Source of the DNA: Streptacidiphilus sp. PB12-B1b
GTDB lineage: Bacteria; Actinomycetota; Actinomycetes; Streptomycetales; Streptomycetaceae
Direction: 5' to 3'
DNA: 64,000 bases
NCBI RefSeq assembly: GCF_014084125.1
Contig: NZ_CP048405.1
Span: forward strand, 4,092,001 to 4,156,000
A program made the translations under genes and the position numbers. Positions 1 through 64,000 of the stretch are shown here, piece by piece. The notes beneath the pieces are model-generated. The model was not told the DNA's origin, searched no databases, and saw only the letters and a list, made by a program, of their open reading frames with translations. Position 1 is the stretch's first letter. Every line of letters starts with the position of its first letter.

Positions 1-2
1 CC

Positions 3-836
3 GGCCAACGCCGGCCCGACGAGGCGTACCGCCCCGCCGTGACCGCACTCCCCTGGCGCACCGACCACACGATCGACGCCTCCTTCGCCGCCGAGTGCCG
101 GGTGGCTTTCTCGTACGCGGACCAGAACGGACGGGCCATCGCATCGGCCTCGCTCAGTTCCGCCCAGGTGCAGAGCCAGACCGGTCAGGACTACACGCTG
201 CCGCTGACCGGCGCCACCTGGCTGCCGTGCACCGCGCCGACGCTCATGCCGGTCGGTCCGCGGAGCCAGCCGATCACCTACCGGCTCAAGGCGCTGGTAA
301 CCGAGGGCGCGAACATCGCCAACGACGGGCAGGAGGCGTTCACCCCGCTCAGGGATGCACACCCGATCCTGACCGGGTACTACTTCGACCTGCGGGTCCA
401 GGTCCAGGACGCCTTTCTCGGCGGACCGGCCGGCCGCTCGGTGATGCTGCGGCTCCCTGACGGGCGCATGGCGGCCGCGCGGCTCGACGCCGCGGGCCGG
501 GCCTCCTTCGGGCACCTCCCCCGAGCGTCCTACTCGGTCACCTCGACCGGCGGCGGAGTCGCCATGGCCAAGACCATCCGGCTTTCCCAGGAAAGCACCG
601 TCGCCGTGCGGATGATCAGCGACGACGATCTCGGGCTGGGCGCCCTCTGCCTGCTGCTGTTCCTGCTCGCGCCCTTCATGCCCGCCGCGGTGCGCGCTGT
701 GCGCCGTCGGCGCGGGGCGAGAGGCCGCCCGCAGGGCGGGGGTGCGCCGGACGGGGGCGCGGCGGACACGGGCCCCGAGCCGCAACCTGCCGCGCCCCCT
801 TCCGCAGCGCCGGCGGTAACCGAACCAAGGAGCTGA
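3..836 (+). CDS. Membrane-anchored extracellular protein of unknown function, 5' end cut by window
   Basis: The reading frame is open from the first bases of the window, so the true start probably lies upstream; an internal GTG at 39 is the first start codon visible. Most of the protein looks beta-rich and extracytoplasmic. A single hydrophobic helix (encoded around 625-690) is followed by an Arg-rich stop-transfer segment and a Pro/Ala-rich cytoplasmic tail. It ends 7 bases before the GH99-like gene, so the two are probably cotranscribed and may act together on a surface glycan. I do not recognise a named family. Confidence 0.6.
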   Translation, partial: GQRRPDEAYRPAVTALPWRTDHTIDASFAAECRVAFSYADQNGRAIASASLSSAQVQSQTGQDYTLPLTGATWLPCTAPTLMPVGPRSQPITYRLKALVTEGANIANDGQEAFTPLRDAHPILTGYYFDLRVQVQDAFLGGPAGRSVMLRLPDGRMAAARLDAAGRASFGHLPRASYSVTSTGGGVAMAKTIRLSQESTVAVRMISDDDLGLGALCLLLFLLAPFMPAAVRAVRRRRGARGRPQGGGAPDGGAADTGPEPQPAAPPSAAPAVTEPRS

Positions 837-843
837 AAGACCC

Positions 844-2040
844 GTGAGTCGCACGTCCTCGCATCGACTGCCCCGGTTGGGGCTGCTCTGTCTCGTGATC
901 GCAGCGCTCGGCCTCGCGGCTCTTGCCGTCGGCCTGGCGACCCAGTCCGACACACCCGCCTCGTCCCCCCAGGGCTCCGGCTCGTCCGTGCCCAGCGAGC
1001 TCACTCCGCTGCCCGGTCCCGTCGCCTCCGGCGGGAATGCGCTGCCGCTGTTCGCCTACTACTACATCTGGTTCAGCCCGAACTCCTGGCGGCGGGCCAA
1101 GCTCGACTACCCGCTGGCCGGTGACTACTCGAGCGGTGATCCGGCCATAGTCAAACAGCAGATCGAGTCGGCAAAGGCGGCAGGTATCCAGGGCTTCATC
1201 GTGAGCTGGAAGGACACTGCCCAGAACGACAGCCGACTGCAGTTGGTCATGCGGATCGCCGCTCAGGAGAAATTCAAGCTGGCGATGATCTACCAGGGTC
1301 TGGATTTCCAGCGCAAGCCGTTACCGGCGTCGGAGGTGGGCAAGGATTTCCAGACCTTCGAGACGAAATACGCGCCCAACCCGGTGTTCTACAAGATCGG
1401 CGGCAAGGCGCTGACCATCTGGAGCGGCACCTGGGAGTTCAGCGCGGCGGCCGTGCGGAGCGTCACCAGCCCGGTAACCGGCAGACTGCTGGTGCTCAAC
1501 ACACAGAAAAGCGTGTCCGCCTACGACCAGATCGCCTCGTACACCGACGGCGATGCGTACTACTGGTCCTCGGTCAATCCGCAGACCGACGCCGGCTATC
1601 CGAAGAAACTGCAGCAGATGGCCGCAGCCGTGCACGCCCACCACGGGTACTGGATCGCCCCCTTCGCCCCCGGTTTCGACGCCGAACTGGTCGGCGGAAC
1701 CGGAACCGTGCCACGCGACGACGGCCGGACCCTGCGCACGGAATACGCCGCAGCCGTGGGCTCCTCCCCGGACATGCTCGGCCTGATCAGCTGGAACGAG
1801 TTCAGCGAGAACTCATACGTCGAGCCGTCCAAGAAATACGGGTACTTCTACCTGGACGCCGTAGCGCAACTGCGCGGCGCGACAGTCCCGGCAGGACTGC
1901 AGGACAGCGACTCAAGCGCCCAGTCAGGAAGCCAGGACAGCCCCTGGCCCGACGCGTTTCTCCTTCTCGGCTGCGTCCTGATATGCGGCAGCACAGCCGG
2001 ATTCGCAGCCGCGATCCGCACGGCACGCCGAAAGCCCTGA
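844..2040 (+). CDS. GH99-like (endo-mannosidase/WbsX-like) glycosidase, membrane anchored
   Basis: 398 residues with an N-terminal signal anchor (about 12-33) and a C-terminal helix (about 368-390) before an Arg/Lys tail. The middle carries features of the GH99 and WbsX-associated glycosidase fold: an early FAYYYIWF strand, GFIVSW near residue 120, and a WNEF...YVEPS signature at residues 317-330 whose glutamates are typical of the family active site. The likely role is hydrolysis of a mannose-type or related surface polysaccharide outside the cell. The GTG start follows the upstream gene by 7 bases. Residue 160 is encoded by TTA (1321-1323), the rare codon read by the bldA tRNA in Streptomyces, so expression may be tied to development. 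Substrate is inferred only. Confidence 0.75.
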   Translation: MSRTSSHRLPRLGLLCLVIAALGLAALAVGLATQSDTPASSPQGSGSSVPSELTPLPGPVASGGNALPLFAYYYIWFSPNSWRRAKLDYPLAGDYSSGDPAIVKQQIESAKAAGIQGFIVSWKDTAQNDSRLQLVMRIAAQEKFKLAMIYQGLDFQRKPLPASEVGKDFQTFETKYAPNPVFYKIGGKALTIWSGTWEFSAAAVRSVTSPVTGRLLVLNTQKSVSAYDQIASYTDGDAYYWSSVNPQTDAGYPKKLQQMAAAVHAHHGYWIAPFAPGFDAELVGGTGTVPRDDGRTLRTEYAAAVGSSPDMLGLISWNEFSENSYVEPSKKYGYFYLDAVAQLRGATVPAGLQDSDSSAQSGSQDSPWPDAFLLLGCVLICGSTAGFAAAIRTARRKP

Positions 2041-2199
2041 GCCACTGCATGCGCGCTTCGGCTGAGCCGCAGCCAGCCGCGTCGTGCACGGCAGACCGGG
2101 CACGTGCCGGGGATGCCACCAGCTGAGCGGCGAGAAAGGGGACGTCGTATGAAGAACACCATCAACACCGGCCCAGCGCCGTGCCGCCCTTAAGGTGTG

Positions 2200-2507
2200 C
2201 CGTCAGCTGGCCCAGCGGGCCTGCGCCCGCACCACACCGCCCGCGCACCCGTTCGCGGAGGCCCGGCCGGGTTCGTGTGCGGGCTCTACGACGCCGTCTG
2301 CGTTGCAGTCGTGCAGGACATCGCGGACCTCTCCGGCCTGGTGAGCGTGACCGTCACGCTTTCGTCGACCGGCATGCGCTGTGCGGACAACAGCACCACC
2401 TCGGCCCGCCGCCAGGTAACCATCGAGCCCGCACCCCTGCGAACGATCCGCACCAATCGCCGTCCCTCATCGTCGTCGATGTCTCGGACCCGAAGGCGTT
2501 CAGCCAT
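2200..2507 (-). pseudogene. IS630-type transposase remnant (N-terminal helix-turn-helix)
   Basis: From 2507 downward the frame reads MAERLRVRDIDDDEGRRL, then RRG...VTWRRAEVVLLSAQRMPV. This is the conserved start of actinobacterial IS630-family transposases. Near 2345 the frame breaks; the expected EVRDVLHDCNADG continuation is found in another frame. After about 2200 similarity is lost, and the DDE catalytic part is absent. It is a dead fragment. I saw no terminal inverted repeats. A mini-ORF of 14 codons (2149-2193, plus strand) with a good ribosome site (GAGAAAGGGG) ends at the decayed edge and could be the stump of an interrupted gene. The rest of 2041-2557 holds nothing else I can support. 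Confidence 0.6.
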
Positions 2508-2557
2508 GAGGACAGCATGGCCGTGCCGCCCGAGCCTGCCACGGACCCGGCCGTGGG

Positions 2558-3262
2558 TCAGCGTGGTTGAGTATCAGGCGTGGTGAGTGGCAGCATGACG
2601 CTCTCACCTGGCTGCAGGCTCCGCACCTGGTCCCCAACGAGGTGCACCGGTTCGAATCCGACAGCGGTGAACTGCCCGTCTGCCACCACTGCTCCGGCTC
2701 GCTCGTGCAGGGCCACGACGGGCCGGCGGTTCTCTCGCGCCCACTCCCGCGCACGTGGCGTGTCCTGGAGGCGGTGATGCACGAACACCCCGTGTCCCGC
2801 CAGCAGATCAAGGCCCCGGGTGTCGGTCGTGTGGCAGGAGTCCACATCGAGGTGCGCAACGGTCGTGATGTCGACACCCATCACCGCCGCGCCCGCGCTT
2901 CCTCCGTAGACAGCTCCGCCGTTCTCCAGAAAGCGCTTTAGCGCAGTCAGGAGGCCGTTGCGTCGAAGGACTGCCAGTAGACGGAAGGTGTTGCCCCCGC
3001 CGATGTACACCCCGCGGAACTCCGGTAGGCGTCGGGCCGGCTCGTCGCCTGCACCGTCCCACATCTGGATGTCGTTCAGTCCGAGGGGCGAGAATACGCC
3101 GGTCACCCACTCCAGGCAGGCGGCATAGTCGCTTTCAGCCGGAACCATGGCAACCGGCCAGTACCACAACGGTCCGGAGCCCACTGCTGAAGCAAACGCG
3201 GTGTCCAGCCGGAGGGAGTCCTCCGCACCGCCGCCACCGGACAGGAACAGCGAGCCGGTCAC
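2558..3262 (-). CDS. Peptidase S51 (dipeptidase E/cyanophycinase-like) family protein
   Basis: 234 residues, the usual size for PepE. The segment GVYIGGGNTFRLL followed by YGGSAGAAVMG is the S51 signature; the serine in GGSAGA is the nucleophile. Known members are cytoplasmic serine peptidases cleaving N-terminal Asp dipeptides or related bonds. The start is a GTG with a weak ribosome site. It lies downstream of the MarR/YCII pair on the same strand but is separated from them by a strong hairpin, so it may have its own promoter. Confidence 0.8.
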   Translation of the reverse strand: MTGSLFLSGGGGAEDSLRLDTAFASAVGSGPLWYWPVAMVPAESDYAACLEWVTGVFSPLGLNDIQMWDGAGDEPARRLPEFRGVYIGGGNTFRLLAVLRRNGLLTALKRFLENGGAVYGGSAGAAVMGVDITTVAHLDVDSCHTTDTRGLDLLAGHGVFVHHRLQDTPRAREWARENRRPVVALHERAGAVVADGQFTAVGFEPVHLVGDQVRSLQPGESVMLPLTTPDTQPR

Positions 3263-3268
3263 CGCATG

Positions 3269-3308
3269 CCCGTAGGTTCAACCTCACTCATGAGGCCGAA
3301 CCTACGGG
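3269..3308. terminator. Hairpin between YCII gene and peptidase S51 gene
   Basis: CCCGTAGGTTC (3269-3279) is perfectly complementary to GAACCTACGGG (3298-3308), with a second inner stem CCTCA/TGAGG (3282-3295). No T-tract is evident. It sits after the YCII gene and just before the S51 start, so it may end the MarR-YCII transcript or act as a 5' structure for the peptidase mRNA. Confidence 0.55.
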
Positions 3309-3387
3309 AGGTGATCGACAGGCTGCAAGCGCATGCGACGGGGCGGACGTTGCCTGATGCGGTACCGGGGCGGGGCCTCGGTGACGA

Positions 3388-3726
3388 TCAGACGGTCGGG
3401 TCGGGCAGGATCTCGCGGACCTCCTGCGCGCAGCGGCAGGCGGCGGCAAACTTGGCGGCCCACTCCAGCGCGTCCTGGCGTGAGGGCAGATCGAGGACCG
3501 CGAACCCGCCGAGCACCGCCTTGGTCTCCGGGTACGGGCCGTCGGTGACAGTCCCATCGGTGGCCACGATGCTCGCCTGCTGGGTTTCCAGTCCGCCGCC
3601 GAAGACCCACACACCGGCGTCCTGAGCCTGACGCATCACCTCGTGCGCGGCCTCGGCCACCTCGGGCAGCTCTTCCTCGAGGAAGGCCATCGCGCCGTCA
3701 TCAAACGAGATCAGGTACCGCGTCAT
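3388..3726 (-). CDS. YCII-domain (DGPF) protein
   Basis: 112 residues, the standard length for the family. It contains the hallmark DGPYPETKAVLGGF in the middle and an early acidic FLEEELPE segment. YCII proteins adopt a ferredoxin-like fold and often accompany sigma factors or regulators; biochemical roles are mostly unproven. The ATG start has GGGAG upstream. It lies about 50 bases downstream of the MarR gene and is probably cotranscribed with it. Confidence 0.8.
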   Translation of the reverse strand: MTRYLISFDDGAMAFLEEELPEVAEAAHEVMRQAQDAGVWVFGGGLETQQASIVATDGTVTDGPYPETKAVLGGFAVLDLPSRQDALEWAAKFAAACRCAQEVREILPDPTV

Positions 3727-3777
3727 GCATGGCTCCCTTGTTCGATCCGGCGGATGCGTCGCCGTTCATTGGACGGG

Positions 3778-4239
3778 TCAGTCAGCCGCGCCGGGCGCCT
3801 TGGCTCGGGCGACGGCGGCGGCTCGGGCGGTGGCGAGGGCGGTACCGAGGTGCCCGAGTTCGGATTCCGAGAGCGGTGCACGCAGCAGGGATTCCAGCTC
3901 CCGGTCGAAGACCGCTCCCGCAGTCGCCAGCAACTCCTCTCCCGCCTCGGTGAGTTCCAGGATCGAGGAGCGACGGTCAGCAGGGTTCGGGCGGCGGGCG
4001 CAGTAGCCCAACGCCTCGATGCGGTCAACGGCCTGGCTGGTGCCGCCGACGGTGATGGCCAGCGCGTTGGCGATGTCGTACACCCGGCAGGAGGGCGTCG
4101 AAGCGATGGCCATCATCACGTTGAGGCTCCCCAGCGGCAGGCTGCACTCCTGCCGCAGCCGGGCGTCCACGGAGTTCCACAGGACGGTCTCGAAGCGAAC
4201 CAGATCATCGAACACCTGCCGCAGTTGCACCGCTTCCAC
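3778..4239 (-). CDS. MarR-family transcriptional regulator
   Basis: 153 residues with the MarR winged-helix layout: an N-terminal dimerisation helix, a helix-turn-helix around residues 50-85 (YDIANALAITVGGTSQAVDRIEALG), and the wing PADRRSSILELTEAG at about 95-110. The GTG start is chosen because GAGGGAGG sits just upstream. A perfect palindrome lies about 35 bases upstream of the start, which suggests autoregulation. The regulator probably also controls the downstream YCII gene; the ligand is unknown. Confidence 0.85.
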   Translation of the reverse strand: MEAVQLRQVFDDLVRFETVLWNSVDARLRQECSLPLGSLNVMMAIASTPSCRVYDIANALAITVGGTSQAVDRIEALGYCARRPNPADRRSSILELTEAGEELLATAGAVFDRELESLLRAPLSESELGHLGTALATARAAAVARAKAPGAAD

Positions 4240-4272
4240 CGCACCTCCCTCGAAACCTTGGCACTGATTAGT

Positions 4273-4282
4273 TTAGCGCTAA
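4273..4282. promoter_or_regulatory. Perfect palindrome TTAGCGCTAA, likely MarR operator
   Basis: TTAGCGCTAA is self-complementary. It lies within ATTAG-TT-TAGCGCTAAT, about 35 bases upstream of the MarR start, in an AT-richer segment. AT-rich palindromes of this kind are typical MarR operators. Binding is inferred from position and symmetry. Confidence 0.6.
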
Positions 4283-4334
4283 TTCAGATGAAACCGCAGC
4301 GCGGGCCGTGGGCCCGACCGGGGGACGCCGGACG

Positions 4335-4562
4335 TCAGCCGCCGGTGGGGAGTTGGGGTTCCGGCGGCTGGTCCTTCGGGGGGCGTCCGCGACGGGGCAG
4401 CTGGCCGACGTTGCTCGGCAGGCGTCCGGCCTGGGAGAGGGACTGTCGCAGCAGGTACTCGATCTGGGCCGTGGTGCTGCGCAGTTCGTCCCCGGCCCAG
4501 CGGACCAGGGCGTCGTGGACGGCGGGGTCCAGGCGCAGCAGGATCTGTTTGCGTTCACTCAT
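4335..4562 (-). CDS. Arc-type ribbon-helix-helix DNA-binding protein
   Basis: 75 residues. The N-terminus [19 protein letters not shown] has the short beta-strand (KQILLRL) and following helix of the ribbon-helix-helix fold. The C-terminus is basic and proline-rich ([12 protein letters not shown]), like an AT-hook. The start at 4562 is preferred over the upstream in-frame ATG because the SPFH stop is only 17 bases away and the fold begins here. It is the second gene of an SPFH-RHH pair. A perfect palindrome upstream of the SPFH gene is a plausible binding site. Confidence 0.75.
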
Positions 4563-4579
4563 GGCCGCTCCGGCCCGGC

Positions 4580-5473
4580 CTACTGGTAGAGAGTGCCGGT
4601 GTTGACGACCGGCTGGGTGGCCTGCTCGCTGCACAGGACCACCAGCAGGTTGCTGACCATGACGGCCTTGCGTTCCTCATCGAGCTCGACGATACCCTCC
4701 GCGCTCAGCGAGTCGAGGGCCTGGCGGACCATGCCGACCGCGCCCTGCACCAGCCGCTGCCGCGCGGAGACGACGGCGTCGGCCTGCTGGCGGCGCAGCA
4801 TCGCCTGCGCGATCTCCGGCGCGTAGGAGAGTCGGGTGATCCTGGATTCGACCACGCTGATACCGGCGAGGGCGACCCGGGCGCCGATCTCCGCCGACAG
4901 GCGCCCGGTGATCTCGCCCGTGTGCTCGCGCAGCGAGATCTGGCCCTCGCTGCGTGCGTCGTAGGGGTATCCGGTGGCGATGTGGCGCACCGCGGTCTCG
5001 GTCTGGATCCCCACGAACTGGACGAAGTTGTCCACGGCGTAGACGGCTTTGGCGGTGTCCTCGACCTGCCAGACCACGACGGCCGCGATCTCGACGGGGT
5101 TGCCGTCGGCGTCGTTGACCTTCAGCGTCGCCGTCTCGTGGTTGCGCACCCGGGTGGAGACCCGGCGCCGCAGCGTGAAGGGGTTGACCCAGCGCAGGCC
5201 GGTGGCGCGGATCGTCCCGGTGTACCGGCCGAACAGCGACAGCACGCGGGCCTGGCCGGGGGCGACGGGCGTCAGGCCGATGAGGGCGAGCAGGCCGACC
5301 ACGAACAGGGCCACGTTCCACCAGCCGTTGACGCCCCGCAGCACGATGGCGACGACGATCAGGGCCACGCCGAGGGCCAGCGGGCCCCAGCCGGGGATGT
5401 TGTATCCGTTCCGCTCGCTCACCGGCGCCTCGGGCATGCGGAGCGGTGGTTCCTGATCAAGTTCCGTGGTCAT
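4580..5473 (-). CDS. SPFH (band 7/stomatin) domain membrane protein
   Basis: 297 residues. The N-terminus is cytoplasmic ([10 protein letters not shown]), followed by two hydrophobic helices near residues 30-65. An SPFH domain then starts at [19 protein letters not shown] and runs through typical [19 protein letters not shown] helices. These proteins assemble as scaffolds at membrane microdomains. The ATG at 5473 has GGGAGGC upstream and is preferred to the longer frame. The downstream ribbon-helix-helix gene is 17 bases away, which suggests one operon. Function in actinomycetes is not well defined. Confidence 0.85.
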
Positions 5474-5521
5474 CGGAACGCCTCCCTGTGAGCAGTGATC
5501 TACCAGGCAAAAATCTAGCAT

Positions 5522-5533
5522 AGTGATATCACT
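5522..5533. promoter_or_regulatory. Perfect 12-bp palindrome AGTGATATCACT upstream of SPFH-RHH operon
   Basis: AGTGATATCACT is self-complementary and lies in a short AT-rich segment 49 bases upstream of the SPFH start, and 2 bases before the 3' end of the acetyltransferase gene. It fits an operator for the RHH protein encoded in the same operon, since RHH dimers bind short palindromes. That link is inference. Confidence 0.6.
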
Positions 5534-5535
5534 TT

Positions 5536-6060
5536 TTAGAAGGCATGGAGCGTGGTCAGCTGCCACCTCAGCTCTCCGTCGCTCCACTGGTCGGTGCGGG
5601 TGAGTCCGGCCGCGGCGGCGACGGCGGCGGACGCCTGGTGGTCGGGGTGGATGTGGGCGATGACGGTGTGCACCGGGCGCTCCCGCAGCCAGGCGACCAG
5701 CCCTCGGGCCGCCTCGGTGGCGATCCCCTGCCGCTGCCAGGGGGTTCCCACCACCCAGGCGATCTCCGCGACGGCTCCACAGTCATCGGCGGTGACCGTC
5801 GCCTGCACCGTGCCGGCCAGGCACCCGGCGGTGCGCAGGCGGATCGCCCAGTTGCACCAGGAGACCGCCGGATCGGGCGAGCCGACCGCCCAGCGGGCGT
5901 AGCGGGCGCGCAGGGCCTGGACGCTTTCCGGCGCGCCGCCGATGAACGTGTGCAGGTCGGGATCGGACAGCACGGCGGCCATCTCGTCGGCGTGCTCCAC
6001 CCGCAGCGGCAGCAGGGTGAGCCGCTCGGTGTCGATGATGTCGGGCCTGAACGTATTCAC
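5536..6060 (-). CDS. GNAT-family N-acetyltransferase (RimJ/RimL type)
   Basis: 174 residues from the GTG at 6060, which has AGGAGG 4 bases upstream. It opens with IIDTERLTLLPLRVEHADEM, the usual RimJ-like beginning. It contains the acetyl-CoA pyrophosphate loop as W-Q-R-Q-G-I-A-T-E-A (motif A, about residue 115) and ends in a SDGELRWQL strand. It likely transfers an acetyl group from acetyl-CoA to an amine on a protein or small molecule; the substrate is unknown. Confidence 0.8.
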   Translation of the reverse strand: MNTFRPDIIDTERLTLLPLRVEHADEMAAVLSDPDLHTFIGGAPESVQALRARYARWAVGSPDPAVSWCNWAIRLRTAGCLAGTVQATVTADDCGAVAEIAWVVGTPWQRQGIATEAARGLVAWLRERPVHTVIAHIHPDHQASAAVAAAAGLTRTDQWSDGELRWQLTTLHAF

Positions 6061-6141
6061 GCTGCCTCCTGGTCGCAAGGTGCGACGAGTATGGCGCGGG
6101 CGCGGCGCGGCCCGACGTGAGGTCTACCGCCCCAGCGGCGG

Positions 6142-6177
6142 GCCCGGTCCGCACACGGGCATGTGCGCGGACCGGGC
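6142..6177 (-). terminator. Intrinsic-type hairpin after CBM3-GH16 gene
   Basis: GCCCGGTCCGC at the 5' arm pairs with GCGGACCGGGC at the 3' arm (11 perfect pairs, extendable by ACA/TGT). It lies 29 bases beyond the stop of the minus-strand CBM3-GH16 gene. There is no T-tract, as is common in high-GC actinomycetes. Confidence 0.65.
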
Positions 6178-6206
6178 GGGGGCAACGAGCTGTTACAGCT
6201 GAGGAG

Positions 6207-7652
6207 TTACGAGTTGGGGACGGTGTCGACGAAGTGGGTGCCGCTGCCGTAGTAGCCGGCGACCGTGCTGGTGACCTGGGCCGGGGTGAGCGCGCCGGAG
6301 TTGTTGAAGTAGACCCAGTTGACCTTCTCGTCCCAGGTGCGCGCCCCGCTGGCGCCGGAGAGGTCGATGAACCACTCGTTGCAGTCGATGGTCATGGGTT
6401 CGCGCGGGTAGTAGATGCCGGTGGTGCTGAAGTACTCCTGACCGTCGACGTAGTACGTCACGGTGCCGTCCTCGACCGTCATCTGCAGGGTGTGCCAGCC
6501 CTGGAGGCTGCTGATGACGTTGTGGGTCTGCCGGTTCATGGCGTCCGCGCTGTACCAGCTGGTGGTGTAGAGCGTCGGGCCGGGCGCGCCCCAACCGCCG
6601 TTCGGCAGGTACTCGTTGTCCAGTTCGCTGTAGAGCGAGTTGTCCGGGGAGATGGTGTAGAAGGTCTCGTTGACGTGGTCGCCGTTCTGCCCGGTGGTGG
6701 GCGCGTCGTTGAAGTAGACCCGGGCCGCGTAGGTACCCTCGAAGAACTTCTCGCTGGTGGTGTCGATTTCGGCCTGGGTGGTGTCGGTGCCGTCGGTGGT
6801 GGCCTCCAGTTGCATCACCTTGCCGCCCTGGGCGGTCGGGTCGCTGGGGAAGCTGATCGCGTTCTGGGTCCAGGTGTTGGCGATGCCCGGGCCGCCGGAG
6901 CCGGTGCGGATGGTCCAGTCGTGGGCGTTGAGGGCGGGGTCGGTGGGGCCGGTGTAGTGGAAGTCGTCGAACAGCGTGCCGCCGGACGGCGGGGCACCGG
7001 TGGGGCCGGTGGGCGTCGGCGTCGGTGTCGGCGAAGCGCCCCCGGTCGGCGTGGGCGTGGGGGTCGGTGAGGCGGTGCCGCCGTTCGGCTCGGTGCCCCA
7101 CGCCAGCGCGCCGTTCACATAGCCGGTGACCTGGCTGGAGGCGGTGTAGCCGGTGTCGGCGGCGTTGAACGAGTAGTCGTCGGCCTGGTTCACGTCCTGC
7201 CAGTCGCTGCGGTACAGCCGCAGTTCCAGGTCGCCGCTGTTGGCGCCGGGGGCCAGGCTGCCGGCGTCGGTGCCGAAGCTGATCTGGAGGTAGTGGTCGG
7301 CAGTGGCGGTGGGGTTCGCCAGTGCGACGACGGTACCGGTGATGTTGGAGCAGCCGGGCACGGCCCAGGCGCAGGCGAAGGTGTAGGGCACGGTGGTGTC
7401 GGCGCTGAAGTAGTAGCGCAGGGTGATCTGGCTGAGCGGGATGGCGGCCGAGGTGTTGTTGACGACCTCCAGCCAGGGTTCGGCCTCGTCGGCGGTGGCG
7501 GCCGTGCTGGTCTTGTAGAGCACGGTCAGGGCCGGGCCGGCCGCGTGCGCGGCGTGGACGGTGGGGTAGAGCGCGACGGCGGTGCAGGCCAGCGAGGCGG
7601 CTGCGAGCAGTGCGCGGCGCATCCCGCGTGGGCGGGGGTGGGCGTGCTCCAT
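6207..7652 (-). CDS. Secreted CBM3 plus GH16-like polysaccharide-binding/hydrolysing protein
   Basis: 481 residues. A signal peptide ends near residue 38 (VHAAHA). Residues 41-180 form a family 3 cellulose-binding module (LTVLYKT, WLEVVNNTSAAIPLSQITLRYYFS). Two PTPTPTPT linkers (about 195-220) lead to a concanavalin-like GH16 domain (225-481) with the E-x-D-x-E catalytic signature as ELDNE at 343-347. The ATG at 7652 is preceded by CAGGAGT. The protein probably binds cellulose-like material and cuts a beta-glucan or related polymer outside the cell. It is transcribed divergently from the sugar ABC operon, and the shared intergenic region carries paired operator-like repeats. Confidence 0.8.
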   Translation of the reverse strand: MEHAHPRPRGMRRALLAAASLACTAVALYPTVHAAHAAGPALTVLYKTSTAATADEAEPWLEVVNNTSAAIPLSQITLRYYFSADTTVPYTFACAWAVPGCSNITGTVVALANPTATADHYLQISFGTDAGSLAPGANSGDLELRLYRSDWQDVNQADDYSFNAADTGYTASSQVTGYVNGALAWGTEPNGGTASPTPTPTPTGGASPTPTPTPTGPTGAPPSGGTLFDDFHYTGPTDPALNAHDWTIRTGSGGPGIANTWTQNAISFPSDPTAQGGKVMQLEATTDGTDTTQAEIDTTSEKFFEGTYAARVYFNDAPTTGQNGDHVNETFYTISPDNSLYSELDNEYLPNGGWGAPGPTLYTTSWYSADAMNRQTHNVISSLQGWHTLQMTVEDGTVTYYVDGQEYFSTTGIYYPREPMTIDCNEWFIDLSGASGARTWDEKVNWVYFNNSGALTPAQVTSTVAGYYGSGTHFVDTVPNS

Positions 7653-7778
7653 GGGGACTCCTGTGGGGGAGGCGGGCCCGGCGTCGGCCGGGGCCGTGGG
7701 GGCGCGTCGGCGGCATCCGTGCTCGGGAGGGGCGGGGATCCGGCGCGGTACTGCGGCAGCATGGGACACCCACGATGG

Positions 7779-7939
7779 ATGACCACTGGTCATGTCACAT
7801 GTGCCGGTTGACGTACAAGGTGATTGCCCGAACTCCCCATGTCAAGGCCGACATCATGATCTGCTGTCGCTCGCACACCCCTTTTCTTCCCCTTCGCAGG
7901 TGGGGATGCAGATCGGGTTTCCACCCATTGACATGACCA
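7779..7939. promoter_or_regulatory. Divergent regulatory region with GntR-type operator-like repeats
   Basis: The 385-base gap between the GH16 gene and the ABC operon holds two copies of TGGTCATGTCA in opposite orientation, at 7787-7797 and 7929-7939 (as TGACATGACCA). The first is embedded in a perfect palindrome ATGACCA-C-TGGTCAT at 7779-7793. One copy sits toward each divergent gene. The motif resembles the TGGTC...GACCA boxes bound by DasR-like GntR/HutC regulators, and such a regulator is the last gene of the operon. A TTGACG hexamer at about 7808 may be a -35 element. No other gene is visible in the gap. Confidence 0.55.
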
Positions 7940-8037
7940 GAGGTTAGGTGGGAGCGTCTGCGTCCAGCAGCCGGCGCAGCAGCCCCGTCGGCCCTCCCGA
8001 GCACCCCCTCATCCCCCGGCCGTCGAGGAGAGTTCCC

Positions 8038-9339
8038 ATGCACACGAGATCCCTGGCCTGGTGCGCCTGTGCCGCCGCCGCGGCCCTGTCCCTCAGCGCC
8101 TGCGGCAGCGGTTCGACCGACCACGGCACGGCCGCCGCCAGGACCACCGGTCCCCGGACGCTGACGGTGTGGCTGATGGACGGCGACCTCAGCACCCAGG
8201 CCACCGACGCGATCAATGCCGCCTTCGAGAAGGCCACCGGCGCGAGGGTGGACATCCAGATCCAGCAGTGGGCGAACATCAACACCAAGATCAGCACCGC
8301 GCTGGCGCAGTCCGACCCGCCGGACGTGGTCGAGATCGGCAACACCGACGTCCCGCTCTTCGCCGCCACCGGCGCGCTCAGCGACATCACCGCCGACGAG
8401 TCCTCGATGTCGGCCGGGCAGACCTGGCTGCCGGGCCTGGTCGGACCGGCCACCGTGGACGGAAAGGTCTACGCCGCACCGCTGTTCGCCGGCAACCGCG
8501 CGGTGATCTACAACAAGAGGATCTGGGCCGCCGCCGGGGTCACCACCGCCCCGACCAGCTTCGCCCAGCTCACCGCCGACCTGGACCGGATCAGGGCGAA
8601 GAACCCCCAGCCGGGCTTCTCCGCCTTCAACTTCCCCGGCCAGTACTGGTACGGCGCGCTGCAGTTCGTCTGGGACGCGGGCGGCGAGCTGGCGACCGAG
8701 AGCAACGGCAGGTGGACCGGCGCACTGGGCACACCCGCCGCCCAGCAGGGGCTGCAGGCGTGGAAGTCCTTCCAGAACACCTACTCCTCCCCCGCCTCCC
8801 GCAACGTCGACACCAAGACCCCCGACCAGGCCGCGATGTTCGCCTCCGGCAAGACCGCCACCATCCTGGACACCAGCATCAACACCGTGCTCAAGGACAA
8901 CCCGGCGCTCAAGGGCCAGATCGGCACCTTTCCCTTCCCCGGCGCCGTTCCCGGCCACGACCAGCCGGTCTTCCTCGGCGGCTCCGACCTGGGCGTCGCC
9001 GCCAAGAGCCGGAACCAGGACCTCGCCGTGGCCTACCTGAAGGCGGCCACCAGCCCGGCCGTGCAGAGCAGCGCCATCGTCGGCATCGACGGCTGGACGC
9101 CGGTCTCCACCCAGCTCATCGACTCAACCCAGGGCAGTCTGCCGCCGACATCGGCCGCGTTCTTCGAAGCGGCCAAGGACAGCGTGTCCACCCCGGCGAC
9201 CCCCGGCTGGGCCACCATCGAGAGCGACACGTCGATCAACACCTTCTTCGCCGACATCGCCACCGGGCGCACATCGGTGGCCCAGGCCGCGGCCGGTTTC
9301 GACGCCCACCTCGACCAGGCCCTGAACGCCTCCCAGTGA
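8038..9339 (+). CDS. Sugar ABC transporter substrate-binding lipoprotein (DasA-like)
   Basis: 433 residues. A lipoprotein signal with lipobox LSAC places the lipidated cysteine at residue 22. The mature part is a family 1 extracellular solute-binding protein (LTVWLMDGD, AFEKATGARVDIQIQQW, DPPDVVEIGNTDV, YAAPLFAGNRAVIYNK). The ATG at 8038 follows GAGGAGAG and is preferred to an upstream in-frame GTG. Two permease genes, a GH20 hexosaminidase and a GntR regulator follow. The layout matches Streptomyces DasABC-type chitobiose/N-acetylglucosamine uptake, although the exact sugar is inferred. The operon has no ATPase, as expected if a shared MsiK-type ATPase is used. Confidence 0.85.
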   Translation: MHTRSLAWCACAAAAALSLSACGSGSTDHGTAAARTTGPRTLTVWLMDGDLSTQATDAINAAFEKATGARVDIQIQQWANINTKISTALAQSDPPDVVEIGNTDVPLFAATGALSDITADESSMSAGQTWLPGLVGPATVDGKVYAAPLFAGNRAVIYNKRIWAAAGVTTAPTSFAQLTADLDRIRAKNPQPGFSAFNFPGQYWYGALQFVWDAGGELATESNGRWTGALGTPAAQQGLQAWKSFQNTYSSPASRNVDTKTPDQAAMFASGKTATILDTSINTVLKDNPALKGQIGTFPFPGAVPGHDQPVFLGGSDLGVAAKSRNQDLAVAYLKAATSPAVQSSAIVGIDGWTPVSTQLIDSTQGSLPPTSAAFFEAAKDSVSTPATPGWATIESDTSINTFFADIATGRTSVAQAAAGFDAHLDQALNASQ

Positions 9340-9341
9340 CC

Positions 9342-10307
9342 ATGGCCACCTCCACCGCACCCCGCCCCGGGCGCGCCGCCGAGCGGGCGGCGGCCCCCGC
9401 CCGGCCCGCGCTGCGGCGCACCGGCGCGGCGTTCCCGTACCTGCTGCTGCTCCCCGCCGCCGCCGTCCTGGCCCTGGTCCTGGGCTATCCGCTGGCCCGG
9501 CTGGTGCTGATCTCCTTCCAGGACTACGGGCTGCGCGCCCTGTTCACCGGGGTCGTGCCCTGGGCCGGCTGGGCCAACTACCGCGCGGTGCTGTCCGATC
9601 CGGAGCTGGTCCCGGTGCTGCTGCGGACCGCCGGGTTCTGCGCCGCGCTGGTGGCCGGGACGCTGGTCGTCGGCATGCTGGTCGCGCTGATGCTGGGGGC
9701 CCTGGGCCGGCGGATGCGCACTGCGGTCACGCTGTGCCTGATCGCCGCCTGGGCCGTGCCCAACGTGGCCTCCACCCTGGTGTGGCAGTGGCTGTTCCAG
9801 CCCGTCTACGGGGTCGTCAACTGGCTGCTGACGCAGACCGGGCTCTTCGGCGACCTGACCCAGCACGACTGGACCACCTCGGCGGCCTCGGCCTTCCTGC
9901 TGGTGTGGCTGCTGGTGGTGTGGCAGTCCGTGCCGTTCGTGGCGCTGACCCTGCACGCCGGGCTGACGCAGATCCCGCGCGCCTACTACGAGGCCGCGGC
10001 GCTGGACGGCGCGGGCCCGGTGACCGTGTTCCGAGCGATCACCCTGCCGTTTCTGCGGCCGGTCCTGGGGCTGGTCGGCATCCTCTCGGTGATCTGGGAC
10101 TTCAACGTCTTCAACCAGATCTGGATCCTCACCCAGGGCGGCCCGAACCAGGGCACCACCACGCTCGGCATCTGGTCCTTCACCACGGCGTTCAGCAGCA
10201 ACTCGCTGGGCCAGGGCGCCGCGATCGCGGTCGTGTCGGTCCTGCTGCTGCTCGTCCTCACCGCCTTCTACGTGCGCCGGCTGGTGCGGTCGGGAGAAGA
10301 CCTGTGA
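9342..10307 (+). CDS. Sugar ABC transporter permease (MalF/DasB-like)
   Basis: 321 residues with six predicted transmembrane helices and the inner-membrane ATPase-contact EAA loop (YYEAAALDGAGPVTVFRAITLPFLRP). The N-terminus is a short basic/Ala-rich cytoplasmic extension. The ATG at 9342 lies 2 bases after the binding-protein stop; a GTG at 9336 overlapping that stop (GTGA) is a possible alternative start. It forms the translocation pore with the next gene product. Confidence 0.88.
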   Translation: MATSTAPRPGRAAERAAAPARPALRRTGAAFPYLLLLPAAAVLALVLGYPLARLVLISFQDYGLRALFTGVVPWAGWANYRAVLSDPELVPVLLRTAGFCAALVAGTLVVGMLVALMLGALGRRMRTAVTLCLIAAWAVPNVASTLVWQWLFQPVYGVVNWLLTQTGLFGDLTQHDWTTSAASAFLLVWLLVVWQSVPFVALTLHAGLTQIPRAYYEAAALDGAGPVTVFRAITLPFLRPVLGLVGILSVIWDFNVFNQIWILTQGGPNQGTTTLGIWSFTTAFSSNSLGQGAAIAVVSVLLLLVLTAFYVRRLVRSGEDL

Positions 10308-11140
10308 ACCCGAACCGACGGCCCGGCCACCGGCGGGCGCTGAACGCCGCCGCCGTGCTGTTCTGCCTCCTATGGGCGTTCCCCGTCTACTGGATGGTCG
10401 ACACCGCCTTCAAGCCCTACGGCGACATCCTCAGCACCACCCCGCGGTTCCTGCCGTTCCCGTTCACCCTGGCCAACTTCGCCGACGCGGTGCGCAAACC
10501 GGGGTTCCTGACCGACCTGGCCAACAGCGCCGTGGTGACCTGCGCGGTGGTGCTGCTCTCGATCGTGCTGGCGTTCTTCGCGGCCGTCGCGCTGGCCCGG
10601 TTCCGCTTCCTGGGGCGGCGCGGCTTCCTGATCGCCGTCCTGGTGGTGCAGATGGTCCCGCAACCGGCCCTGCTGATCCCGGTCTTCCTCGGCCTCAAGA
10701 GCGCGGACCTGCTGAACACCCTGGTCGGGCTGGTGCTGACGTACGTCGCCATGGTGCTGCCGTTCACCATCTGGACCCTGCGCGGGTTCCTGCACGGCAT
10801 TCCGGTGGAGCTGGAGGAGGCGGCGATGCTGGACGGCGCCGGCCGGATGACCGTCATCCGCAGCGTCCTGCTGCCGCTGGTCATGCCGGGGATCATCGCC
10901 ACCAGCGTCTTCGCCTTCATCACCGCGTGGAACGACTACCTGTTCGCCTATGTGCTGATGAAGGACCAGAGCCACTACACCCTGCCGGTCTGGCTGGTCT
11001 CCTTCAGCACCAGCACCGGCACCGACTACGGCGGACTGATCGCCGCCTCCACCCTGTTCGCCCTGCCCGTGGTGGTGTTCTTCATGCTCATCCAGCGCCG
11101 CCTGGTCGCCGGCATGACCGCCGGGGCCGTCAAGGACTGA
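10304..11140 (+). CDS. Sugar ABC transporter permease (MalG/DasC-like)
   Basis: 278 residues with six predicted helices and an EAA loop ELEEAAMLDGAGRMTVIRSVLLP near residue 170. The GTG start overlaps the previous stop by four bases (GTGA), so the two permeases are translationally coupled. It contains the AFNAWNDYLFA-like segment (FITAWNDYLFAYVL) typical of MalG-type subunits. It is followed 32 bases later by the hexosaminidase gene. Confidence 0.88.
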   Translation: MNPNRRPGHRRALNAAAVLFCLLWAFPVYWMVDTAFKPYGDILSTTPRFLPFPFTLANFADAVRKPGFLTDLANSAVVTCAVVLLSIVLAFFAAVALARFRFLGRRGFLIAVLVVQMVPQPALLIPVFLGLKSADLLNTLVGLVLTYVAMVLPFTIWTLRGFLHGIPVELEEAAMLDGAGRMTVIRSVLLPLVMPGIIATSVFAFITAWNDYLFAYVLMKDQSHYTLPVWLVSFSTSTGTDYGGLIAASTLFALPVVVFFMLIQRRLVAGMTAGAVKD

Positions 11141-11172
11141 CCCGCTCCCACCGCCAGCCCCGAAAGGCCACC

Positions 11173-12780
11173 GTGATCATCCCCCGTCCCACCGAGCTCA
11201 CCCCGCACCCCGGGCGGTTCGTCATCGGCCCGGATCTGCACCTGGACGTCGGGCCCGGGACCGAGGCGGCCGCTGAGCTGCTCGCCGGCTACCTCGGCCG
11301 CGGGCGGGCCCGCAGCGCCGCGGGCCCGCGGATCGCCCTGTCCCTCTCCCCCGCCGCGCCGGACTCGGCGGGCAACCAGGCGTACACCCTGAGCATCCGG
11401 CCCGACCTGGTCACCCTGGCCTCCCCCGGGGTGGCCGGGCTGCTGAACGGCGTGCAGACGCTGCGGCAGCTGCTGCCGCCGGCCGCCCTGGACCAGGCCG
11501 CCGCCCGCGCCGAGGACTGGTGGTGGCCCTGCGCGGACGTCCGGGACCGGCCCCGGCTGGCCTGGCGCGGCGCGCTGCTGGACGTCGCCCGGCACTTCCT
11601 GCCGCTGGAGTTCCTGTACCGCTTCGTCGACGAGCTGGCACTGCACAAGCTCAACGTGTTCCAGCTGCACCTGAACGACGACCAGGGCTGGCGGATCGAG
11701 ATCGACGGCCTGCCCCGGCTGACCGAGGTGGGCGCCTGGCGCGCCGAGTCGGCGCTCGGGCCGGGCGGCCCGGGCGGACCGGTGCCCGGCAACGGCACCC
11801 CGCACGGCGGCTACTACACCCAGGCCGAACTGCGCGGCCTGGTCTCCTACGCCCGGGCGCGCGGGGTCAGCGTGGTCCCGGAGATCACCATGCCCGGGCA
11901 CGCCCGCGCGGTGCTGGCCGCCTACCCCGGGCTGGGCAACCGCCCCGGGCACCCGCTGCCGGTGTGGACCAGCTGGGGCGTCAGCGAGGACATCCTGGCC
12001 GTCAGCGACCAGGCCCTGGACTTCTGCCGACAGGTCCTCGCGCAGACCATGGAGGTCTTCCCCTCCCGCTACGTGCACCTCGGCGGCGACGAGTGCCCCA
12101 CCGTGCAGTGGCAGCACAGCCCGCAGGCCCGCGACCGGGCCCGGCGGCTGGGCCTGGCCTCGCCCGCCGAGCTGCACGGCTGGTTCCTGGGCCGGATGCG
12201 GGACTTCCTGGCCGGGTCCGGACGCCGGGCCGTGGCCTGGGACGAGAAGGGCTACGCCGCAGGCACGGTGCCGTCCGGCATCGTCCTCGGCGCCTGGCGC
12301 GACCCGGCCCACGGCGCGCACGCGGTGGCGCGCGGCCACCAGGTGGTGATGGCGCCGCACCGGTCGACGTACTTCGACTACCCGCAGAGCGACGACCCCG
12401 GGGAGCCGCAGGGCCAGCCCGGAGGAACGGTGCGGCTGGCCGACGTCTACGCGTTCGACCCGCTGGCCGGTCCGACGACCGGTCCGCTGCCCTCCGCCGA
12501 CCCGGCCGCCGACAGCGCACCGGGCGTGCTGGGCACCCAGGCGCAGCTGTGGACCGAGTACGCGCCCACGCCCGAGCACGTCACCTACCTCGCCTACCCC
12601 CGGCTGTGCGCGCTGGCCGAGGTCGCCTGGAGCGAGGGCCGACGGGACTTCACCGAGTTCCAGGGCAGGCTGGCGCACCACCGCAAGCGGCTCGGCGCGC
12701 TGGGCAGCGCGCCCCGGCGTCCCCGCCCGCCGGGCGACCGATCGCCCGCACTCCGACACCCTGGGACGATGGACACGTGA
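11173..12780 (+). CDS. GH20 beta-N-acetylhexosaminidase
   Basis: 535 residues. An N-terminal alpha/beta GH20b domain (residues 1-125) precedes the GH20 barrel. Visible signatures are NVFQLHLNDDQGWRIEI, PEITMPGHARA and HLGGDECP, whose Asp-Glu pair is catalytic, with later AVAWDEKGY and LGTQAQLWTEY. There is no signal peptide, so it probably cleaves imported N-acetylhexosamine oligomers in the cytoplasm, like DasD-type enzymes. The GTG start follows GAAAGG. Its stop overlaps the GntR start (GTGA), placing uptake, degradation and regulation in one operon. Confidence 0.9.
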   Translation: MIIPRPTELTPHPGRFVIGPDLHLDVGPGTEAAAELLAGYLGRGRARSAAGPRIALSLSPAAPDSAGNQAYTLSIRPDLVTLASPGVAGLLNGVQTLRQLLPPAALDQAAARAEDWWWPCADVRDRPRLAWRGALLDVARHFLPLEFLYRFVDELALHKLNVFQLHLNDDQGWRIEIDGLPRLTEVGAWRAESALGPGGPGGPVPGNGTPHGGYYTQAELRGLVSYARARGVSVVPEITMPGHARAVLAAYPGLGNRPGHPLPVWTSWGVSEDILAVSDQALDFCRQVLAQTMEVFPSRYVHLGGDECPTVQWQHSPQARDRARRLGLASPAELHGWFLGRMRDFLAGSGRRAVAWDEKGYAAGTVPSGIVLGAWRDPAHGAHAVARGHQVVMAPHRSTYFDYPQSDDPGEPQGQPGGTVRLADVYAFDPLAGPTTGPLPSADPAADSAPGVLGTQAQLWTEYAPTPEHVTYLAYPRLCALAEVAWSEGRRDFTEFQGRLAHHRKRLGALGSAPRRPRPPGDRSPALRHPGTMDT

Positions 12781-13523
12781 CCGGCAGCGACAAGGCCCCC
12801 ACTCGGGCCACCACCAAGCGCGACCTGGTGCGCGCACACCTGCTCGAAGTGATCGAGAAGTCGGGCCCGGGCACCAGCCTGGCCCCCGAACGCGACCTGG
12901 CCGTGCAGCTCGGGGTCTCCCGGCCGACCATCCGCGCGGCGGTCGAGGAGCTGACCCGCAGCGGCCTGCTGGTCCGCCAGCACGGCCGCGGGACCTTCAC
13001 CAGCCCGCACAAGGTCACCCAGGAGATGTCCGGGACCACCACCAACGCCCTGGCCGTGCCGCCCGCCGAGGGCGACTGGACCAGCCGGGTGGTGCAGTTC
13101 ACCGTCGCCGCGGCGGGCCCGCACCGGGCCGCCCGGCTGGGCCTGAACGCCCAGAGCCCGGTGCTGCGGATCGTCCGCGTCCGCAACGTCGACGACGAGC
13201 CGATCGCCATCGAACGGCTGGAGCTGCCCGCCGAGTTGGTCCCCGGCCTGGCCCCGGCCGACATGGAGAGCGGCAACTTCTACCAGCTGCTGCGCGAGCG
13301 CTACCAGATCGTGGTCATGGACGCCGTCCAGACCCTGGAGCCCGCGGTGACCAACCCGCAGCAGGCCGACCTCATGGACGTCCCGGTGTTCTCCCCGATC
13401 CTCCAGATCGAGCGGACCACCCGGGACACCACCGGGCGCACCGTGGAGTTCGCCCAGTCCGTCTACCGGGGCGACCGCTACCGGATCACCTCCAAGCTCC
13501 GCTTCGACGCCGCCTCCGGCTGA
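12777..13523 (+). CDS. GntR/HutC-family transcriptional regulator (DasR-like, UTRA domain)
   Basis: 248 residues. The N-terminal winged helix (about 12-80) shows LAPERDLAVQLGVSRPTIRAAVEELTRSGLLVRQHGRGTF. The C-terminal UTRA effector domain runs about 95-245 (VLRIVRVRNVDDEPIAIERLELP). In HutC-type regulators the UTRA domain senses amino sugars or phosphosugars. It is the final gene of the transporter operon and likely represses it and perhaps the divergent CBM3-GH16 gene through the palindromes near 7.8 kb. The GTG start overlaps the GH20 stop. Confidence 0.88.
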   Translation: MTGSDKAPTRATTKRDLVRAHLLEVIEKSGPGTSLAPERDLAVQLGVSRPTIRAAVEELTRSGLLVRQHGRGTFTSPHKVTQEMSGTTTNALAVPPAEGDWTSRVVQFTVAAAGPHRAARLGLNAQSPVLRIVRVRNVDDEPIAIERLELPAELVPGLAPADMESGNFYQLLRERYQIVVMDAVQTLEPAVTNPQQADLMDVPVFSPILQIERTTRDTTGRTVEFAQSVYRGDRYRITSKLRFDAASG

Positions 13524-13550
13524 TCCGGTCCGGCCCCCTGCCGGGATCAG
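13520..13550. terminator. Hairpin at end of GntR gene
   Basis: CTGATCC (13520-13526, containing the GntR stop codon) pairs with GGATCAG (13544-13550). It lies between convergent genes and could end both transcripts. Confidence 0.45.
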
Positions 13551-14277
13551 CGTCGACGAGCCGTACCGGGCGGCTCGTCCGGCACCGCCCGGAAGACGGG
13601 CCAGCCGATCTCGGTGGCCCATTGGGAGGGGTCGGGGCTGTGGCGGGCGTCGCGCAGGTAGTACTCCTGCAGCGGGCCGGCGACGCTGATCTCGTGACGG
13701 GTCGTGTAGGCGCCCAGTTCGCCGTAGGTGAGGTCGATGTCGGCCAGGGAGCCGCGGTGGGTGATGACAGCCAGCTCCGCGCCCGGGACGACCAGGGACT
13801 CGACGCGCCCGATGCAGCGCACGCGCCCCTCCACCGGGACGAAGACCGTGGCCCGGCCGCGGTCGTCCTGGAAGATCTCGCTTGCGTACAGGCCGCCGCT
13901 GGGACCGGTCGGTTCCAGCGCCTGGGCCTGGACCGCGGCGTGCAGTTCCGCCAGGGCACCCTGCCGTCACGCCGCCAGGTCACTGCGGTCCACGGTCGCG
14001 GCGATGCCCATGGCGGTGCAGGGCGGAACCGCGCGGTGCTCGATGGGGGCCGCCGCGGGGCGTTGCAGCAGGTTGCGCAGGGACTCGACCGCGGAGCGGG
14101 TGCGGGCCAGCTCGGTCTCCAGGCGGTCCAGGTGGGCGGCGATCACCTCGCCGCGCGCCGTCGCGTCCGACGTGGCCAGCACCGCCTTGACGTCGGCGAT
14201 GGGGCATTCGACGAGGACGCGATCCTCGCCACCTTCGCCGAGGACGCCTTCGTCAACGACGCGCGCCCAACCCGCCT
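13547..14277 (-). pseudogene. MerR-type regulator remnant with GyrI-like effector domain
   Basis: One frame reads EDRVLVECPIADVKAVLATSD, then a helical dimerisation segment DRLETELARTRSAVESLRNLL, then a GyrI-like effector domain (TVFVPVEGRVRCIGRVES, LAVITHRGSLADIDLTYGELG). It is interrupted by an in-frame TGA at 13967-13969 in the linker between helix and effector domain. Upstream, an in-frame TAG near 14278 and the absence of any helix-turn-helix show that the DNA-binding head has been lost. A DNA-binding regulator is therefore no longer encoded. The C-terminal piece from 13834 might still be translated, but this is doubtful. Confidence 0.7.
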
Positions 14278-14313
14278 ACTGACCAGCGGGGAACACCCCG
14301 GGCGGACACGGGG

Positions 14314-14344
14314 GTGGCCCGCACAGATGATCTGTGCGGGCCAC
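14314..14344 (-). terminator. 15-bp stem hairpin after PRC-barrel gene
   Basis: GTGGCCCGCACAGAT and ATCTGTGCGGGCCAC flank a single G, giving a nearly perfect 31-base palindrome 20 bases beyond the minus-strand PRC-barrel stop. Confidence 0.75.
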
Positions 14345-14363
14345 GACCCGGTGCGTCGGCAGG

Positions 14364-14720
14364 TCAGCTGAGCGACGTGTTGCCGTCGTAGTAGCTGCCG
14401 ACCTGCTGCTGGTAGTCGGCGTTGCCGGTGTGCTTGTCCTTGTCGAACTCGGGGGAGTTCTTGATCTCTTCCTTGGTGCGGCCGACGTGGACGGTCTCGT
14501 TGGCGGCGTCCACGGAGGTGATCGTCCCGGCCGGGAGCAGGACGTGCTTGCCGAAGATCCACGGTCCGGTGTCGACAACGATGTATCCGGTGCCGACTTC
14601 CTGCGAGTGCTCGTCCACCTTGCCGATGTGGCCGTCGGTCGCCTCGACCTTGTAGCCGGTCAGGTCGGTACCGGTCTGGTAGCCGGAGTCTGCCTGGTAG
14701 CCCCACATGCCGTTCTCCAC
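14364..14720 (-). CDS. PRC-barrel domain protein
   Basis: About 118 residues. The sequence LTGYKVEATDGHIGKVDEHSQEVGTGYIVVD is a PRC-barrel, with the second half LLPAGTITSVDAANETVHVGRTKEEI. Such small cytoplasmic proteins are common in Streptomyces and often stress-linked; a precise role is unknown. I prefer the GTG at 14720 over an ATG at 14750 because the barrel starts soon after and AAGGG lies upstream; this is uncertain. It is monocistronic with a strong terminator. Confidence 0.75.
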   Translation of the reverse strand: MENGMWGYQADSGYQTGTDLTGYKVEATDGHIGKVDEHSQEVGTGYIVVDTGPWIFGKHVLLPAGTITSVDAANETVHVGRTKEEIKNSPEFDKDKHTGNADYQQQVGSYYDGNTSLS

Positions 14721-14852
14721 GGAAACACCCTTCGCCGGAGGTGAAAACACCCGGATTGGCCTGAGACAGCAGGATTACTGCCTCAGTGAGTCTCCTGTCC
14801 CGGTTGGGCCATCGCATGCACTCCGGCGGCAAACTGGGCCGATTCCCCGCGC

Positions 14853-14896
14853 GACGACTCCGGCCCCGCCACCTGGGTGGCGGGGCCGGAGTCGTC
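14853..14896 (-). terminator. 20-bp perfect stem hairpin after acylase gene
   Basis: The two arms (14853-14872 and 14877-14896) are perfectly complementary over 20 bases around the loop CTGG. It lies 33 bases beyond the stop of the minus-strand acylase gene. It is one of the strongest hairpins in the window. Confidence 0.8.
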
Positions 14897-14929
14897 AACA
14901 GCCGTTCAGGTCGGGCCTCCCAGCGAGGG

Positions 14930-17860
14930 TCAGGGCCCGGACGGGAACTCGACCACCTGCTGGAAGGTGGGGCGGTTCTGCCAGGTCGTTCCCGGGTCGG
15001 TGATCCCGCCGAGCGGGTCCTGGATGATGCTGTCGGCGCACCACTGGTCGCCCGCCGAGCAGTACGCGTCAGCGGGGTAGACCGTGGCGGCGGGTTCCGC
15101 CGCCGCGGCGGACAGCGAGGTCAGCAGCGCGGTACGGCAGGCCGCCAGGCCACCGCCGTTGCCGCAGTAGGCCAACGGCAGCGGGTCCTGGACGGGTTGG
15201 CCGAGGACTCCGCGCAGGTCCTTGCTGACGTATCCCCACCAGCCGTACTGGAAGGCCGAACCCTTGTGCGGCTGGGCCTGGTTGGACGAGGCGGCGCCGG
15301 AACCGGCGATCTGCTGGCCGCCCGAGGGCGAGTCGTTGACCTGCATGTCGTTGCTCAGGGCGGTGAACAGGCTGCTGCCCATCCCCGGCTCGAACTCGGC
15401 CTGCACCAGCAGCGGCCACCAGGCGTCCATGAGCTGGATCGCCGCGGAGTTCTGGAAGGAGGTGGCGCCCGCGCTGGTGGGGGTGATGGTGGCGCCGGCC
15501 TGGAGCCAGGTCGTCAGTTCGGTGACCAGGGCCTGTTGTGCGGGGTCGGTCACCGGCTGACTGTCGATCACCCGGAGCAGCAGCGGCAGCACCTCCTTGC
15601 CGCGCAGGTCGGTGACGGCCGCCTGCTCCATCACCTGGACCAGGGCGGCCCGGGTGAACTTCGCGCCGCTGGCCAGGTAGGAGCTGATCCCCTGGTCCAG
15701 CAGGTCGACGCGTTGGACCGGGCCGTAGCTGAAGTTGCCGTCCGCGGCACTGTAGTTCAGGGCCTGCTTGTTGTTCCAACTGACGAAGTAGTTCTGGTCG
15801 GTGGCGTTGGGGTGGGCCGTGGGCGGAGTGTCCTCGGAAGTGTCGGTGGCCGTGTTCCAGCCGACCCACTCGTCGGCCGGAGTGCCCCAGATCGGGAGGT
15901 CGGGATCGGTGCCCGAGGCACGTACCGGGTTGAGGCCGGAGTTGAAGTACGCGGTGTCGGTGGAGTTCACGTAGAACCAGTTGAAGTCGTAGCCGACCTG
16001 GGCCGCGGCGCTCTCGAAGCCGGCCGGCGTGGCCATCACGCTGGGGTCGTTGAACATCTCGAAGCCGATCGCGGACACCGCCTCGTGCATGTAGGTGGCG
16101 CGCTGCACGGTGTAGGCCACCGGTGCCCCGTCCACTTCGCCGGTGTCGTCCACCAGGCCGTAGGCGGTGCGGTACATGACCAGGTCGTAGGAGCCGGCCG
16201 CGGTCCCGTCGGCGACCGTCGGGCTCCAGGAGTCCGTCTGCTCCAGTTTCTGCATGGGGGTGCAGACCCCGTTGTCCAGGTAGGAGGTGGAGCTGCTGGT
16301 GGCCGGGCTGCCGTCGGTGTTGCACAGCTTCACCGCGAAGGTGTCGGCGGTGCCCTGCTCACCGGAGGTCGCGCTCCAGGCATAGCTGGGACCGCGCCCC
16401 ATCTCCACGTAGAAGTTCAGCCCGGAGAAGGCCACACCCCGGGCGCTGAGCCCCGGTGCCTGGATCTCCTCCAGCATCAGCAACTGCGGTGCGAAGTAGC
16501 CGGTCTGCGGGCCGAACACGGCGATCGGGTGCCCGGAGGCGCTCTCGCTGCCGGAGACCACCAGCGCGTTGGACATGCCCGGGTGCTGCTGGCCCGGGGC
16601 GGGCATGTCGACGCCGGGCATGGCACCGCTGTCGAACATGCCGTTCACCGCGCCGACTTGGGAGCGCAGCGAGGCGGGCACCTTGGCGGCGAGCTTCGTC
16701 AGCGCTGCCGAGCCGGCCTTCGGGGCCGCCGTCGCGCGCTTGGCGGCCGAGGCGGCGGCCGAGCCGGTCGCGTTCTGCACCAGGGTGATCGGGGTGACCG
16801 TGCCCGGGTCGGGCATCGCGGCCGCGACCGGTGTCCCCGAGGGCTCGCCGTAGGGGAAGCTCTGGCCGTTGTGCAGGGTCAGCGTCGCCTCCGGGTCGTT
16901 CTGCTCGCGCAGCGCCGACCAGACCTGGTCGCCCCGGGAGACTCCGTACTCCGCCTCGGCCGCCTCCTTGACCAGTGCCGACTGCATCGCCTCGCCACCG
17001 CCGCTGCCGAACAGGCCGCCCACCACGCCCGCGATGGCGATCATGTCGGTCTCGGTGAACGGCTGCATCGACTGGCCGGTCAGGTCGTACTCGCCGGGGA
17101 AGTCGTCCGCCGCCTTCACCTGGGCGATGTAGCCGTTGACGCCGGCGAGGTAGCTGTCGATGTCGCTCTTGACCTGGGCGCCCTGCGTGCCGTCCGACGC
17201 CAGCGCGTTGACCTGCGCCTGGAGGTCGGCCTCGGTGTAGGGGGCGGTCTGCCAGAGGTTCTGCTCCAGGGTCCGGTTGGCCGGCGCTCCGCCGGCGAAG
17301 GACGTCAGCTCGGCCCGGCCCAGGTGCCGCATCAGGTCCATCACCCACAGCCGGTCCTCGGCACCGGCGTAGCCCGCCCCGAACTCGCCCTCCGCGCGGG
17401 TGTCGCCGTAGATGTGCGGTATGCCGCTGGTGTCGCGGACGATGGTGACTCCGCTTTCGGGCCGCTCGACCCGCTGGACCTGGTTGGCCGGAACCCCCAG
17501 CGCGGAGCTGTTGTAGAAGGTGTCGATCTGCGAGTCGGTCAGCCCGGTGTACGAGGAGACCAGGTTCGAGTAGGGCGCCAGCTGGTCGTTGTTGTTCGTC
17601 GGCCGGGTGCCGAACACCTTGAACAGCAGGATCTGGGCGAGCGTCTCGTTGCCGTTCTCGCCCGGGGGCAGGATGTCGGAGCACTGGCCGCCGCAGTAGT
17701 CGGTGACGGCCGATGCCGCCGCAGGCAGATCGGCGTTCGTTCTGGGTGCGGCACTGGTGGCGGCAGGGGCGATCAGCGCAGCCGCCGCGGCGAACGCGAC
17801 GATCACGGACGCGCGGCGGGATCGTCGGCCGGGGCGGGGCACACTTCGGGATCGGCGCAT
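14930..17860 (-). CDS. Secreted penicillin-acylase family (Ntn-hydrolase) enzyme
   Basis: 976 residues. A long basic signal peptide ends near residue 38 (ATSAAP). The alpha-chain part has VTIVRDTSGIPHIYGDT and GAGYAGAEDRLWVMDLMRHLGRAEL, typical of the penicillin/cephalosporin/AHL acylase family. The beta chain should begin at Ser430 in GMSNALVVSG, the autocatalytic Ntn nucleophile. It is longer than penicillin G acylase and closer in size to large actinobacterial homologues. It likely hydrolyses an amide bond in an acylated small molecule or lipopeptide outside the cell; the substrate is unknown. It stands alone with its own strong terminator. Confidence 0.88.
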   Translation of the reverse strand: MRRSRSVPRPGRRSRRASVIVAFAAAAALIAPAATSAAPRTNADLPAAASAVTDYCGGQCSDILPPGENGNETLAQILLFKVFGTRPTNNNDQLAPYSNLVSSYTGLTDSQIDTFYNSSALGVPANQVQRVERPESGVTIVRDTSGIPHIYGDTRAEGEFGAGYAGAEDRLWVMDLMRHLGRAELTSFAGGAPANRTLEQNLWQTAPYTEADLQAQVNALASDGTQGAQVKSDIDSYLAGVNGYIAQVKAADDFPGEYDLTGQSMQPFTETDMIAIAGVVGGLFGSGGGEAMQSALVKEAAEAEYGVSRGDQVWSALREQNDPEATLTLHNGQSFPYGEPSGTPVAAAMPDPGTVTPITLVQNATGSAAASAAKRATAAPKAGSAALTKLAAKVPASLRSQVGAVNGMFDSGAMPGVDMPAPGQQHPGMSNALVVSGSESASGHPIAVFGPQTGYFAPQLLMLEEIQAPGLSARGVAFSGLNFYVEMGRGPSYAWSATSGEQGTADTFAVKLCNTDGSPATSSSTSYLDNGVCTPMQKLEQTDSWSPTVADGTAAGSYDLVMYRTAYGLVDDTGEVDGAPVAYTVQRATYMHEAVSAIGFEMFNDPSVMATPAGFESAAAQVGYDFNWFYVNSTDTAYFNSGLNPVRASGTDPDLPIWGTPADEWVGWNTATDTSEDTPPTAHPNATDQNYFVSWNNKQALNYSAADGNFSYGPVQRVDLLDQGISSYLASGAKFTRAALVQVMEQAAVTDLRGKEVLPLLLRVIDSQPVTDPAQQALVTELTTWLQAGATITPTSAGATSFQNSAAIQLMDAWWPLLVQAEFEPGMGSSLFTALSNDMQVNDSPSGGQQIAGSGAASSNQAQPHKGSAFQYGWWGYVSKDLRGVLGQPVQDPLPLAYCGNGGGLAACRTALLTSLSAAAAEPAATVYPADAYCSAGDQWCADSIIQDPLGGITDPGTTWQNRPTFQQVVEFPSGP

Positions 17861-18023
17861 GGATGACCCTCCCGGGCTGCGGCGGGGCGGATGCGAGCAG
17901 ATGCTCGGCGCCCGCCAACGTACTCCCGAGTAGCTGAAATGTCAGCCATGCGCACGACAAGTGAAAGGGAAAAGCCCTCCCCGGAACCAGATATGACCCA
18001 GCATCAGGTCTTCGTCAGGCAGT

Positions 18024-18905
18024 TCAGTGGGCGCTCTGCGAGGCTGCGGCGCGGGAGTGCAGATCGGTGACCGCCAGCGGGTGCGCGGGCGGGCGGGCAA
18101 CGGCGAGGGACGAGGTGATCGCGCTGTCCGGACCGACCCGGATCAGCTCTCCCGGCTCAAGGAGGCGCCAGCCGGGGTCGTCGTCCATCCGCTCGCTGGC
18201 CACGACGACGCAGGACACCTGGGCCAGATCGGACGACCGGGCATGCACCCGGCTGTCGGCGTCCGCGTGGTCCAGGGGGTCTGCCGTGCCCGGGCCGCCC
18301 GCGGCGCGGTCCAGGACGAACAGCTCGTGGGTCTCGGGGTAGCGCAGCGCCCACAGGCCGTCCGGCGTGGTGAGGACCAGGTTGATGCTGAACAGGGGCA
18401 GCTGGGCGGCCACCCAGTTCGCGGCCGCAGTGATCCCGGCCGTGACGTCGCCGTGGTGCCGGCCGATCTCGGTGGTGATCAGGGCGAAGAAGCGCTCGGA
18501 ATCAGTCTGGCCGTGCACCAGCGCCGCCGAGTCGGCGCCCAGCTCGGACAGCCGGGCGTCCAGCTGGTCCAGGCCCTCGATGACGCCGTTGTGGGCGAAC
18601 AGCCGACCGTCCTGCTCGAAGGGGTGCGTGTTGGCTGTGGTCAGCTCCCCGGTGGAGGCGAAGCGCACGTGCGCCACGAACGTGGCGGACTCCAGCTCGC
18701 CCGCCTCCAGGGCGAAGTCACGGTCTTCCCACGCGGCCTGGGGTTGGCGGTAGGCCACTGCGGCTCCGTCGGGCGTGAAGACGCCCACCCCGGTCCCGTC
18801 CGGGTTTCCCCGGCTCTGCACCTCCAGGCTGTCCGGAGCTTCGACCAGCCAGAAAGTGGCCTTGATCCGATGGGGTGCACTGGACAGTCCGAAGAGGCGA
18901 CACAT
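18024..18905 (-). CDS. Class II glutamine amidotransferase (YafJ/EgtC-like)
   Basis: 293 residues starting MCRLFGLSSA; Cys2 becomes the N-terminal nucleophile after Met removal, which fixes the start at 18905, with AAGGAG upstream. Further signatures are QSRGNPDGTGVGVF, THPFEQDGRLFAHNGVIEG and GQTDSERFFALI. Such stand-alone class II domains hydrolyse glutamine or related gamma-glutamyl amides; the partner is unknown. The DUF4241-like gene on the same strand ends 72 bases upstream. Confidence 0.85.
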   Translation of the reverse strand: MCRLFGLSSAPHRIKATFWLVEAPDSLEVQSRGNPDGTGVGVFTPDGAAVAYRQPQAAWEDRDFALEAGELESATFVAHVRFASTGELTTANTHPFEQDGRLFAHNGVIEGLDQLDARLSELGADSAALVHGQTDSERFFALITTEIGRHHGDVTAGITAAANWVAAQLPLFSINLVLTTPDGLWALRYPETHELFVLDRAAGGPGTADPLDHADADSRVHARSSDLAQVSCVVVASERMDDDPGWRLLEPGELIRVGPDSAITSSLAVARPPAHPLAVTDLHSRAAASQSAH

Positions 18906-18977
18906 GAACATCTCCTTCCCCGCCGACCGACCGCGAACCACGGCCCCGCTCGGGAGCCCGTGGCTTCGGCGGCACCG

Positions 18978-19718
18978 TCAGCGCCCGGGATTCCCGGCGA
19001 CGGCGTGGTATCCGTCGGCCACGGCGACCGAGGCAAGGGCCCCCGTCGCCGTGCGCCCCAGCCAGACGGCGCAGGCTCCCTCAGCCGTGAACGCCAGCAG
19101 GTCCGCCCCGTGTCCCTCGTCACTGACGCGCTCGAAGAAGTCGTTGCAGAGGCTTTCCGTGTCACGGGGCTGACCGATGCCCTCTCGTGCCCCTTTCCAG
19201 AACGCCCGGAAGGGCGCTGTCAAAGCCTCCCAGGCGGCGGCGTCGGCGAAGCATCCCATGCCGGTCTCGGAGTCGAATCCGACCCGTTCACCAGCGTGAA
19301 CGGTCTCGATGTCGTCCTCGACCCCGAGTGCCATCTCCCACCTGGTCACGGCGTCCTCGGTGATGCACAGCCGGACGGCGGCGACCTCCCGGTCAGCGAA
19401 ACGCTCGCCCATGAACTCGTACGGTGCCTCGGTCCACGCGGCCTCCACCCGGAAGACGCCCGCCGGGATCCGCACGGCCAGCTCGCGGCCGACGTGCGGG
19501 CCCGGCAACGGGTCGTCGTCCTCCGGCCACGGCGAGTCGACGACGAGACGGCCGCTGGGGATGCGGATCTTCGTCACGTCCCTCACCTCGACGACCCGGA
19601 CGAATGCCGTCGGATCATCGGAGCGCGTTCCGAGCTGAGCCCCGGGAACGAAGACCGCGTCCAGGTACCTGCTCTCGTCGGGGCCGGCCGCCAGCCGGAC
19701 ATCTGTTTCATGATCCAT
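18978..19718 (-). CDS. DUF4241-like protein
   Basis: 246 residues without signal peptide or membrane segment. The conserved-looking segment ETGMGCFADAAAWEAL and the C-terminal AVWLGRTATGALASVAVADGY resemble DUF4241 proteins, often linked to polymorphic-toxin immunity. No toxin gene is visible nearby. Function is unknown. Confidence 0.65.
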   Translation of the reverse strand: MDHETDVRLAAGPDESRYLDAVFVPGAQLGTRSDDPTAFVRVVEVRDVTKIRIPSGRLVVDSPWPEDDDPLPGPHVGRELAVRIPAGVFRVEAAWTEAPYEFMGERFADREVAAVRLCITEDAVTRWEMALGVEDDIETVHAGERVGFDSETGMGCFADAAAWEALTAPFRAFWKGAREGIGQPRDTESLCNDFFERVSDEGHGADLLAFTAEGACAVWLGRTATGALASVAVADGYHAVAGNPGR

Positions 19719-19926
19719 GCGCAGACAGTATGCGGTCGCACTGACAGGCCGCGCGGGGGGCGGACGTCCCCGGGCAGTTCGGTGCCCGGGTGTCCCCCGG
19801 CGGGGGCCATGCGTGTGGTTCGCGGGCTTCCGGGGTGGTGGACCTGCGGTGCGCCCCGGAGTTCACGTACTCATGGGGGTATCCGGATAGCCGGAGGGTT
19901 TGCCTGTCTCATGGAAGGGCTGAGAG

Positions 19927-21105
19927 GTGCACGCGATCCTGCATGCGCTGTCGATCACGGGATCGATGACCTGGGAAATCACCTGGGCCCTCATCCTCGG
20001 GTTCACCCTGTCTGCGATCGTGCAGGCGGTGGTGCGCAAGGCCAGCGTCGTCCGCCTGCTGGGCGACGACCGCCCGCGCACGCTGGTGGTCGCCTCCGGG
20101 CTGGGCGTGTCCTCGTCCTCGTGCTCGTACGCCGCCGTGGCCCTGGCCCGCTCCCTGTTCACCAAGGGAGCGGACTTCACCGCCGCGATGGCCTTCGAGA
20201 TCGCGTCGACCAACCTGGTGGTGGAGCTCGGGGTGATCCTGGCGCTGCTCATGGGCTGGCAGTTCACCGCTGCGGAGTTCACCGGCGGACCGGTCATGAT
20301 CGTCGTCCTGGCGCTGCTGTTCCGGGTGTTCCTGAGCGGGAGGCTGCTGCGCGAGGCCCGCACCCAGGCGGCGCGCGGGGTGGCCGGGTCCATGGAGGGA
20401 CACGCGGCCATGGACATGTCCGTCCAGCGCGAGGGGTCCTTCATGAATCGGCTGCTGTCGGGCGAGGGCTTCACCTCCACCGCGCACGTCTTCGTCATGG
20501 AGTGGGCGGCGATCCTGCGGGACCTGGTCGTCGGCCTGCTCATCGCCGGGGCCATCGCCGCCTGGGTACCGGACTCCTTCTGGCGCGCCTTCTTCTTCGC
20601 CGGCCACCCGCTGGCGTCCAAGCTGTGGGGGCCGCTGATCGGCCCGCTGGTGGCCGTCGCCTCGTTCGTCTGCTCCGTCGGCAATGTGCCGCTGGCCGTC
20701 GTGCTGTGGAAGGGCGGCATCAGCTTCGGCGGCGTGGTGGCGTTCATCTTCGCCGACCTGCTGATCCTGCCGATCCTCAACATCTACCGGAAGTACTACG
20801 GCACGAGGATGACGGTGTTCCTCTTCGTCACCTTCTACGCGGCCATGGTCATCGCCGGATACCTGGTCGAGCTGGTCTTCGGCGGCCTGGGCATCATCCC
20901 CGACAACTCCAAGGCGAAGGTCCCCACGGGCGGGGTGAGCTGGGACTACACGACCTGGCTCAACATCGTCTTTCTCGCATTGGCCGCCGCCTTCGTCATC
21001 CGCTTCCTGCGCACCGGCGGCCGGGAGATGTTCCGCATGATGGGCGGTTCACCCGACACCGGCCCCGACCCCGAGCACACCGGCCCCGACCACCACCAGC
21101 CCTGA
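19927..21105 (+). CDS. ArsP/DUF318-type permease, possibly metal efflux
   Basis: 392 residues with about eight membrane helices in two blocks. SGLGVSSSSCSYAAVALARSLFTKGADF and VCSVGNVPLAVVLWKGGISFGG are the two repeat signatures of the ArsP_1/DUF318 permease family. A cytoplasmic loop (about residues 150-190) is Met/His containing, and the tail is His-rich (HTGPDHHQP). GTG start, weak ribosome site GGAAG. A multicopper oxidase gene follows 218 bases later, so copper or another metal is a reasonable guess. The 208-base gap to the divergent DUF4241-like gene contains GGGGGTAT, weakly reminiscent of CsoR half-sites. Confidence 0.8.
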   Translation: MHAILHALSITGSMTWEITWALILGFTLSAIVQAVVRKASVVRLLGDDRPRTLVVASGLGVSSSSCSYAAVALARSLFTKGADFTAAMAFEIASTNLVVELGVILALLMGWQFTAAEFTGGPVMIVVLALLFRVFLSGRLLREARTQAARGVAGSMEGHAAMDMSVQREGSFMNRLLSGEGFTSTAHVFVMEWAAILRDLVVGLLIAGAIAAWVPDSFWRAFFFAGHPLASKLWGPLIGPLVAVASFVCSVGNVPLAVVLWKGGISFGGVVAFIFADLLILPILNIYRKYYGTRMTVFLFVTFYAAMVIAGYLVELVFGGLGIIPDNSKAKVPTGGVSWDYTTWLNIVFLALAAAFVIRFLRTGGREMFRMMGGSPDTGPDPEHTGPDHHQP

Positions 21106-21323
21106 CCACCAGCCCTGACCACCGGAGCGGACGCCCGGCGTGTCCTTCGGGACGCTTCCTGACGCGGCGTTAGGTTGGACATCCGAGTGAAGCATGCCGG
21201 CGCCCGGGGGGCGCCCGCGGCGCGGCGAGCACGCGTGGCCGTCGGCGTCCCGTGCTTCCCATGACGCAGGCCCCATCAGGTTCCGGGTGGTCCCGCCCGG
21301 CCGGGGTGTTCTCAAGGAGCGAT

Positions 21324-23070
21324 ATGGATTCCGCAAGCGACGCCCCGGGACGCCGGGTTCTGCTGCAGGGAGGGCTGGGCCTGGCCTCGGCGCTCCTCAC
21401 CGGCTGCTCGTCGTCGTCCCCGGCGGCCTCCTCCATGGCCATGTCCACAGCATCGTCGGCGGCCTCGTCCACGGGCGTGCCCACGGGCTCGTCGGGATTC
21501 GTCCTGCCCGACGGACCCCAGGTCAACGCGGTCGACAAGAAGAGGTACCGCAACGGCTCCACGGTGAACGCCACGGTGGCCCCGGGCGTCAGCACGGTGG
21601 ACCTGGGAGGGCTCACCGTCTCCGCGTGGTGCTTCGGCGGGTCCGTGCCCGGGCGTGAACTGCGGCTCACCGCGGGCGACGTGCTGCGGGCGCAGGTGCA
21701 CAACACGCTCCCGGCGGACACCACCGTCCACTGGCACGGCCTGGACATCCGCAACGACATGGACGGCGTGCCGCAGGTGACCCAGGACCCCATCGGCCAG
21801 GGCCAGGACTTCACCTACGACTTCGTCGTGGACTCCCCCGGCACGTACTACTACCACCCGCACGCCGGTCTGCAGTTCGCCCACGGCCTGTACGGGCCCC
21901 TCATCGTCGAGGACCCCCACGAGCCGCTGTCCTACGACGAGGAGTGGACCGTGGTCATCGACGACTGGCTGGAGGGGGTGGACGGGCTGACGCCGGAGGC
22001 GGTGTACGCCGCGCTCAGGCAGGGGGGAGGGATGTCGGTCATGGGCGGCTCGACCTCCGCCCAGCCGTCCATGGGCGGCTCCTCCGCGATGGGCGGCTCC
22101 CCCGCCATGAGCGGGTCTCCGTCCGCGAGCGGGTCAGCACCCATGAGCGCGTCAGCACCCATGAGCGCGTCAGCCTCCATGGGCGGGTCGCCCGCCATGA
22201 GCGGATCGCCGTCCATGAGCCCGGCGGTGTACCAGGCCATCCACGGGCTGGGCACCAGCGCGCTGCTCGGTGGCGACCCCGGTGACGTTCGGTATCCGTA
22301 CTATCTCATCAACGGCCGGATTGCCTCGGCGCCGACCAGCTACGCGAGCAAGCCCGGCAAGCGGGTACGGATCCGGCTGATCAACGCCGGGGCGGACACC
22401 GCCTTCCGGGTGGCGCTCGGCGGCCACCGGATGACCGTCACCCACACCGACGGCACCCCCGTCCAGCCCGTCGAGGCCGACGCGATCCTGATGGGCATGG
22501 GCGAGCGGTACGACGTGCTGGTGACCCTGGCCGACGGTGTCTTCCCGCTGGTGGCGGTCGCCGAGGGGAAGGGCGACGCCGCCCTCGCGCTCGTGCGCAC
22601 CGGTTCCGGGACTGCTCCGTCGGCATCGGTCCGGCCCGCCGAGCTGAACGGCAAGCTCGTCGGCGGCAAGGACACGGCCTCCCTGGTCGCCGACCCGAAG
22701 TACCAGCTGGGCAACGCCTCGATCGACGAGACCATCGTGCTCCACCTGAACGGCAGCATGAGCGGCTACATGTGGAGCCTCAACAACCTGCCGTACGACC
22801 CCGCCAAGCCCCTGGCGGGGCTGTCCTCCGGCCAGAGAGTTCGGCTGCAGTACACCAACCAGACCATGATGTGGCACCCCATGCACTTCCACGGGCACGC
22901 CTTCGCGGTGGGCGGGCCCACCGGTCCGCGCAAGGACACCGTGATGGTGCTCGGGCCAGACGGTCAGCTGCGACTTCGACACGGACAACCCCGGCCGGTG
23001 GGTGACCCACTGTCACAACGCCTACCACGAGGCAGCCGGGATGATCGGCGTGCTCGCCTACCGGCTCTGA
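21324..23070 (+). pseudogene. Multicopper oxidase (CueO-like) with Met-rich insert, frameshifted near 3' end
   Basis: A Tat-type lipoprotein signal (GRRVLLQGG, lipobox LTGC with Cys28) precedes three cupredoxin domains. Copper ligands are visible as TTVHWHG, YYYHPHAGLQ and MWHPMHFHGHAF. A low-complexity insert (about 22030-22220) has more than ten methionines in MGGS/MSGS/MSAS repeats, comparable to the Cu(I)-binding Met-rich region of CueO. At about 22953 the frame shifts. The missing C-terminus CDFDTDNPGRWVTHCHNAYHEAAGM, split across positions 22968-23042, is intact in the +1 frame and ends at TGA 23068-23070. The expected LPGQ is broken as if two bases of a CCCGGG run were lost. The uncorrected frame runs to 23402 and lacks the T1 HCH ligands. 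ATG start with AAGGAGC. Sequencing error is possible. Confidence 0.8.
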
Positions 23071-23089
23071 GTCGGATCAGGCCGGGCGC

Positions 23090-23188
23090 TGGTCCAGCTC
23101 CGCCGGGTCGAACCCGGCCGTCGGCGGGGCGATCCTCATCGGCGCGGGCGGCCTGCTGCTCGTCGTCCGGCACCGCCGCGACGCCTGA
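23090..23188 (+). pseudogene. Stump of a cell-surface anchor tail (membrane helix plus RHRR)
   Basis: Ending at TGA 23186-23188, one frame reads SSSAGSNPAVGGAILIG then AGGLLLVVRHRRDA. Streptomyces surface proteins commonly end LAxTGSNP, a hydrophobic helix and RRRR. No start codon or upstream protein body accompanies it, so it looks like the leftover 3' end of a deleted gene. The short length keeps confidence low. Confidence 0.35.
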
Positions 23189-23215
23189 CGCGCGGCATTC
23201 GCCCGCCGAGGGGCC

Positions 23216-23623
23216 TCAGACGGGCGCGTCCGGGGCCTCCGAGGGCAGGGGCGAGCCGAAGCGGATGAGGTTGTTGTCAAGATCCACGTGGGCCCCCTCC
23301 CGGAGCCGATACGGCGTGTCGGTGGGCCCGACGGTCCGACCGCCGATGCCCGAGCGGCTCCACTCGGCGGCCAGGGCGTCGGCGTCCTCGACGTACAGGT
23401 AGGCCGCGCCGGCATGGACGTGCGGGTCGTAGTCCTGCTCCTCCGTCAGGTGCAGGCTGACGGCGTCGCGGTCGGCGAAGCCGTATCCGCCGCCCTCGTA
23501 GCGCCTCACGGTGAAGCCCAGCTGTGCGTAGTGGTCCAGCGCCCGGCCGAGGTCGCTGACGGCGAAGATCGGCGCGAAGGAGGCGTGGTGGAACGAGGCG
23601 CGGGGGCCTGCGGTCTGGTCCAT
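23216..23623 (-). CDS. VOC-family (glyoxalase/bleomycin-resistance-like) protein
   Basis: 135 residues with the two beta-alpha-beta-beta-beta units of the vicinal oxygen chelate fold. The first starts FAPIFAVSDLGRALDHYAQLGF and the second VHAGAAYLYVEDADALAAEW; it ends EGAHVDLDNNLIRFG, with a His-x-Asp pattern at the usual metal position. The ATG at 23623 has GGAAGG upstream and is preferred to a GTG at 23650. It may be a resistance or dioxygenase-like protein; the substrate is unknown. Confidence 0.8.
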   Translation of the reverse strand: MDQTAGPRASFHHASFAPIFAVSDLGRALDHYAQLGFTVRRYEGGGYGFADRDAVSLHLTEEQDYDPHVHAGAAYLYVEDADALAAEWSRSGIGGRTVGPTDTPYRLREGAHVDLDNNLIRFGSPLPSEAPDAPV

Positions 23624-23742
23624 GGCGGACGCCTTCCGGGAGTCGTTCACGTTCCGGTCAGGAGGACCGTACCGCCGGGCACTGACAATCCCGGGGCGGA
23701 AGCCATTTGCGGAATCCGGAATCCGGTTGGCAGGCTGCGCTG

Positions 23743-24930
23743 ATGGACTACCAGCCCCCTTGGGTCACCACGCCCGTCACCGCGGACCTGCTGCGCGGCG
23801 CTCTCGAGCTGGAGCGCACCGCGCACGGCGTGCTGCCGCACCGCCTGCCCGCCTGGGCGCGCGCGCAGTGCGACGACGAGCAGCTCGCCATGGCCGAGGC
23901 CCAGCCCTCCGGCGTCCGCCTGGCCTTCCGCACCCGGGCCACCACCGTCGAACTGGACGTCCTGCCCACCAAGACGGTCTACGGGGAGCGCCCCCAGCAG
24001 CCCGACGGCGTGTACGACCTGCTCGTGGACGGCCGCCTCGCCGGCCGGGCCACCGTGGAGGGCGGCAACGTCCTGACGGTGGACATGACCAACGGGGACC
24101 GGGAGACCCGGCCGGGCCCGGTCGGCACGCTGCGGTTCACCGATCTGGCCGACGGGGTCAAGGACGTCGAGATCTGGCTGCCGCACCAGGAGATCACCGA
24201 GCTGGTCGCCCTGCGCACCGATGCGCCGGTCGAGGCCGCGCCCGACCGGGGCCGCCGGGTGTGGCTGCACCATGGCAGCTCGATCAGCCAGGGCGCCGCC
24301 GCCGAGAGCCCCAGCACCACCTGGCCCGCGCTGGCCGCCGCCCTCGGCGGCGTGGAGCTGACCAATCTGGGTCTCGGCGGCGGCGCCCTGCTCGACCCGT
24401 TCACCGCCCGCGTCATGCGCGACACGCCTGCGGACCTGATCAGCGTCAAGATCGGCATCAACCTGGTCAATGCCGACCTGATGCGCCTGCGCGCCTTCGC
24501 CCCGGCGGTGCACGGCTTCCTCGACACCATCCGCGACGGGCACCCCACCGCGCCGCTGCTGGTGGTCTCGCCGCTCTACTGCGCCATCCACGAGGACACG
24601 CCCGGGCCCAGCGTCCCGGATTCCGACAGCAGCGGCGCCGGACAGGCGGAGGGGATCCGGGCCCTGGGCGACCCGGCGGAGAGCGCTTTCGGCAAGCTGA
24701 CGCTCACCGTCATCCGCGCGGAGCTGGCGCGGATCACCGCCGCCCGCGCCGCCGACGACGCCCGTCTGTACTACCTCGACGGCCGCGACCTGTACGGCGC
24801 GGCGGACTTCGCCGAGCTGCCGCTGCCCGACCAGCTCCACCCGGACGCCGCCGCGCACCGACGCATCGGGGAGCGCTTCGCCGGGCTGGCCTTCGCCCCG
24901 GACGGGCCGTTCGCCGCCGAGGACGCCTGA
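23743..24930 (+). CDS. SGNH/GDSL-type esterase (SsfX3-like)
   Basis: 395 residues, no signal peptide. An N-terminal beta-rich domain (about 1-165) precedes an SGNH hydrolase domain. The nucleophile block is WLHHGSSISQG (about residue 180), followed by an NLGLGGGALLDPF block, KIGINLVN and the catalytic DQLHPD near residue 365. The two-domain layout matches the SsfX3 family from tetracycline-like biosynthesis. It is likely an acyl esterase; the substrate is unknown. The start at 23743 is the first ATG of the conserved N-terminus. Confidence 0.82.
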   Translation: MDYQPPWVTTPVTADLLRGALELERTAHGVLPHRLPAWARAQCDDEQLAMAEAQPSGVRLAFRTRATTVELDVLPTKTVYGERPQQPDGVYDLLVDGRLAGRATVEGGNVLTVDMTNGDRETRPGPVGTLRFTDLADGVKDVEIWLPHQEITELVALRTDAPVEAAPDRGRRVWLHHGSSISQGAAAESPSTTWPALAAALGGVELTNLGLGGGALLDPFTARVMRDTPADLISVKIGINLVNADLMRLRAFAPAVHGFLDTIRDGHPTAPLLVVSPLYCAIHEDTPGPSVPDSDSSGAGQAEGIRALGDPAESAFGKLTLTVIRAELARITAARAADDARLYYLDGRDLYGAADFAELPLPDQLHPDAAAHRRIGERFAGLAFAPDGPFAAEDA

Positions 24931-24938
24931 CCGGGCGT

Positions 24939-25214
24939 TCACTCCTCGGGATGGGCCAGCCGCTCGGCCAGGGCCAGCACGTCGCCCGGAACGGTGGCGA
25001 CGGCCTCGGTGGTGACCAGCGAGGCAGCGGCGCTCAGCTCGTCGAACGCCGTGACCGCCTCGCCGCTGACATCCGCCAGATAGGGCCAGTTGCCCTCCTC
25101 GACCGCGCGGGTGATCTGGTCGACCAGCCCCAGCGCGTGGGCGTAGAGCGCGGCGAGCCGTCGGCCGCCGACGGTCAGGTCATCGGAACGCCCCGGGGGC
25201 GGTGAGGTGCTCAT
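24939..25214 (-). CDS. Small helical protein of unknown function
   Basis: 91 residues, mostly alpha-helical and acidic, with no signal or membrane segment. The ATG at 25214 begins the well-conserved-looking part (MSTSPPPGRSDD). It is convergent with the SGNH esterase gene, 8 bases apart. I recognise no family. Confidence 0.55.
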   Translation of the reverse strand: MSTSPPPGRSDDLTVGGRRLAALYAHALGLVDQITRAVEEGNWPYLADVSGEAVTAFDELSAAASLVTTEAVATVPGDVLALAERLAHPEE

Positions 25215-25305
25215 GGGGCCATGGTCACCCCTGCGCCTGCCGCCCGCACGGCACGCGACGCAGCCGGGCTCGGCTCCGACCGGAAGCCGGGCACACCCGC
25301 GGCCG

Positions 25306-25411
25306 GGCGGCTGCACGGCCGGGTCGGACGCCGTTGAATGTCGTCCAGAAGGCGGAAGGCCCGCAGGGACGACGACGCGGCCAGGCGGCTGCTCGGCAGG
25401 TCGGACGCCGT
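25306..25411 (+). repeat. Imperfect direct repeat of about 29 bases in non-coding gap
   Basis: GGCGGCTGCACGGCCGGG plus TCGGACGCCGT (25306-25334) recurs as GGCGGCTGCTCGGCAGG plus TCGGACGCCGT (25384-25411). The repeat lies in the 346-base gap 25215-25560, where I see no gene. Function unknown. Confidence 0.5.
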
Positions 25412-25531
25412 GGGCGGAGCACCGGGGAGGCGCTTCGGCGCCACTTGCCCCGCCTCTGGGCCGGGGGGCCGGCGGCGGGCACCCGTGTCGTTCGCTGTGC
25501 GTCACGGGTGCCGTGAGCCACCGGGGCGGGC

Positions 25532-25551
25532 CGGTGCCGGACCGGGCACCG
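25532..25551 (-). terminator. Short hairpin after anti-sigma-like gene
   Basis: CGGTGCC and GGCACCG (7 pairs) flank a GC loop, 9 bases beyond the minus-strand gene stop at 25561. It is a weak candidate. Confidence 0.4.
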
Positions 25552-25560
25552 ACAACCGGG

Positions 25561-26352
25561 TCAGGGCCAGGTGAACGTGGCCAGGACGTGGCCGACGGCG
25601 TCGTAGACGGTGGCGGTGGCGCTCGCCGTCGAGGCGCCGGCGCTGCCGGAAACCGGCGTCCAGACGTAGCCGCCCGCGTAACCGGGCTGTCCGGCCAGCG
25701 ACACCACGGTCACCGGGTACACCGTCGCGCCGACCTTCATCGACATCCGTGCCACCCGGCCCGGCCCGATGTAGAGCGGCACATACAGGGTTCCCTTGCT
25801 GTCGCCGTCGGTGCGCCAGCCGACCGTGCCGGAGGCCTGGTTGCCGGCGACGGCGCTGTTGCAGCCGCCGCCGTCCTTGCCCCCCACGCACATCTGTGCG
25901 CCCGTGAGCGTCAGCCACACACCGTGCCCCACCTGCACCCGCCGACCGGACGGCACCACCTGGACCGGCAACGCCCCCGAGCCCGAACCCGACTGCAAGC
26001 CCGAGCCCGGCCCGGAACCGGACGGCGGCCCGGACACGGCACCCGACGGAGACCCCGAGGGAACCCCCGGCGGTGATGCCGGGGCGGTCCCCCCGCCGGT
26101 GCGTCCGGCCCCGGCCGGGCCGACCGCGCCGGCGCCCGGCACCACCTGCGTTCCGGTGCGCAGCACCCCCGTGGCCGCCACCGGAACCACGACCGCCACC
26201 GCCGTGGCGACCGCCGCCGCCAAGGCCCTGCCCCGGACCTGCCGCCGCTGCCGCCGCGCCCGTGCCCGGATCTGCGCCGACGGCCAGGCGGGCGGCTCCA
26301 GGCTCTCGGCCGTTCGGCGCAGCGCCAGCCTCAGCTCCTCCTCGAAACTCAT
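25561..26352 (-). CDS. Probable membrane anti-sigma partner with extracytoplasmic sensor-like domain
   Basis: 263 residues. The N-terminal 45 residues are charged and cytoplasmic (SFEEELRLALRRTAESLEPP). A transmembrane helix follows at about 45-65, then a Gly/Pro/Ser linker, then an extracytoplasmic domain at about 130-263 with GHGVWLTLTGAQMC and LAGQPGYAGGYVWTP. Its ATG overlaps the sigma-factor stop by four bases. This coupling and topology fit an anti-sigma or co-regulator, though no zinc-finger motif is present. The extracytoplasmic domain is homologous to the next secreted protein upstream. Confidence 0.65.
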   Translation of the reverse strand: MSFEEELRLALRRTAESLEPPAWPSAQIRARARRQRRQVRGRALAAAVATAVAVVVPVAATGVLRTGTQVVPGAGAVGPAGAGRTGGGTAPASPPGVPSGSPSGAVSGPPSGSGPGSGLQSGSGSGALPVQVVPSGRRVQVGHGVWLTLTGAQMCVGGKDGGGCNSAVAGNQASGTVGWRTDGDSKGTLYVPLYIGPGRVARMSMKVGATVYPVTVVSLAGQPGYAGGYVWTPVSGSAGASTASATATVYDAVGHVLATFTWP

Positions 26353-26885
26353 CGTGGGCCTGCTCCTTCCAGATCCGCCGCCGGCAGGTGGGACGCCAGG
26401 GCCGGGTGCGTGCGCAGTTTCTGCAGCCCCCGGCTGGCCTGGCTTTTCACATTGCCCGGCGAGCAGCCGAGCACGTCCGCGACCTGGCGTTCGCTCATGT
26501 CCTCCCAGAAGCGCAGGACCACGACCGCGCGTTGCCGCGGCGGCAGCCCGGCCAGTGCCTGCAGCAGCAGCGAGCGGGTCTCGGGTCCGGCGTCCCGGTT
26601 CTCGTCGGCCCGGTCGGGCGGGGTGGGCGTCAGCAGGTGCAGCACCCGCTGACGCCGGTAGCGGCTGCGGTTGTTGTTGACCATGGCCCGGTGGACGTAG
26701 GCGTCCGGGTCGTCCAGCCGCCTGATGCCGGACCAGTTCCGGAACACCTTCGCCAGGGTCGCCTGGACCAGGTCCTCCGCCTCATGGTGGTCCCCCGTCA
26801 ACAGGTATGCGGTACGCACCAGCCGGCGCCAGCGCGCCCCCGCGTAGGACTCGAAGTCCAGCTCCGACCACTCGGTCTCCCCCAC
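26349..26885 (-). CDS. SigE-family ECF RNA polymerase sigma factor
   Basis: 178 residues. Region 2 is FESYAGARWRRLVRTAYLLTGDHHEAEDLVQATLAKVFRNW, with region 2.3-2.4 in DDPDAYVHRAMVNNNRSRYRR. Region 4 is ALAGLPPRQRAVVVLRFWEDMSERQVADVLGCSPGNVKSQASRGLQKLR. The GTG at 26885 follows GGAGGGG. It is translationally coupled to the membrane gene downstream. It probably transcribes its own operon and genes for the secreted paralogue. Confidence 0.88.
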   Translation of the reverse strand: MGETEWSELDFESYAGARWRRLVRTAYLLTGDHHEAEDLVQATLAKVFRNWSGIRRLDDPDAYVHRAMVNNNRSRYRRQRVLHLLTPTPPDRADENRDAGPETRSLLLQALAGLPPRQRAVVVLRFWEDMSERQVADVLGCSPGNVKSQASRGLQKLRTHPALASHLPAADLEGAGPR

Positions 26886-26934
26886 CGCATCCCCTCCGCT
26901 GCCCGGCCCGCCGCCTGTCCCCTGTCCCCGCCGG

Positions 26935-27462
26935 TCAGAACTGGGCCAGGACCCCGCCGGACGCGTCCCGCACGACCACTCCGGCCGTGGCGTCGGCGGG
27001 GGCCCAGCCGTAGCCGACGGCATAGCCGGGGTGTCCGGCCAGGGTGACGACCTGCAGGCCGTCGCTCTGCTTGCCCTCGGTGAGGGTCATCCGGGCGACC
27101 GTGCCGGAGCCCAGGTAGAGCGCCTGGTAGAGGGTAGGGCCGTTGGCGAGCCCGGTGGTCCGCAGGCCCACCGAGTCCGGTGCCTGGTTGCCGTTGACGA
27201 CGCTGTCGCACTCGGTGGGGTTCTGGACGCCGCCCTGGCAGACCTCGGTGGCGGTGAGCGTCAGCCACAGGCCGTGGCCCAGGGCCACGCGCTGTCCGGG
27301 CGCGACCACGCGCACGGACGCCGAGGCCGACGCTGTTCCCCGGCCCGCTGCGGCGGCCGGGAGCGCCGCTGTGCCCACGGTCACGGCCGCCAGCAGCCCG
27401 GCGGCGGCCAGCGTCCCCCCGACGCGCCTGGCTGTGGGCAGGCCGGTCCTGTTCACGATCAT
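26935..27462 (-). CDS. Secreted paralogue of the anti-sigma sensor domain
   Basis: 175 residues with a signal peptide (ALPAAAAG, cleavage near residue 40). The mature domain shares with the membrane protein at 25561 the pattern GHGxWLTLT, one Cys, NGNQAxxSVGxRT, GxGxVARM and LAGxPGYAxGY. The ATG at 27462 starts just upstream of the signal. It lies 49 bases upstream of the sigma gene on the same strand, so it may be the first gene of a three-gene unit. Function is unknown; it could be a soluble decoy or ligand partner. Confidence 0.65.
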   Translation of the reverse strand: MIVNRTGLPTARRVGGTLAAAGLLAAVTVGTAALPAAAAGRGTASASASVRVVAPGQRVALGHGLWLTLTATEVCQGGVQNPTECDSVVNGNQAPDSVGLRTTGLANGPTLYQALYLGSGTVARMTLTEGKQSDGLQVVTLAGHPGYAVGYGWAPADATAGVVVRDASGGVLAQF

Positions 27463-27541
27463 GGTGTTCCTCGTTCTCTCGGTTCCCCTCGGGGTGCTCC
27501 CCCGCCCGTACTCACCCCGGTGCCCACGGAAAGGTTGCACG

Positions 27542-27716
27542 GTGCCGGGCGCGGCCGGTCTGGAGGCGGGCTCGTCGGCGATGGTCGTCGTCTGGGAGAA
27601 CAGCTGGGCCGGGCGGTTGGCCGCCGCGCTGCGCGGCTCCCACGGCCGGGTGGTGGCACTGGACCGGATTCCGCGACGCCGTGGTGCGGGCCATCGCCGC
27701 TCTCAACGAAGGCTGA
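27542..27716 (+). pseudogene. C-terminal remnant of a DUF6325-type gene
   Basis: The frame reads SSAMVVVWENSWAGRLAAAL then RGSHGRVVALDRIP, the usual end of DUF6325-type proteins. It then needs a frame change to read RDAVVRAIAALNEG and stop at 27714-27716. The N-terminal part is absent. In Streptomyces these genes commonly precede a SHOCT-domain gene, which is exactly what follows here. Confidence 0.55.
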
Positions 27717-27751
27717 ACGAAGCCGAACGGGGCCGGACGAGTGAGGAGTTC

Positions 27752-28057
27752 ATGATGCCGCGACGCATGGGACGTCCCGGGCTGCTCGGCGCGATGGCCA
27801 GGACGGCCGTCGTGGCCGGAACGGCGACCGCCGTCTCCGGCCGGGTGCAGCGTGGCGCCGCGGAGCGCGACGCCCAGCAGCAACAGCAACAGGCCGCCGG
27901 GGCCCGGCAACAGGCGGTGGTCGACCAGCCCCCGGCCGGGGCGGCACCGTCGCAGGACCGCATCGCCCAGTTGAAGGACCTGGCCGATCTGCGCGCCACC
28001 GGCGTGCTGACCGAGGAGAAGTTCACCGCCGAGAAGGCGCGCATCCTCAACTCCTGA
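27752..28057 (+). CDS. SHOCT-domain small membrane protein
   Basis: 101 residues: a basic N-terminus, one weak membrane helix (LLGAMARTAVVAGTATAVSG), a Gln/Ala-rich linker, and a C-terminal SHOCT motif (DRIAQLKDLADLRATGVLTEEKFTAEKARIL). SHOCT is a short oligomerisation domain found at the ends of membrane proteins. GAGGAG lies 4 bases before the ATG. It follows the DUF6325 remnant by 35 bases, the standard neighbour. Confidence 0.82.
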   Translation: MMPRRMGRPGLLGAMARTAVVAGTATAVSGRVQRGAAERDAQQQQQQAAGARQQAVVDQPPAGAAPSQDRIAQLKDLADLRATGVLTEEKFTAEKARILNS

Positions 28058-28087
28058 GGAATTCCCGAGGCCCGCCCGGCCTGCGGA

Positions 28088-28567
28088 TCACCACCCGGCG
28101 GTGCCCGCGCCGCCCTTGAACGGGCCGTGGACGCGCGCGGTGATCCAGCCGCCGTAGAAGTCGCCGTCCTGGGCGGTGACGGGCTCCCCGTCGACCGTGC
28201 AGCCGTCGGTCCGCGAGGGGTAGAAGGCCAGCCGCCCGGCCAGCTCGCCGAAGCCGGGCGACGGCTGCGGGTAGCTCCAGGCGGCCTGGGGCGAGCGGCG
28301 GTCGCCGACCCGCAGGCTCCAGTACCGGGCCTGGCCCTTCCACTCGCACCAGCTCTGCCCCTCGGCCTCCTCCAGCAGACCGGGCGCCACGTCGTCGAAG
28401 GGGAGGTAGTAGACCGGCGGGTGGCTGGTCTCCAGCACCCTGACCGCGCGCCGCGTGTCGGCCACGGTCCGGCCGCCGAAGGCGACCGTGATCCGGCGGG
28501 CGCTGGGCACCACCAGCGGGGGGCGCGGGTAGTCCCACACCGATTCGTCTCCGTCGTCACCGAACAC
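28088..28567 (-). CDS. DUF427-domain protein
   Basis: 159 residues. The double beta-barrel signatures ITVAFGGRTVADTRRAVRVLETSHPPVYYLP and WCEWKGQARYWSL, with a late DGDFYGGWIT, match DUF427 (nucleotidyltransferase-associated, function unknown). Cytoplasmic. It is convergent with the SHOCT gene. Confidence 0.85.
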   Translation of the reverse strand: MFGDDGDESVWDYPRPPLVVPSARRITVAFGGRTVADTRRAVRVLETSHPPVYYLPFDDVAPGLLEEAEGQSWCEWKGQARYWSLRVGDRRSPQAAWSYPQPSPGFGELAGRLAFYPSRTDGCTVDGEPVTAQDGDFYGGWITARVHGPFKGGAGTAGW

Positions 28568-28633
28568 ACGGCAGCCACCTCCGAGAGCCGCTCCCAGGCT
28601 ATCCCGGCGGCGGGCCGGGTACCCGGCGGCGGC

Positions 28634-29773
28634 TCACCCGTCCGCGGAGCCGGCGTCCGGCAGCGGCCGCGGCCGCGACTCCGCCCGGACCAGGCCGACC
28701 AGCACCGCCGTGGTGGCGGCCAGGGCCAGCCAGCCGCTGCCCCACGCGGCCGCCGGGACGCCCGCCGCAGCGACCACGACGGCCGCCGCCAGCCGCGACC
28801 CGGACCAGGCCCCGGCCAGCGCCCGGTGGAAGCAGGCCAGGCCGAGCAGGAAGATCGACGCCCCCAGCGGCAGCAGCCCCACCTGAAGCCCGCCCAGCGG
28901 CACGTCGAAGGACTCGATGGTCTTCTGCATGCCGACCGCGGTGACGGCGATGCCCAGGATCATCACGAAGTACGCGTATCCGAACGCGTACACCGCCACC
29001 CGGCCGCGCTGCTCGGGCCCGAAGGCGTCCAGCAGTCCCTCGCTTTCGCGGTCGTCGCGGTCGAAGTACAGCCACCACATGGCGGCGCTCAGGGCCAGCG
29101 CCAGCAGCGGCCCGGCGACGGCCGTCAGCAGCCGCGTCTGCCGGGCGGCGGCCGAGCCCACCTCGACGATCGACTCGCCGAGCACGATGATCACCGCCAG
29201 GCTGTGCCGCTCCACGAAGTGCCCGGCGCCCACCGTGAAGCCGCCGGTCCCGGTGATGAACGGCGAGGCCAGCGACACCAGACAGGCCAGCGCCATCACC
29301 GGCAGCCGCAGGTGCTGCGGCGCCGCGCCCGCGCCGACCACGATCAGCGCGCTCACCAGGTTGAGCGGGCCGATCCGGGTGATGCCGCGGCGGCCCGAGG
29401 TGCCCAGGAAGCCGACCACATGGACCAGCACCACCACCAGGTAGGCGGCCCCGAACACCAGCCCCCAGTCGCCCGGCCCGAACACCTTGGGCACGGACAG
29501 CGACATCACGAAGAAGCCCGCCATGCCCAGCAGCAGGAGCAGCCGGGAGCGGGTGCGCTCCAGGTCCAGCGCGTTGGTCAACCAGGCGTAGCCGCCGTAC
29601 ATCCACCAGGTGACGGCCAGCAGCACCACCACCTGCACCAGGCTGCGCCCGGTCGGCCGCGCGGCCAGGACGGAGGCGATCTGCGTGACGGCGAAGACGA
29701 AGACCAGGTCGAAGAACAGCTCCAGCGGGCGAACGCGCTCCGCGGCGACCGGCGCCGTCGTTGATCCGCTCAT
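28634..29773 (-). CDS. ltrA: Low temperature requirement protein A (LtrA) homologue
   Basis: 379 residues with about ten membrane helices. It opens RVRPLELFFDLVFVFAVTQ, the family hallmark, and has ERHSLAVIIVLGESIVEVG in the middle. The family was named from a Listeria cold-growth mutant; its transported substrate is unknown. ATG start. It runs divergently from the DUF5519-like gene. Confidence 0.88.
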   Translation of the reverse strand: MSGSTTAPVAAERVRPLELFFDLVFVFAVTQIASVLAARPTGRSLVQVVVLLAVTWWMYGGYAWLTNALDLERTRSRLLLLLGMAGFFVMSLSVPKVFGPGDWGLVFGAAYLVVVLVHVVGFLGTSGRRGITRIGPLNLVSALIVVGAGAAPQHLRLPVMALACLVSLASPFITGTGGFTVGAGHFVERHSLAVIIVLGESIVEVGSAAARQTRLLTAVAGPLLALALSAAMWWLYFDRDDRESEGLLDAFGPEQRGRVAVYAFGYAYFVMILGIAVTAVGMQKTIESFDVPLGGLQVGLLPLGASIFLLGLACFHRALAGAWSGSRLAAAVVVAAAGVPAAAWGSGWLALAATTAVLVGLVRAESRPRPLPDAGSADG

Positions 29774-29923
29774 GGCGGGATTGTTCCAGACCTGACGGGC
29801 CGAGCCGTGATCGCCGCCCGAGCCGCCTGTCGTCGCGTGCGCTCGGCCCCCACGGTGACGTGTAGCGGGCTCATTTGGTGGGGACGCTGGCGGTTGACCG
29901 TGCGACGCGGTAAGGATGTCAGC

Positions 29924-30409
29924 ATGAACGCGACCCTGCGCGCGATCGAACAGCTTGAATCATGGGCGGGCCTCCATGGTGCCCCTGCCAGTTGCGGCAC
30001 GGGCACCGCGCTGCGTTCCGGCTCGCGCGACATCGTGCACTTCCACACCGAGCACGACGCCGACCTCCACCTGACCGGCCCGGCCATCCAGCGGTTGTGC
30101 CCGGAGTTGGCGGAGTGCACCGCCGTCCGGCTGCATCCGGCCTCGCAGTGGGTGACCGTGCACCTGGACTGCGCCGGGGACGCCGACCTGCTGGTCGCGC
30201 TGGTCAGCGTGGCGTTGAAGGCGCACGCCCGCGCCGGGCTCCCGGGCGCGCCGCCCGTCGACGCGCTCTGCAACCTGGCCCGCGTGGACATCCTGCCCGG
30301 TGCCACGCCGCTGGCGCTCGCGGCGGGTTCGCACCCCCGGGGCGCCCGCTCCCGGCTCGGGCGCCCGGCCGAGGGGTGGGCCCGACGGGCGCTGCGCCGC
30401 ACGGCCTGA
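29924..30409 (+). CDS. Luciferase-domain (DUF5519-like) protein
   Basis: 161 residues. HFHTEHDADLHLTGPAIQRL and SQWVTVHLDCAGDADLLVALVSVALKAH resemble the short luciferase-like/DUF5519 domain found widely in Streptomyces. The C-terminus is basic. The ATG at 29924 has AAGGA upstream. Function unknown. Confidence 0.65.
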   Translation: MNATLRAIEQLESWAGLHGAPASCGTGTALRSGSRDIVHFHTEHDADLHLTGPAIQRLCPELAECTAVRLHPASQWVTVHLDCAGDADLLVALVSVALKAHARAGLPGAPPVDALCNLARVDILPGATPLALAAGSHPRGARSRLGRPAEGWARRALRRTA

Positions 30410-30416
30410 CCGGGCG

Positions 30417-31658
30417 TCACGCCGCCGTGGCCGCGCCGCCCGGCCCGGCGGCGCGCTCGCGGGCGGCGGCGTAGCGCCGGGCCAGCGGACCGTACGTCAG
30501 TCCGTGCAGGGCCAGGCTCATCAGTACCGTCATCGTCATCACCTGGCCGACCAGGTCGGCGACATGGGGCTGGTCCGGGGCGAGGGCGATGAAGGCGAGC
30601 AGGCCGAAGACGATGGAGGCCAGGCCGCGCGGCCCGAGGCAGGCCAGGACCAGCCGGTCGGCGCGGTCCAGTCGACTGCCGCGCAGGCAGAGCAGGACGG
30701 GGCCGATCCGCACCACGGTCAGCGACAGGGCCGCGTAGGCCACCACCCGGGGGTCGAAGTCGCCGGTGAACGCCTGGTTGACGAGCTGTCCGAAGACGAA
30801 CCAGAGGGCCAGCGAGAGCAGCGTCCCGGTGTCCTCCAGCAGGTGCAGCGGCGTGGCCGTGGCGGGCAGGGCCCGGGCGTACGGGGTGAAGAACAGGCCG
30901 GCCACGAAGGCGGCGACGAAGCCGTTGCCGTGCACCACGATCGCCAGCGCGTACGCCATCAGCGGCAGGGCGACGATCCCCAGCCGGGCCGCGGCCGGGC
31001 CGGTCCAGCCCGCCGTCCAGGAGCGGCGCAGCAGCCAGCCGCCGGGGCGGCCGACCACGGCGCCCGCGAGCACCGCCCAGAGCAGGGCGCTGATCGCGTC
31101 GCCCAGTTCGCCGGATTCCGGCTCCGGGCCGTGGTGCGCCTCCAGGCCGGCGAGGCAGAGCAGGAAGACCGGGGCGATCAGGCCGTCGTTCAGCCCGCTC
31201 TCGACGGTGAGCACCGCGCGCAGCCAGGACGGCAGCCGGACGTCCCGGATCAGCTCGGCGGCCGGGGCCAGGTCGATCGGGACGGTGACGGCGGCGAACA
31301 GCGCCGCCAGCCACCAGCCGCCGGACGGGAACAGCAGGACGCCGAGCAGCACCCCGGCGGCGAAGGTCAGCGGCAGTGCGAACACCAGCAGCCGCACCAG
31401 CAGGCCGCGCTGATCGCGGACGGCCCCGGCGGGCACCTCGGTGGCGTCGGTGAACAGCAGCACGGCGAGGATGATCTCGACGGCGCGCTCGGCGTCCGAG
31501 GTGGTCAGGCCGATCCGCACCAGCGGGTGCGCCCCGGCCGTGAGCGCCACGCCCGCGGCGGTCATGGCGACCGGCGCGGTGATGCTCCAGCGGGCCAGCC
31601 GGGCGGCTACCAGCGCCCAGAGGAACAGCGTCCCCGTACTGACGACCAGCGCGGTCAC
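30417..31658 (-). CDS. Cation:proton antiporter (CPA1/NhaP-like)
   Basis: 413 residues with 11-13 membrane helices. The sequence VTVPIDLAPAAELIRDV followed by VESGLNDGLIAPVFLLCLAGLE carries the ND pair of the CPA1 transport site (ESGLNDG). It ends with a short cytoplasmic tail and no RCK domain. It likely exchanges Na+ or K+ for H+. The GTG at 31658 is preferred because GAGAGGA lies at proper spacing; another GTG lies two codons upstream. Confidence 0.85.
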   Translation of the reverse strand: MTALVVSTGTLFLWALVAARLARWSITAPVAMTAAGVALTAGAHPLVRIGLTTSDAERAVEIILAVLLFTDATEVPAGAVRDQRGLLVRLLVFALPLTFAAGVLLGVLLFPSGGWWLAALFAAVTVPIDLAPAAELIRDVRLPSWLRAVLTVESGLNDGLIAPVFLLCLAGLEAHHGPEPESGELGDAISALLWAVLAGAVVGRPGGWLLRRSWTAGWTGPAAARLGIVALPLMAYALAIVVHGNGFVAAFVAGLFFTPYARALPATATPLHLLEDTGTLLSLALWFVFGQLVNQAFTGDFDPRVVAYAALSLTVVRIGPVLLCLRGSRLDRADRLVLACLGPRGLASIVFGLLAFIALAPDQPHVADLVGQVMTMTVLMSLALHGLTYGPLARRYAAARERAAGPGGAATAA

Positions 31659-31812
31659 GCGCACCTGTCCTCTCCCGGCGCGCGACCGGCCGATGTCGGA
31701 AATGCCCCGGAACCGGATCGTACGGCCCGCCGCCCGCCCCGGCCGTGCAGCGCCCCGACCCCCCGCGTGGCGCGCAGGCGGGCGGCGGCCCACGTCGTCG
31801 GCAGCGGTCAGG

Positions 31813-33213
31813 TCAGCCCGCGGCCAGGGCCGCCTGCGCGTCGGCCGCCCCGGCGTCGGCTGCCCCGGTATCGGCCGCCTGGGCGGCTGCGGCCTCTCGG
31901 CGGGTGCGCAGGGCCTGTGCGTGCGGGTCGGTCCGGGCGTCGTAGCGCATGAGGGCGGGGAGCGCCGCCGCCAGCGCGCCGACCGCGACCACGCAGGCCA
32001 GGCCCCCGGCCCAGATCGAGGCGCGGACGCCGACCACCGCCGCCATGCCGCCGGCCCGGACCTGGCCCAGCTGCGGACCCACGGAGTAGCTGAGCAGCTC
32101 CACCCCGGCCAGCCGCCCGCGCAGCTCGTCCGGGATGGTCCCGTTCCACAGCGTCGACCGGAACAGGCCGCTCACCATGTCCGCCCCGCCCGCGGCGACC
32201 AGGCACAGCAGGACGAGCCAGACGTCGGTGCTCAGCCCGGCCCCGGCGATGGCGGCGCCCCAGCCGGCGGCGGCCCACACCACCATCCGGCCGTGCCGCA
32301 TGACCCGGGACGCCCAGCGGCTGGTGAGCGTGACCAGCAGCGAACCGACAGCGAACGACGCGTACATCAGCCCCAGCGACCAGTCGGCGTGCAGCCGGTC
32401 GGCCAGGAAGGGGAACACCGCCGTCGGCATGGCGAACAGCATCGCCGCCATGTCCACCGCGTAGGTGCCGAGCAGGTCCGGGCGGCTGCGGGCGTAGCGC
32501 AGCCCGTCCACGATGGCCCGGACCGACGGCCGCTGCGCCTCCGCGGCGGGCGGGACCGGCCGCAGCCGGTACATCAGCAGCGCCGAGACGACAAAGGTGG
32601 CCAGGTCGATGGCGTACGCAGCGGACACACCGGCGGTGGTGGCGATCACCCCGGCCAGGGCCGGTCCGGCGATCGCGCCGGCGTTCCAGCGCAGCGAGAC
32701 CAGCGAGGCGGCGGCGGTCAGCTGGTCGTGTTCGACGATCTGCGGCGTGATGGCGTCCAGCGAGGGGCGCTGGATCGCGCCGAAGGCCGAGCTCAGCGCC
32801 GCCACCAGGTACAGCGGCCAGACCGCCGGGTGCGGCAGCAGGCCGTTGCCGAGCAGCGCCGCCGCGCAGAGGCCCTGGGCGATCTCGCTGTTCAGGACCA
32901 GCCTGCGCCGGTCCATGGCGTCCGCGAGCGCGCCGCCCCACAGGCCGCAGACGATCAGCGGCACCAGCTCGACCGCCCCGATCAGCCCGACCTCGAAGGA
33001 GGAGCCGGTCAGCTGCTTGAGCTGGAGCGGCACCGCTACCAGGGTGAGGAAGCTGCCGAAGGCGGTGATCGCTCCCGCGCTCCACAGCAGCCGGAAGTCC
33101 CGGGAGCTGCGCCAGGGCGAGAGGTCGACGCTGAGCTGAGCGAGGAGGCGGCGGATCCGCCGGGCGGGGGCGGCCGGGAGGGCCGGATCGTGCGGGGGAC
33201 GGTTCGGGGTCAC
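31813..33213 (-). CDS. MFS transporter (EntS/TetV-like exporter)
   Basis: 466 residues with 12 predicted helices. It starts WRSSRDFRLLWSAGAITAFGSFLTLVAVPLQLKQLTGSSFEVG and has the motif-A-like loop GGALADAMDRRRLVL. This matches the EntS/enterobactin-type MFS subfamily, which exports siderophores or drugs. The C-terminal tail is Ala/Asp-rich with AADTGAADAGAADAQ repeats. The substrate is unknown. Confidence 0.82.
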   Translation of the reverse strand: MTPNRPPHDPALPAAPARRIRRLLAQLSVDLSPWRSSRDFRLLWSAGAITAFGSFLTLVAVPLQLKQLTGSSFEVGLIGAVELVPLIVCGLWGGALADAMDRRRLVLNSEIAQGLCAAALLGNGLLPHPAVWPLYLVAALSSAFGAIQRPSLDAITPQIVEHDQLTAAASLVSLRWNAGAIAGPALAGVIATTAGVSAAYAIDLATFVVSALLMYRLRPVPPAAEAQRPSVRAIVDGLRYARSRPDLLGTYAVDMAAMLFAMPTAVFPFLADRLHADWSLGLMYASFAVGSLLVTLTSRWASRVMRHGRMVVWAAAGWGAAIAGAGLSTDVWLVLLCLVAAGGADMVSGLFRSTLWNGTIPDELRGRLAGVELLSYSVGPQLGQVRAGGMAAVVGVRASIWAGGLACVVAVGALAAALPALMRYDARTDPHAQALRTRREAAAAQAADTGAADAGAADAQAALAAG

Positions 33214-33334
33214 GGTGCACGATCCTCACCCGGCCGCCCGCGCCCGGGCAAACCCATTTTCGCCGCTGGGAGGGCCCGCGGCGGCGACCGTGCCCCGGTT
33301 GCCGGGGGCCGGGGCCGGGCGCGAGAGTGGGGGG

Positions 33335-34072
33335 ATGTGCGGACGGTACGCGTCGAGCAGGCGCCCGGAGGATCTCGCCGGTATGTTCCACGCCGAGCGG
33401 GAGCCGGAGCAGGATCTGCCGCCGTCGTGGAACGTCGCCCCCACCGACCAGGTCTGGGGCGTGGTGGAACGCGTCGGCAAGGGCCCGGACGCCGACAGCC
33501 CGGTGCGCAGGCTGCGCCCGCTGCGGTGGGGGCTGGTGCCCTCCTGGGCCAAGGACCCCTCGGTCGGCTCCCGGATGATCAACGCCCGGATGGAGACCGC
33601 CCACGAGAAGCCCGCCTACCGCAACGCCTTCGCCCGGCACCGCTGTCTGCTGCCCGCCGACGGCTACTACGAGTGGACGGCCGTGCCCGACCCGCTGACC
33701 GGCAAGACCGCCAAGCAGCCGTACTTCATCGCCCCTGCGGACGGCTCGGTGATGGCGATGGCCGGGCTGTTCGAGTACTGGCGCGACCGGTCGGTCGCCG
33801 ACGACGACTCCCCCGGCGCCTGGCTGACCACCTGCACCGTCATCACCACCGAGGCCGCCGACGCCTCGGGCCGGATCCACCCGCGGATGCCGCTGACCCT
33901 GCCGCCGGACGCGTACGACGCCTGGCTGGACCCGCGCCAGCACGACACCGACCGGCTGCGCGCCCTGCTCCGGCTGCCGGCCGACGGCGACGTCGAGGTC
34001 CGGGCCGTGTCCACCGCCGTGAACAGCGTCCGCAACAACGGCCCGCAGCTGCTGGACCCGCCGGACGAGTGA
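33335..34072 (+). CDS. SOS response-associated peptidase (YedK/HMCES-type)
   Basis: 245 residues starting MCGRYASS; Cys2 is the catalytic residue that crosslinks to abasic sites in single-stranded DNA. Further family blocks are WNVAPTDQV, RWGLVPSWAKD, INARMETAHEKPAYR, CLLPADGYYEW and TTEAADASGRIHPRMPLTL, whose His is catalytic. The ATG at 33335 is fixed by the N-terminal cysteine. It protects abasic sites at stalled forks. Confidence 0.92.
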   Translation: MCGRYASSRRPEDLAGMFHAEREPEQDLPPSWNVAPTDQVWGVVERVGKGPDADSPVRRLRPLRWGLVPSWAKDPSVGSRMINARMETAHEKPAYRNAFARHRCLLPADGYYEWTAVPDPLTGKTAKQPYFIAPADGSVMAMAGLFEYWRDRSVADDDSPGAWLTTCTVITTEAADASGRIHPRMPLTLPPDAYDAWLDPRQHDTDRLRALLRLPADGDVEVRAVSTAVNSVRNNGPQLLDPPDE

Positions 34073-34108
34073 GCCCGCTGAGCCCGCGCAGGTGATGCCC
34101 GGCGCGGG

Positions 34109-34678
34109 TCACTCCGGGGCGTGCAGGTGGGTGCGCCCGCCGTCGTGGTCGAAGATGCCCAGGATCTCGGCCGGGCCGCCGTGCGCCCCGAAGGCGTGCG
34201 GGATCATGGTGGAGAACTCGGCCGCCTGGCCGGTCTCGACCAGGATCCTGCGGTCGCCGAGCAGCAGCACGAGCGTTCCGGACAGGACGGTGAACCAGTC
34301 CCGGCCCGGGTGGGCCTTCAGCGCGTCGGGGCCGGTGGGGGCGGGTTTGGTGATCCGCATCTTGGCGGCCGTGACGCCCGACTCGCGCTTCAGCGTCCAC
34401 ATGGTGACCCCGCGCGCGGCGTCGTGCCGGGGCCGGATGACGACGTCGTCGTCGGAGGCGGACTCCACCAGCTGGTCCAGCGAGGTGCCCAGGGCCCGGG
34501 CGATGGAGGTCAGCTGGTCCAGGCTGATCCGCCGGTGGCCGGTCTCGATGCGGCTCAGCGTGGACGGGCTCAGGTAGCAGCGGGCGGCGAGGTCGTCCAG
34601 GGACAGGCCCATGGCCACCCGCAGCCCCCTGATCCGCTTGCGCACCAGGGCGTCCAGCCCTCCATCCTCTTGCTTCAT
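34109..34678 (-). CDS. XRE-family regulator with C-terminal cupin domain
   Basis: 189 residues. An N-terminal helix-turn-helix (about 10-70, LRVAMGLSLDDLAARCYLSPSTLSRIETGHRRISLDQL) is followed by a cupin domain (about 95-185, DWFTVLSGTLVLLLGDRRILVETGQAAEFSTMIPHAFGAHGG). Such regulators sense a small molecule through the cupin. It is divergent from a methyltransferase gene, its probable target. ATG at 34678. Confidence 0.88.
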   Translation of the reverse strand: MKQEDGGLDALVRKRIRGLRVAMGLSLDDLAARCYLSPSTLSRIETGHRRISLDQLTSIARALGTSLDQLVESASDDDVVIRPRHDAARGVTMWTLKRESGVTAAKMRITKPAPTGPDALKAHPGRDWFTVLSGTLVLLLGDRRILVETGQAAEFSTMIPHAFGAHGGPAEILGIFDHDGGRTHLHAPE

Positions 34679-34724
34679 ACGCAAGATGCTATGCGACCTG
34701 CGCAAGCTTTCGTAGGGTCGGGGC
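34679..34724. promoter_or_regulatory. 46-base divergent promoter with repeated CGCAAG boxes
   Basis: CGCAAG occurs at 34680-34685 and 34701-34706, exactly 21 bases (two helical turns) apart. TAGGGT (34713-34718) could be a -10 box placing transcription almost at the methyltransferase ATG, so that mRNA may be leaderless. The XRE-cupin protein is the likely binder. Confidence 0.5.
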
Positions 34725-35624
34725 ATGACACCCCCCGCACACCACCACGACCACTCCCCCGGCCCCGCCCACCACGACCACCACCCGGCGTCCGAGGCCG
34801 ACGAGGCCGGGCTGGCCGAGGTGCTCGAACTCGACGCCGAGGTGCTGGGCGCGCACCTGACCGAACTGGCCGACTGGCTGGCGCGGTCGGCCGGTCCGCT
34901 GCCCGTGCGCCGCATCCTCGACCTGGGCAGCGGCACCGGGGCCGGGACGTTCACCCTGCTCCGGCAGTTCGAGGACGCCGAGGTGGTCGCCGTCGACAAC
35001 TCCCCGTACCTCCGCCGGCGCCTGCGGGACAGGGCCCGCGACCTGGGCCTGGCGGACCGGGTGCACACGGTCGCGGCCGACCTGGACGCGGACTGGCCGG
35101 ACTTCGGCGGCGTGGACCTGGTGTGGGCGTCGGCGGCGCTGCACCACATGGCCGACGCCGACCGCGCCCTGCGCGAGACCGCCGCCGCGCTGCGCCCCGG
35201 CGGACTGCTGGCCGTGGTCGAACTCGACGGCCTGCCGCGCTTCCTCCCGGACGACCTCGGCGTCGGACGCCCGGGACTGGAGGCCCGCTGCCGGGCGGCG
35301 CTGGCCGGGCGGCATGCCGAGGCCGTGCCGCTGCTGGGCTCCGACTGGGGCCCGCGGCTTTCCCGGGCCGGATTCACCGTCGAGGCCGAGCGTCTGTTCG
35401 CCGTGGAACTGACGCAGCCGCTGCCGCCCGCCGCCGGCCGCTATGCCCAGGCGGTACTGCGCCGCATGCGGGGTGCGCTGGACGGGCGATTGGACGCCGA
35501 GGACAGCGCCGTACTCGACCTGCTCATCGACGGCGACGGACCCGAGAACGTGCTGCTCCGGGCCGATCTGGCGGTGCGCACCGAGCGGACGGTGTGGCTG
35601 GCCCGACGGCCGTTCTCCCAATAA
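34725..35624 (+). CDS. Class I SAM-dependent methyltransferase
   Basis: 299 residues. The SAM-binding motif I is ILDLGSGTGAGTFTLL (about residue 65), motif II includes VVAVDNSPYLRRRL, and later blocks are LVWASAALHHM and LRPGGLLAVVEL. The first 25 residues are strikingly His-rich (HHHDHS...HHDHHPAS), suggesting metal binding or a purification-like artefact of expansion. Substrate unknown. It diverges from the XRE-cupin regulator with only 46 bases between them. Confidence 0.88.
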   Translation: MTPPAHHHDHSPGPAHHDHHPASEADEAGLAEVLELDAEVLGAHLTELADWLARSAGPLPVRRILDLGSGTGAGTFTLLRQFEDAEVVAVDNSPYLRRRLRDRARDLGLADRVHTVAADLDADWPDFGGVDLVWASAALHHMADADRALRETAAALRPGGLLAVVELDGLPRFLPDDLGVGRPGLEARCRAALAGRHAEAVPLLGSDWGPRLSRAGFTVEAERLFAVELTQPLPPAAGRYAQAVLRRMRGALDGRLDAEDSAVLDLLIDGDGPENVLLRADLAVRTERTVWLARRPFSQ

Positions 35625-35803
35625 GAAGAAATCAGTTTCGGTTTATCGGACTATTTTTAATCTGTCTCCGTATCATCCTGATTGGGCAACAGAAGCGGAA
35701 TTCCCCTTTTTCACGAATCCCGAGGGGTGCATTCTCGTGAGTGCCCGGCCGAACAGGCGGGGTGAATGGCACCACAGCACATGTGAGAAAGGTCCTGACA
35801 CAC
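35625..35803 (+). other. AT-rich intergenic segment upstream of small secreted protein gene
   Basis: This 179-base stretch is far richer in A/T than its surroundings, with runs such as CTATTTTTAAT and CCCCTTTTT. It probably holds the promoter for the downstream secreted-protein gene. GAAAGG before 35804 is its ribosome site. I see no gene in it. Confidence 0.5.
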
Positions 35804-36064
35804 ATGACTGACAGGTTCAAGCGGGCCCTGGCGCTCGGCGCCGCCACCGTCGCACTCGCCGGAGGGGCGGTGCTCACCTCGGTCGGCTCCGCCTCGGCGG
35901 CGACCCCCGACCACCGCGCGCCGGTCGCGCACTCCCGCTGCCACGAGGCCCGGGGCTACTGGACGCGCACCTGGCACCCGGCCCGGCGCGACCGGCACGG
36001 CAAGTGGCACGCCGGGTACTGGACCCGCACCTGGCACCCGGGCCACCTGGTGTGCACCGGGTGA
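35804..36064 (+). CDS. Small secreted protein with two GYWTRTWHP repeats
   Basis: 86 residues. A signal peptide ends SASAA (about residue 33). The mature 53-residue peptide is rich in His, Arg and Trp; GYWTRTWHP occurs twice, separated by a basic spacer (ARRDRHGKWHA). Two cysteines (in SRCHE and LVCTG) could form a disulfide. Function unknown. It is followed by a strong hairpin. Confidence 0.7.
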   Translation: MTDRFKRALALGAATVALAGGAVLTSVGSASAATPDHRAPVAHSRCHEARGYWTRTWHPARRDRHGKWHAGYWTRTWHPGHLVCTG

Positions 36065-36076
36065 CCATCGCCTGAA

Positions 36077-36122
36077 GGCCGCGCCCCCGCCGGATCCGCA
36101 GGGATCGGACGGGGGCGCGGCC
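36077..36122. terminator. Bidirectional terminator hairpin
   Basis: GGCCGCGCCCCCG and CGGGGGCGCGGCC form a 13-base stem around a GGATCC-rich inner stem. It lies between the plus-strand secreted protein and the end of the minus-strand sulfur operon and could terminate both. Confidence 0.75.
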
Positions 36123-36137
36123 CTGTGCGCGGTGCGG

Positions 36138-36629
36138 CTAGCCTGCGAACCGGTGGAAGCCGCCGAACGCGCCGCCGTGGTGCAGCAGCGGCGCTGCGTC
36201 ACCGGCGCCGCCGGCGTCCAGCACCTCGCCGACCACCAGCAGGTGGTCGCCGACCTGCTGGCGCAGGACCGGGCGGGCGGTGAGCCAGGCCGGGACGTCG
36301 TCCAGCAGCGGCACCCCCTGCGGGCCGGGCGACCATCGGGTTCCGGCGAAGCGGTCGGTGCCGCTGGTGGCGAAGCGCCGGGCTAGGCCCGCCTGGTCCT
36401 CGCCGAGGATGTGCGCGGCGAAGATCCCGGCCGCGTCGACAGCGGCGGCGGTGGACGCGGTCGATGACAGGTAGAAGGAGACCAGGGCCGGCTCCAGCGA
36501 GACCGAGGTGAACGAGGTCGCGGTGAAGCCGGCCGGGCCGGGCACGGTCAGCACGGCCACCCCGGCCGCGTGGCGGCGCAGGGTCTGACGCAGGAGGTCG
36601 GCGGGGGTCGAGGTGGCGGTGGCGGTCAT
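36138..36629 (-). CDS. NAD(P)H:flavin oxidoreductase (flavin reductase domain)
   Basis: 163 residues. LRRHAAGVAVLTVPGPAGFTATSFTSVSLEPALVSFYLS is the start of the flavin_reduct (HpaC/SsuE-functional) family. GEDQAGLARRFA and the late HHGGAFGGFHRF, which replaces the usual YH-x-GxYR, are also visible. It likely supplies reduced FMN to the three SsuD-like monooxygenases encoded upstream. It is the last gene of the operon and ends at a strong hairpin. Confidence 0.85.
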   Translation of the reverse strand: MTATATSTPADLLRQTLRRHAAGVAVLTVPGPAGFTATSFTSVSLEPALVSFYLSSTASTAAAVDAAGIFAAHILGEDQAGLARRFATSGTDRFAGTRWSPGPQGVPLLDDVPAWLTARPVLRQQVGDHLLVVGEVLDAGGAGDAAPLLHHGGAFGGFHRFAG

Positions 36630-37827
36630 CGGGGGTCCTTTCCAGCACGGCAGATCGGTCGGTCGAGGCGGTCGCGGTCGGGGCGGTCGCGGTCGGGGCG
36701 GTCGGATGCGGGTCGGGCGTGAAGGGGGCCGTGGCGAGCAGCCCGGCGCGGCGCAGCAGCGGCAGGACGCCCTCGGCGAACCAGTGCGCCTCCTCCAGGT
36801 GCGGCTGCCCGGACAGCAGGACGTGCTCGACGCCCAGGTCGTGGTACTCGGCGAGGCGCTGCGCGACCTCCTGGTGGCTGCCGACCAGGGCGGTCCCGGC
36901 GTGCCTGCGCAGCAGGCCGAAGCCGGCCCAGAGGTTGGGTGCGATCTCCAGGCCGTCGGTGCGGCCGCCGTGCAGGGCGGTCATCCGCCGCTGGCCCTCC
37001 GAGGAGGTGCGGGCGGCGCGCTGCTGGGCCAGGGCGACGGCCGCCGGGTCCATCGCCCGCAGCAGCCGGTCGGCCTCGGCCCAGGCTTCGGCGGCGGTGT
37101 CGCGGGTGATGACGTGCAGCCGGACGCCGAAGCCGACGCGGCGGCCGGTCCGCTGCGCGGCCGCGCGGACCTGCGCGATCCGGGGGGCGAGCGCGGCGGG
37201 CGGTTCGCCCCAGCTCAGGTGCACGTCGGCGTGGGCGGCGGCGGCCAGCAGCGCGGGCTGCGAGGTGCCGCCGAGCAGGACCGCCGGGGCCGGGTCGGGC
37301 GCCTCGGCGACGGTGGCACCGGCGACCCGGTAGTGGGCGCCGTCGTGGTCGAGCGGGCGTCCGGACCAGGCGCCGCGCAGCACGGTCAGCCACTCGTCGG
37401 TGCGGGCGTAGCGGGCGTCGTGGTCGAGCCAGTCGCCGTAACGGCGCTGCTCCTCGTCGTCGGAGCCGGTGACCACGTTCAGCATCAACCGGCCGCCGGA
37501 GACCCGCTGGTAGGTCGCGGCCATCTGGGCGGCGAGGGTGGGGCTGACGGCGTCGGGGCGCAGCGCGACGACGAACCGCAGCCGCCGGGTCTCGCGCAGC
37601 AGCGCGGCGGTGGTGATCCAGGGGTCCTCGCACCAGGTGCCGACGGGCGTCAGCACCGACTCGTAGCCGAGGCGTTCGGCGGCCCGGGCGACGTCGGCGA
37701 GGTAGTCGATGGTGGGGGCGCGGTCGGTGGAGCGGGGCGCGGCGGTGGCGATGCGGGAGTGCACCCAGCCCACCACGTCCCGCCCGTCCCCGGAGGTGGG
37801 CAGGTACCAGTGCGGGTGCAGGGCCAT
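36199..37827 (-). CDS. LLM-class FMNH2-dependent monooxygenase (SsuD-like), overrunning into next gene
   Basis: The first 370 codons encode a complete luciferase-like monooxygenase: HWYLPTSGDGRDV, YLADVARAAERLGYESVLTPVGTWCEDPW, NVVTGSDDEEQRRYGDWLDHDARYARTDEW and a C-terminal AEGVLPLLRRAG. SsuD-type enzymes release sulfite from alkanesulfonates using FMNH2 and O2. The frame has no stop at the expected place and runs 431 bases into the flavin reductase gene. In another frame a TGA overlaps the reductase ATG (stop at 36626-36628), as expected for a coupled operon, so a small indel near 36.7 kb is likely. Nearby is a (CGCGGTCGGGGCGGT)n tract. ATG with AAGGAGG. Confidence 0.8.
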   Translation of the reverse strand: MALHPHWYLPTSGDGRDVVGWVHSRIATAAPRSTDRAPTIDYLADVARAAERLGYESVLTPVGTWCEDPWITTAALLRETRRLRFVVALRPDAVSPTLAAQMAATYQRVSGGRLMLNVVTGSDDEEQRRYGDWLDHDARYARTDEWLTVLRGAWSGRPLDHDGAHYRVAGATVAEAPDPAPAVLLGGTSQPALLAAAAHADVHLSWGEPPAALAPRIAQVRAAAQRTGRRVGFGVRLHVITRDTAAEAWAEADRLLRAMDPAAVALAQQRAARTSSEGQRRMTALHGGRTDGLEIAPNLWAGFGLLRRHAGTALVGSHQEVAQRLAEYHDLGVEHVLLSGQPHLEEAHWFAEGVLPLLRRAGLLATAPFTPDPHPTAPTATAPTATASTDRSAVLERTPDDRHRHLDPRRPPASDPAPPRGRGGRADRARPGRLHRDLVHLGLAGAGPGLLLPVIDRVHRRRCRRGRDLRRAHPRRGPGGPSPALRHQRHRPLRRNPMVARPAGGAAAGRRPGLAHRPPGPAPAGRRPPAGGRRGAGRRRRR

Positions 37828-37892
37828 CGGTGGGTCCTCCTTGTCGGGTGGTCAGAGTGCGTCGGCAGGAGCGGCGGCAGGGACGTCGGCCG

Positions 37893-37963
37893 GGCCGTCC
37901 CGCGCGGGTGGTTCGGCGCGCGGGACGGCCGGGGCGCGGCTAGGCCCGGGGCGCGGCTAGGCC
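37893..37963 (-). repeat. Hairpin and 16-bp tandem repeat between hydrolase and monooxygenase genes
   Basis: GGCCGTCCCGCGC (37893-37905) pairs with GCGCGGGACGGCC (37918-37930). Immediately next to it GGGGCGCGGCTAGGCC occurs twice (37931-37946 and 37948-37963), duplicating the hydrolase stop-codon region. This may partially terminate or process the operon mRNA before the last two genes. Confidence 0.6.
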
Positions 37964-38727
37964 GGTGCGGGTGCCGGTGCGGGGGCGGTGACGGTGACCA
38001 CCACCGGCAGGTCGGCTCCGCCGCGCAGCCGTTCGAGCCACTGGACGACGGTGGCGGCGACGCTGCGGTGGGAGATGTCATTGAGCGCGTCGTGCCGACC
38101 GTCCGCGACGGTGGCCAGCACCGCCTGCGGCAGCCGGGCGGCCAGCCGCCGGGCTTCGGCGACCGGGCTGACCGGGTCGGCCTCGCCGTGCAGCAGCAGC
38201 ACCGGCAGGCTGCCCAGCTCCGCGGCGGCGCGTTCGGCGGCGTCGGCGAGCGCCGCCGGGACGGGCTCGGCCAGGCTGCCGCGGGTGAAGCCGGCGTCCG
38301 CGTCCAGCCGTCCACGGTGGGTCGGGCAGGCAGTGCGGGCGCCGAGTTCGCTGTCCCAATCGGTGAGGGGCGCGCCGTCGGCATCCAGGGCGGTGCCGGC
38401 CAGCAGCAGCGCATCGGCGTGCAGGGCGGGGTACACGGCGGCGGCGAGCGCCTGCAGCGCGCCGGTGTCGGAGCCGGCCAGCACCAGCGGGACGGCCGCG
38501 CCCTGGGCGATCCGGGCGATGTCGGCGGCGGTGCGCTCCCCGTCCTGGCCGGGTGCGGTGTCCAGGACGTGCACCACGTAGGCGTCGGCGGCGAGCCGGC
38601 GGCCGAACCGCTCGTACACCCCGGGGGTCTCGCCCCGGCCGGGCAGCAGGATCAGGGTTCCGCGCTGCAGCAGGCCCTCGGGCGGGTACCAGCTCGCGGT
38701 GCGGGTGGCGGCGGGCGCGGCGGTCAC
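37957..38727 (-). CDS. Alpha/beta hydrolase with unusual Asp in the nucleophile elbow
   Basis: 256 residues. RGTLILLPGRGETPGVYERFG provides the oxyanion region. The elbow VLAGSDTGALQAL places Asp87 where a serine usually sits (G-x-Nuc-x-G). HGEADPVSP and GRHDALNDISHRS supply the acid and the histidine. Asp nucleophiles are known in haloalkane dehalogenases and epoxide hydrolases. The GTG start overlaps the upstream monooxygenase stop (GTGA). In this locus it probably processes an organosulfur intermediate; its reaction is not known. Confidence 0.75.
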   Translation of the reverse strand: MTAAPAATRTASWYPPEGLLQRGTLILLPGRGETPGVYERFGRRLAADAYVVHVLDTAPGQDGERTAADIARIAQGAAVPLVLAGSDTGALQALAAAVYPALHADALLLAGTALDADGAPLTDWDSELGARTACPTHRGRLDADAGFTRGSLAEPVPAALADAAERAAAELGSLPVLLLHGEADPVSPVAEARRLAARLPQAVLATVADGRHDALNDISHRSVAATVVQWLERLRGGADLPVVVTVTAPAPAPAPA

Positions 38728-39869
38728 CGGGCACCGCCGGCCACCGCGGCGAGCGGGGCCGCGGCCGCCTCGCGGCGGGCGAGTTCGGCGCCGACCAGCG
38801 GCAGCAGGTGCCTGCCGTAGTCGACGGCGTCGTCCAGCGGGTCGTAGCCGCGGATGAGCAGGGTGGTCACGCCGATGTCGACGTAGTCCAGCAGCGCTTG
38901 GGCGACCGTCTCGGGGGTGCCGACCAGCGCGGTGGAGTTGCCGGCCGCGCCGGTGGCGGCGGCGGGCGCGGTCCACAGCGCCCGGTCGTGCCGGTCGGCC
39001 TTGGCGGCGGCGGCCAGCAGCCGCTGCGATCCGGCGTTCTGCGGCTGCGCCCCGGGGCCGACCGGCAGGATCGCCCGGCGGCGCCCGAACAGCGGGTTGT
39101 TCGCGCCGTGGCCCCGGATGGTGTCCAGGATGCCGTGGGCCCGCTCCCAGGCCGCCTCCTCGGTGGCGCCGAGGATCGGCCGGAAGGAGACGCTGATGCG
39201 CGGCGGCGTGGTCCTGCCCGCCGCCTCGGCGGCGGCGCGGACCGAGGCGATCTGCTGGGCGGTCTCGGCCAGCGGCTCGCCCCACAGCGCGAACACGTCG
39301 GCGTGCTTGCCGCCGACCCGGTAGGCGGCCTCGGAGGAACCGCCGAAGTACAGCGGTATCCGCGGCTGCTGGGCGGGCCTGACCTCGGCGTGGAAGTCGT
39401 CGAAGCGGTAGTAGCGACCGTCCAGGCCGAAGGGGGCGTCCTCGGTCCAGGCGCGCTTGAGCACGTCCAGGTACTCGTCGGTGCGGTCGTAGCGCTCGTC
39501 CTTGGGCAGGTGGTCGCCGTCGCGGCGCTGTTCGGCGTCGTGGCCGCCGGTGATGATGTGGACGGCGACCCGGCCGCCGGAGAACTGGTCCAGGGTGGCG
39601 AAGGTGCGGGCCGCGAGCGTCGGGGCGACGAAGCCGGGCCGGTGGGCGACGAGCAGCCCGAGCCGCTCGGTGTGGGCGGCGACGTGCGCGGCGACCTGGG
39701 TGCCGTCGGGGCTGCTGGAGCCGTAGCCGATCAGGATCCGGTCGAATCCGGCCTCCTCGTGGGCCCGGGCGAAGCGGCGGGTGTAGTCGGGGTCGACGAC
39801 GGGGCCGCTCGGTGGACGGGTCTCGGAGCCGTCGCGGGTGCCGATCATGCCGATGAATTCGACGCTCAT
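38724..39869 (-). CDS. LLM-class FMNH2-dependent monooxygenase (SsuD-like)
   Basis: 381 residues. It starts MSVEFIGMIGTRDGSE and has FARAHEEAGFDRILIGYGSSSPDG, HRPGFVAPTLAARTFATLDQFSGGRVAVHIITGG and YRTDEYL-type blocks of alkanesulfonate monooxygenases, ending DVGVTTLLIRGYDPLDD-like (DIGVTTLLIRGYDPLDDAVDYG). It is closely related to the enzyme at 41159. The gap to the acyl-CoA dehydrogenase gene upstream is 3 bases, and the stop overlaps the hydrolase start. Confidence 0.88.
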   Translation of the reverse strand: MSVEFIGMIGTRDGSETRPPSGPVVDPDYTRRFARAHEEAGFDRILIGYGSSSPDGTQVAAHVAAHTERLGLLVAHRPGFVAPTLAARTFATLDQFSGGRVAVHIITGGHDAEQRRDGDHLPKDERYDRTDEYLDVLKRAWTEDAPFGLDGRYYRFDDFHAEVRPAQQPRIPLYFGGSSEAAYRVGGKHADVFALWGEPLAETAQQIASVRAAAEAAGRTTPPRISVSFRPILGATEEAAWERAHGILDTIRGHGANNPLFGRRRAILPVGPGAQPQNAGSQRLLAAAAKADRHDRALWTAPAAATGAAGNSTALVGTPETVAQALLDYVDIGVTTLLIRGYDPLDDAVDYGRHLLPLVGAELARREAAAAPLAAVAGGAR

Positions 39870-39872
39870 GGG

Positions 39873-41162
39873 TCAACTGCCTTCTGTGGGTGCGGGAGCG
39901 GGGGCCCGGCGGGCCAGGGCGGCCCGTCCGGCGGCGAGCAGGACCATGTCGTCCTGCGGGGTGTGGACGCGGCTGCACAGCACGTCGCGCAGGTGCCGTT
40001 GCAGCGGGTGGGCGCGGGTGAGGCCGTGGTTGCCGACCAGGGCGACGGCCTGCTCGACCGCGCCGATGGCGGCGCGGGTGCCGATCACCTTGGCCGCACC
40101 GGCGGCTTCGGCGGCGGCCTGCGCCTCCTCCTCGGCGTCGGCGTCGGCGGCCTGGGCCAGGGCTGCGACCAGGCGTTCCGCGCCGGTCAGGGCGGTGTCG
40201 ATCTCGCCGACGGCGGTCTGGAAGCGGGGCAGGGCGGCCAGCGGCGCGCCGAGCGCGGTCGGGGTGCGCTGGTGCAGGAAACCGGTCAGCCAGTGCTGGG
40301 CGGCGCGGGCCACGCCGAGGTAGAGGGCGGTCAGGCCGAGGGCGTTCCAGGCGCCGACGACCGCGTTCCGGCCGCCGCCCGGATCGGGCCCGGCCAGGCC
40401 GACGACGTCGCCGGCCGGCACCCGGACGGAGTCCAGCAGCACGTCGTCGCTGCGGCTGGCGCGCAGGCCGAGGTGGTCCCAGGTGGGCAGGATCCGCAGC
40501 CCGGCGGAGCCCGGGTGGACCAGGAAGGAGCCGACCCGGGGCGGGTTCTCGTCGGTGCGGGCCCAGACCAGCATCCGGCCGAGGGCCTCCGCGCCGGTGG
40601 AGAAGATCTTGTGGCCGGTCAGTTCCCAGTGGTCGCCGCGGAGTCGGGCGACGGTGGCGGGCAGGCCACCGCGCACCGGCGATCCCAGGTCGGGTTCCAC
40701 CCGCAGGGCGTTGAGCAGCACCGGACGTCCGGCGGACTCGGCGAGCACCTCCGCGTACGCCCGGGCGGGCCAGGCGCGGGTGCGGGCCTCGGCGGCGTGG
40801 GTGAACAGCGTCATGGCGGTGACCAGGGCCACGGCCGGATCCCCGGCGCCGAGGGCCTGGAGGATGCGCACGGTGTCGGCCAGCCCGGCGCCGGGGCCGC
40901 CGTGCTCGCGCCCGACGGTGGCGGTGAGCAGCCCAGCGGCGTGCACGGCGGCGACGCCCTCGTGGGGGAAGCTGGCGTCGCGGTCGTGCTCGTCGGCGTG
41001 GTCCGCCAGGGCGGCGGTGAGTTCGGGCAGGCGGCCGAGGTCGGGCGGGGCGAGCTGAGGCGGAGCGGACGGCTGCGGCGGCGGGGCGGTGCCTTGAGGC
41101 GGGGCGGTGCCTTTGGGGGCGGTGCCTTTGGGGGCGGTGCCGGGCTGGGCGGTGGCGGTCAT
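39873..41162 (-). CDS. Acyl-CoA dehydrogenase-fold flavoprotein (DszC/SfnB-like)
   Basis: 429 residues. The fold is that of acyl-CoA dehydrogenases (TVGREHGGPGAGLADTVRILQALGAGDPAVALV, WELTGHKIFSTGAEAL, WDHLGLRASRSDDVLLDSVRVP, LVGNHGLTRAHPLQRHLRDVL). In sulfur loci such proteins act as FMNH2-dependent monooxygenases, for example DszC and SfnB. The first 30 residues carry a GTAPKGTAPKGTAPPQGTAP repeat, a low-complexity extension. The ATG overlaps the upstream monooxygenase stop (ATGA). Confidence 0.85.
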   Translation of the reverse strand: MTATAQPGTAPKGTAPKGTAPPQGTAPPPQPSAPPQLAPPDLGRLPELTAALADHADEHDRDASFPHEGVAAVHAAGLLTATVGREHGGPGAGLADTVRILQALGAGDPAVALVTAMTLFTHAAEARTRAWPARAYAEVLAESAGRPVLLNALRVEPDLGSPVRGGLPATVARLRGDHWELTGHKIFSTGAEALGRMLVWARTDENPPRVGSFLVHPGSAGLRILPTWDHLGLRASRSDDVLLDSVRVPAGDVVGLAGPDPGGGRNAVVGAWNALGLTALYLGVARAAQHWLTGFLHQRTPTALGAPLAALPRFQTAVGEIDTALTGAERLVAALAQAADADAEEEAQAAAEAAGAAKVIGTRAAIGAVEQAVALVGNHGLTRAHPLQRHLRDVLCSRVHTPQDDMVLLAAGRAALARRAPAPAPTEGS

Positions 41163-42259
41163 GCGCTCGCTGCTCCGGCCAGGACGCGGTTGCCGACCAG
41201 GCCCTGGCGGTCCGCCTGCTCGCGGACCAGGCCGACCAGCGTGCCGTAGTCGCGGGCGTCCTCCAGCGGGCTGAAGCCGCGGATCAGCAGGGTGCCGACG
41301 CCGAGCGCGGTGTAGTCCAGCAGCGATTCGGCGACCTGCTCGTACGAGCCGACCAGGGCGGTGGAGTTGCCGGCCGCGCCGGTGACCTTGGCCACGGCCG
41401 TCCACAGCCGCTTGTCGTGGACGTCGCCCTGGGCGGCGTACTCCAGCAGCCGCCGTGATCCCTGCTGCGCGGTGTGGTCCAGGTTGAACGCCTTGCGCAG
41501 TTCGCCGGAGCGCTCCTTGGTGAGCCGCAGGATGTCCTCGGCCCGCTTCCACGCCTCGGCTTCGGTCGCGGCGGGGATGGGCCGCAGGCTGACGCTGAAG
41601 TTGGGGGTCCGGCCGTGCGGCGCCGCCGCCGCGCGGACCTGGGCGATCCGCTCGGCGATCCCGGCCAGCGGCTCGCCCCAGAACGCGTACACGTCGGCGT
41701 GCTTGGCGCCGGCCCGGACGGCGTCGTCGGAGGCGCCGCCGAAGTAGATCGGGATCGGCCGGGAGGGCAGCAGCGAGGAGCGTCCGCCGCGCACCTGGTA
41801 GAACTCGCCGTCGTGGTCGAAGGGTTCGGTGGCGGTCCAGGTCTTGCGGACGACCTGGAGGAAGTCGTCGGTGCGGCGGTAGCGGGTGGGCTTGTCGCTG
41901 AGGTCGCCGTCGCGGGCCTGGTCGGCGTCGTCGCCGCCGGTGATGACGTGCAGCGCGACCCGCCCGGGGTGGAAGGCGTCCAGGGTGGCGAACTTGCGCG
42001 CGGTCAGCGTCGGGGAGACGAAGCCGGGCCGGTGGGCGAGCAGCACGCCGAGCCGGGTGGTGTGGGTCAACACCTGGTCGGCGACGATGAATCCGTCCGG
42101 GCTGGCCGAGGAGTGCGCGACCAGGATCCGGTCGAAGCCCGACTCCTCATGGGCCAGGGCCAGTTCGCGCAGATAGGCGGGCTGGACGACGGGTCCGGAC
42201 GCGCTGCCGGTCTCGCTGAAGGGGGCGGTGGAGGCGATGCCGATGAACTCGATGGACAT
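41159..42259 (-). CDS. LLM-class FMNH2-dependent monooxygenase (SsuD-like), first gene of oxygenase block
   Basis: 366 residues starting MSIEFIGIASTAPFSE, with ALAHEESGFDRILVAHSSASPDG, AHRPGFVSPTLTARKFATLDAFHPGRVALHVITGGDDADQ and TALGVGTLLIRGFSPLEDARDYG. It is paralogous to the enzyme at 38724. An inverted repeat TGACGAAGCGTCA lies about 30 bases upstream, so a separate promoter within the 67-base gap after the ABC genes is plausible. Confidence 0.88.
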   Translation of the reverse strand: MSIEFIGIASTAPFSETGSASGPVVQPAYLRELALAHEESGFDRILVAHSSASPDGFIVADQVLTHTTRLGVLLAHRPGFVSPTLTARKFATLDAFHPGRVALHVITGGDDADQARDGDLSDKPTRYRRTDDFLQVVRKTWTATEPFDHDGEFYQVRGGRSSLLPSRPIPIYFGGASDDAVRAGAKHADVYAFWGEPLAGIAERIAQVRAAAAPHGRTPNFSVSLRPIPAATEAEAWKRAEDILRLTKERSGELRKAFNLDHTAQQGSRRLLEYAAQGDVHDKRLWTAVAKVTGAAGNSTALVGSYEQVAESLLDYTALGVGTLLIRGFSPLEDARDYGTLVGLVREQADRQGLVGNRVLAGAASA

Positions 42260-42290
42260 GGTTTCTCCCGATCGATCGGAGCAAGGGATA

Positions 42291-42303
42291 TGACGAAGCG
42301 TCA
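42291..42303. promoter_or_regulatory. Inverted repeat TGACGAAGCGTCA upstream of oxygenase block
   Basis: TGACG and CGTCA are exact complements separated by AAG. The same 5-3-5 motif recurs at the start of the ABC transporter block (47952-47964) and after the cupin gene (50520-50532). A second palindrome, CCGATCGATCGG, lies between it and the start codon. It probably binds the locus regulator. Confidence 0.6.
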
Positions 42304-42326
42304 GTAATGGTGTGCGAAGCGGTCGT

Positions 42327-43373
42327 TCAGGCGCCGACGGCGGCAGCCTGCGGTGCGTCCAGCCGACCGCGCCAGGTTTCGGCGTGGTGGCAGGCGGCCT
42401 CCCGGCCGGGGGTGATCGCCTTCGCGGGCGGGGCCTGGCGGCAGGCGTCGTCGGCGAACCGGCAGCGGGCGGCGAATCCGCAGCCCGGCGCGCCGGGCCC
42501 GGCCGTCAGCGTCCACCCGGGCCGGGGCCCGTCGGCCCGCAATTGCGCCGGTGTGAGGCTGTGCTCGCGCCGGACGCTGGGCGCGGAGGCGGTCAGCAGC
42601 GCGGTGTACGGGTGCAGCGGGCGGGTCAACACCTCGGCGGTGGAGCCCTGTTCGACCAGTCGGCCGCGGTAGAGCACGGCGATCCGGTCGGCGATCCCGG
42701 CCAGCGAGCTGAGGTCGTGCGAGATCACCACGACCGCGACGTCGAGTTCGTTGCGCAGCCGGTCGAACAGCCGCAGCACGTGGTTGCGGTTGGACGCGTC
42801 CAGGGCGCTCACCGGCTCGTCCGCCAGCAGCAGCCGGGGCCGGGTGACGACGGCGCGGGCCAGTGCGACGCGCTGGCGCTGGCCGCCGGAGAGCTGCCCG
42901 GGCAGCCGGTCGGCGAGGGCCGGGTCCAGCCCGACCCGGTGCAGCGCCTCGGCGGCGCGTTCGGTGCGCTGCTCGCGGCTGCCGGTGCCGGTGACCGCGA
43001 GCGGTTCGGCGACCAGCGCGCCGACGGTGAGGTCCGGGTCGAGCGAGCGCAGCGGGTCCTGGAACAGGTACTGGGCGCGGCCGGTGCGGCGGAAGTCGCG
43101 CAGGGCGCGTCCGCGCAGCCCGGTGACCTCGGCGCCGTCCACGCTGATCCGGCCGCCGGTGACCGGGGCGAGGCCGACGACGGCGCGGGCCAGCGTGGTC
43201 TTGCCGGAGCCGGTCTCCCCGATGACGCCGAGGATCTCCCCGGCCCGGGCGTGCAGCGAGACGCCGTCGAGGACGCGCTGTCCGGGGCGGCCGCCGCGCC
43301 GGGGGTAGCCGACGGACAGGCCGTCGATCTCCAGCAGCGCCGTGCCGGGCGCGGTGCCTGCTGCCGTGCTCAT
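42327..43373 (-). CDS. ABC transporter ATP-binding protein (DppF-like)
   Basis: 348 residues. Walker A is GETGSGKTT, the signature is LSGGQRQRVALARA, Walker B is RLLLADEPVSALD and the H-loop is ISHD. The C-terminal oligopeptide-transporter motif CGFAARCRFADDAC is present. It powers the dipeptide-type importer encoded upstream. The ATG overlaps the previous stop by four bases. Confidence 0.9.
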   Translation of the reverse strand: MSTAAGTAPGTALLEIDGLSVGYPRRGGRPGQRVLDGVSLHARAGEILGVIGETGSGKTTLARAVVGLAPVTGGRISVDGAEVTGLRGRALRDFRRTGRAQYLFQDPLRSLDPDLTVGALVAEPLAVTGTGSREQRTERAAEALHRVGLDPALADRLPGQLSGGQRQRVALARAVVTRPRLLLADEPVSALDASNRNHVLRLFDRLRNELDVAVVVISHDLSSLAGIADRIAVLYRGRLVEQGSTAEVLTRPLHPYTALLTASAPSVRREHSLTPAQLRADGPRPGWTLTAGPGAPGCGFAARCRFADDACRQAPPAKAITPGREAACHHAETWRGRLDAPQAAAVGA

Positions 43374-44413
43374 GCGTTCACCTCCTGCAGGGCGGTTCCG
43401 GTCAGGTGCAGTTCCCCGGCGCGCAGGCAGCGGCTGCTGCGGGCGTCGCCGACGGGCCGCAGTTCGATCTGCTGGCGGCCGCAGTCGGGCAGGGCGTGGG
43501 CGCAGCGGTCGGCGAAGCGGCAGCCTGCGGGGGTGCGGCCGGCCTCCGGGGGGCGTCCGGGGATCACCGCGAGTTCGCGGCGGGACCAGTCGCCGATGGA
43601 GGCGACCCGCAGCAGCGCCTCGGTGTAGGGGTGGGCGGGCGCGGCCAGCACCTCGTCGGTCGGGCCGTCCTCGACGACCTCACCGGCGTAGAGCACCACG
43701 ATCCGGTCGCACACCTCGGCGACCACCGCGAGGTCGTGGCTGACCAGCAGCAGGGCCAGTCCGCGTTCGGCGCGCAGCCGTCCGAGCAGGTCGAGCACCT
43801 CGGCCTGGACGACAGTGTCGAGGGCGGTGGTGGCCTCGTCGGCGACCAGCAGCTCGGGATCCCCGGCGACGGCGACGGCGATCAGGACGCGTTGCAGCAT
43901 GCCGCCGGACAGCTCGTGCGGGTAGCGGTGATAGACCTGCTCGGGCTGGTGCAGGCCGACGGCGGTGAACAGTTCCACGGCGCGGCGGTGGGCGTCGGCC
44001 CGGGACAGGCCCTGGCGGACCCGCAGCGGTTCGGCGAGCTGTCGGCCCACGGTGAGCGAGGGGTTGAGGTAGGAGGCCGGGTCCTGGAAGACCGCGCCGA
44101 GGCGGACCCCGCGCAGCCGTTCCCAGCCGCGCCGGTCCAGCGCGGTCAGCTCGGTGGCGTCCGCCGCCCCGGCGTCCGGGTCGCCTCCGGCCAGGGTGGC
44201 CGTCCCGGCGGAGACGGCGCAGCCGGGCGGCAGCGCGCCGAGGACCGAGCGGCAGGTCAGCGTCTTGCCGCTGCCGGACTCCCCGACCAGGCCGACGGCC
44301 TGTCCGGCCCGGACGGTGAAGGAGACGTCGCGGACGGCCTCGGTGCGGCCGTGGTCGACGGTGATGTGCAGGCCCTGGACGGTCAGCACCGGGTCAGGCG
44401 GCGATGCGGGCAT
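43370..44413 (-). CDS. ABC transporter ATP-binding protein (DppD-like)
   Basis: 347 residues. Walker A is GESGSGKTLTCRS, the signature is LSGGMLQRVLIAVA, Walker B is LLVADEATTALD, and the C-terminal Cys cluster is CRFADRCAHALPDC. Its start overlaps the upstream permease by 20 bases. It forms the heteromeric ATPase pair with the next gene. Confidence 0.9.
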   Translation of the reverse strand: MPASPPDPVLTVQGLHITVDHGRTEAVRDVSFTVRAGQAVGLVGESGSGKTLTCRSVLGALPPGCAVSAGTATLAGGDPDAGAADATELTALDRRGWERLRGVRLGAVFQDPASYLNPSLTVGRQLAEPLRVRQGLSRADAHRRAVELFTAVGLHQPEQVYHRYPHELSGGMLQRVLIAVAVAGDPELLVADEATTALDTVVQAEVLDLLGRLRAERGLALLLVSHDLAVVAEVCDRIVVLYAGEVVEDGPTDEVLAAPAHPYTEALLRVASIGDWSRRELAVIPGRPPEAGRTPAGCRFADRCAHALPDCGRQQIELRPVGDARSSRCLRAGELHLTGTALQEVNA

Positions 44414-45302
44414 CGGTCTGCTCCTCAGGTACGGCGGCGGCGGGGGCCGGTGCGGGCTCGGCGTCGGCGGCGGGCGGTCGCAGGGCGTCGGCCGCGCCGC
44501 TGTCGCGCAGGGCGTCCGCGAGCAGGTGCAGCGCTCCGGCGGTGACCATGACCAGCAGCCCGGGCAGGACCGGCGCCCAGGGCTGCTGGGCGAGGTAGCC
44601 GAGGTCGGTGGCGAGCATGCCGCCCCAGGTGGGGGCGGGCGGCTGGACGCCCAGGCCGAGGAAGGTCAGCGAGGCGACCGTGAGCAGGCTGGTGGCCAGC
44701 GCCTGGGCGGTGGTGACGGCCACCGTGGGCAGCACCTTGCTCCAGATGTGGGTGCGCAGGACCCACCGGCGCGAGGCGCCCATGAGTTCGGCGGCCTCCA
44801 CGTACGGGGACTGCCGCAGGCCGAGCGCGGCGGCCCGGGTGACCCGGAAGAACAGCGGCGACAGCAGTACGCCGAGGGCGATCATCGCCTGGTGGATGCC
44901 GTTGCCGAGGACGCCGATGGCGGCGATGGCGAACAGCGTGAACGGCAGGGTCATCAGCGCGTCCACGGCGCGCAGCGATATCCACTCGAAGGTCCGGCCG
45001 AGCCAGAGCGAGGCCAGCCCGGGAACGATCCCGATGACCAGGGCCACGCCGGTGGCCTCCAGCGCCCCGGCGACGGAGAGCCCGGTCCCGGCGAGCAGCC
45101 GGGAGAGCACGTCCCGGCCCAGGTAGTCGGTGCCCAACAGGTGGGCTCCGCTGGGCCCTTGCAGGATGTGGTCGGCGTCCTGGGCGAGCGGGTCGTGCGG
45201 GGCGAGCTGCCCGCCGAAGACCGCCAGCAGGGCGACCACGGCCAGGACGGCGAGGGCGAGCCGGGCGACCGGTAGCCGCCAGGTGCGGCGGATGGTCCTC
45301 AT
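44394..45302 (-). CDS. ABC transporter permease (DppC-like)
   Basis: 302 residues with six helices. GTDYLGRDVLSRLLAGTGLSV is the DppC-type hallmark and YVEAAELMGASRRWVLRTHIWSKVLP is the EAA loop. The ATG overlaps the DppB-like stop (ATGA). The tail is Ala/Pro-rich and cytoplasmic. Confidence 0.9.
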   Translation of the reverse strand: MRTIRRTWRLPVARLALAVLAVVALLAVFGGQLAPHDPLAQDADHILQGPSGAHLLGTDYLGRDVLSRLLAGTGLSVAGALEATGVALVIGIVPGLASLWLGRTFEWISLRAVDALMTLPFTLFAIAAIGVLGNGIHQAMIALGVLLSPLFFRVTRAAALGLRQSPYVEAAELMGASRRWVLRTHIWSKVLPTVAVTTAQALATSLLTVASLTFLGLGVQPPAPTWGGMLATDLGYLAQQPWAPVLPGLLVMVTAGALHLLADALRDSGAADALRPPAADAEPAPAPAAAVPEEQTDARIAA

Positions 45303-46402
45303 GCCCCGGCCCTCCCATCCGCGACCAGGGCGTCGGCCGGGGCATCGGCCAGGGCGTCGGCCGGGCCGGTGCCGCTGTCGGCCGGGGAGCGGCGGCGGGC
45401 GGCCGGGGTGAGCGCGGAGAGCCCGGCGTTGACGGCGAGGTTGGCGATCAGCACCACCGCCACGGTCACCAGCAGCGTGCCCTGGATCACCGGCACGTCC
45501 TGCTCCTGGGCGGCCTGCAGGGCGAGTTGGGCGATGCCCGGCAGGTTGAAGATCCGCTCGGTGACCACCGCGCCGCCGATGATCATCGGGACGCTCATGC
45601 CGAGCACGGTCAGCGCGGGCCCGACGGCGTTGCGCAGCACGTGCCCGAACAGGACCCGCCGGGCGGAGAGCCCGCGCATGGCCGCGCCGGTCACGTAGTT
45701 CTCGCGCAGCGCCCCGACCAGCGAGGTGCGCAGCTGCCGGGCGATGCCGGCAGCCGCGTCCAGGCTGAGCGCGAAGCCGGGCAGCAGCGCGAACCGCAGC
45801 CACTGGCCCGGGTTCTGGCCGAACGGCACGTATCCGCCCGAGGGCAGGGCGCCCAACTGCACCGACACGACCACGATCAGCGCGATCGCCACCACGAAGG
45901 CGGGCAGCGTGCCCAGCACCGAGGAGACCAGGGTGACCAGCCGGTCGATCCGGCCGCCGTTGCTCAGCGCCGCCGCGATCCCGGCCGCGCCGCCGAGCAC
46001 CACCGCGAGCAGCAGGGCCAGTCCGGCGACGGAGAGGTCCACCGGCAACGCCTGGAAGACGCTCTGCGAGACGGACGCCGAGGTGAACCAGGAGCGTCCC
46101 AGGTCGCCGCGGAGGGCGTGGCCCAGCCAGCTGACGTACTGCACCGGCAGCGGCCGGTCCAGGCCGAACTGGTGGTTCATCCGGGCGATGTCGGCCGGGG
46201 TGGCGGTGATCCCGAGCACCGCCGCCCCGGGGTTGGCGCCGGACATCGCGCCCAGCCCGAAGGTGAGCAGCGAGGAGAGCAGGAACACGGTCACCGTGGT
46301 GCCGAGCGCCTTGGCGAGCGGCAGCGGCGCCCGGGCGGTGCGGGCGAACAGGGCGCGCAGGCGCAGGCCCTCGCCCGGGCCGCCGACCGTGACCGCGCTC
46401 AT
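45299..46402 (-). CDS. ABC transporter permease (DppB-like)
   Basis: 367 residues. An N-terminal helix is followed by the periplasmic segment LDRPLPVQYVSWLGHALRGDLGRSW typical of DppB. Also visible are the EAA-type loop NYVTGAAMRGLSARRVLFGHVLRNA and ERIFNLPGIAQLALQA. The C-terminal tail contains ADALADAPADAL repeats. The ATG overlaps the binding-protein stop. Confidence 0.9.
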   Translation of the reverse strand: MSAVTVGGPGEGLRLRALFARTARAPLPLAKALGTTVTVFLLSSLLTFGLGAMSGANPGAAVLGITATPADIARMNHQFGLDRPLPVQYVSWLGHALRGDLGRSWFTSASVSQSVFQALPVDLSVAGLALLLAVVLGGAAGIAAALSNGGRIDRLVTLVSSVLGTLPAFVVAIALIVVVSVQLGALPSGGYVPFGQNPGQWLRFALLPGFALSLDAAAGIARQLRTSLVGALRENYVTGAAMRGLSARRVLFGHVLRNAVGPALTVLGMSVPMIIGGAVVTERIFNLPGIAQLALQAAQEQDVPVIQGTLLVTVAVVLIANLAVNAGLSALTPAARRRSPADSGTGPADALADAPADALVADGRAGA

Positions 46403-47952
46403 GCGACGGTCACCCCTTCGAAGCGCTGCACCACGGCGTCGGCCGGGAGCTGCGAGACACTGCTGCTGCGGGCCAGGATGCGCGGCACGGTGTAGAGGAA
46501 GACGTTGGGCATGGTCCGCACGGCCAGTGCGGTCGCGGCCCGCAGCACGGTCGGGTACTCGGGCGAGTCCAGCGGGGTGGCCGAGACCTTGGCCAGCGCG
46601 GCGGCCAGCCCGGGCGGGGCGACCCGGCCGGGATTCATCAGGCCCTGCGCCCCGAACAGCACCTGGAACGCCTGGGCGGCGGAGTCGCGTCCGGCGAACT
46701 GGTCGGTGAACAGCGCCTCGGAGTGGTTGACGTAGACGATCTCCGTGGCCTGGGCCAGCGGGATCACCTGGATCCTGGCGTTGATGCCGACGGCCTGCAG
46801 CTGCGCCTGCAACTGCTCGGGCAGCCCGGCGGCGGCCGTGGTGGTGATCTCCAACTCCACACCGCCGGCGTGGCCCGCCTTGGCGAGCAACGCCCGTGCC
46901 TTGTCCGGGTCGTAGCCGTACAGGCCGTCCGAGGAGGGGTCGTGGCCGACGTAACCGGGCGGGAAGGGCTGGTTGCTGACCTCGCCGTAGCCGAACTGCT
47001 GCACCTTCACAAGGGCCTGACGGTCGATCGCATACTGCAGGGCGAGCGCCACGTCGGGGTCGGTGAACGGCGCCTTGGAGGTGTTGATGTCCAGGACGGC
47101 GACCACCATGGACGAGATCACCTGGACGTCGAGCCCGGCGGCCTTGGCCGCGGCGACCTGGCTGCCGGGTATCTGGGCCACGTTGTACTGGCCGGACTGG
47201 AGCGAGGCGACGACCGTGCTGGCGTCCGGCAGCGGGTAGACCTCGACGCCCTGGAGTTTGATGTTGGCGGCGTCCCAGTAGCCCGGGTTGCGCTTCAGCA
47301 CCGCCTTCTCGTTCTGCACGTAGGAGGTGAGGGTGAACGGTCCGGCGCCGGCCGGCCGGGTGGCGATCCCGGCGGCGTCGGCCTGGAACGCCTTGGGGCT
47401 GACCAGCATCCCGGTCTTCCCGGCCAGCAGGTTGGGTATCTGGTAGTCGGCCTGGGTGAGTTTGACGACGACGCTGGTGGGCCCGGCCACGGTGACCTCG
47501 GCGACGTGTGCCAACTGGGCGGCGACCAGCGACTTGGGGTCGGTCCGGCTGCGGTCCAGGCTCTGCTTGACGGCGGTCGCGTCCAGCGGGCTGCCGTCGC
47601 TGAAGGTCAGCCCGGGGCGCAGGGTGAAGGTGATCTGCGTGCCGGTGGCGTCGTAGGCCCAGGAACTGGCCACCGCAGGAACGGCGTTGCCCTGGGCGTC
47701 GAGCTTGGTCAGCGCCGAGTAGACCAGCGAGAGGTCGTGGACGTCCCACCCGGCGGAGGAGTAGATGGGATCCCAGGAGGTGGGCAGCGCCCAGCCCCAC
47801 TTGAGCGTTCCGGTGTCGGCGCCCGCCGTGCTGCCGCCGGAGCCGCTGCCGCAGGCAGTGAGCGCCGCGGCGGCGCCGGCCCCGAGACCGAGGCCGAGGA
47901 ACGAGCGTCTGGCGAGAGCGGCAGAGGCGGTCGACTTCAGTGCAGATGTCAT
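46399..47952 (-). CDS. ABC transporter substrate-binding lipoprotein, family 5 (dipeptide/nickel type)
   Basis: 517 residues. A Tat-like signal (ARRSFLGLGLG) leads to the lipobox LTAC (Cys34). The body is SBP family 5: WDPIYSSAGWDVHDLSLVYSALTKLD, LRPGLTFSDGSPLDATAVKQSLDRS and YDPDKARALLAKAGH. The genomic company of sulfonate monooxygenases suggests an organosulfur compound as ligand rather than peptides. The ATG sits directly at the TGACG half of an inverted repeat; upstream is a stop four codons away, so no longer start is possible. A leader peptide lies about 370 bases upstream. Confidence 0.88.
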   Translation of the reverse strand: MTSALKSTASAALARRSFLGLGLGAGAAAALTACGSGSGGSTAGADTGTLKWGWALPTSWDPIYSSAGWDVHDLSLVYSALTKLDAQGNAVPAVASSWAYDATGTQITFTLRPGLTFSDGSPLDATAVKQSLDRSRTDPKSLVAAQLAHVAEVTVAGPTSVVVKLTQADYQIPNLLAGKTGMLVSPKAFQADAAGIATRPAGAGPFTLTSYVQNEKAVLKRNPGYWDAANIKLQGVEVYPLPDASTVVASLQSGQYNVAQIPGSQVAAAKAAGLDVQVISSMVVAVLDINTSKAPFTDPDVALALQYAIDRQALVKVQQFGYGEVSNQPFPPGYVGHDPSSDGLYGYDPDKARALLAKAGHAGGVELEITTTAAAGLPEQLQAQLQAVGINARIQVIPLAQATEIVYVNHSEALFTDQFAGRDSAAQAFQVLFGAQGLMNPGRVAPPGLAAALAKVSATPLDSPEYPTVLRAATALAVRTMPNVFLYTVPRILARSSSVSQLPADAVVQRFEGVTVA

Positions 47953-47964
47953 GACGATGCGTCA
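47952..47964. promoter_or_regulatory. Inverted repeat TGACGATGCGTCA at start of ABC transporter block
   Basis: It is identical in its ten paired positions to the site at 42291-42303 and overlaps the last base of the start codon of the binding-protein gene. A repressor bound here would block transcription or elongation into the block. Confidence 0.6.
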
Positions 47965-47965
47965 C

Positions 47966-48318
47966 CTTCGATGAGGATGCGCCGAGTTGCTCCCTGGGGA
48001 GGGAGTTCGGGCAGCGCGCGGGACGCCACGGCGGGGCGAGCCGACGGCGCGGGCGGGGGTGTGCTCAGGGCGGCTGGGCGTGCTCAGGGCGTGCGGAGGC
48101 ACCGGCGCTCGGAGCGGCGCGGTCCGGAGCGGCGCGGTCCGCTGGTGCGCGGTCCGGTGCGGGACCGTGCGGGCGGTGCGGGATGCGCGGTGCGATGGGT
48201 ACGCCCACGGAACGCGCACGGAAGGAACCGGGCTCAGCGCCGTCCGGGCGGGCGGCGCCGCTCGGTCGAGGTCCTCACGGACGTTCGGGACGCGCGGCGC
48301 GGGGACCGGTGCGGCGGG
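47966..48318 (-). other. Long untranslated region between leader peptide and transporter, with tandem repeats
   Basis: This 353-base gap has no convincing gene. It includes a tandem CGGAGCGGCGCGGTC repeat (48110-48139) and degenerate CGCGGTCCG copies, all GC-rich and able to fold. If transcribed from the leader promoter it would form the attenuator region. Confidence 0.45.
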
Positions 48319-48393
48319 TCAGCGACAGAGGGCGCTGGAGGTGCGCCGCAGGTCCACGTAGCGGCACACCACGGCGGGGTGCGTCGTAGGCAT
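48319..48393 (-). CDS. 24-residue putative leader peptide of sulfur operon
   Basis: ATG at 48393 preceded by AGGA at proper spacing; stop TGA at 48319-48321. The peptide begins MPTTHPAVVC and ends RYVDLRRTSSALCR. The ending (H/Y)VDLxRxxSALC(R) is the recurrent form of the putative leader peptides I recall from Streptomyces upstream of sulfate, sulfonate and cysteine genes. It has two cysteine codons. It lies between the DsbA-like gene and the ABC transporter on the same strand. Translation stalling or reinitiation in response to cysteine supply is the likely mechanism, but this is inferred. Confidence 0.75.
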   Translation of the reverse strand: MPTTHPAVVCRYVDLRRTSSALCR

Positions 48394-48423
48394 GGGTTCA
48401 TCCTGGTGGTGCGGAGCGGTCAC

Positions 48424-48447
48424 TGTCAATGGACACCAAAAGGTGTC
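48424..48447 (-). promoter_or_regulatory. Candidate promoter and GACACC-GGTGTC operator upstream of leader peptide
   Basis: Plus-strand GACACC-AAAA-GGTGTC (48432-48447) is a perfect 6-4-6 inverted repeat. Just downstream in minus-strand sense is TTGACA (48429-48424), a consensus -35, with CAGGAT 17-18 bases further as a weak -10. GACACC also precedes the TTGACA of the cupin promoter at 49.9 kb. Confidence 0.55.
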
Positions 48448-49392
48448 TCATTCCGCGGGCCCCTCCCGGCGGTTCTGCGGGCGCTGTCGGACCAGCGCCG
48501 GGCGCACCGCCGCCTCCTGCGGGTGCAGCCACAGCGGGCCGCCCGCGGTGTCCACCCGGACGGCCTCCGGCGGCGGGCAGCCCTCGGTCGAGAGCAGTTG
48601 CAACTCCCTGGTGGTCATGGACCGGTGGAGCTCCAGCGCGGCCCCGGCGGAGCAGCGTTCCGGCTCCTGCGGCAGCTCCGGCCAGACCGCCCGCAGCGCC
48701 TGCGCGTACGCCTGCGCGGGGCGCAGACCCGGGACCACCCGGCGGCCGCCGGGACCGCTGACGACGATGGTGGGCAGGGCGTAGCGCAGGCTGCCGTCGT
48801 CCAGCTCGCGGGCCCGGCCGCTGTGCGGCGGCGGCCCGTCCAGGTCGATCACCTCCGGCAGCGGCGCCCGCGCCTCGGCCCGGTCGGCGCGCACCGACGC
48901 CTCGACGGCGGCGGAGGCGGCGTCCGCCCGCAGCCGCTCGGCGTCCAACCCGGGCACACCGCGGACGCAGTCGAGCACCCGCTCCGGGGTGTCGGCGGGC
49001 TCGCCGAGGACGAACACCGACTCGCGCAGGCGGCGCAGCACCCGCTCGGCCACGGCCGGGCCCTGCGCCTCGGCCGCGCGGGCGGCCAGCGAGGCGGGCC
49101 AGCTGCTCAGGGCGACGCGTTCCAGCCGGGCGGCCCGGGGCGCGCCGGTGTGCCCGGCCACCTCGGCGACGTATCCGGCGTACCAGGCGGTCTCGGCGTC
49201 CGGGTCGGGGGCCGGGTCGTCGTCCGCGTCGAACAGGATCGCGTAGACCCGCCGCCAAGGGACGCGGCCCCCGACCTGCGCGCGCAGCCGCCGGAAGGAC
49301 GGCTCGGAGCCCCAGGCCCAGGGGCAGAGCGGGTCGGTGTACTCGACGATCTCCGCGCCCGCGTGGATCCCGGCCACCGGTGCGCCCGTCAC
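48448..49392 (-). CDS. DsbA-family thioredoxin-fold protein (single-Cys CPWA motif)
   Basis: 314 residues, cytoplasmic. EYTDPLCPWAWGSEPSFRRL is the DsbA/SpxH-like active-site region, but the second cysteine of CxxC is replaced by Ala (CPWA). LRYALPTIVV supplies the cis-Pro loop. Single-cysteine members may act as adaptors, reductases or isomerase-like proteins. The GTG start overlaps the Rrf2 stop (GTGA), so it is coupled to the regulator and may sense or repair thiol state. Confidence 0.75.
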   Translation of the reverse strand: MTGAPVAGIHAGAEIVEYTDPLCPWAWGSEPSFRRLRAQVGGRVPWRRVYAILFDADDDPAPDPDAETAWYAGYVAEVAGHTGAPRAARLERVALSSWPASLAARAAEAQGPAVAERVLRRLRESVFVLGEPADTPERVLDCVRGVPGLDAERLRADAASAAVEASVRADRAEARAPLPEVIDLDGPPPHSGRARELDDGSLRYALPTIVVSGPGGRRVVPGLRPAQAYAQALRAVWPELPQEPERCSAGAALELHRSMTTRELQLLSTEGCPPPEAVRVDTAGGPLWLHPQEAAVRPALVRQRPQNRREGPAE

Positions 49393-49853
49393 ACCGCGAC
49401 CCGTTCCGCCGCCGGCTGCGCCGACGGTTCCGGGGCCGGGGCGGCGGCCGGGCGGTAGCCGCCGAGCAGCGAGGCGATGGAGGTCTCCTCCATGATCCGC
49501 CGTGCCCCGGCCTCGACCGCCCGCCATATGCCGGGCAGCCCGGAGGCCGGCCCCGGGTAGGCCAGCCCCGCCGGTGTCTCGCCGCGCAGGGTCATCAGCT
49601 CGCCGTCGACCGCCAGGGCAACGTCCAGCAGGCTGATCTCCTCGGCCGGGCGCCCCAGCCAGTAGCCGCCCTCGCAGCCGCGCTGGCTGCGCACCAGGCC
49701 GGCCCGGCGCAGGTCGCCGACCACGGCCTTGAGGAAGCGGAAGGGGATCTCCTGGGACGAGGCGATCCCCTCGCAGGTGAGCGGCCGAGCCGTGTCGAGG
49801 GCGAGTTCCAGCAGTGCCCTCACGGCGTAGTCCGCCTTCGCCGAGATATGCAT
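49389..49853 (-). CDS. Rrf2-family transcriptional regulator
   Basis: 154 residues. MHISAKADYAVRALLELAL and the winged-helix block SSQEIPFRFLKAVVGDLRRAGLVRSQRGCEGGYWLGRPAEEISLLDV are classic Rrf2. It has cysteines at 27 and 60 but lacks the three-cysteine [Fe-S] set of IscR/NsrR, so it is closer to CymR, the cysteine-metabolism repressor. That fits the sulfur locus it heads. ATG at 49853. Confidence 0.88.
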   Translation of the reverse strand: MHISAKADYAVRALLELALDTARPLTCEGIASSQEIPFRFLKAVVGDLRRAGLVRSQRGCEGGYWLGRPAEEISLLDVALAVDGELMTLRGETPAGLAYPGPASGLPGIWRAVEAGARRIMEETSIASLLGGYRPAAAPAPEPSAQPAAERVAV

Positions 49854-49905
49854 GCAGACGAATGTAACCCGCGAACAGGGCCGCCCGGGGGGTCCGCGAC
49901 AAAAA

Positions 49906-49943
49906 GACACCTCTTGACATCCTTTCCGCCCGGCTCCTACCGT
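49906..49943 (+). promoter_or_regulatory. Sigma-70-like promoter for cupin gene
   Basis: TTGACA (49914-49919) and TACCGT (49938-49943) are separated by 18 bases. GACACC (49906-49911) lies just upstream of the -35, as in the promoter region of the leader peptide. The Rrf2 gene diverges from here and may regulate both directions. Confidence 0.55.
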
Positions 49944-50021
49944 CGCTTGCATCCGCCGCATCCCCTCGGCCTCCGCCGCACCCGCTCCCGCGGCGGCCGT
50001 TCCCGACCACTGGACGCCCCG

Positions 50022-50522
50022 ATGACCACGCAGCGCCCGGCCCAGCACGAGGGCTTCCACCCGGACCTGACCGACGACACCGCGCCGCCGCAGCCGGGCG
50101 TGCGCAGCAGGGTGCACCACGTCCGGGCGGACGACCTGGACGGCGACACCGCGCAGACCGGCGGGATGCGCCGCTTCGCGGCCATCAGCGGCGCGCGGGT
50201 GGGCTCCGAGCGGATGTGGATGGGGCAGACCCATGTCGCCCCGGCGACCGCCTCCGCCGACCACCACCACGGCGAGTCGGAGACGGCCATCTACGTCGTC
50301 AGCGGCCATCCGGAGTTCGTCTTCCTGGAGGAGGCCGCCGACGGCACGGCGCAGGAGGTGCGGCTGCGCACCGCCCCGGGGGACTACATCTTCGTGCCGC
50401 CGTTCGTGCCGCACCGCGAGGAGAACCCGGACCCGGCCGAGGAGGCGGTGGTCGTCATCGCCCGCAGCACCCAGGAAGCCGTGGTGGTGAACCTCCCCGG
50501 CCTGCACGTCCACCACGCCTGA
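50022..50522 (+). CDS. Cupin-domain protein
   Basis: 166 residues. The cupin motifs are ADHHHGESETAIYVVSGHPEF (metal-binding His-x-His and Glu) and GDYIFVPPFVPHREEN with the later His. It ends HVHHA. It diverges from the Rrf2 regulator and shares its control region, so it likely belongs to the sulfur regulon, perhaps as a thiol dioxygenase-like or binding protein. Substrate unknown. ATG start. Confidence 0.82.
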   Translation: MTTQRPAQHEGFHPDLTDDTAPPQPGVRSRVHHVRADDLDGDTAQTGGMRRFAAISGARVGSERMWMGQTHVAPATASADHHHGESETAIYVVSGHPEFVFLEEAADGTAQEVRLRTAPGDYIFVPPFVPHREENPDPAEEAVVVIARSTQEAVVVNLPGLHVHHA

Positions 50523-50550
50523 CGCTCCGTCAATCCTGCCCGGCGGCAGG
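50520..50550. promoter_or_regulatory. Third TGACGnnnCGTCA motif and hairpin at cupin 3' end
   Basis: TGACGCTCCGTCA (50520-50532) begins with the cupin stop codon. It is followed at once by CCTGCC-CGGC-GGCAGG (50535-50550), a possible terminator. No gene starts just downstream, so the repeat may be chance or may form part of the terminator. Confidence 0.4.
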
Positions 50551-50615
50551 ACACTTGACCGGTCCCCGGGTGGCGCAGGGCCGGTCGACGGCCTACGGAG
50601 CGGCGGGCGTCGTCG

Positions 50616-50933
50616 TCACGGCCGGGTCGGGGCTGCGCCGAGGTCCAGTCGCTCCAGCAGTTGCCACAGCACGGCCCGGGCGTCGGTGTCGCGCCCGCCG
50701 GCGACCTGCTCGATCAGCGAGAGCTCGGCGGACATGGAGACCACCAGCCGCGCCGCCGAGGCGGGGGCCGGGCCCGCCTGGGCGGTGACGCCGGTGGCCG
50801 GGGTGGTCGGACCGGGGCGCAGCAGCGCCGCTGCGCCGAGCGCGGCCAGGCAGGCCAGCACCGCGCCGACGGCCACGGCGGCGGCCCGGGTACGCGACCG
50901 GCCCGCCCGGCGGACGCGGCGGCGGCCGGTCAT
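50616..50933 (-). CDS. Small single-pass membrane protein, coupled to thaumatin-like gene
   Basis: 105 residues: a very basic cytoplasmic head (GRRRVRRAGRSRTR), one transmembrane helix (about 17-38), and an outside part of about 65 residues ending in a helical ALIEQVAGG-like region (SLIEQVAGGRDTDARAVLWQLLERLD). Its ATG overlaps the stop of the thaumatin-like gene by four bases. Family unknown. Confidence 0.6.
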   Translation of the reverse strand: MTGRRRVRRAGRSRTRAAAVAVGAVLACLAALGAAALLRPGPTTPATGVTAQAGPAPASAARLVVSMSAELSLIEQVAGGRDTDARAVLWQLLERLDLGAAPTRP

Positions 50934-51955
50934 CGGCTGACCCCGAAGGTGATCCGGTAGTCGCAGCCGCCGGAGCAGGTGTAGACGCTGCTCTGGTCGT
51001 CGTAGACGTAGGAGTAGCCGGTGGGTTCGGCCCGCTTGAAGATCGCGGCGTAGTCCACCGGCCACCGGGCGGGCAGGCAGGTCGCCCGGGTGCTCCAGGC
51101 TCCCCGGCAGCAGTACTGGTCGGTGTTGAAGACCGTGCACGGGCCGAGGCAGCCGACGACGCTGCCGCCGACCCTGTCCTGCAGCGCCGACGGGCAGGTG
51201 GCCAGCAGGTCGTGGGTGCAGCCCGCCGGTATGCAGCCGTCCGCAGAGACCTTGTCCGGGGTGGTGCCGCCGGTGTGGTTGATCCACATCGGCAGGTTGA
51301 AGCCGTCCAGGTTGACGTCGTAGAAGTCCATGCCGCCCCAGGCGTTCAGGTCGAACTCGGCGAGCGTCTCCGGCGCGGTGCTGCCCGCCGTGCCGCACTG
51401 GAAGCGGCCGTCGCAGTCGCCGGTGACGCAGTGGCCCTGCCCGGCCGCGTCGAAGGAGCAGCCAGTGCGGCCCCACAGCCGGCCGTTCCAGCCGTCCGGC
51501 ATCAGCAGGCTGACGCTGGCGCCGGGCGGGAGCACCCAACCGGTGCGGGCCAGCGGCTCCTTGGGGTCGGCCTGGGCAGCCGGCCACACCGTCTGCGCGG
51601 TGGCGTTGACGAAGGTGACCACCCGCTGACCGGCGGCGGGCACGGGCGCGGCGGGCGCGGCGGAGGTCCGGTGCCCGGCCGGGGCGGGGGCGTGCGTCGC
51701 CGACGCCGCTGCCGAGGCGTGGGCGCTGCCGTGCGCGCTCGCGCTGCCGCGCGGGGCGGCGGTTCGGGCGGCGGCCGTACCGGCCGACGTCGCCGGTGCG
51801 CCGCTCACCGCCGACGGTGCGGCCTGGGCCGCTCCCTGGGTGCGGCCCGCGCCGAACAGCCTCCCGGGCAGGAACGCCGCGAGGGCCACCAGCGCGACCA
51901 CCCCCACCACCACGGCCACCTGCCTCCTGTGCGGACCCCGCCTGCGATGACGCAT
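50930..51955 (-). CDS. Thaumatin-like protein, membrane-anchored or secreted
   Basis: 341 residues. A basic N-terminus and one helix (about 12-33) lead to a low-complexity Ser/Ala/His linker (about 40-105), then a Cys-rich thaumatin-like domain. TFVNATAQTVWPAA, GWVLPPGASVSLLMPDGWNGRLWGRTGC, CVTGDCDGRFQCG and CSGGCDYRITF are typical. Thaumatin-like proteins can bind or cleave beta-1,3-glucans. The ATG at 51955 follows GGGGAG. It diverges from the sigma-GH128 fusion, and both face outward from a perfect inverted repeat. Confidence 0.82.
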   Translation of the reverse strand: MRHRRRGPHRRQVAVVVGVVALVALAAFLPGRLFGAGRTQGAAQAAPSAVSGAPATSAGTAAARTAAPRGSASAHGSAHASAAASATHAPAPAGHRTSAAPAAPVPAAGQRVVTFVNATAQTVWPAAQADPKEPLARTGWVLPPGASVSLLMPDGWNGRLWGRTGCSFDAAGQGHCVTGDCDGRFQCGTAGSTAPETLAEFDLNAWGGMDFYDVNLDGFNLPMWINHTGGTTPDKVSADGCIPAGCTHDLLATCPSALQDRVGGSVVGCLGPCTVFNTDQYCCRGAWSTRATCLPARWPVDYAAIFKRAEPTGYSYVYDDQSSVYTCSGGCDYRITFGVSR

Positions 51956-52038
51956 CTGTGCCACTCCCCTGGAACGATCGGCGCACCGGCCCGGGCGGCC
52001 GACGGCTCCAGCAGGGGAGTTGGGGGCGCCCGGCAGCG

Positions 52039-52083
52039 GATAACAGAAACTTCTCCGGACCGGCCCGCGCATTTTCTGTTATC
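52039..52083. promoter_or_regulatory. Perfect 11-bp inverted repeat between thaumatin and sigma-GH128 genes
   Basis: GATAACAGAAA (52039-52049) and TTTCTGTTATC (52073-52083) are exact complements with 23 bases between. Read outward, each gene has TTTCTGTTATC about 70-85 bases before its start codon. The AT-rich arms stand out in a GC-rich gap. They may be matching promoter elements for the sigma factor encoded here, or operator arms. Confidence 0.65.
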
Positions 52084-52155
52084 GGCCCCGCCGGGGGCGC
52101 ACTCCTCAGCAGGAAGTACATTCGGCGTGTCAGCGGGGCAGGGAGCGAGACCACC

Positions 52156-54024
52156 ATGCACATCTCCGGGAGCAGGGACCTTCCGCGCGGCACCGTGTCC
52201 GCCGCGCAGGGCGGCGACGCCGCCGCGCTGGACGAGGTCGTCTCGTACACGCTGCCGCTGGTCTACAACATCGTCGGCCACGCGCTGCGCGGGCACCACG
52301 ACGTGGACGACCTGGTGCAGGAGACCATGCTGGGCATCGTCCGCGGCCTGCCCGGGCTGCGCGAGCCGGAGGCGTTCCGCTCCTGGGCCGTCGCTGTGAC
52401 GGTACGTCAGGTCCGTTGGCACCGGGCAGCGCTGGCCAATCGGCCCGCGAGCACGGCGCTGGACGAGGGGGTCGAGGCCGCCGATCCGCAGGCCGACTTC
52501 GTGGACCTCTGCATCCTGCGGTTGGGCCTCAGCGGACAGCGCTTGGAGGTGGCCGAGGCCACCCGCTGGCTGGACTCCGACGATCAGGAGCTGCTGGCGC
52601 TGTGGTGGCTGGAGGCCGCGGGGAGCCTGGAGCGCGGTGAGTTGGCCGCCGCCCTGGCACTCCCCTCCACCCATGCGGCGGTGCGGGTGCAGCGGATGAA
52701 GCAGCAGTTGGACACCGCGCGCGGCGTGGTGCGCGCGCTCGGCCGCAGCCCCCGGTGCCCGGGCCTGGCCGGGCTGGCCGAGGACTGGGACGGCGTTCCC
52801 GCGCCGTTGTGGCGCAAGCGCTTCGCCCGGCATCTGCGCGGCTGCGCCGACTGCGCGGCCTGCGCGCAGGATCTGGTTCCGGCCGGGGCGCTGCTGGTGG
52901 GGATGGGCCTGGTGCCGCTGCCCGCCGGTCTCGCGGCCGCCCCGTCCCGGCCCGGGGTGCGGGCGGTCCGGCGCAGGCGGGCCGGGCGGAGCCGGGTTCG
53001 GCGCGGCGGTCGGCTGTACGCCGCCATGGGCAGCGGCCTGGCGGTGGCGGTGGTGGCCGCCGCGAGTGCGCTGGCGCTCGGCGGTGGCCGTGCCGCGACG
53101 CCGACCGCACGCGCGCTGCCGCTGCCGGCAGTCACCACCGCCGGCGCCGCGCCCGCCCCGTCCTCCCCGGCAGCCGTGCACACCGCGACGCCCACGCCCA
53201 CGCCGAGGCCGACGGCCTCCCGCACCCGGAAGGCGACGATGCCTCCGGCGGCGCCCGCCGGTCGGCCGGCCGCGCCGGTGGTGGCCGTCAAGAAGGGCGA
53301 CGCCACCTGGAGTTTCGACGGCGTCACCACCGCGCTGCGGGCCTCGGGGGCGTCCTGGTACTACACCTGGGGGCCGGACCACTCCGGCATCCAGAGTCCG
53401 CCCGGCGTGCAGTTCGTGCCGATGATCTGGGGCCCGGCCGACGTCACCAACGGTTCGCTCCAGCTGGCGAAGCAGCAGGGCAGCAGCGTGCTGCTGGGCT
53501 TCAACGAGCCCGACATGGCGAGCCAGTCGAACATGACGCCGCGACAGGCCCTGTCCCTGTGGCCGACGTTGATGGCGACCGGGTTGCAGCTGGGCAGTCC
53601 GGCGGTGGCCACCGGCGGTGCCACGCCGGGCGGTTGGCTGGACCAGTTCATGCAGGGTGCGCGCAGTCGGGGCTATCGCGTCGACTTCATCACCCTGCAC
53701 TGGTACGGCGGGGACTTCGTCACGGCCGACGCGGTCAGCCAGCTCGAGGGCTACCTTCAGGCCGTGCACGCCCGCTACGGGCTGCCGGTCTGGCTCACCG
53801 AGTACGCGCTGACCAACTTCGCCGACGGCGGCGCGAGTTACCCCACCGCGCAGCAGCAGGCCGCGTTCGTCACCGCCTCCACAGCGATGCTGCAGCGCCT
53901 GCCGTGGGTGCAGCGCTACGCGTGGTTCGCGTTGCCGGACACGACGCCGGGCCAGACCGGGCTGTTCCTGCCCGGCGGCGCGCCCGACAGCGTCGGCGCG
54001 GCCTGGGCCGCGGCCGGCCGCTGA
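52156..54024 (+). CDS. ECF sigma factor fused to zinc-finger motif, membrane helix and GH128-like glycosidase domain
   Basis: 622 residues in one uninterrupted frame. Region 2 (about 20-95) includes ALRGHHDVDDLVQETMLGIVRGLPGL. A region-4-like part (about 150-200) follows, somewhat degenerate. H226-x3-C230-x2-C233 matches the zinc-finger anti-sigma signature (HLRGCADC). A transmembrane helix lies at 288-312, then a Pro/Thr linker, then a GH128-like domain (about 370-622) with WYYTWGPD, GFNEPDMA (Glu451) and WLTEYAL (Glu549) as probable catalytic pair. Sigma factor, its restraint and an outside sugar-acting domain are thus in one chain. ATG preceded by GGGAGCGAG. Groups of actinobacterial ECF factors with fused outside domains are known, so homologues probably exist. 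Confidence 0.85.
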   Translation: MHISGSRDLPRGTVSAAQGGDAAALDEVVSYTLPLVYNIVGHALRGHHDVDDLVQETMLGIVRGLPGLREPEAFRSWAVAVTVRQVRWHRAALANRPASTALDEGVEAADPQADFVDLCILRLGLSGQRLEVAEATRWLDSDDQELLALWWLEAAGSLERGELAAALALPSTHAAVRVQRMKQQLDTARGVVRALGRSPRCPGLAGLAEDWDGVPAPLWRKRFARHLRGCADCAACAQDLVPAGALLVGMGLVPLPAGLAAAPSRPGVRAVRRRRAGRSRVRRGGRLYAAMGSGLAVAVVAAASALALGGGRAATPTARALPLPAVTTAGAAPAPSSPAAVHTATPTPTPRPTASRTRKATMPPAAPAGRPAAPVVAVKKGDATWSFDGVTTALRASGASWYYTWGPDHSGIQSPPGVQFVPMIWGPADVTNGSLQLAKQQGSSVLLGFNEPDMASQSNMTPRQALSLWPTLMATGLQLGSPAVATGGATPGGWLDQFMQGARSRGYRVDFITLHWYGGDFVTADAVSQLEGYLQAVHARYGLPVWLTEYALTNFADGGASYPTAQQQAAFVTASTAMLQRLPWVQRYAWFALPDTTPGQTGLFLPGGAPDSVGAAWAAAGR

Positions 54025-54051
54025 CGACGGGCCGCAACCCAGCAACAGCCG

Positions 54052-54084
54052 TGCCGGGCCCGGGAGTTGCTCCCGGGCCCGGCA
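54052..54084. terminator. 15-bp perfect hairpin between convergent genes
   Basis: TGCCGGGCCCGGGAG and CTCCCGGGCCCGGCA flank the loop TTG. It is positioned 28 bases after the sigma-GH128 stop and 19 bases after the S53 protease stop, so it should terminate both. Confidence 0.8.
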
Positions 54085-54102
54085 GGTGTTCCGAGCGGGT
54101 GG

Positions 54103-55428
54103 TCAGAAACCGGCCAGGCCGTTGGGCGAGCCCAGGCCGGTCGGTCCGTCCCAGCCCGTCCCCGTCGTGCACAGGACGGCGCAGCCGCTGTTGGTCGGGG
54201 CGTTCTGGCCGATGGCGACGTCGTTGAAGGCCGAGGAGGGGTCGGCGTAGAGGGTGTTCGGGCCCTCGACGTCGGCCAGGTTGCCGCCACGCGCGTACAC
54301 GCCGGCGATGAACGGGCTGGATTCGCTGGTGCCGCCCACGACGATCCACCCGTAGGGCTCGCCGGAGGAGGGCGCGTAGGTGTCGTAGATGGCCGCGCCG
54401 GTGGTCGGGTCGGCGTCGGCGGAGACGTCCGAGTCGGCGCGGTGGCCCGCGCAGACGGCGGCGATGTCACTGGGCTGGCCGAGCGCGGGCGGCAGTTCGG
54501 CGGCGCAGCCGCTGCCGGAGCCGTCCCAGGCGGTCTCGGTGTAGCCGTTGTGGCCCGCGCCGGGGCTGCGGAACAGGGAGGTGCCGCCGACCGAGGTGAC
54601 CGTGGGCAGGTTCTGCGGCCAACCGGAGGGCGTGCCCTCGAAGCCGCCGTCGCCGGAGGAGGCGGTGATCGCCATGCCCGGGTGGTAGAAGTCGCGGGCG
54701 GCGGTGCCGAGGTCGAGGGTGGCGTCCGGGTCGAACTGGTAGCTCACGCTGGCCGCGGAGGCGCCGAGCGAGGCGGCGGTGTCCATGGCAACGCCGAAGT
54801 CCTCGGCGGCCTGGTCCTCGCTGGAGGTGATGTCCCGGTTGACGGTGATCTCCAGGATGTGGCAGGTCGGGCAGGCCGCGGAGGCCATGTCCACATCCAG
54901 CGAGGTCTCGACGCCGACCTCCTCGTCGAACGCCTTCTGGTCGGCCGTCGTCCCGGCCGCCAGCGGTGCCCCGCCGTGCTCGTTGACCTGCTTGAAGCAG
55001 CCGTTGGCGGCGGTGCAGGCGGGCAGCCCGTACTGGGCCCGGTAGGCGCCGAGGTCGGCTTCGAGGGTCGGGTAGGCGCCCTCGTCGAGGATGGCGATGG
55101 TGTTGGCGGGCCCGACCGTGGGCCCGGGCAGGTTGTAGGCGGCGGCGAAGTCGGCCGCCCCGTACCCGGCCGGGGTGCTGGTGGTGAGCGCCTTGGTGGA
55201 GCCGGGGGCCACGGTGACGATCTGGGCCATGCAGCGGTCCCGGGCGACCCCGGCGCACACCCGGGTGGCGCCCCGGGCGGCCAGCTGCGGGCTGGGCAGG
55301 CTCGCCGCGGAGCCGATCTTCGGCGTCACCGGGGTGTGCGCCTGCGCCGCGGCGGTCGGCAGTACAGCCGTGGCGGCGGCCAGGGCGCCGACCGACACGA
55401 CGCCCAGGGCCGCCTTACGGAGGTTCAT
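54103..55428 (-). CDS. Secreted S53-family (sedolisin-type) peptidase
   Basis: 441 residues. A signal peptide ends AAAQAH (about residue 31). There is a short prosegment-like part, then the catalytic domain. The Glu/Asp pair is in FDEEVGVETSLDVDMA, the oxyanion Asp lies near ITASSGDGG, and the nucleophile serine is in VGGTSESSPFIAG. This matches sedolisins, acid serine-carboxyl peptidases, but it lacks most of the usual long propeptide. ATG at 55428 with AGGAGC. It is likely an extracellular protease. Confidence 0.85.
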   Translation of the reverse strand: MNLRKAALGVVSVGALAAATAVLPTAAAQAHTPVTPKIGSAASLPSPQLAARGATRVCAGVARDRCMAQIVTVAPGSTKALTTSTPAGYGAADFAAAYNLPGPTVGPANTIAILDEGAYPTLEADLGAYRAQYGLPACTAANGCFKQVNEHGGAPLAAGTTADQKAFDEEVGVETSLDVDMASAACPTCHILEITVNRDITSSEDQAAEDFGVAMDTAASLGASAASVSYQFDPDATLDLGTAARDFYHPGMAITASSGDGGFEGTPSGWPQNLPTVTSVGGTSLFRSPGAGHNGYTETAWDGSGSGCAAELPPALGQPSDIAAVCAGHRADSDVSADADPTTGAAIYDTYAPSSGEPYGWIVVGGTSESSPFIAGVYARGGNLADVEGPNTLYADPSSAFNDVAIGQNAPTNSGCAVLCTTGTGWDGPTGLGSPNGLAGF

Positions 55429-55745
55429 CAACGGGGCTCCTCTCTTGCTGCGCGAGGGCGCGCCGACAGGGTGGCGGGCGCTCCGCGCGCAGGGACGACC
55501 GCGTCCGCTGACGCGGTGACAGATGCGCTGTACCTGATGGCGACCCGTCGGAGATCCACCGCGGCGACCACGCCGACCTGTGCGACATCCTTGACGTGTC
55601 CATGAGTGAACTATCGAGGCAACAGTCACACCGAGGGGCTGGTTGCGTCAAGTGGGTGCCACCGGCAGCAACGGTGCTGGTCCGGCCACGCCCGGACGCC
55701 CGCCGCCGCGCGCCGACCCGCCCGCCGGGCGTCCGGGCGCGGCCC
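55429..55745. other. Gap between protease start and LuxR gene end
   Basis: 317 bases without a supported gene. The less GC-rich part (about 55590-55640, including GAACTATCG) should contain the S53 protease promoter on the minus strand. Confidence 0.4.
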
Positions 55746-56423
55746 TCAGAGCCACCCCCTGCGAGTGGCCTTATGCCCGGCCTCGAAGCGGCTGACCGCG
55801 CCCAGTCGCTCCATCAGCCTCGCCGCCATCCGCCGGACGGTGCGCAACGACATGCCGAGCTGCTTCCCGGCCCGCTCGTCGGTGCTCCCGGCCGCGAGCA
55901 GGCGCAGCAGCCGCCGCTCGGTGTCGGTCAGCTCCGACCCCGCCCCCCGGGCGGCCGGCTCCCCCAGCGGCTCGCCGGTGTCCCACGCCTGGTCGAAGGA
56001 GTGCCGCAGGGCGGAGACCACGGAGCCGTCCTCGACCAGTGCCGAGCCCTTGCCGCGATCGGCCTGGTCCATCGGCAGCAGTACCAGCCTACGGTCGAAG
56101 ATGAGCATGTTGGGCGGCGGCGCCACGGCCGTGCGGACGGCCGCACCCAGGGCGACCGACCACCGGGCGTGGTCCAGGACGCCGCTGCTGCTGCGGGCCC
56201 GCTCCGGATAGAGGATGTGCAGCCGTACGTCGGTCGCCAGGACCCGTTGGTAGAGGTGGCGGGCGGCGCGCGGGCTGACCGTGGTGCAGCCCTCGATCGG
56301 CAGCACCGCGAGGCACTCGAACGCCACGCTGGCGGCGGCCCGCTCCAGGAAGCCGAGCACCGCGCCGACGCCGACCAGCGGCGTGGGCGGAACGGGTAAG
56401 CGACAGGACGCTTCTGATGTCAT
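55746..56423 (-). CDS. LuxR-type C-terminal HTH regulator with TTA codon
   Basis: About 225 residues. The N-terminal two-thirds resembles sensor regions of orphan Streptomyces LuxR regulators (RLHILYPERAR, PNMLIFDRRLVLLP). The C-terminal HTH is ELTDTERRLLRLLAAGSTDERAGKQLGMSLRTVRRMAARLMERLGAVSRFEAG. Leu9 is encoded by TTA (56399-56397), so translation may depend on bldA. The start is uncertain: the ATG at 56423 is preferred because codons upstream to 56486 are atypically AT-ending. Neither start has a clear ribosome site. Confidence 0.75.
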   Translation of the reverse strand: MTSEASCRLPVPPTPLVGVGAVLGFLERAAASVAFECLAVLPIEGCTTVSPRAARHLYQRVLATDVRLHILYPERARSSSGVLDHARWSVALGAAVRTAVAPPPNMLIFDRRLVLLPMDQADRGKGSALVEDGSVVSALRHSFDQAWDTGEPLGEPAARGAGSELTDTERRLLRLLAAGSTDERAGKQLGMSLRTVRRMAARLMERLGAVSRFEAGHKATRRGWL

Positions 56424-56556
56424 GTCAGCGCAACGTACCGATGCGCACGGTCCGACGGCAGCAGATTTTTGGCCGTACATCATCATAAGTCGTACGCCGT
56501 CCGGTGCCCCGGCGCGGTCCCGGTGGGGGCCGGGAGCGCGCCGGGGCGGGTACGGA

Positions 56557-57111
56557 TCAGTTCCAGGGGTTGGCGGGCTGGTCGTCGATGGCCACCCAGA
56601 AGCGGACGCCGGTCGGGACGGTGCCGTAGGCCCAGAAGGACCAGCCGCCGGTGGTGGCCAGGCCGGTGCCGTAGCGGCCGTCGTGGAACTCGGCCTCCTT
56701 GGCGCCGGTGCCGAAGTCCGCGGCGCACAGGGCGTCCGCCGCCGCCTCGCTGGTCAGCGTGGTTCCGGAGACGGCGGGGGTCAGGTGCACCCAGCCCTCG
56801 GCCCAGCCGGCGTAGAAGCCGGGGGTGATGTCGCTCGGCGCCGGTGCGGAGTTGGCGACCAGGCACAGCACCGGCAGGACGGCGCTGGCCGGGGTGTCGC
56901 CGCTGTAGGCGTTGGTGGTGGCGTCGTAGCTGACGTGCACCTCGCCGTTGGTCTGTTGCTGGGCCACGGTCCAGGTCATCCCGGCGTGGGTGGCGGTGGC
57001 CGGGTGGACGGTGGCGGCCTGGACGGCGCCGCCGCCGGTCGCCAGGAGTCCGCCGGTGATCACGGCGGTCGCGGCGACCGCCGCCAGACGTGTGCGGGGC
57101 AGGACCTTCAT
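56557..57111 (-). CDS. Secreted protein of unknown function
   Basis: 184 residues. A signal peptide ends AVQAAT (about residue 33). The mature part has two cysteines (in PVLCLVAN and DALCAADFG) and is rich in Trp, Gly and Thr, with AEFHDGRYGTGLATTGGWSFWAYG near the C-terminus. The overall look is a small globular extracellular domain. No family recognised. ATG start. Confidence 0.65.
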   Translation of the reverse strand: MKVLPRTRLAAVAATAVITGGLLATGGGAVQAATVHPATATHAGMTWTVAQQQTNGEVHVSYDATTNAYSGDTPASAVLPVLCLVANSAPAPSDITPGFYAGWAEGWVHLTPAVSGTTLTSEAAADALCAADFGTGAKEAEFHDGRYGTGLATTGGWSFWAYGTVPTGVRFWVAIDDQPANPWN

Positions 57112-57692
57112 CTGGGATTCCTTCCTCGTACAGGGAACGGGCGAAGCAGGCTCGTCCGCGGCCGTCGGCCGAGCACTGCGGCAGACACCAGGACGCTAAC
57201 GTCGTCCGATCCGCCCGCGCACCGCACACGGGAAGGCGTGGCACCTTGCTGCCCGATCGATCCCGCATGGTTGTCATGCATCGATCGAGATGCAGGGCCC
57301 GCCCCGGCGTCGCGCGTCACGTACAGCACGGGTACCCCAGGTCGGTGACTCCCTGTGAGCTGTCCCACAGCCGGACAGCCGCAACGACGGCGCTGATTCC
57401 GTGGCCAAATCTGCCCACGGCCATCATTTTGTGCCACCCGAGTCCGCTTGGCCTATGATTCGAAGACCATTACGGGACGGCGAGGCAGTAGGAGAAAGCC
57501 GGGTTTGTCAATATCAGGCCTTTCGCACCTATCAGCGGCCTTTGCGGGATCACGGCACCTAATGGCCTGAGTTAGGGTGTCCCGCATCCCGTGTCACCGC
57601 CACGGCGCAGCCCTGTACCCCAGTGGCCGCCCCGTGGCACCGCGCTTGCGTGCCTTCCGAGGACGCGCCCGCTGAGTCAGGCAAGGAACCAG
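57112..57692. other. 581-base divergent intergenic region
   Basis: There is no convincing gene. The right half is AT-richer and holds GGCCTTT at 57518 and 57538 and GGCCT at 57564 with 20- and 26-base spacing, possibly operator repeats for the peptide transporter promoter. AAGGA before 57693 is its ribosome site. Confidence 0.4.
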
Positions 57693-59213
57693 ATGCCTCC
57701 CACACAGACGCTGTCCACCGATCCGGCGCTGACGCCGCAGGTCACGGCCGTTCCAGGCCGGACCTTCTTCGGTCATCCCCGTGGGCTCGCCACGCTCTTC
57801 ATGACGGAGATGTGGGAGCGGTTCAGCTTCTACGGGATGCGCGCGCTCCTGGTGATCTACCTCGTCGCCCCCGCCGACAAGGGCGGCCTGGGCTTCAGCG
57901 CGGCGACCGGCGCGGCGATCTACAGCGTCTACAACGCGATGGTCTACCTGCTGGCGCTGCCCGGCGGCTGGGTCAGCGACCGGTTCTGGGGCGCCCGCAA
58001 GACCGTCCTGATCGGCGGCTGCATCATCATGGCCGGCCACTTCATGCTGGCGGTACCGGCCGAGGCGTCCTTCTTCCTCGGCCTGGGCTTCATCGCCGTG
58101 GGCTCCGGACTGCTGAAGGCCAACATCTCCACGATGGTCGGCCACCTCTACCCGGACCGCAACGACGCCCGCCGTGACGGCGGCTTCACCATCTTCTACA
58201 TGGGCATCAACCTGGGTGCCTTCGCCGCGCCGCTGGTCATCGGCACCGTGGGGCAGGACGTCGACTGGCACCTGGGCTTCGCCCTGGCGGGCGTCGGCAT
58301 GGCGCTGGGCCTGGGCCAGTACGTCCTCGGCGGCCGCCACCTCAGCAAGGAGAGCCAGAAGGTCGGCTCCCCGCTTCCGGCGGCGGAGCGCACGGCGCTG
58401 CTGAAGAAGGCCGCCTTCTGGACCGGCCTGGCCGTCGTCTTCTACGCCGTCGTGGTCGGCACCGGCACCTACGACATCAACTGGGTGATCTGGCCGCTGA
58501 CCCTGGTCGGCCTGGTCATCCCGGGCCTGGTCTTCCTGCGGATGAAGCGCGACCGCGACCTGTCCGCGGACGAGCAGGGCAAGCTCTCGGGCTACCTGTG
58601 GTTCTTCCTCGCCGCCGCCGTCTTCTGGATGATCTACGACCAGTCCGGCTCCACCCTGAACGTCTTCGCCACCAGCAACACCGCGACCAAGCTGTTCGGC
58701 TTCAACTTCCCGTCCAGCTGGTTCCAGTCGCTGAACCCGCTCTACATCATGGCGCTGGCCCCGGTCATCGCCTGGATGTGGGTCTGGTTGGCCCGGCGGG
58801 ACAAGAACCCCAGCACCGCGACCAAGTTCTCCTACGGCCTGATCCTGATCGGCGTCTCCTTCGGGGTCATGATGCTGGCGATGGCCGCCGCCTCCGGCGG
58901 CACCAAGGTCTCGCCGCTGTGGCTGGCCGTGGTCTACCTGGTCCAGACCGTCGGCGAGCTGGCGCTCTCCCCGGTCGGCCTGTCCGTCACCACCAAGCTG
59001 GCGCCGGTGAAGTACGCCAGCCAGATGATGGGCGTGTGGTTCCTCGCCGTGACCGTCGGCGACTCCCTCGCCGCGGTGCTGGCGCAGCTGCTGGGCAACG
59101 CGTTCCTCAGCACGGCCTCGTTCGCGGTGCAGGGCGTGGCCGCGCTGCTGGCCGGCGTGGCCGTGGTGATGTACCGCAAGCGGATCACGGCCATGCTCGG
59201 CGACGTGCGCTGA
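57693..59213 (+). CDS. Proton-coupled oligopeptide transporter (POT/PTR family)
   Basis: 506 residues with 14 predicted helices. MWERFSFYGMRALLVIYLV is the ExxERFxYY-type substrate/proton motif. Also visible are YSVYNAMVYLLALPGGWVSDRFWGARKTVLIGG and FTIFYMGINLGAFAAPL. It imports di- and tripeptides with protons. The ATG at 57693 has AAGGA upstream. Confidence 0.9.
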   Translation: MPPTQTLSTDPALTPQVTAVPGRTFFGHPRGLATLFMTEMWERFSFYGMRALLVIYLVAPADKGGLGFSAATGAAIYSVYNAMVYLLALPGGWVSDRFWGARKTVLIGGCIIMAGHFMLAVPAEASFFLGLGFIAVGSGLLKANISTMVGHLYPDRNDARRDGGFTIFYMGINLGAFAAPLVIGTVGQDVDWHLGFALAGVGMALGLGQYVLGGRHLSKESQKVGSPLPAAERTALLKKAAFWTGLAVVFYAVVVGTGTYDINWVIWPLTLVGLVIPGLVFLRMKRDRDLSADEQGKLSGYLWFFLAAAVFWMIYDQSGSTLNVFATSNTATKLFGFNFPSSWFQSLNPLYIMALAPVIAWMWVWLARRDKNPSTATKFSYGLILIGVSFGVMMLAMAAASGGTKVSPLWLAVVYLVQTVGELALSPVGLSVTTKLAPVKYASQMMGVWFLAVTVGDSLAAVLAQLLGNAFLSTASFAVQGVAALLAGVAVVMYRKRITAMLGDVR

Positions 59214-59246
59214 GCCGCTCCCGGCACCGGGGCCGTCGTCCTTGCC

Positions 59247-60527
59247 TCACGGACTTGACGGGGTGGGGGCGGCCTGCGGGCAGCCGAGGTTCACCAGGGA
59301 GGCGGCCAGCCGCGCGGTGAGGAAGTCGAACAGGTCCTGGCCGTCCTGCGGCGAGACCGCACCCACCAGGAAGGGCCTGTCCGCGCCGATCCGGGCGGCC
59401 CCCGGCCCGGAGAGGTCCGTGCAGTACGCGCTCGGGCTGCCGTCCGCGCCGCGTCCCAGCCGGGGCTGGTCCACGCCGGCCCGGTAGAGGTCGGTCTTGG
59501 TACGGCTCCGCGCGCCGTCGACCAGCGTCATCGGGTCGTTGAGCGGCACCAGGGCGACCGGCGCTGCCTGGTGGGCCGCCGCCTGCAGCTCGTCCAGGCC
59601 CAGGGAGGTGGCTCGGTGCCCCGGATCGGCCAGGTCGGGCGCGGTGAACGGGGCGCAGCCCAGGGCCGGGTCCACGAAGCCGTCCAGGAGCAGGTTGTCA
59701 CTGCCGTTGGCCAGCTGGACCGCGCCCGGCAGGGCTGCGGTGTCGGCGGCGGTCGCCTGTGCGGTCCTGCCGTCGGCGGTCGCCAGGTAGTCGGTGGTGA
59801 CGTTGTCGCTCTGGTCCTGGTCGACCAGGCCGAAGTCCCGGGTGCTCATGCAGGTGCGGCCGTCCCTGCCGACGCCCAGCGGGGGAACGCGCAGTCGGCC
59901 GGAGCGCTCGGCGGCATTGGCCGCCCGGAAGAACGCGGGCGCGTCGCAGTAGGCGAACTGGGTGAACAGCGAGCCGTCGAAGCCGTTGACGCAGTGCCCG
60001 GAGCCGAGGCTGCCGCCCTGCCCGCGCAGCGTCAGATTGTCGCCGTTGAAGCCGAACCAGATGCCCACGACGTCCCCCCGCCTCAGCGCCGGGACGACGG
60101 TCGGGGCGGCCGGCCGGCTCCCGGCGTCGACGACCAGCGGGTCGTAGACGGAGAGCGCGCCGGTGGCCGGATCCACGACGGTGGCCTGGACGAAGGCCGA
60201 CTGGTCGAGGTCCGCCTCGTGGCAGGGGCCCTGGGTCGGGTCGGTGGCGGAGAGCCGGTAGGGCGTCGCCAGGCCCTTGGCGGTCAGCGGGTCGGCGGGG
60301 ACGGTCAGGGTGCAGTCCTGGTCGGGCTGGGCGGGCGGCGGCGTCGGGGCGGCGGTGGGCAGCGCCTGCACCGGTGGCCGTCGGACGGCTGCGGGCGTCC
60401 CACCGGTGGCCGCGACAGCCGTGCCGAGCAGCGCGACCAGCCCGGCCACGACGCCGGTCGCGGCGGCGAGGGCGGCGGCCCGGGGCCGCTTGGGACGTCG
60501 TCCGCCGTGCCGGGAGATGGGTGTCAA
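59247..60527 (-). CDS. Exported protein of unknown function
   Basis: 426 residues from a TTG start, chosen because GAAGGAG sits 6 bases upstream. The basic head and hydrophobic helix (about 15-40, AAALAAATGVVAGLVALLGTAVAA) form a signal or anchor. A proline-rich linker is followed by a large mature region with about seven cysteines and repeated acidic segments (DPATGALSVYDPLVVDAGS, GIWFGFNGDNLTL). It is convergent with the POT transporter gene. No family recognised. Confidence 0.6.
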   Translation of the reverse strand: MTPISRHGGRRPKRPRAAALAAATGVVAGLVALLGTAVAATGGTPAAVRRPPVQALPTAAPTPPPAQPDQDCTLTVPADPLTAKGLATPYRLSATDPTQGPCHEADLDQSAFVQATVVDPATGALSVYDPLVVDAGSRPAAPTVVPALRRGDVVGIWFGFNGDNLTLRGQGGSLGSGHCVNGFDGSLFTQFAYCDAPAFFRAANAAERSGRLRVPPLGVGRDGRTCMSTRDFGLVDQDQSDNVTTDYLATADGRTAQATAADTAALPGAVQLANGSDNLLLDGFVDPALGCAPFTAPDLADPGHRATSLGLDELQAAAHQAAPVALVPLNDPMTLVDGARSRTKTDLYRAGVDQPRLGRGADGSPSAYCTDLSGPGAARIGADRPFLVGAVSPQDGQDLFDFLTARLAASLVNLGCPQAAPTPSSP

Positions 60528-61047
60528 CGCGTGCTCCTTCGCCGGAGGGAGGGCGGGCGGCCCGGCAGGGCCAGCGGTGCCGGGGGGCGGTGCGGGGCAT
60601 GTCGGCGCGAGTGTATGCACGCCACGCGTTCGTACGAGCGGCATCACCGAACCGGCCCCACTTCTGGCGCCCGCGTGACCGAAGCCGACCGAAGCCCGAC
60701 GCAACACGCTCACCGAAGTGCCCACCGACCCGGCCGCCGACCGTCCGTTGCACGGACACCGGCTGTTCGACGGGAGCGGTGGGCGAGACGGCCGTCACCC
60801 GCGACCCGATGCGTCCGCCTCGGGCCAAGCGGAGAGCTACGCGGTCGCGCCGCCGACCGTCCTGGGGCGGAGCAGCCCCGGCGACGATCCACCGACGCCT
60901 TCCCACCAGGTCGGCAGTGATGATTCTCTTCCGGACCGCGCAGCTCCCGCTCGGCCGACGAGTAGTCGGGTTGGACACCGTTTGCCCTCTGGGCCGCAGG
61001 GGCAGGCGGGCGACATATCCGCCGCCGCACCCCAGGATGGAGACCTC
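60528..61047. other. 520-base divergent gap
   Basis: An open frame continues upstream of 61048 to 60718, but its codon third positions are not actinomycete-like, so I regard it as non-coding. Promoters for both flanking genes should lie here. No RNA or repeat is recognised. Confidence 0.4.
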
Positions 61048-61509
61048 ATGTCCGTCAACCCCGGCCCAGCCGACCAGCAGCCGGCCGATGTCGTCCCGCG
61101 TCCCGTCAACCTCGGGCCGCCGACCGAGGAGCACGGCGGCACGGATCGCCCGCAGGAGCGGGCAGCTGCTCGTCCGGTCGCCTCGCCGTCGGCTGTCGCA
61201 CCCGGCGCCACAGGCAAGGGGGCGGACGCACGGGACGCCGTCGAGGTGGTGGCGCTGGACGGCCACGACTACACCGTGCGTTTCACCCGCGAAGGCGACT
61301 CCGCCCGGTTCCAGCTGCGGGCCGACCCCGAGGCGCTGGACCAACTGCCGCAGGGCGTGGACGAAACCGCAACCGTCCGCGAGGCAGTCCTGGTCCTGGC
61401 CGAGCGGCAGCGCGTGGCCGACCTGCCGAAGACCGTGGATCTCTCCGACCTCTTCGCCCTGTACCCCGACTTCCGCGAAGCGCTGGGGTACCGCCTGGGG
61501 CGGTCCTGA
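61048..61509 (+). CDS. Small cytoplasmic protein of unknown function
   Basis: 153 residues. The first half is Pro/Ala/Gly-rich and probably disordered. The second half (about 70-153) looks folded and acidic, with VEVVALDGHDYTVRFTREGD and a helical end VDLSDLFALYPDFREALGY. The ATG follows GGAGA. Family not recognised. Confidence 0.55.
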   Translation: MSVNPGPADQQPADVVPRPVNLGPPTEEHGGTDRPQERAAARPVASPSAVAPGATGKGADARDAVEVVALDGHDYTVRFTREGDSARFQLRADPEALDQLPQGVDETATVREAVLVLAERQRVADLPKTVDLSDLFALYPDFREALGYRLGRS

Positions 61510-61529
61510 GAAAGGCCCGTTCGCTCCCC

Positions 61530-61652
61530 GCCGGAGCCGGTGACGCCTTCGCGGCAGGGCTGATCGCCCGGCTGCGCGGCGGCGCCGGGCCGGTGGGGGC
61601 CGCAGGGCACTTCGCTGCTGCGGCGGTCGGCGCTGCCGCGTCCACCGGGTAG
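61530..61652 (+). pseudogene. C-terminal stump of a PfkB-family sugar kinase
   Basis: The frame reads AGAGDAFAAGLIARLRGG and ends AAVGAAASTG before TAG 61650-61652. AGAGDAFAAGL is the PfkB signature 2, including the catalytic Asp (GAGD). Nothing of the other roughly 260 residues is present, so it is a deletion remnant 20 bases after the preceding gene. Confidence 0.6.
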
Positions 61653-61814
61653 GGACAGCTGCCCCCTGCCGGTGGGCAACGGTCCGCTGCGGTGGGCGGC
61701 GTGGCCACCGCCGGGTCATCGGCGCGACTCGCCCGGTCACATGATCGGCCGGACAACGGCGTTCGGACGTCGTCGCGTTGCCGTCGCCCCCGTCCTTGCG
61801 GCAGGGTGTGCGCC

Positions 61815-62315
61815 ATGGTTGAACTACGCGTTCTGGAGTCGGACGACTGGCCGATCTGGCGGGAGCTGCGGCAGGCAGCCCTGGCGGAGGCGCCCTATGC
61901 GTTCGGGTCGACGCTGGCGGAGTGGCAGGGGGCCGGTGACCGCGAGGACCGCTGGCGTGCCCGGCTGGAGATCCCCGGCGCGCTCAATGTCGTTGCGCTG
62001 GTCGAGGGTCGTCCTGCGGGGATGGTCAGCGGCGTTCCGGCCGGGCAGGGCGAAGACAGCGTGGAGCTGATCTCGATGTGGGTCGGTCCCCAGGCGCGTG
62101 GCAGAGGGGTCGGCGACTGCCTGATCCTGGAGGTCGAGCGGTGGGCTGCGCAGCGGGGTGCCACCTCCCTGCGCCTGTCTGTGATGCCGGACAACCTCAG
62201 GGCGGCCGCTCTCTACGAGCGCCACGGGTTCACCGACACCGGTGTGCCGGGTGACCTCCTGCCCGACGGCACGGGCAGGGAGAAGCTCATGGCCAAGGAC
62301 CTGGTGAACAGGTAG
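61815..62315 (+). CDS. GNAT-family N-acetyltransferase
   Basis: 166 residues. It begins VELRVLESDDWPIWRELRQAAL. Acetyl-CoA binding motif A is VGPQARGRGVGDCLI (about residue 95), followed by LRLSVMPDNLRAAALYERHGF (motif B). Substrate unknown. The ATG at 61815 is chosen as the first start matching the fold. Confidence 0.85.
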   Translation: MVELRVLESDDWPIWRELRQAALAEAPYAFGSTLAEWQGAGDREDRWRARLEIPGALNVVALVEGRPAGMVSGVPAGQGEDSVELISMWVGPQARGRGVGDCLILEVERWAAQRGATSLRLSVMPDNLRAAALYERHGFTDTGVPGDLLPDGTGREKLMAKDLVNR

Positions 62316-62336
62316 GCAGGTCACCGGATCGCTGCC

Positions 62337-62362
62337 GGGGCCGGCCACCGCGGACCGGCCCC
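62337..62362. terminator. Hairpin between convergent GNAT and aldo/keto reductase genes
   Basis: GGGGCCGG (62337-62344) pairs with CCGGCCCC (62355-62362). It lies between two converging genes, 18-22 bases from each stop. Confidence 0.6.
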
Positions 62363-62379
62363 AGGGAAGCCCGCTGCGG

Positions 62380-63318
62380 TTACGGCAGTGCCTCCCCGCG
62401 TGCAGCGATCCAGAGGCCGTACCACTCCTCGTGGGTGAGCTCGGGCTCGCGGCGGGCGGCGTCGGCGCAGGCGCGGATGCGCTCGGGCCGGGCGCTGCCG
62501 ACGACGGGCGCGATGCGCGCCGGGTGCCGTTGGAGCCACCACAGCAGGATCGTCTCCGGCGTGGTGCCCTTGGCCTCGGCCAGGGACGCGACGAGCCCGG
62601 CGGCGGCCCGCTCGGCGGGCGTCTCCTGGCGACCGGTGAAGCGGCCCTGCGCGAGGGCGCCCCACGCCTGGAGCCGGACCCCGTGGGCCATGCAGTGCTC
62701 CAGGGTTGCCGCGGGGAAGCCCACGGATGCGGCGTGCGCGGTGTTCACCAGCACTCCGGCCTCGACCCAGTCCCTCGCGTGCAGGCTCATCTCCAGCTGA
62801 TTGACCGTCAGCGGAAGCTCCAGGCGGCTCTGGAGGAGGGCGATCTGGGCGCCGCTCATGTTCGACACGCCGAACCGGCGCACCAGCCCCTGCCGGTGCA
62901 GCGAGTGCAGCGCGTGCGCAACGTCCTCGGGATCGGCCAGCGGGTCGGGCCGGTGCAGCAGCAGGACGTCGAGGTAGTCCGTCCGCAGGCGGTCGAGGCT
63001 CGCCTGGACCTTCCGGACGATCGTCTCGCCCCGCAGGTCGTACATGCCGGGCTGGTCGCCGTCGGGCAGCCGGATGCCGCACTTCGTCTGGAGCACGATG
63101 CGCTCACGCAGTTCCGGCGCGCGGGCGAGCACCTCGCCGAACACCGCCTCCGACTTGCCGTGCCGATAGATGTCGGCGTGGTCGAACACCGTGATCCCGC
63201 TGTCGAGGGCTGTCTCGACGGCGGCCTCGGCCTGCGCGATGTCGGCTGCTGCGTAGGGCGTGGTGTCCCAGCTCCCTCCCAGCCCCATGCATCCGTAGAG
63301 CACTCGCTCCTCGTCCAC
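62380..63318 (-). CDS. Aldo/keto reductase (YdhF-like)
   Basis: 312 residues. TALDSGITVFDHADIYRHGKSEAVFGE carries the catalytic Asp and Tyr. LQTKCGI has the Lys, and DVLLLHRPDPL contains the His. The late SARPERIRACADAARREP-type segment binds NADP(H). The GTG at 63318 has GAGGGAGG upstream; a TTG at 63342 is an alternative. It likely reduces an aldehyde or ketone with NADPH. Confidence 0.85.
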   Translation of the reverse strand: MDEERVLYGCMGLGGSWDTTPYAAADIAQAEAAVETALDSGITVFDHADIYRHGKSEAVFGEVLARAPELRERIVLQTKCGIRLPDGDQPGMYDLRGETIVRKVQASLDRLRTDYLDVLLLHRPDPLADPEDVAHALHSLHRQGLVRRFGVSNMSGAQIALLQSRLELPLTVNQLEMSLHARDWVEAGVLVNTAHAASVGFPAATLEHCMAHGVRLQAWGALAQGRFTGRQETPAERAAAGLVASLAEAKGTTPETILLWWLQRHPARIAPVVGSARPERIRACADAARREPELTHEEWYGLWIAARGEALP

Positions 63319-63409
63319 GTGCCCGAACCTCCCTCGTCGCAAAGCAACCAGCTTGCCATGCCGACGGGGTGTTCCAGCAGCCAGGAGCGGGGCGGCGGGC
63401 CGTCGCCCG

Positions 63410-64000
63410 CTACTTCAGGGCGGTGAAGGCCACCAGCAGCCCGGCGACACCGGTTGCGAGCCAGGCGACGTTGTCGCCCAGGCGGCCGGAGTGCAGGCGG
63501 CGCAGCGGTTGGACCAGGCGCCGGTTGCCGGCCGCCGCCAGGCCGCCCAGCCGCCGGACCGAGGGTCCGGTCAGGGCCGGCGCCCACAGGGCGGCCGAGG
63601 CGAACACGGCCGCCAAGGCGCCCGACAGCAGGCCCAGCAGGACGCCCGGCGCCGTCCAGCCGGTCTCCGTCGCGGCGGTCGCCGGGGCGGCCGTACCGGC
63701 GGGTGCGGGCAGTTGGGCCGCTGCGGCGTAGGCCGCCCGGTCGGTGAACAGTCCGCCCGCGCGGGCGAGCTGTTCACCGAGGCCGGGCAGCAGGCCGAGG
63801 GCCAGGCAGGCGGTGAGCAGCAGGCCGGGCACGACCAGCATGGGCAGTGGGACGTGGCGGCCCGGCCCGCGGACTTCCGGCTCCTCGTGGTCGCCCCGGG
63901 TCTGCGCGTCGCCGCCGTCGTGCGGGGCTGCCCCGACCCCGGTGAAGACCCGGGCGGCGGTGCGCAGGACCGTGGCCGCGGTGACGGCGGAGGTGAGCAC
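63410..64000 (-). CDS. Antiporter or complex-I-like membrane subunit (MrpD/NuoN-type), 5' end beyond window
   Basis: The C-terminal 196 residues of a polytopic protein open at the window edge: LTSAVTAATVLRTAARVFTGVGAAPHDGG, then four hydrophobic helices. The helix-loop with a conserved Arg-rich segment before F-x-G is typical of the C-terminus of proton-antiporter-like subunits (MrpA/D, NuoL/N). The start lies upstream beyond 64000. Exact subunit type cannot be fixed. Confidence 0.65.
   Translation of the reverse strand: MLTSAVTAATVLRTAARVFTGVGAAPHDGGDAQTRGDHEEPEVRGPGRHVPLPMLVVPGLLLTACLALGLLPGLGEQLARAGGLFTDRAAYAAAAQLPAPAGTAAPATAATETGWTAPGVLLGLLSGALAAVFASAALWAPALTGPSVRRLGGLAAAGNRRLVQPLRRLHSGRLGDNVAWLATGVAGLLVAFTALK

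What the first reader, a model, noticed from the sequence alone, without database searches (positions are those of the whole stretch)
52156..54024. Single-chain sigma factor, zinc-finger, membrane helix and GH128-like domain
The frame shows sigma region 2, a degenerate region 4, an HxxxCxxC motif as in anti-sigma zinc fingers, one transmembrane helix, and an outside domain with GFNEPD and WLTEYAL glutamates. A glycosidase or sugar sensor is thus wired directly to a transcription factor, which needs release from the membrane to work. Related ECF groups with fused outside domains have been described, but this combination, next to a thaumatin-like gene, looks like a self-contained cell-wall or fungal-glucan sensing system.
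Basis: partly seen in the sequence, partly recalled or inferred. Interest (0 to 1): 0.88.

Follow-up and report, generated by a model that had tools for sequence, protein, structure and literature searches.

The report
Membrane-bound sigma factor with glucanase sensor
A bacterium carries one protein that joins a gene-switching factor, a built-in inhibitor, a membrane anchor and an outside beta-1,3-glucanase-like domain; its type was already known, but comparison of genomes suggests which DNA switch it uses and that it turns on secreted glucan-active proteins.

Summary
The 622-aa protein at 52156-54024 has an ECF sigma factor (sigma2 and a genuine sigma4), a four-ligand ZAS-type zinc finger, one transmembrane helix, a Pro-rich linker and a GH128 subgroup I domain (58% identical to the glucanase AmGH128_I). 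Catalytic residues and HxxxCxxC are invariant in the 120 listed homologues; it is no sequencing artefact. The architecture is in print: ECF52/ECF53 are sigma factors fused to anti-sigma and membrane parts, some with predicted glycosyl hydrolase domains. What I add is a circuit. A bipartite promoter motif, GTTATC-N16/17-GTCTCC, lies upstream of 62 of 73 family genes. In this genome TTTNNGTTATC occurs four times: before this gene, before the divergent thaumatin-like gene, before the one paralogue (same sigma chassis, CAP ectodomain), and one probable chance site. In 19 genomes whose only detected chassis is this type, the strict motif marks 10 sigma genes, 9 secreted GH128/DUF1996/thaumatin genes and 6 others. 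Best reading: a one-protein, autoregulated receptor and transcription factor for beta-1,3-glucan, working like sigma-I6/RsgI6. Signal, proteolysis and enzyme activity are inferred, not shown.

The parts
52156..54024 (+). Fused ECF sigma factor - ZAS - transmembrane - GH128 protein, 622 aa (P0001)
52243..52416 (+). Sigma region 2 (residues 30-87)
   Evidence: Pfam PF04542 4.2e-11; 66 of 66 aligned relatives
52534..52743 (+). Sigma region 4 (residues 127-196, helices)
   Evidence: model helices; profile match to full-length ECF sigma factors over 7-186; Pfam region 4 model misses it
52756..52854 (+). ZAS-type zinc finger C201-x24-H226-x3-C230-x2-C233
   Evidence: invariant residues; Pfam zf-HC2 only 0.092
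53023..53079 (+). Predicted transmembrane helix (residues 290-308), Arg-rich stretch before it
   Evidence: hydropathy 1.99; 186 of 195 proteins have a window of 1.6 or more there
53080..53274 (+). Pro/Ala/Thr-rich outside linker
   Evidence: sequence; pLDDT under 50 at 248-362 and 364-376
53275..54018 (+). GH128 subgroup I domain; catalytic candidates E451 and E549
   Evidence: PDB 6uaq 5e-83; Foldseek TM (by target) 0.96, rmsd 1.3, 58% id
52072..52105 (+). Predicted ECF promoter of the sigma gene: TTTTCTGTTATC-N16-CACTCC (GTTATC 52078-52083, CACTCC 52100-52105)
   Evidence: its -10 half has 2 mismatches to the family GTCTCC
52016..52049 (-). Predicted promoter of the thaumatin-like gene: TTTCTGTTATC-N17-AACTCC, inverted with respect to the sigma promoter
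   Evidence: -10 half has 2 mismatches to GTCTCC
50930..51955 (-). Thaumatin-like protein with N-terminal anchor or signal (341 aa from the likely start 51955; longest frame to 52072), predicted target
   Evidence: PF00314 7.2e-65; 14 Cys in the domain; thaumatin gene as direct divergent neighbour in 9 of 70 analysed loci

Best explanation
The protein is a one-component membrane receptor and transcription factor. At rest the ZAS finger holds sigma2/sigma4 at the membrane. The outside GH128 domain meets beta-1,3-glucan, most likely from fungal walls; binding or cleavage leads to proteolysis in or near the membrane helix and removal of the finger. Freed sigma then directs RNA polymerase to TTTNNGTTATC-N16/17-(G)TCTCC promoters: its own gene, and a small set of secreted glucan-active proteins, here the divergent thaumatin-like gene and the CAP-type paralogue. 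The sensor is thus kin to enzymes that it induces. Shown by computation: domains, invariant catalytic and zinc residues, conservation of the promoter-like motif, and its place in front of the proposed target genes. Inferred: signal identity, inhibition by the finger, proteolysis, direct recognition of the motif by this sigma factor.
For: Domains and structure. Of 195 proteins gathered, the 170 picked as GH128 (by W[FY]YTW or [FY]NEP) all keep the N-E, HWY and second E pattern, and 194 of 195 have HxxxCxxC. Motif, at most one mismatch per half, upstream of 62 of 73 sigma genes against 22 of 1460 mononucleotide shuffles and 1 of 144 coding windows. Own genome: TTTNNGTTATC at 4 places, 3 of them before this gene, the thaumatin gene and the paralogue. 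32 genomes with the family: 41 strict matches against 6 for the reversed pattern; downstream 15 sigma chassis genes, 13 GH16/GH128/DUF1996/thaumatin genes, 2 alginate-lyase-like or beta-helix genes, 3 SARP-like regulators, 1 unknown, 7 without a plausible target. Co-occurrence: motif in 14 of 24 genomes with the chassis and 20 of 272 without, Fisher p 4e-9. Within one genome the fused GH128 domain is 64-71% identical to the motif-preceded secreted GH128 enzyme in 5 of 5 genomes compared.
Against: The window's own -10 halves (CACTCC, AACTCC) differ from GTCTCC at two positions, so the window is among the 11 of 73 that miss the motif as defined, and the strict pattern finds nothing in its genome. 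Genomes without the chassis also exceed the reversed pattern (23 sites against 8 by my count of the rows), so part of the motif's excess is not due to this family. The Fisher test is corrected neither for genome size nor for kinship. 7 of 41 sites have no plausible target. The +2-subsite tyrosine of AmGH128_I (Y137) is Thr486 here and varies widely in the family, so activity may differ. zf-HC2 scores below its cut-off. The whole-chain model has pTM 0.48 and does not settle how the domains pack. No experiment.
Confidence: 0.6

Rival explanations
1. The GH128 domain is not a sensor of foreign glucan but a tethered enzyme or an envelope-stress reporter: the sigma part answers to damage of the bacterium's own envelope, and the glucanase-like domain is an effector displayed on the surface.
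For: The catalytic pattern is kept in 170 of 170, as in a working enzyme; the best studied ECF52 relative, SCO4117, controls development and antibiotics (PMC5826349, passages).
Against: Apart from sigma genes, most motif-preceded genes in GH128-type genomes encode secreted glucan-active or DUF1996 or thaumatin proteins: 13 of 26 non-sigma sites, 7 of the 26 having no plausible target. In the second set, six of seven genomes with lyase or beta-helix targets are those where I found CAP or X ectodomains (the seventh, G191, was not resolved).
Confidence: 0.2
2. The inverted TTTCTGTTATC pair is an operator for another DNA-binding regulator, not the promoter of this sigma factor.
For: The two halves within 52036-52086 form a 78% complementary inverted repeat, as operators often do; SARP-type regulators lie behind the motif in some genomes; the motif is also in excess in genomes without the chassis.
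Against: The motif has two halves at a spacing of 16 or 17, typical of ECF promoters (recalled); a divergent copy is present in only 17 of 73, while the copy that points at the sigma gene is present in 62; it co-occurs with the chassis.
Confidence: 0.12
3. The whole thing is simply another ECF53 protein with nothing new to say.
For: ECF53 is described as a fused sigma factor with zinc finger and membrane parts, some with predicted glycosyl hydrolase domains (PMC8999054; PMC10766802).
Against: In the passages that I could read, no promoter, target set or GH family for ECF53 is given; here these become testable.
Confidence: 0.3
4. A sequencing error joins two separate genes.
For: None found.
Against: All 120 listed hits carry both domains; in 70 of the 72 fetched loci with a sigma part the frame runs on for 520 aa or more (the other two are L009, where my start call failed, and L088, 427 aa).
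Confidence: 0.01

Closest known systems
ECF53 (and ECF52) sigma factors of Actinobacteria
   Same: ECF sigma factor fused C-terminally to a zinc finger, one to two membrane helices and a long regulatory extension; some with predicted glycosyl hydrolase domains (PMC8999054 and PMC10766802, passages). Actinobacterial.
   Different: I could not run the ECF53 models or compare the reference WP_030276194.1. Promoter, targets, GH128 subgroup and ectodomain exchange are not in the passages that I read.
SCO4117 of Streptomyces coelicolor (ECF52)
   Same: Sigma, zinc finger, membrane helix, Pro-rich stretch, carbohydrate domain; autoregulation proposed (PMC5826349, passages).
   Different: Its ectodomain is a carbohydrate-binding module (smart00776), not GH128; its proposed motif CSGYN-17-SRHA is unlike GTTATC-N16/17-GTCTCC; it controls development and secondary metabolism.
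Sigma-I6 / RsgI6 of Clostridium thermocellum
   Same: A glycoside hydrolase family ectodomain (GH10) on a membrane anti-sigma factor, autoregulation, and a regulon with enzymes of the same family: Xyn10D is 57% identical to the RsgI6 GH10 module (PMC4711584, passages). Here the fused GH128 is 64-71% identical to a motif-preceded secreted GH128 of the same genome in 5 of 5 genomes compared.
   Different: Sigma and anti-sigma are separate proteins there; sigma-I is not an ECF factor (recalled); RsgI6 GH10 activity is reported as very low; its RseP and ClpXP processing is reported from experiments (PMC12203970, passages).
AmGH128_I of Amycolatopsis mediterranei (GH128 subgroup I endo-beta-1,3-glucanase, PDB 6uaq)
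   Same: 58% identity, TM 0.96 by target length, both catalytic glutamates.
   Different: Solved as an isolated domain; its native context was not found here. Y137 is Thr486 here.
IutY of Pseudomonas putida
   Same: Single-chain sigma plus anti-sigma, release by proteolysis reported (PMC8999054, passage).
   Different: Responds to a siderophore; no glycosidase domain named there.

Membership tests
ECF sigma factors | sigma2 and sigma4 only | tested here: met
   PF04542; profile covers 7-186 of full-length ECF sigma factors
ECF sigma factors | binds core polymerase and initiates at -35/-10 promoters | not testable with these tools
   only a conserved promoter-like motif upstream
ECF53 | C-terminal fusion with zinc finger and transmembrane part in an actinobacterium | tested here: met
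   the 80 loci are all actinobacterial by record title
ECF53 | score against the ECF53 subgroup model | not testable with these tools
ECF52 | carbohydrate-binding module at the C-terminus | tested here: not met
   only Glyco_hydro_cc is found there in the window protein
ZAS anti-sigma domain | Cys/His ligand set ending HxxxCxxC | tested here: met
   C201 H226 C230 C233 invariant
ZAS anti-sigma domain | Pfam zf-HC2 above cut-off | tested here: not met
   13.3 bits against 22.2; 2 of 66 relatives at E 0.1
GH128 subgroup I | fold and both catalytic glutamates | tested here: met
GH128 subgroup I | endo-beta-1,3-glucanase activity | not testable with these tools
GH128 subgroup I | aromatic +2 subsite residue as in AmGH128_I (Y137) | tested here: not met
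   Thr486 in the window protein; not known to define the subgroup
Sigma-I/RsgI | separate anti-sigma protein with an RsgI N-terminal domain | tested here: not met
   single chain; no such Pfam hit
Thaumatin family (neighbour) | full-length PF00314 match | tested here: met
   profile 1-208 of 209, 7.2e-65

The most novel reading that the evidence does not exclude
A bacterial antifungal sensing circuit in one polypeptide type: an exchangeable family of membrane-tethered sigma factors whose outside domain is a still active copy of the enzyme class that the sigma factor induces (GH128 sensor, GH128/GH16/thaumatin-like output). In this genome the two receptors (beta-1,3-glucanase type and CAP type) and the output (thaumatin type) match three plant pathogenesis-related classes, PR-2, PR-1 and PR-5 (recalled), all tied by one promoter element.
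Probability: 0.35. Interest if true: 0.82.

Novelty: new member of a known kind. Interest (0 to 1): 0.62.

Why it matters
In the review passage that I read, experimental validation of the glycosyl-hydrolase-bearing ECF52/53 proteins had yet to be performed. The promoter, the invariant catalytic site and the small target sets proposed here turn that into a reporter experiment. If right, it is an independent, single-chain parallel to the cellulosome sigma-I/RsgI sensors, and it ties the unexplained domain DUF1996 and bacterial thaumatin-like proteins to glucan or fungus recognition.

Tried and rejected
Viral origin: the search of viral contigs gave only one distant sigma match. GTTGTC as -35 variant: 130 sites against 20 for the reversed pattern in the 32 genomes (my count of the rows); the sites were not fetched, many are probably coding, so they enter no count. 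Fourth own-genome TTTNNGTTATC site at 6942996: no -10 half at the right spacing, judged chance. Own-genome sites 1808604 and 3288185 of the looser pattern: no TTT box, and the proteins that I called there have no convincing Pfam hit. Split ancestor (separate anti-sigma with GH128): 13 loci were read; five (L103, L105, L112, L114, L122) were read on the wrong strand and say nothing; of the rest, L098, L100, L113, L081, L084 and L085 have no HxxxCxxC in frame before the GH domain, so no split form was found, on a small sample. The tree of GH domains intermingles fused and free copies, but my 'free' label wrongly holds about six loci (L027, L031, L036 and L088 have a sigma part; L112 and L122 are identical to L031 rows), so I draw no conclusion from its counts. 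The sigma tree (84 rows, the GH128 rows subsampled from 171) needs at least three ectodomain changes, but its deep split is weak (support 52). Pfam region 4 as the test for sigma4: rejected as too narrow after the profile search. My gene caller is home-made; gene starts, and the 'inside an ORF' flags of L133 and L166, are rough.

Paper checks: searches. In the held library GH128 together with sigma factor gave one listing, a metatranscriptome study (listing only), and thaumatin-like with Streptomyces, sigma factor and glucan gave one spruce pathogen study (listing only). The papers taken to be Huang 2015, Casas-Pastor 2021 and the GH128 structure paper of Santos 2020 were asked for by DOI from memory and are not held, so absence from print is not shown. 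PMC8103513 (passages) has no occurrence of ECF52 or ECF53. All papers cited were seen as passages, none in full.

Full report
What is there. The frame 52156-54024 is a 622-aa protein. From the inside out: sigma2 (Pfam 4.2e-11), sigma4 (not seen by Pfam in this protein, but covered by a family profile that runs over residues 7-186 of full-length ECF structures such as 6in7 and 1or7), a C201/H226/C230/C233 zinc-finger ligand set, a hydrophobic helix at 290-308, a Pro-rich linker, and a GH128 domain that matches the AmGH128_I endo-beta-1,3-glucanase with TM 0.96 (by target length) and 58% identity. For comparison, an ordinary ECF gene in the same window (26349-26885) hits Pfam region 4 at 1.6e-18, so the fused protein's sigma4 is diverged, though present.

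It is a real, conserved family. A search returned 2934 proteins at E 0.001 (not all need carry both domains); the 120 listed all carry both. In these 120 the residues N450, E451, H515, Y517, E549 and H226, C230, C233 never vary. In the 195 proteins gathered from both searches, the 170 picked as GH128 by W[FY]YTW or [FY]NEP all keep the catalytic pattern, and 194 keep HxxxCxxC. One caution: the +2-subsite Tyr137 of AmGH128_I is Thr486 here and varies. AmGH128_I itself could not be placed in its genome: 25 of 394 class genomes matched its sequence, best identity 70%.

One chassis, several ectodomains. A search with residues 1-245 alone listed 120 proteins: 95 with Glyco_hydro_cc, 8 with CAP, 1 with an alginate lyase domain, 1 with another domain (PF22842), 15 with no second Pfam domain (my count).

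A promoter. Of 80 loci from named actinobacterial genomes or MAGs (the best 80 of 444), 72 contain the sigma part. With the window these give 73 upstream regions; 62 hold GTTATC-N16/17-GTCTCC with at most one mismatch per half (15 to 19 allowed; spacer 16 in 45 and 17 in 17); controls gave 22 of 1460 mononucleotide shuffles and 1 of 144 coding windows. The 11 without it are L015, L018, L023, L024, L028, L031, L033, L047, L050, L088 and the window itself, whose -10 halves read CACTCC and AACTCC. Seventeen of 73 have a copy pointing away; at 8 of these the divergent neighbour is a thaumatin gene, at 6 a protein with the F5/8C-type start (three of the six scanned: F5/8C-DUF1996), 3 unresolved. 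Thaumatin genes lie in 13 of 70 analysed loci, as direct divergent neighbour in 9.

The window's own genome (7.67 Mb, one contig). GATAACAGAAA occurs exactly twice, both in the 52036-52086 inverted repeat. TTTNNGTTATC occurs four times: thaumatin promoter, sigma promoter, 4906106 in front of the only paralogue, and 6942996 without a -10 half. The paralogue shares the sigma-ZAS part (61% identity over 13-243) but ends in a CAP domain, 8.8e-14.

Targets in other genomes. The strict motif gives 41 sites in 32 genomes that carry the family, against 6 for the reversed pattern. The surroundings of all 41 were fetched. 15 lie before sigma chassis genes (L123, L124, L126, L131, L135, L136, L138, L139, L140, L144, L148, L152, L153, L154, L161). 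13 lie before GH16 (L127, L130, L133), F5/8C-GH128 (L146, L147, L150, L159), DUF1996 (L129, 444 bases away by my caller, L145, L149, L151, L158) and thaumatin (L156) genes. 2 lie before an alginate-lyase-like (L142) and a beta-helix gene (L143), both in one Streptomyces (G397) with a second chassis gene directly behind the lyase gene. 3 lie before SARP/BTAD-type regulators (L128, L132 scanned; L134 by likeness). 1 is unknown (L141); 7 have no plausible target (L125, L137, L155, L157, L160, L162, L183). In the 19 of these 32 genomes with a single chassis gene at E 1e-30, the 25 sites divide into 10 sigma, 9 GH128/DUF1996/thaumatin and 6 without a plausible target.

Sensor and enzyme. In the five genomes where I had both, the fused GH128 domain and the motif-preceded secreted GH128 are 64, 64, 64, 71 and 65% identical.

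Co-occurrence. In 296 genomes of the class, 24 have the chassis at E 1e-30. The motif is in 14 of these 24 and in 20 of the 272 without, Fisher p 4e-9, uncorrected for genome size and kinship. By my count of the rows, carriers have 21 sites against 0 for the reversed pattern, non-carriers 23 against 8: the motif is in some excess without the chassis too. Of the 21 sites in carriers, 9 lie by coordinates just before a chassis gene and 12 were fetched: 4 alginate-lyase-like, 5 beta-helix (two scanned, three by likeness), 1 DUF1996, 1 GH128, 1 transporter-type lipoprotein. Of the 23 sites in non-carriers, 8 were fetched; none precedes a secreted enzyme.

Ectodomain and target. Of 31 chassis places, 20 were fetched and 17 sigma genes recovered: 9 CAP, 5 X (an unnamed domain resembling P0185), 1 GH128, 2 unassigned; L191, L200 and L203 were not recovered. 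The lyase and beta-helix targets lie in seven genomes: in six I found CAP and/or X ectodomains, the seventh (G191) is unresolved; the DUF1996 and GH128 targets of this set lie in G275, where I found a GH128 chassis. G397 of the first set has both a GH128 chassis and a second chassis whose ectodomain is cut off at the contig end.

How it works, most likely. By analogy with IutY and with RseP/ClpXP processing of RsgI6 (PMC8999054, PMC12203970, passages), a glucan signal at the GH128 domain leads to cleavage in the membrane helix and trimming of the ZAS part, freeing sigma. A sensor resembling the induced enzyme is the arrangement seen in RsgI6 GH10 and Xyn10D (PMC4711584, passages). None of these steps is shown here. 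That thaumatin-like proteins can bind or cleave beta-1,3-glucan, and that CAP, beta-1,3-glucanase and thaumatin proteins are plant defence classes PR-1, PR-2 and PR-5, is recalled and not from a call.

Known or new. The kind is known: ECF52/ECF53 fusions, some with predicted glycosyl hydrolase domains. Membership in ECF53 proper is untested for lack of its model. Not met in the papers held here (searches; key classification papers not held) are the promoter, the target sets, the GH128-I assignment with invariant catalysis, and the exchange of ectodomains on one sigma chassis.

Noticed in passing
L145, L149, L151, L158, L173, L129 (downstream of the motif): Secreted DUF1996 proteins, mostly with F5/8 type C domains, sit behind the same promoter motif; a domain of unknown function thereby gets a lead to beta-glucan.
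   Followed up: partly
P0161, P0167, P0175, P0185; L142, L167: An unnamed ectodomain of about 220 aa without Pfam hit on the same sigma chassis; in L142 and L167 a chassis gene lies directly behind an alginate-lyase-like gene that has the motif upstream.
   Followed up: partly
L164, L166, L169, L171, L172, L143: Long secreted proteins of unknown function, beta-helix-like by weak PATR hits in three of them, behind the motif.
   Followed up: no
L128, L132, L134: SARP/BTAD-type transcription activators behind the same motif in Actinoplanes relatives: a possible regulatory relay.
   Followed up: no
L041, L044, L045, L052-L054 and other Actinoplanes-type loci: The divergent neighbour of the fused sigma gene looks like a small RsbW-type ATP-binding protein (judged by sequence only).
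   Followed up: no
L081, L084, L085 (L082, L083 similar): Micromonospora carry GH128 domains behind a hydrophobic helix and Pro-rich linker, without sigma or zinc finger in frame.
   Followed up: no
L088: Fused sigma gene of Phytohabitans suffuscus whose frame from the sigma start closes after 427 aa, before the full length: a possible frameshift in the record.
   Followed up: no
window 25561-27315 (-): An ordinary ECF sigma gene (26349-26885) lies between two small proteins that look alike and have no Pfam hit.
   Followed up: no
window 6207-12780: CBM3 protein, sugar ABC transporter genes (by sequence) and a GH20 gene; a CBM3 protein and similar-looking neighbours lie directly beside the fused sigma gene in L035.
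   Followed up: no
window 988-2040 (+): Protein matching GH71 and GH99 families about equally.
   Followed up: no
window 38919-39009: ARAGORN calls a tRNA-Ala inside a long coding frame (38724-39869); probably spurious.
   Followed up: no
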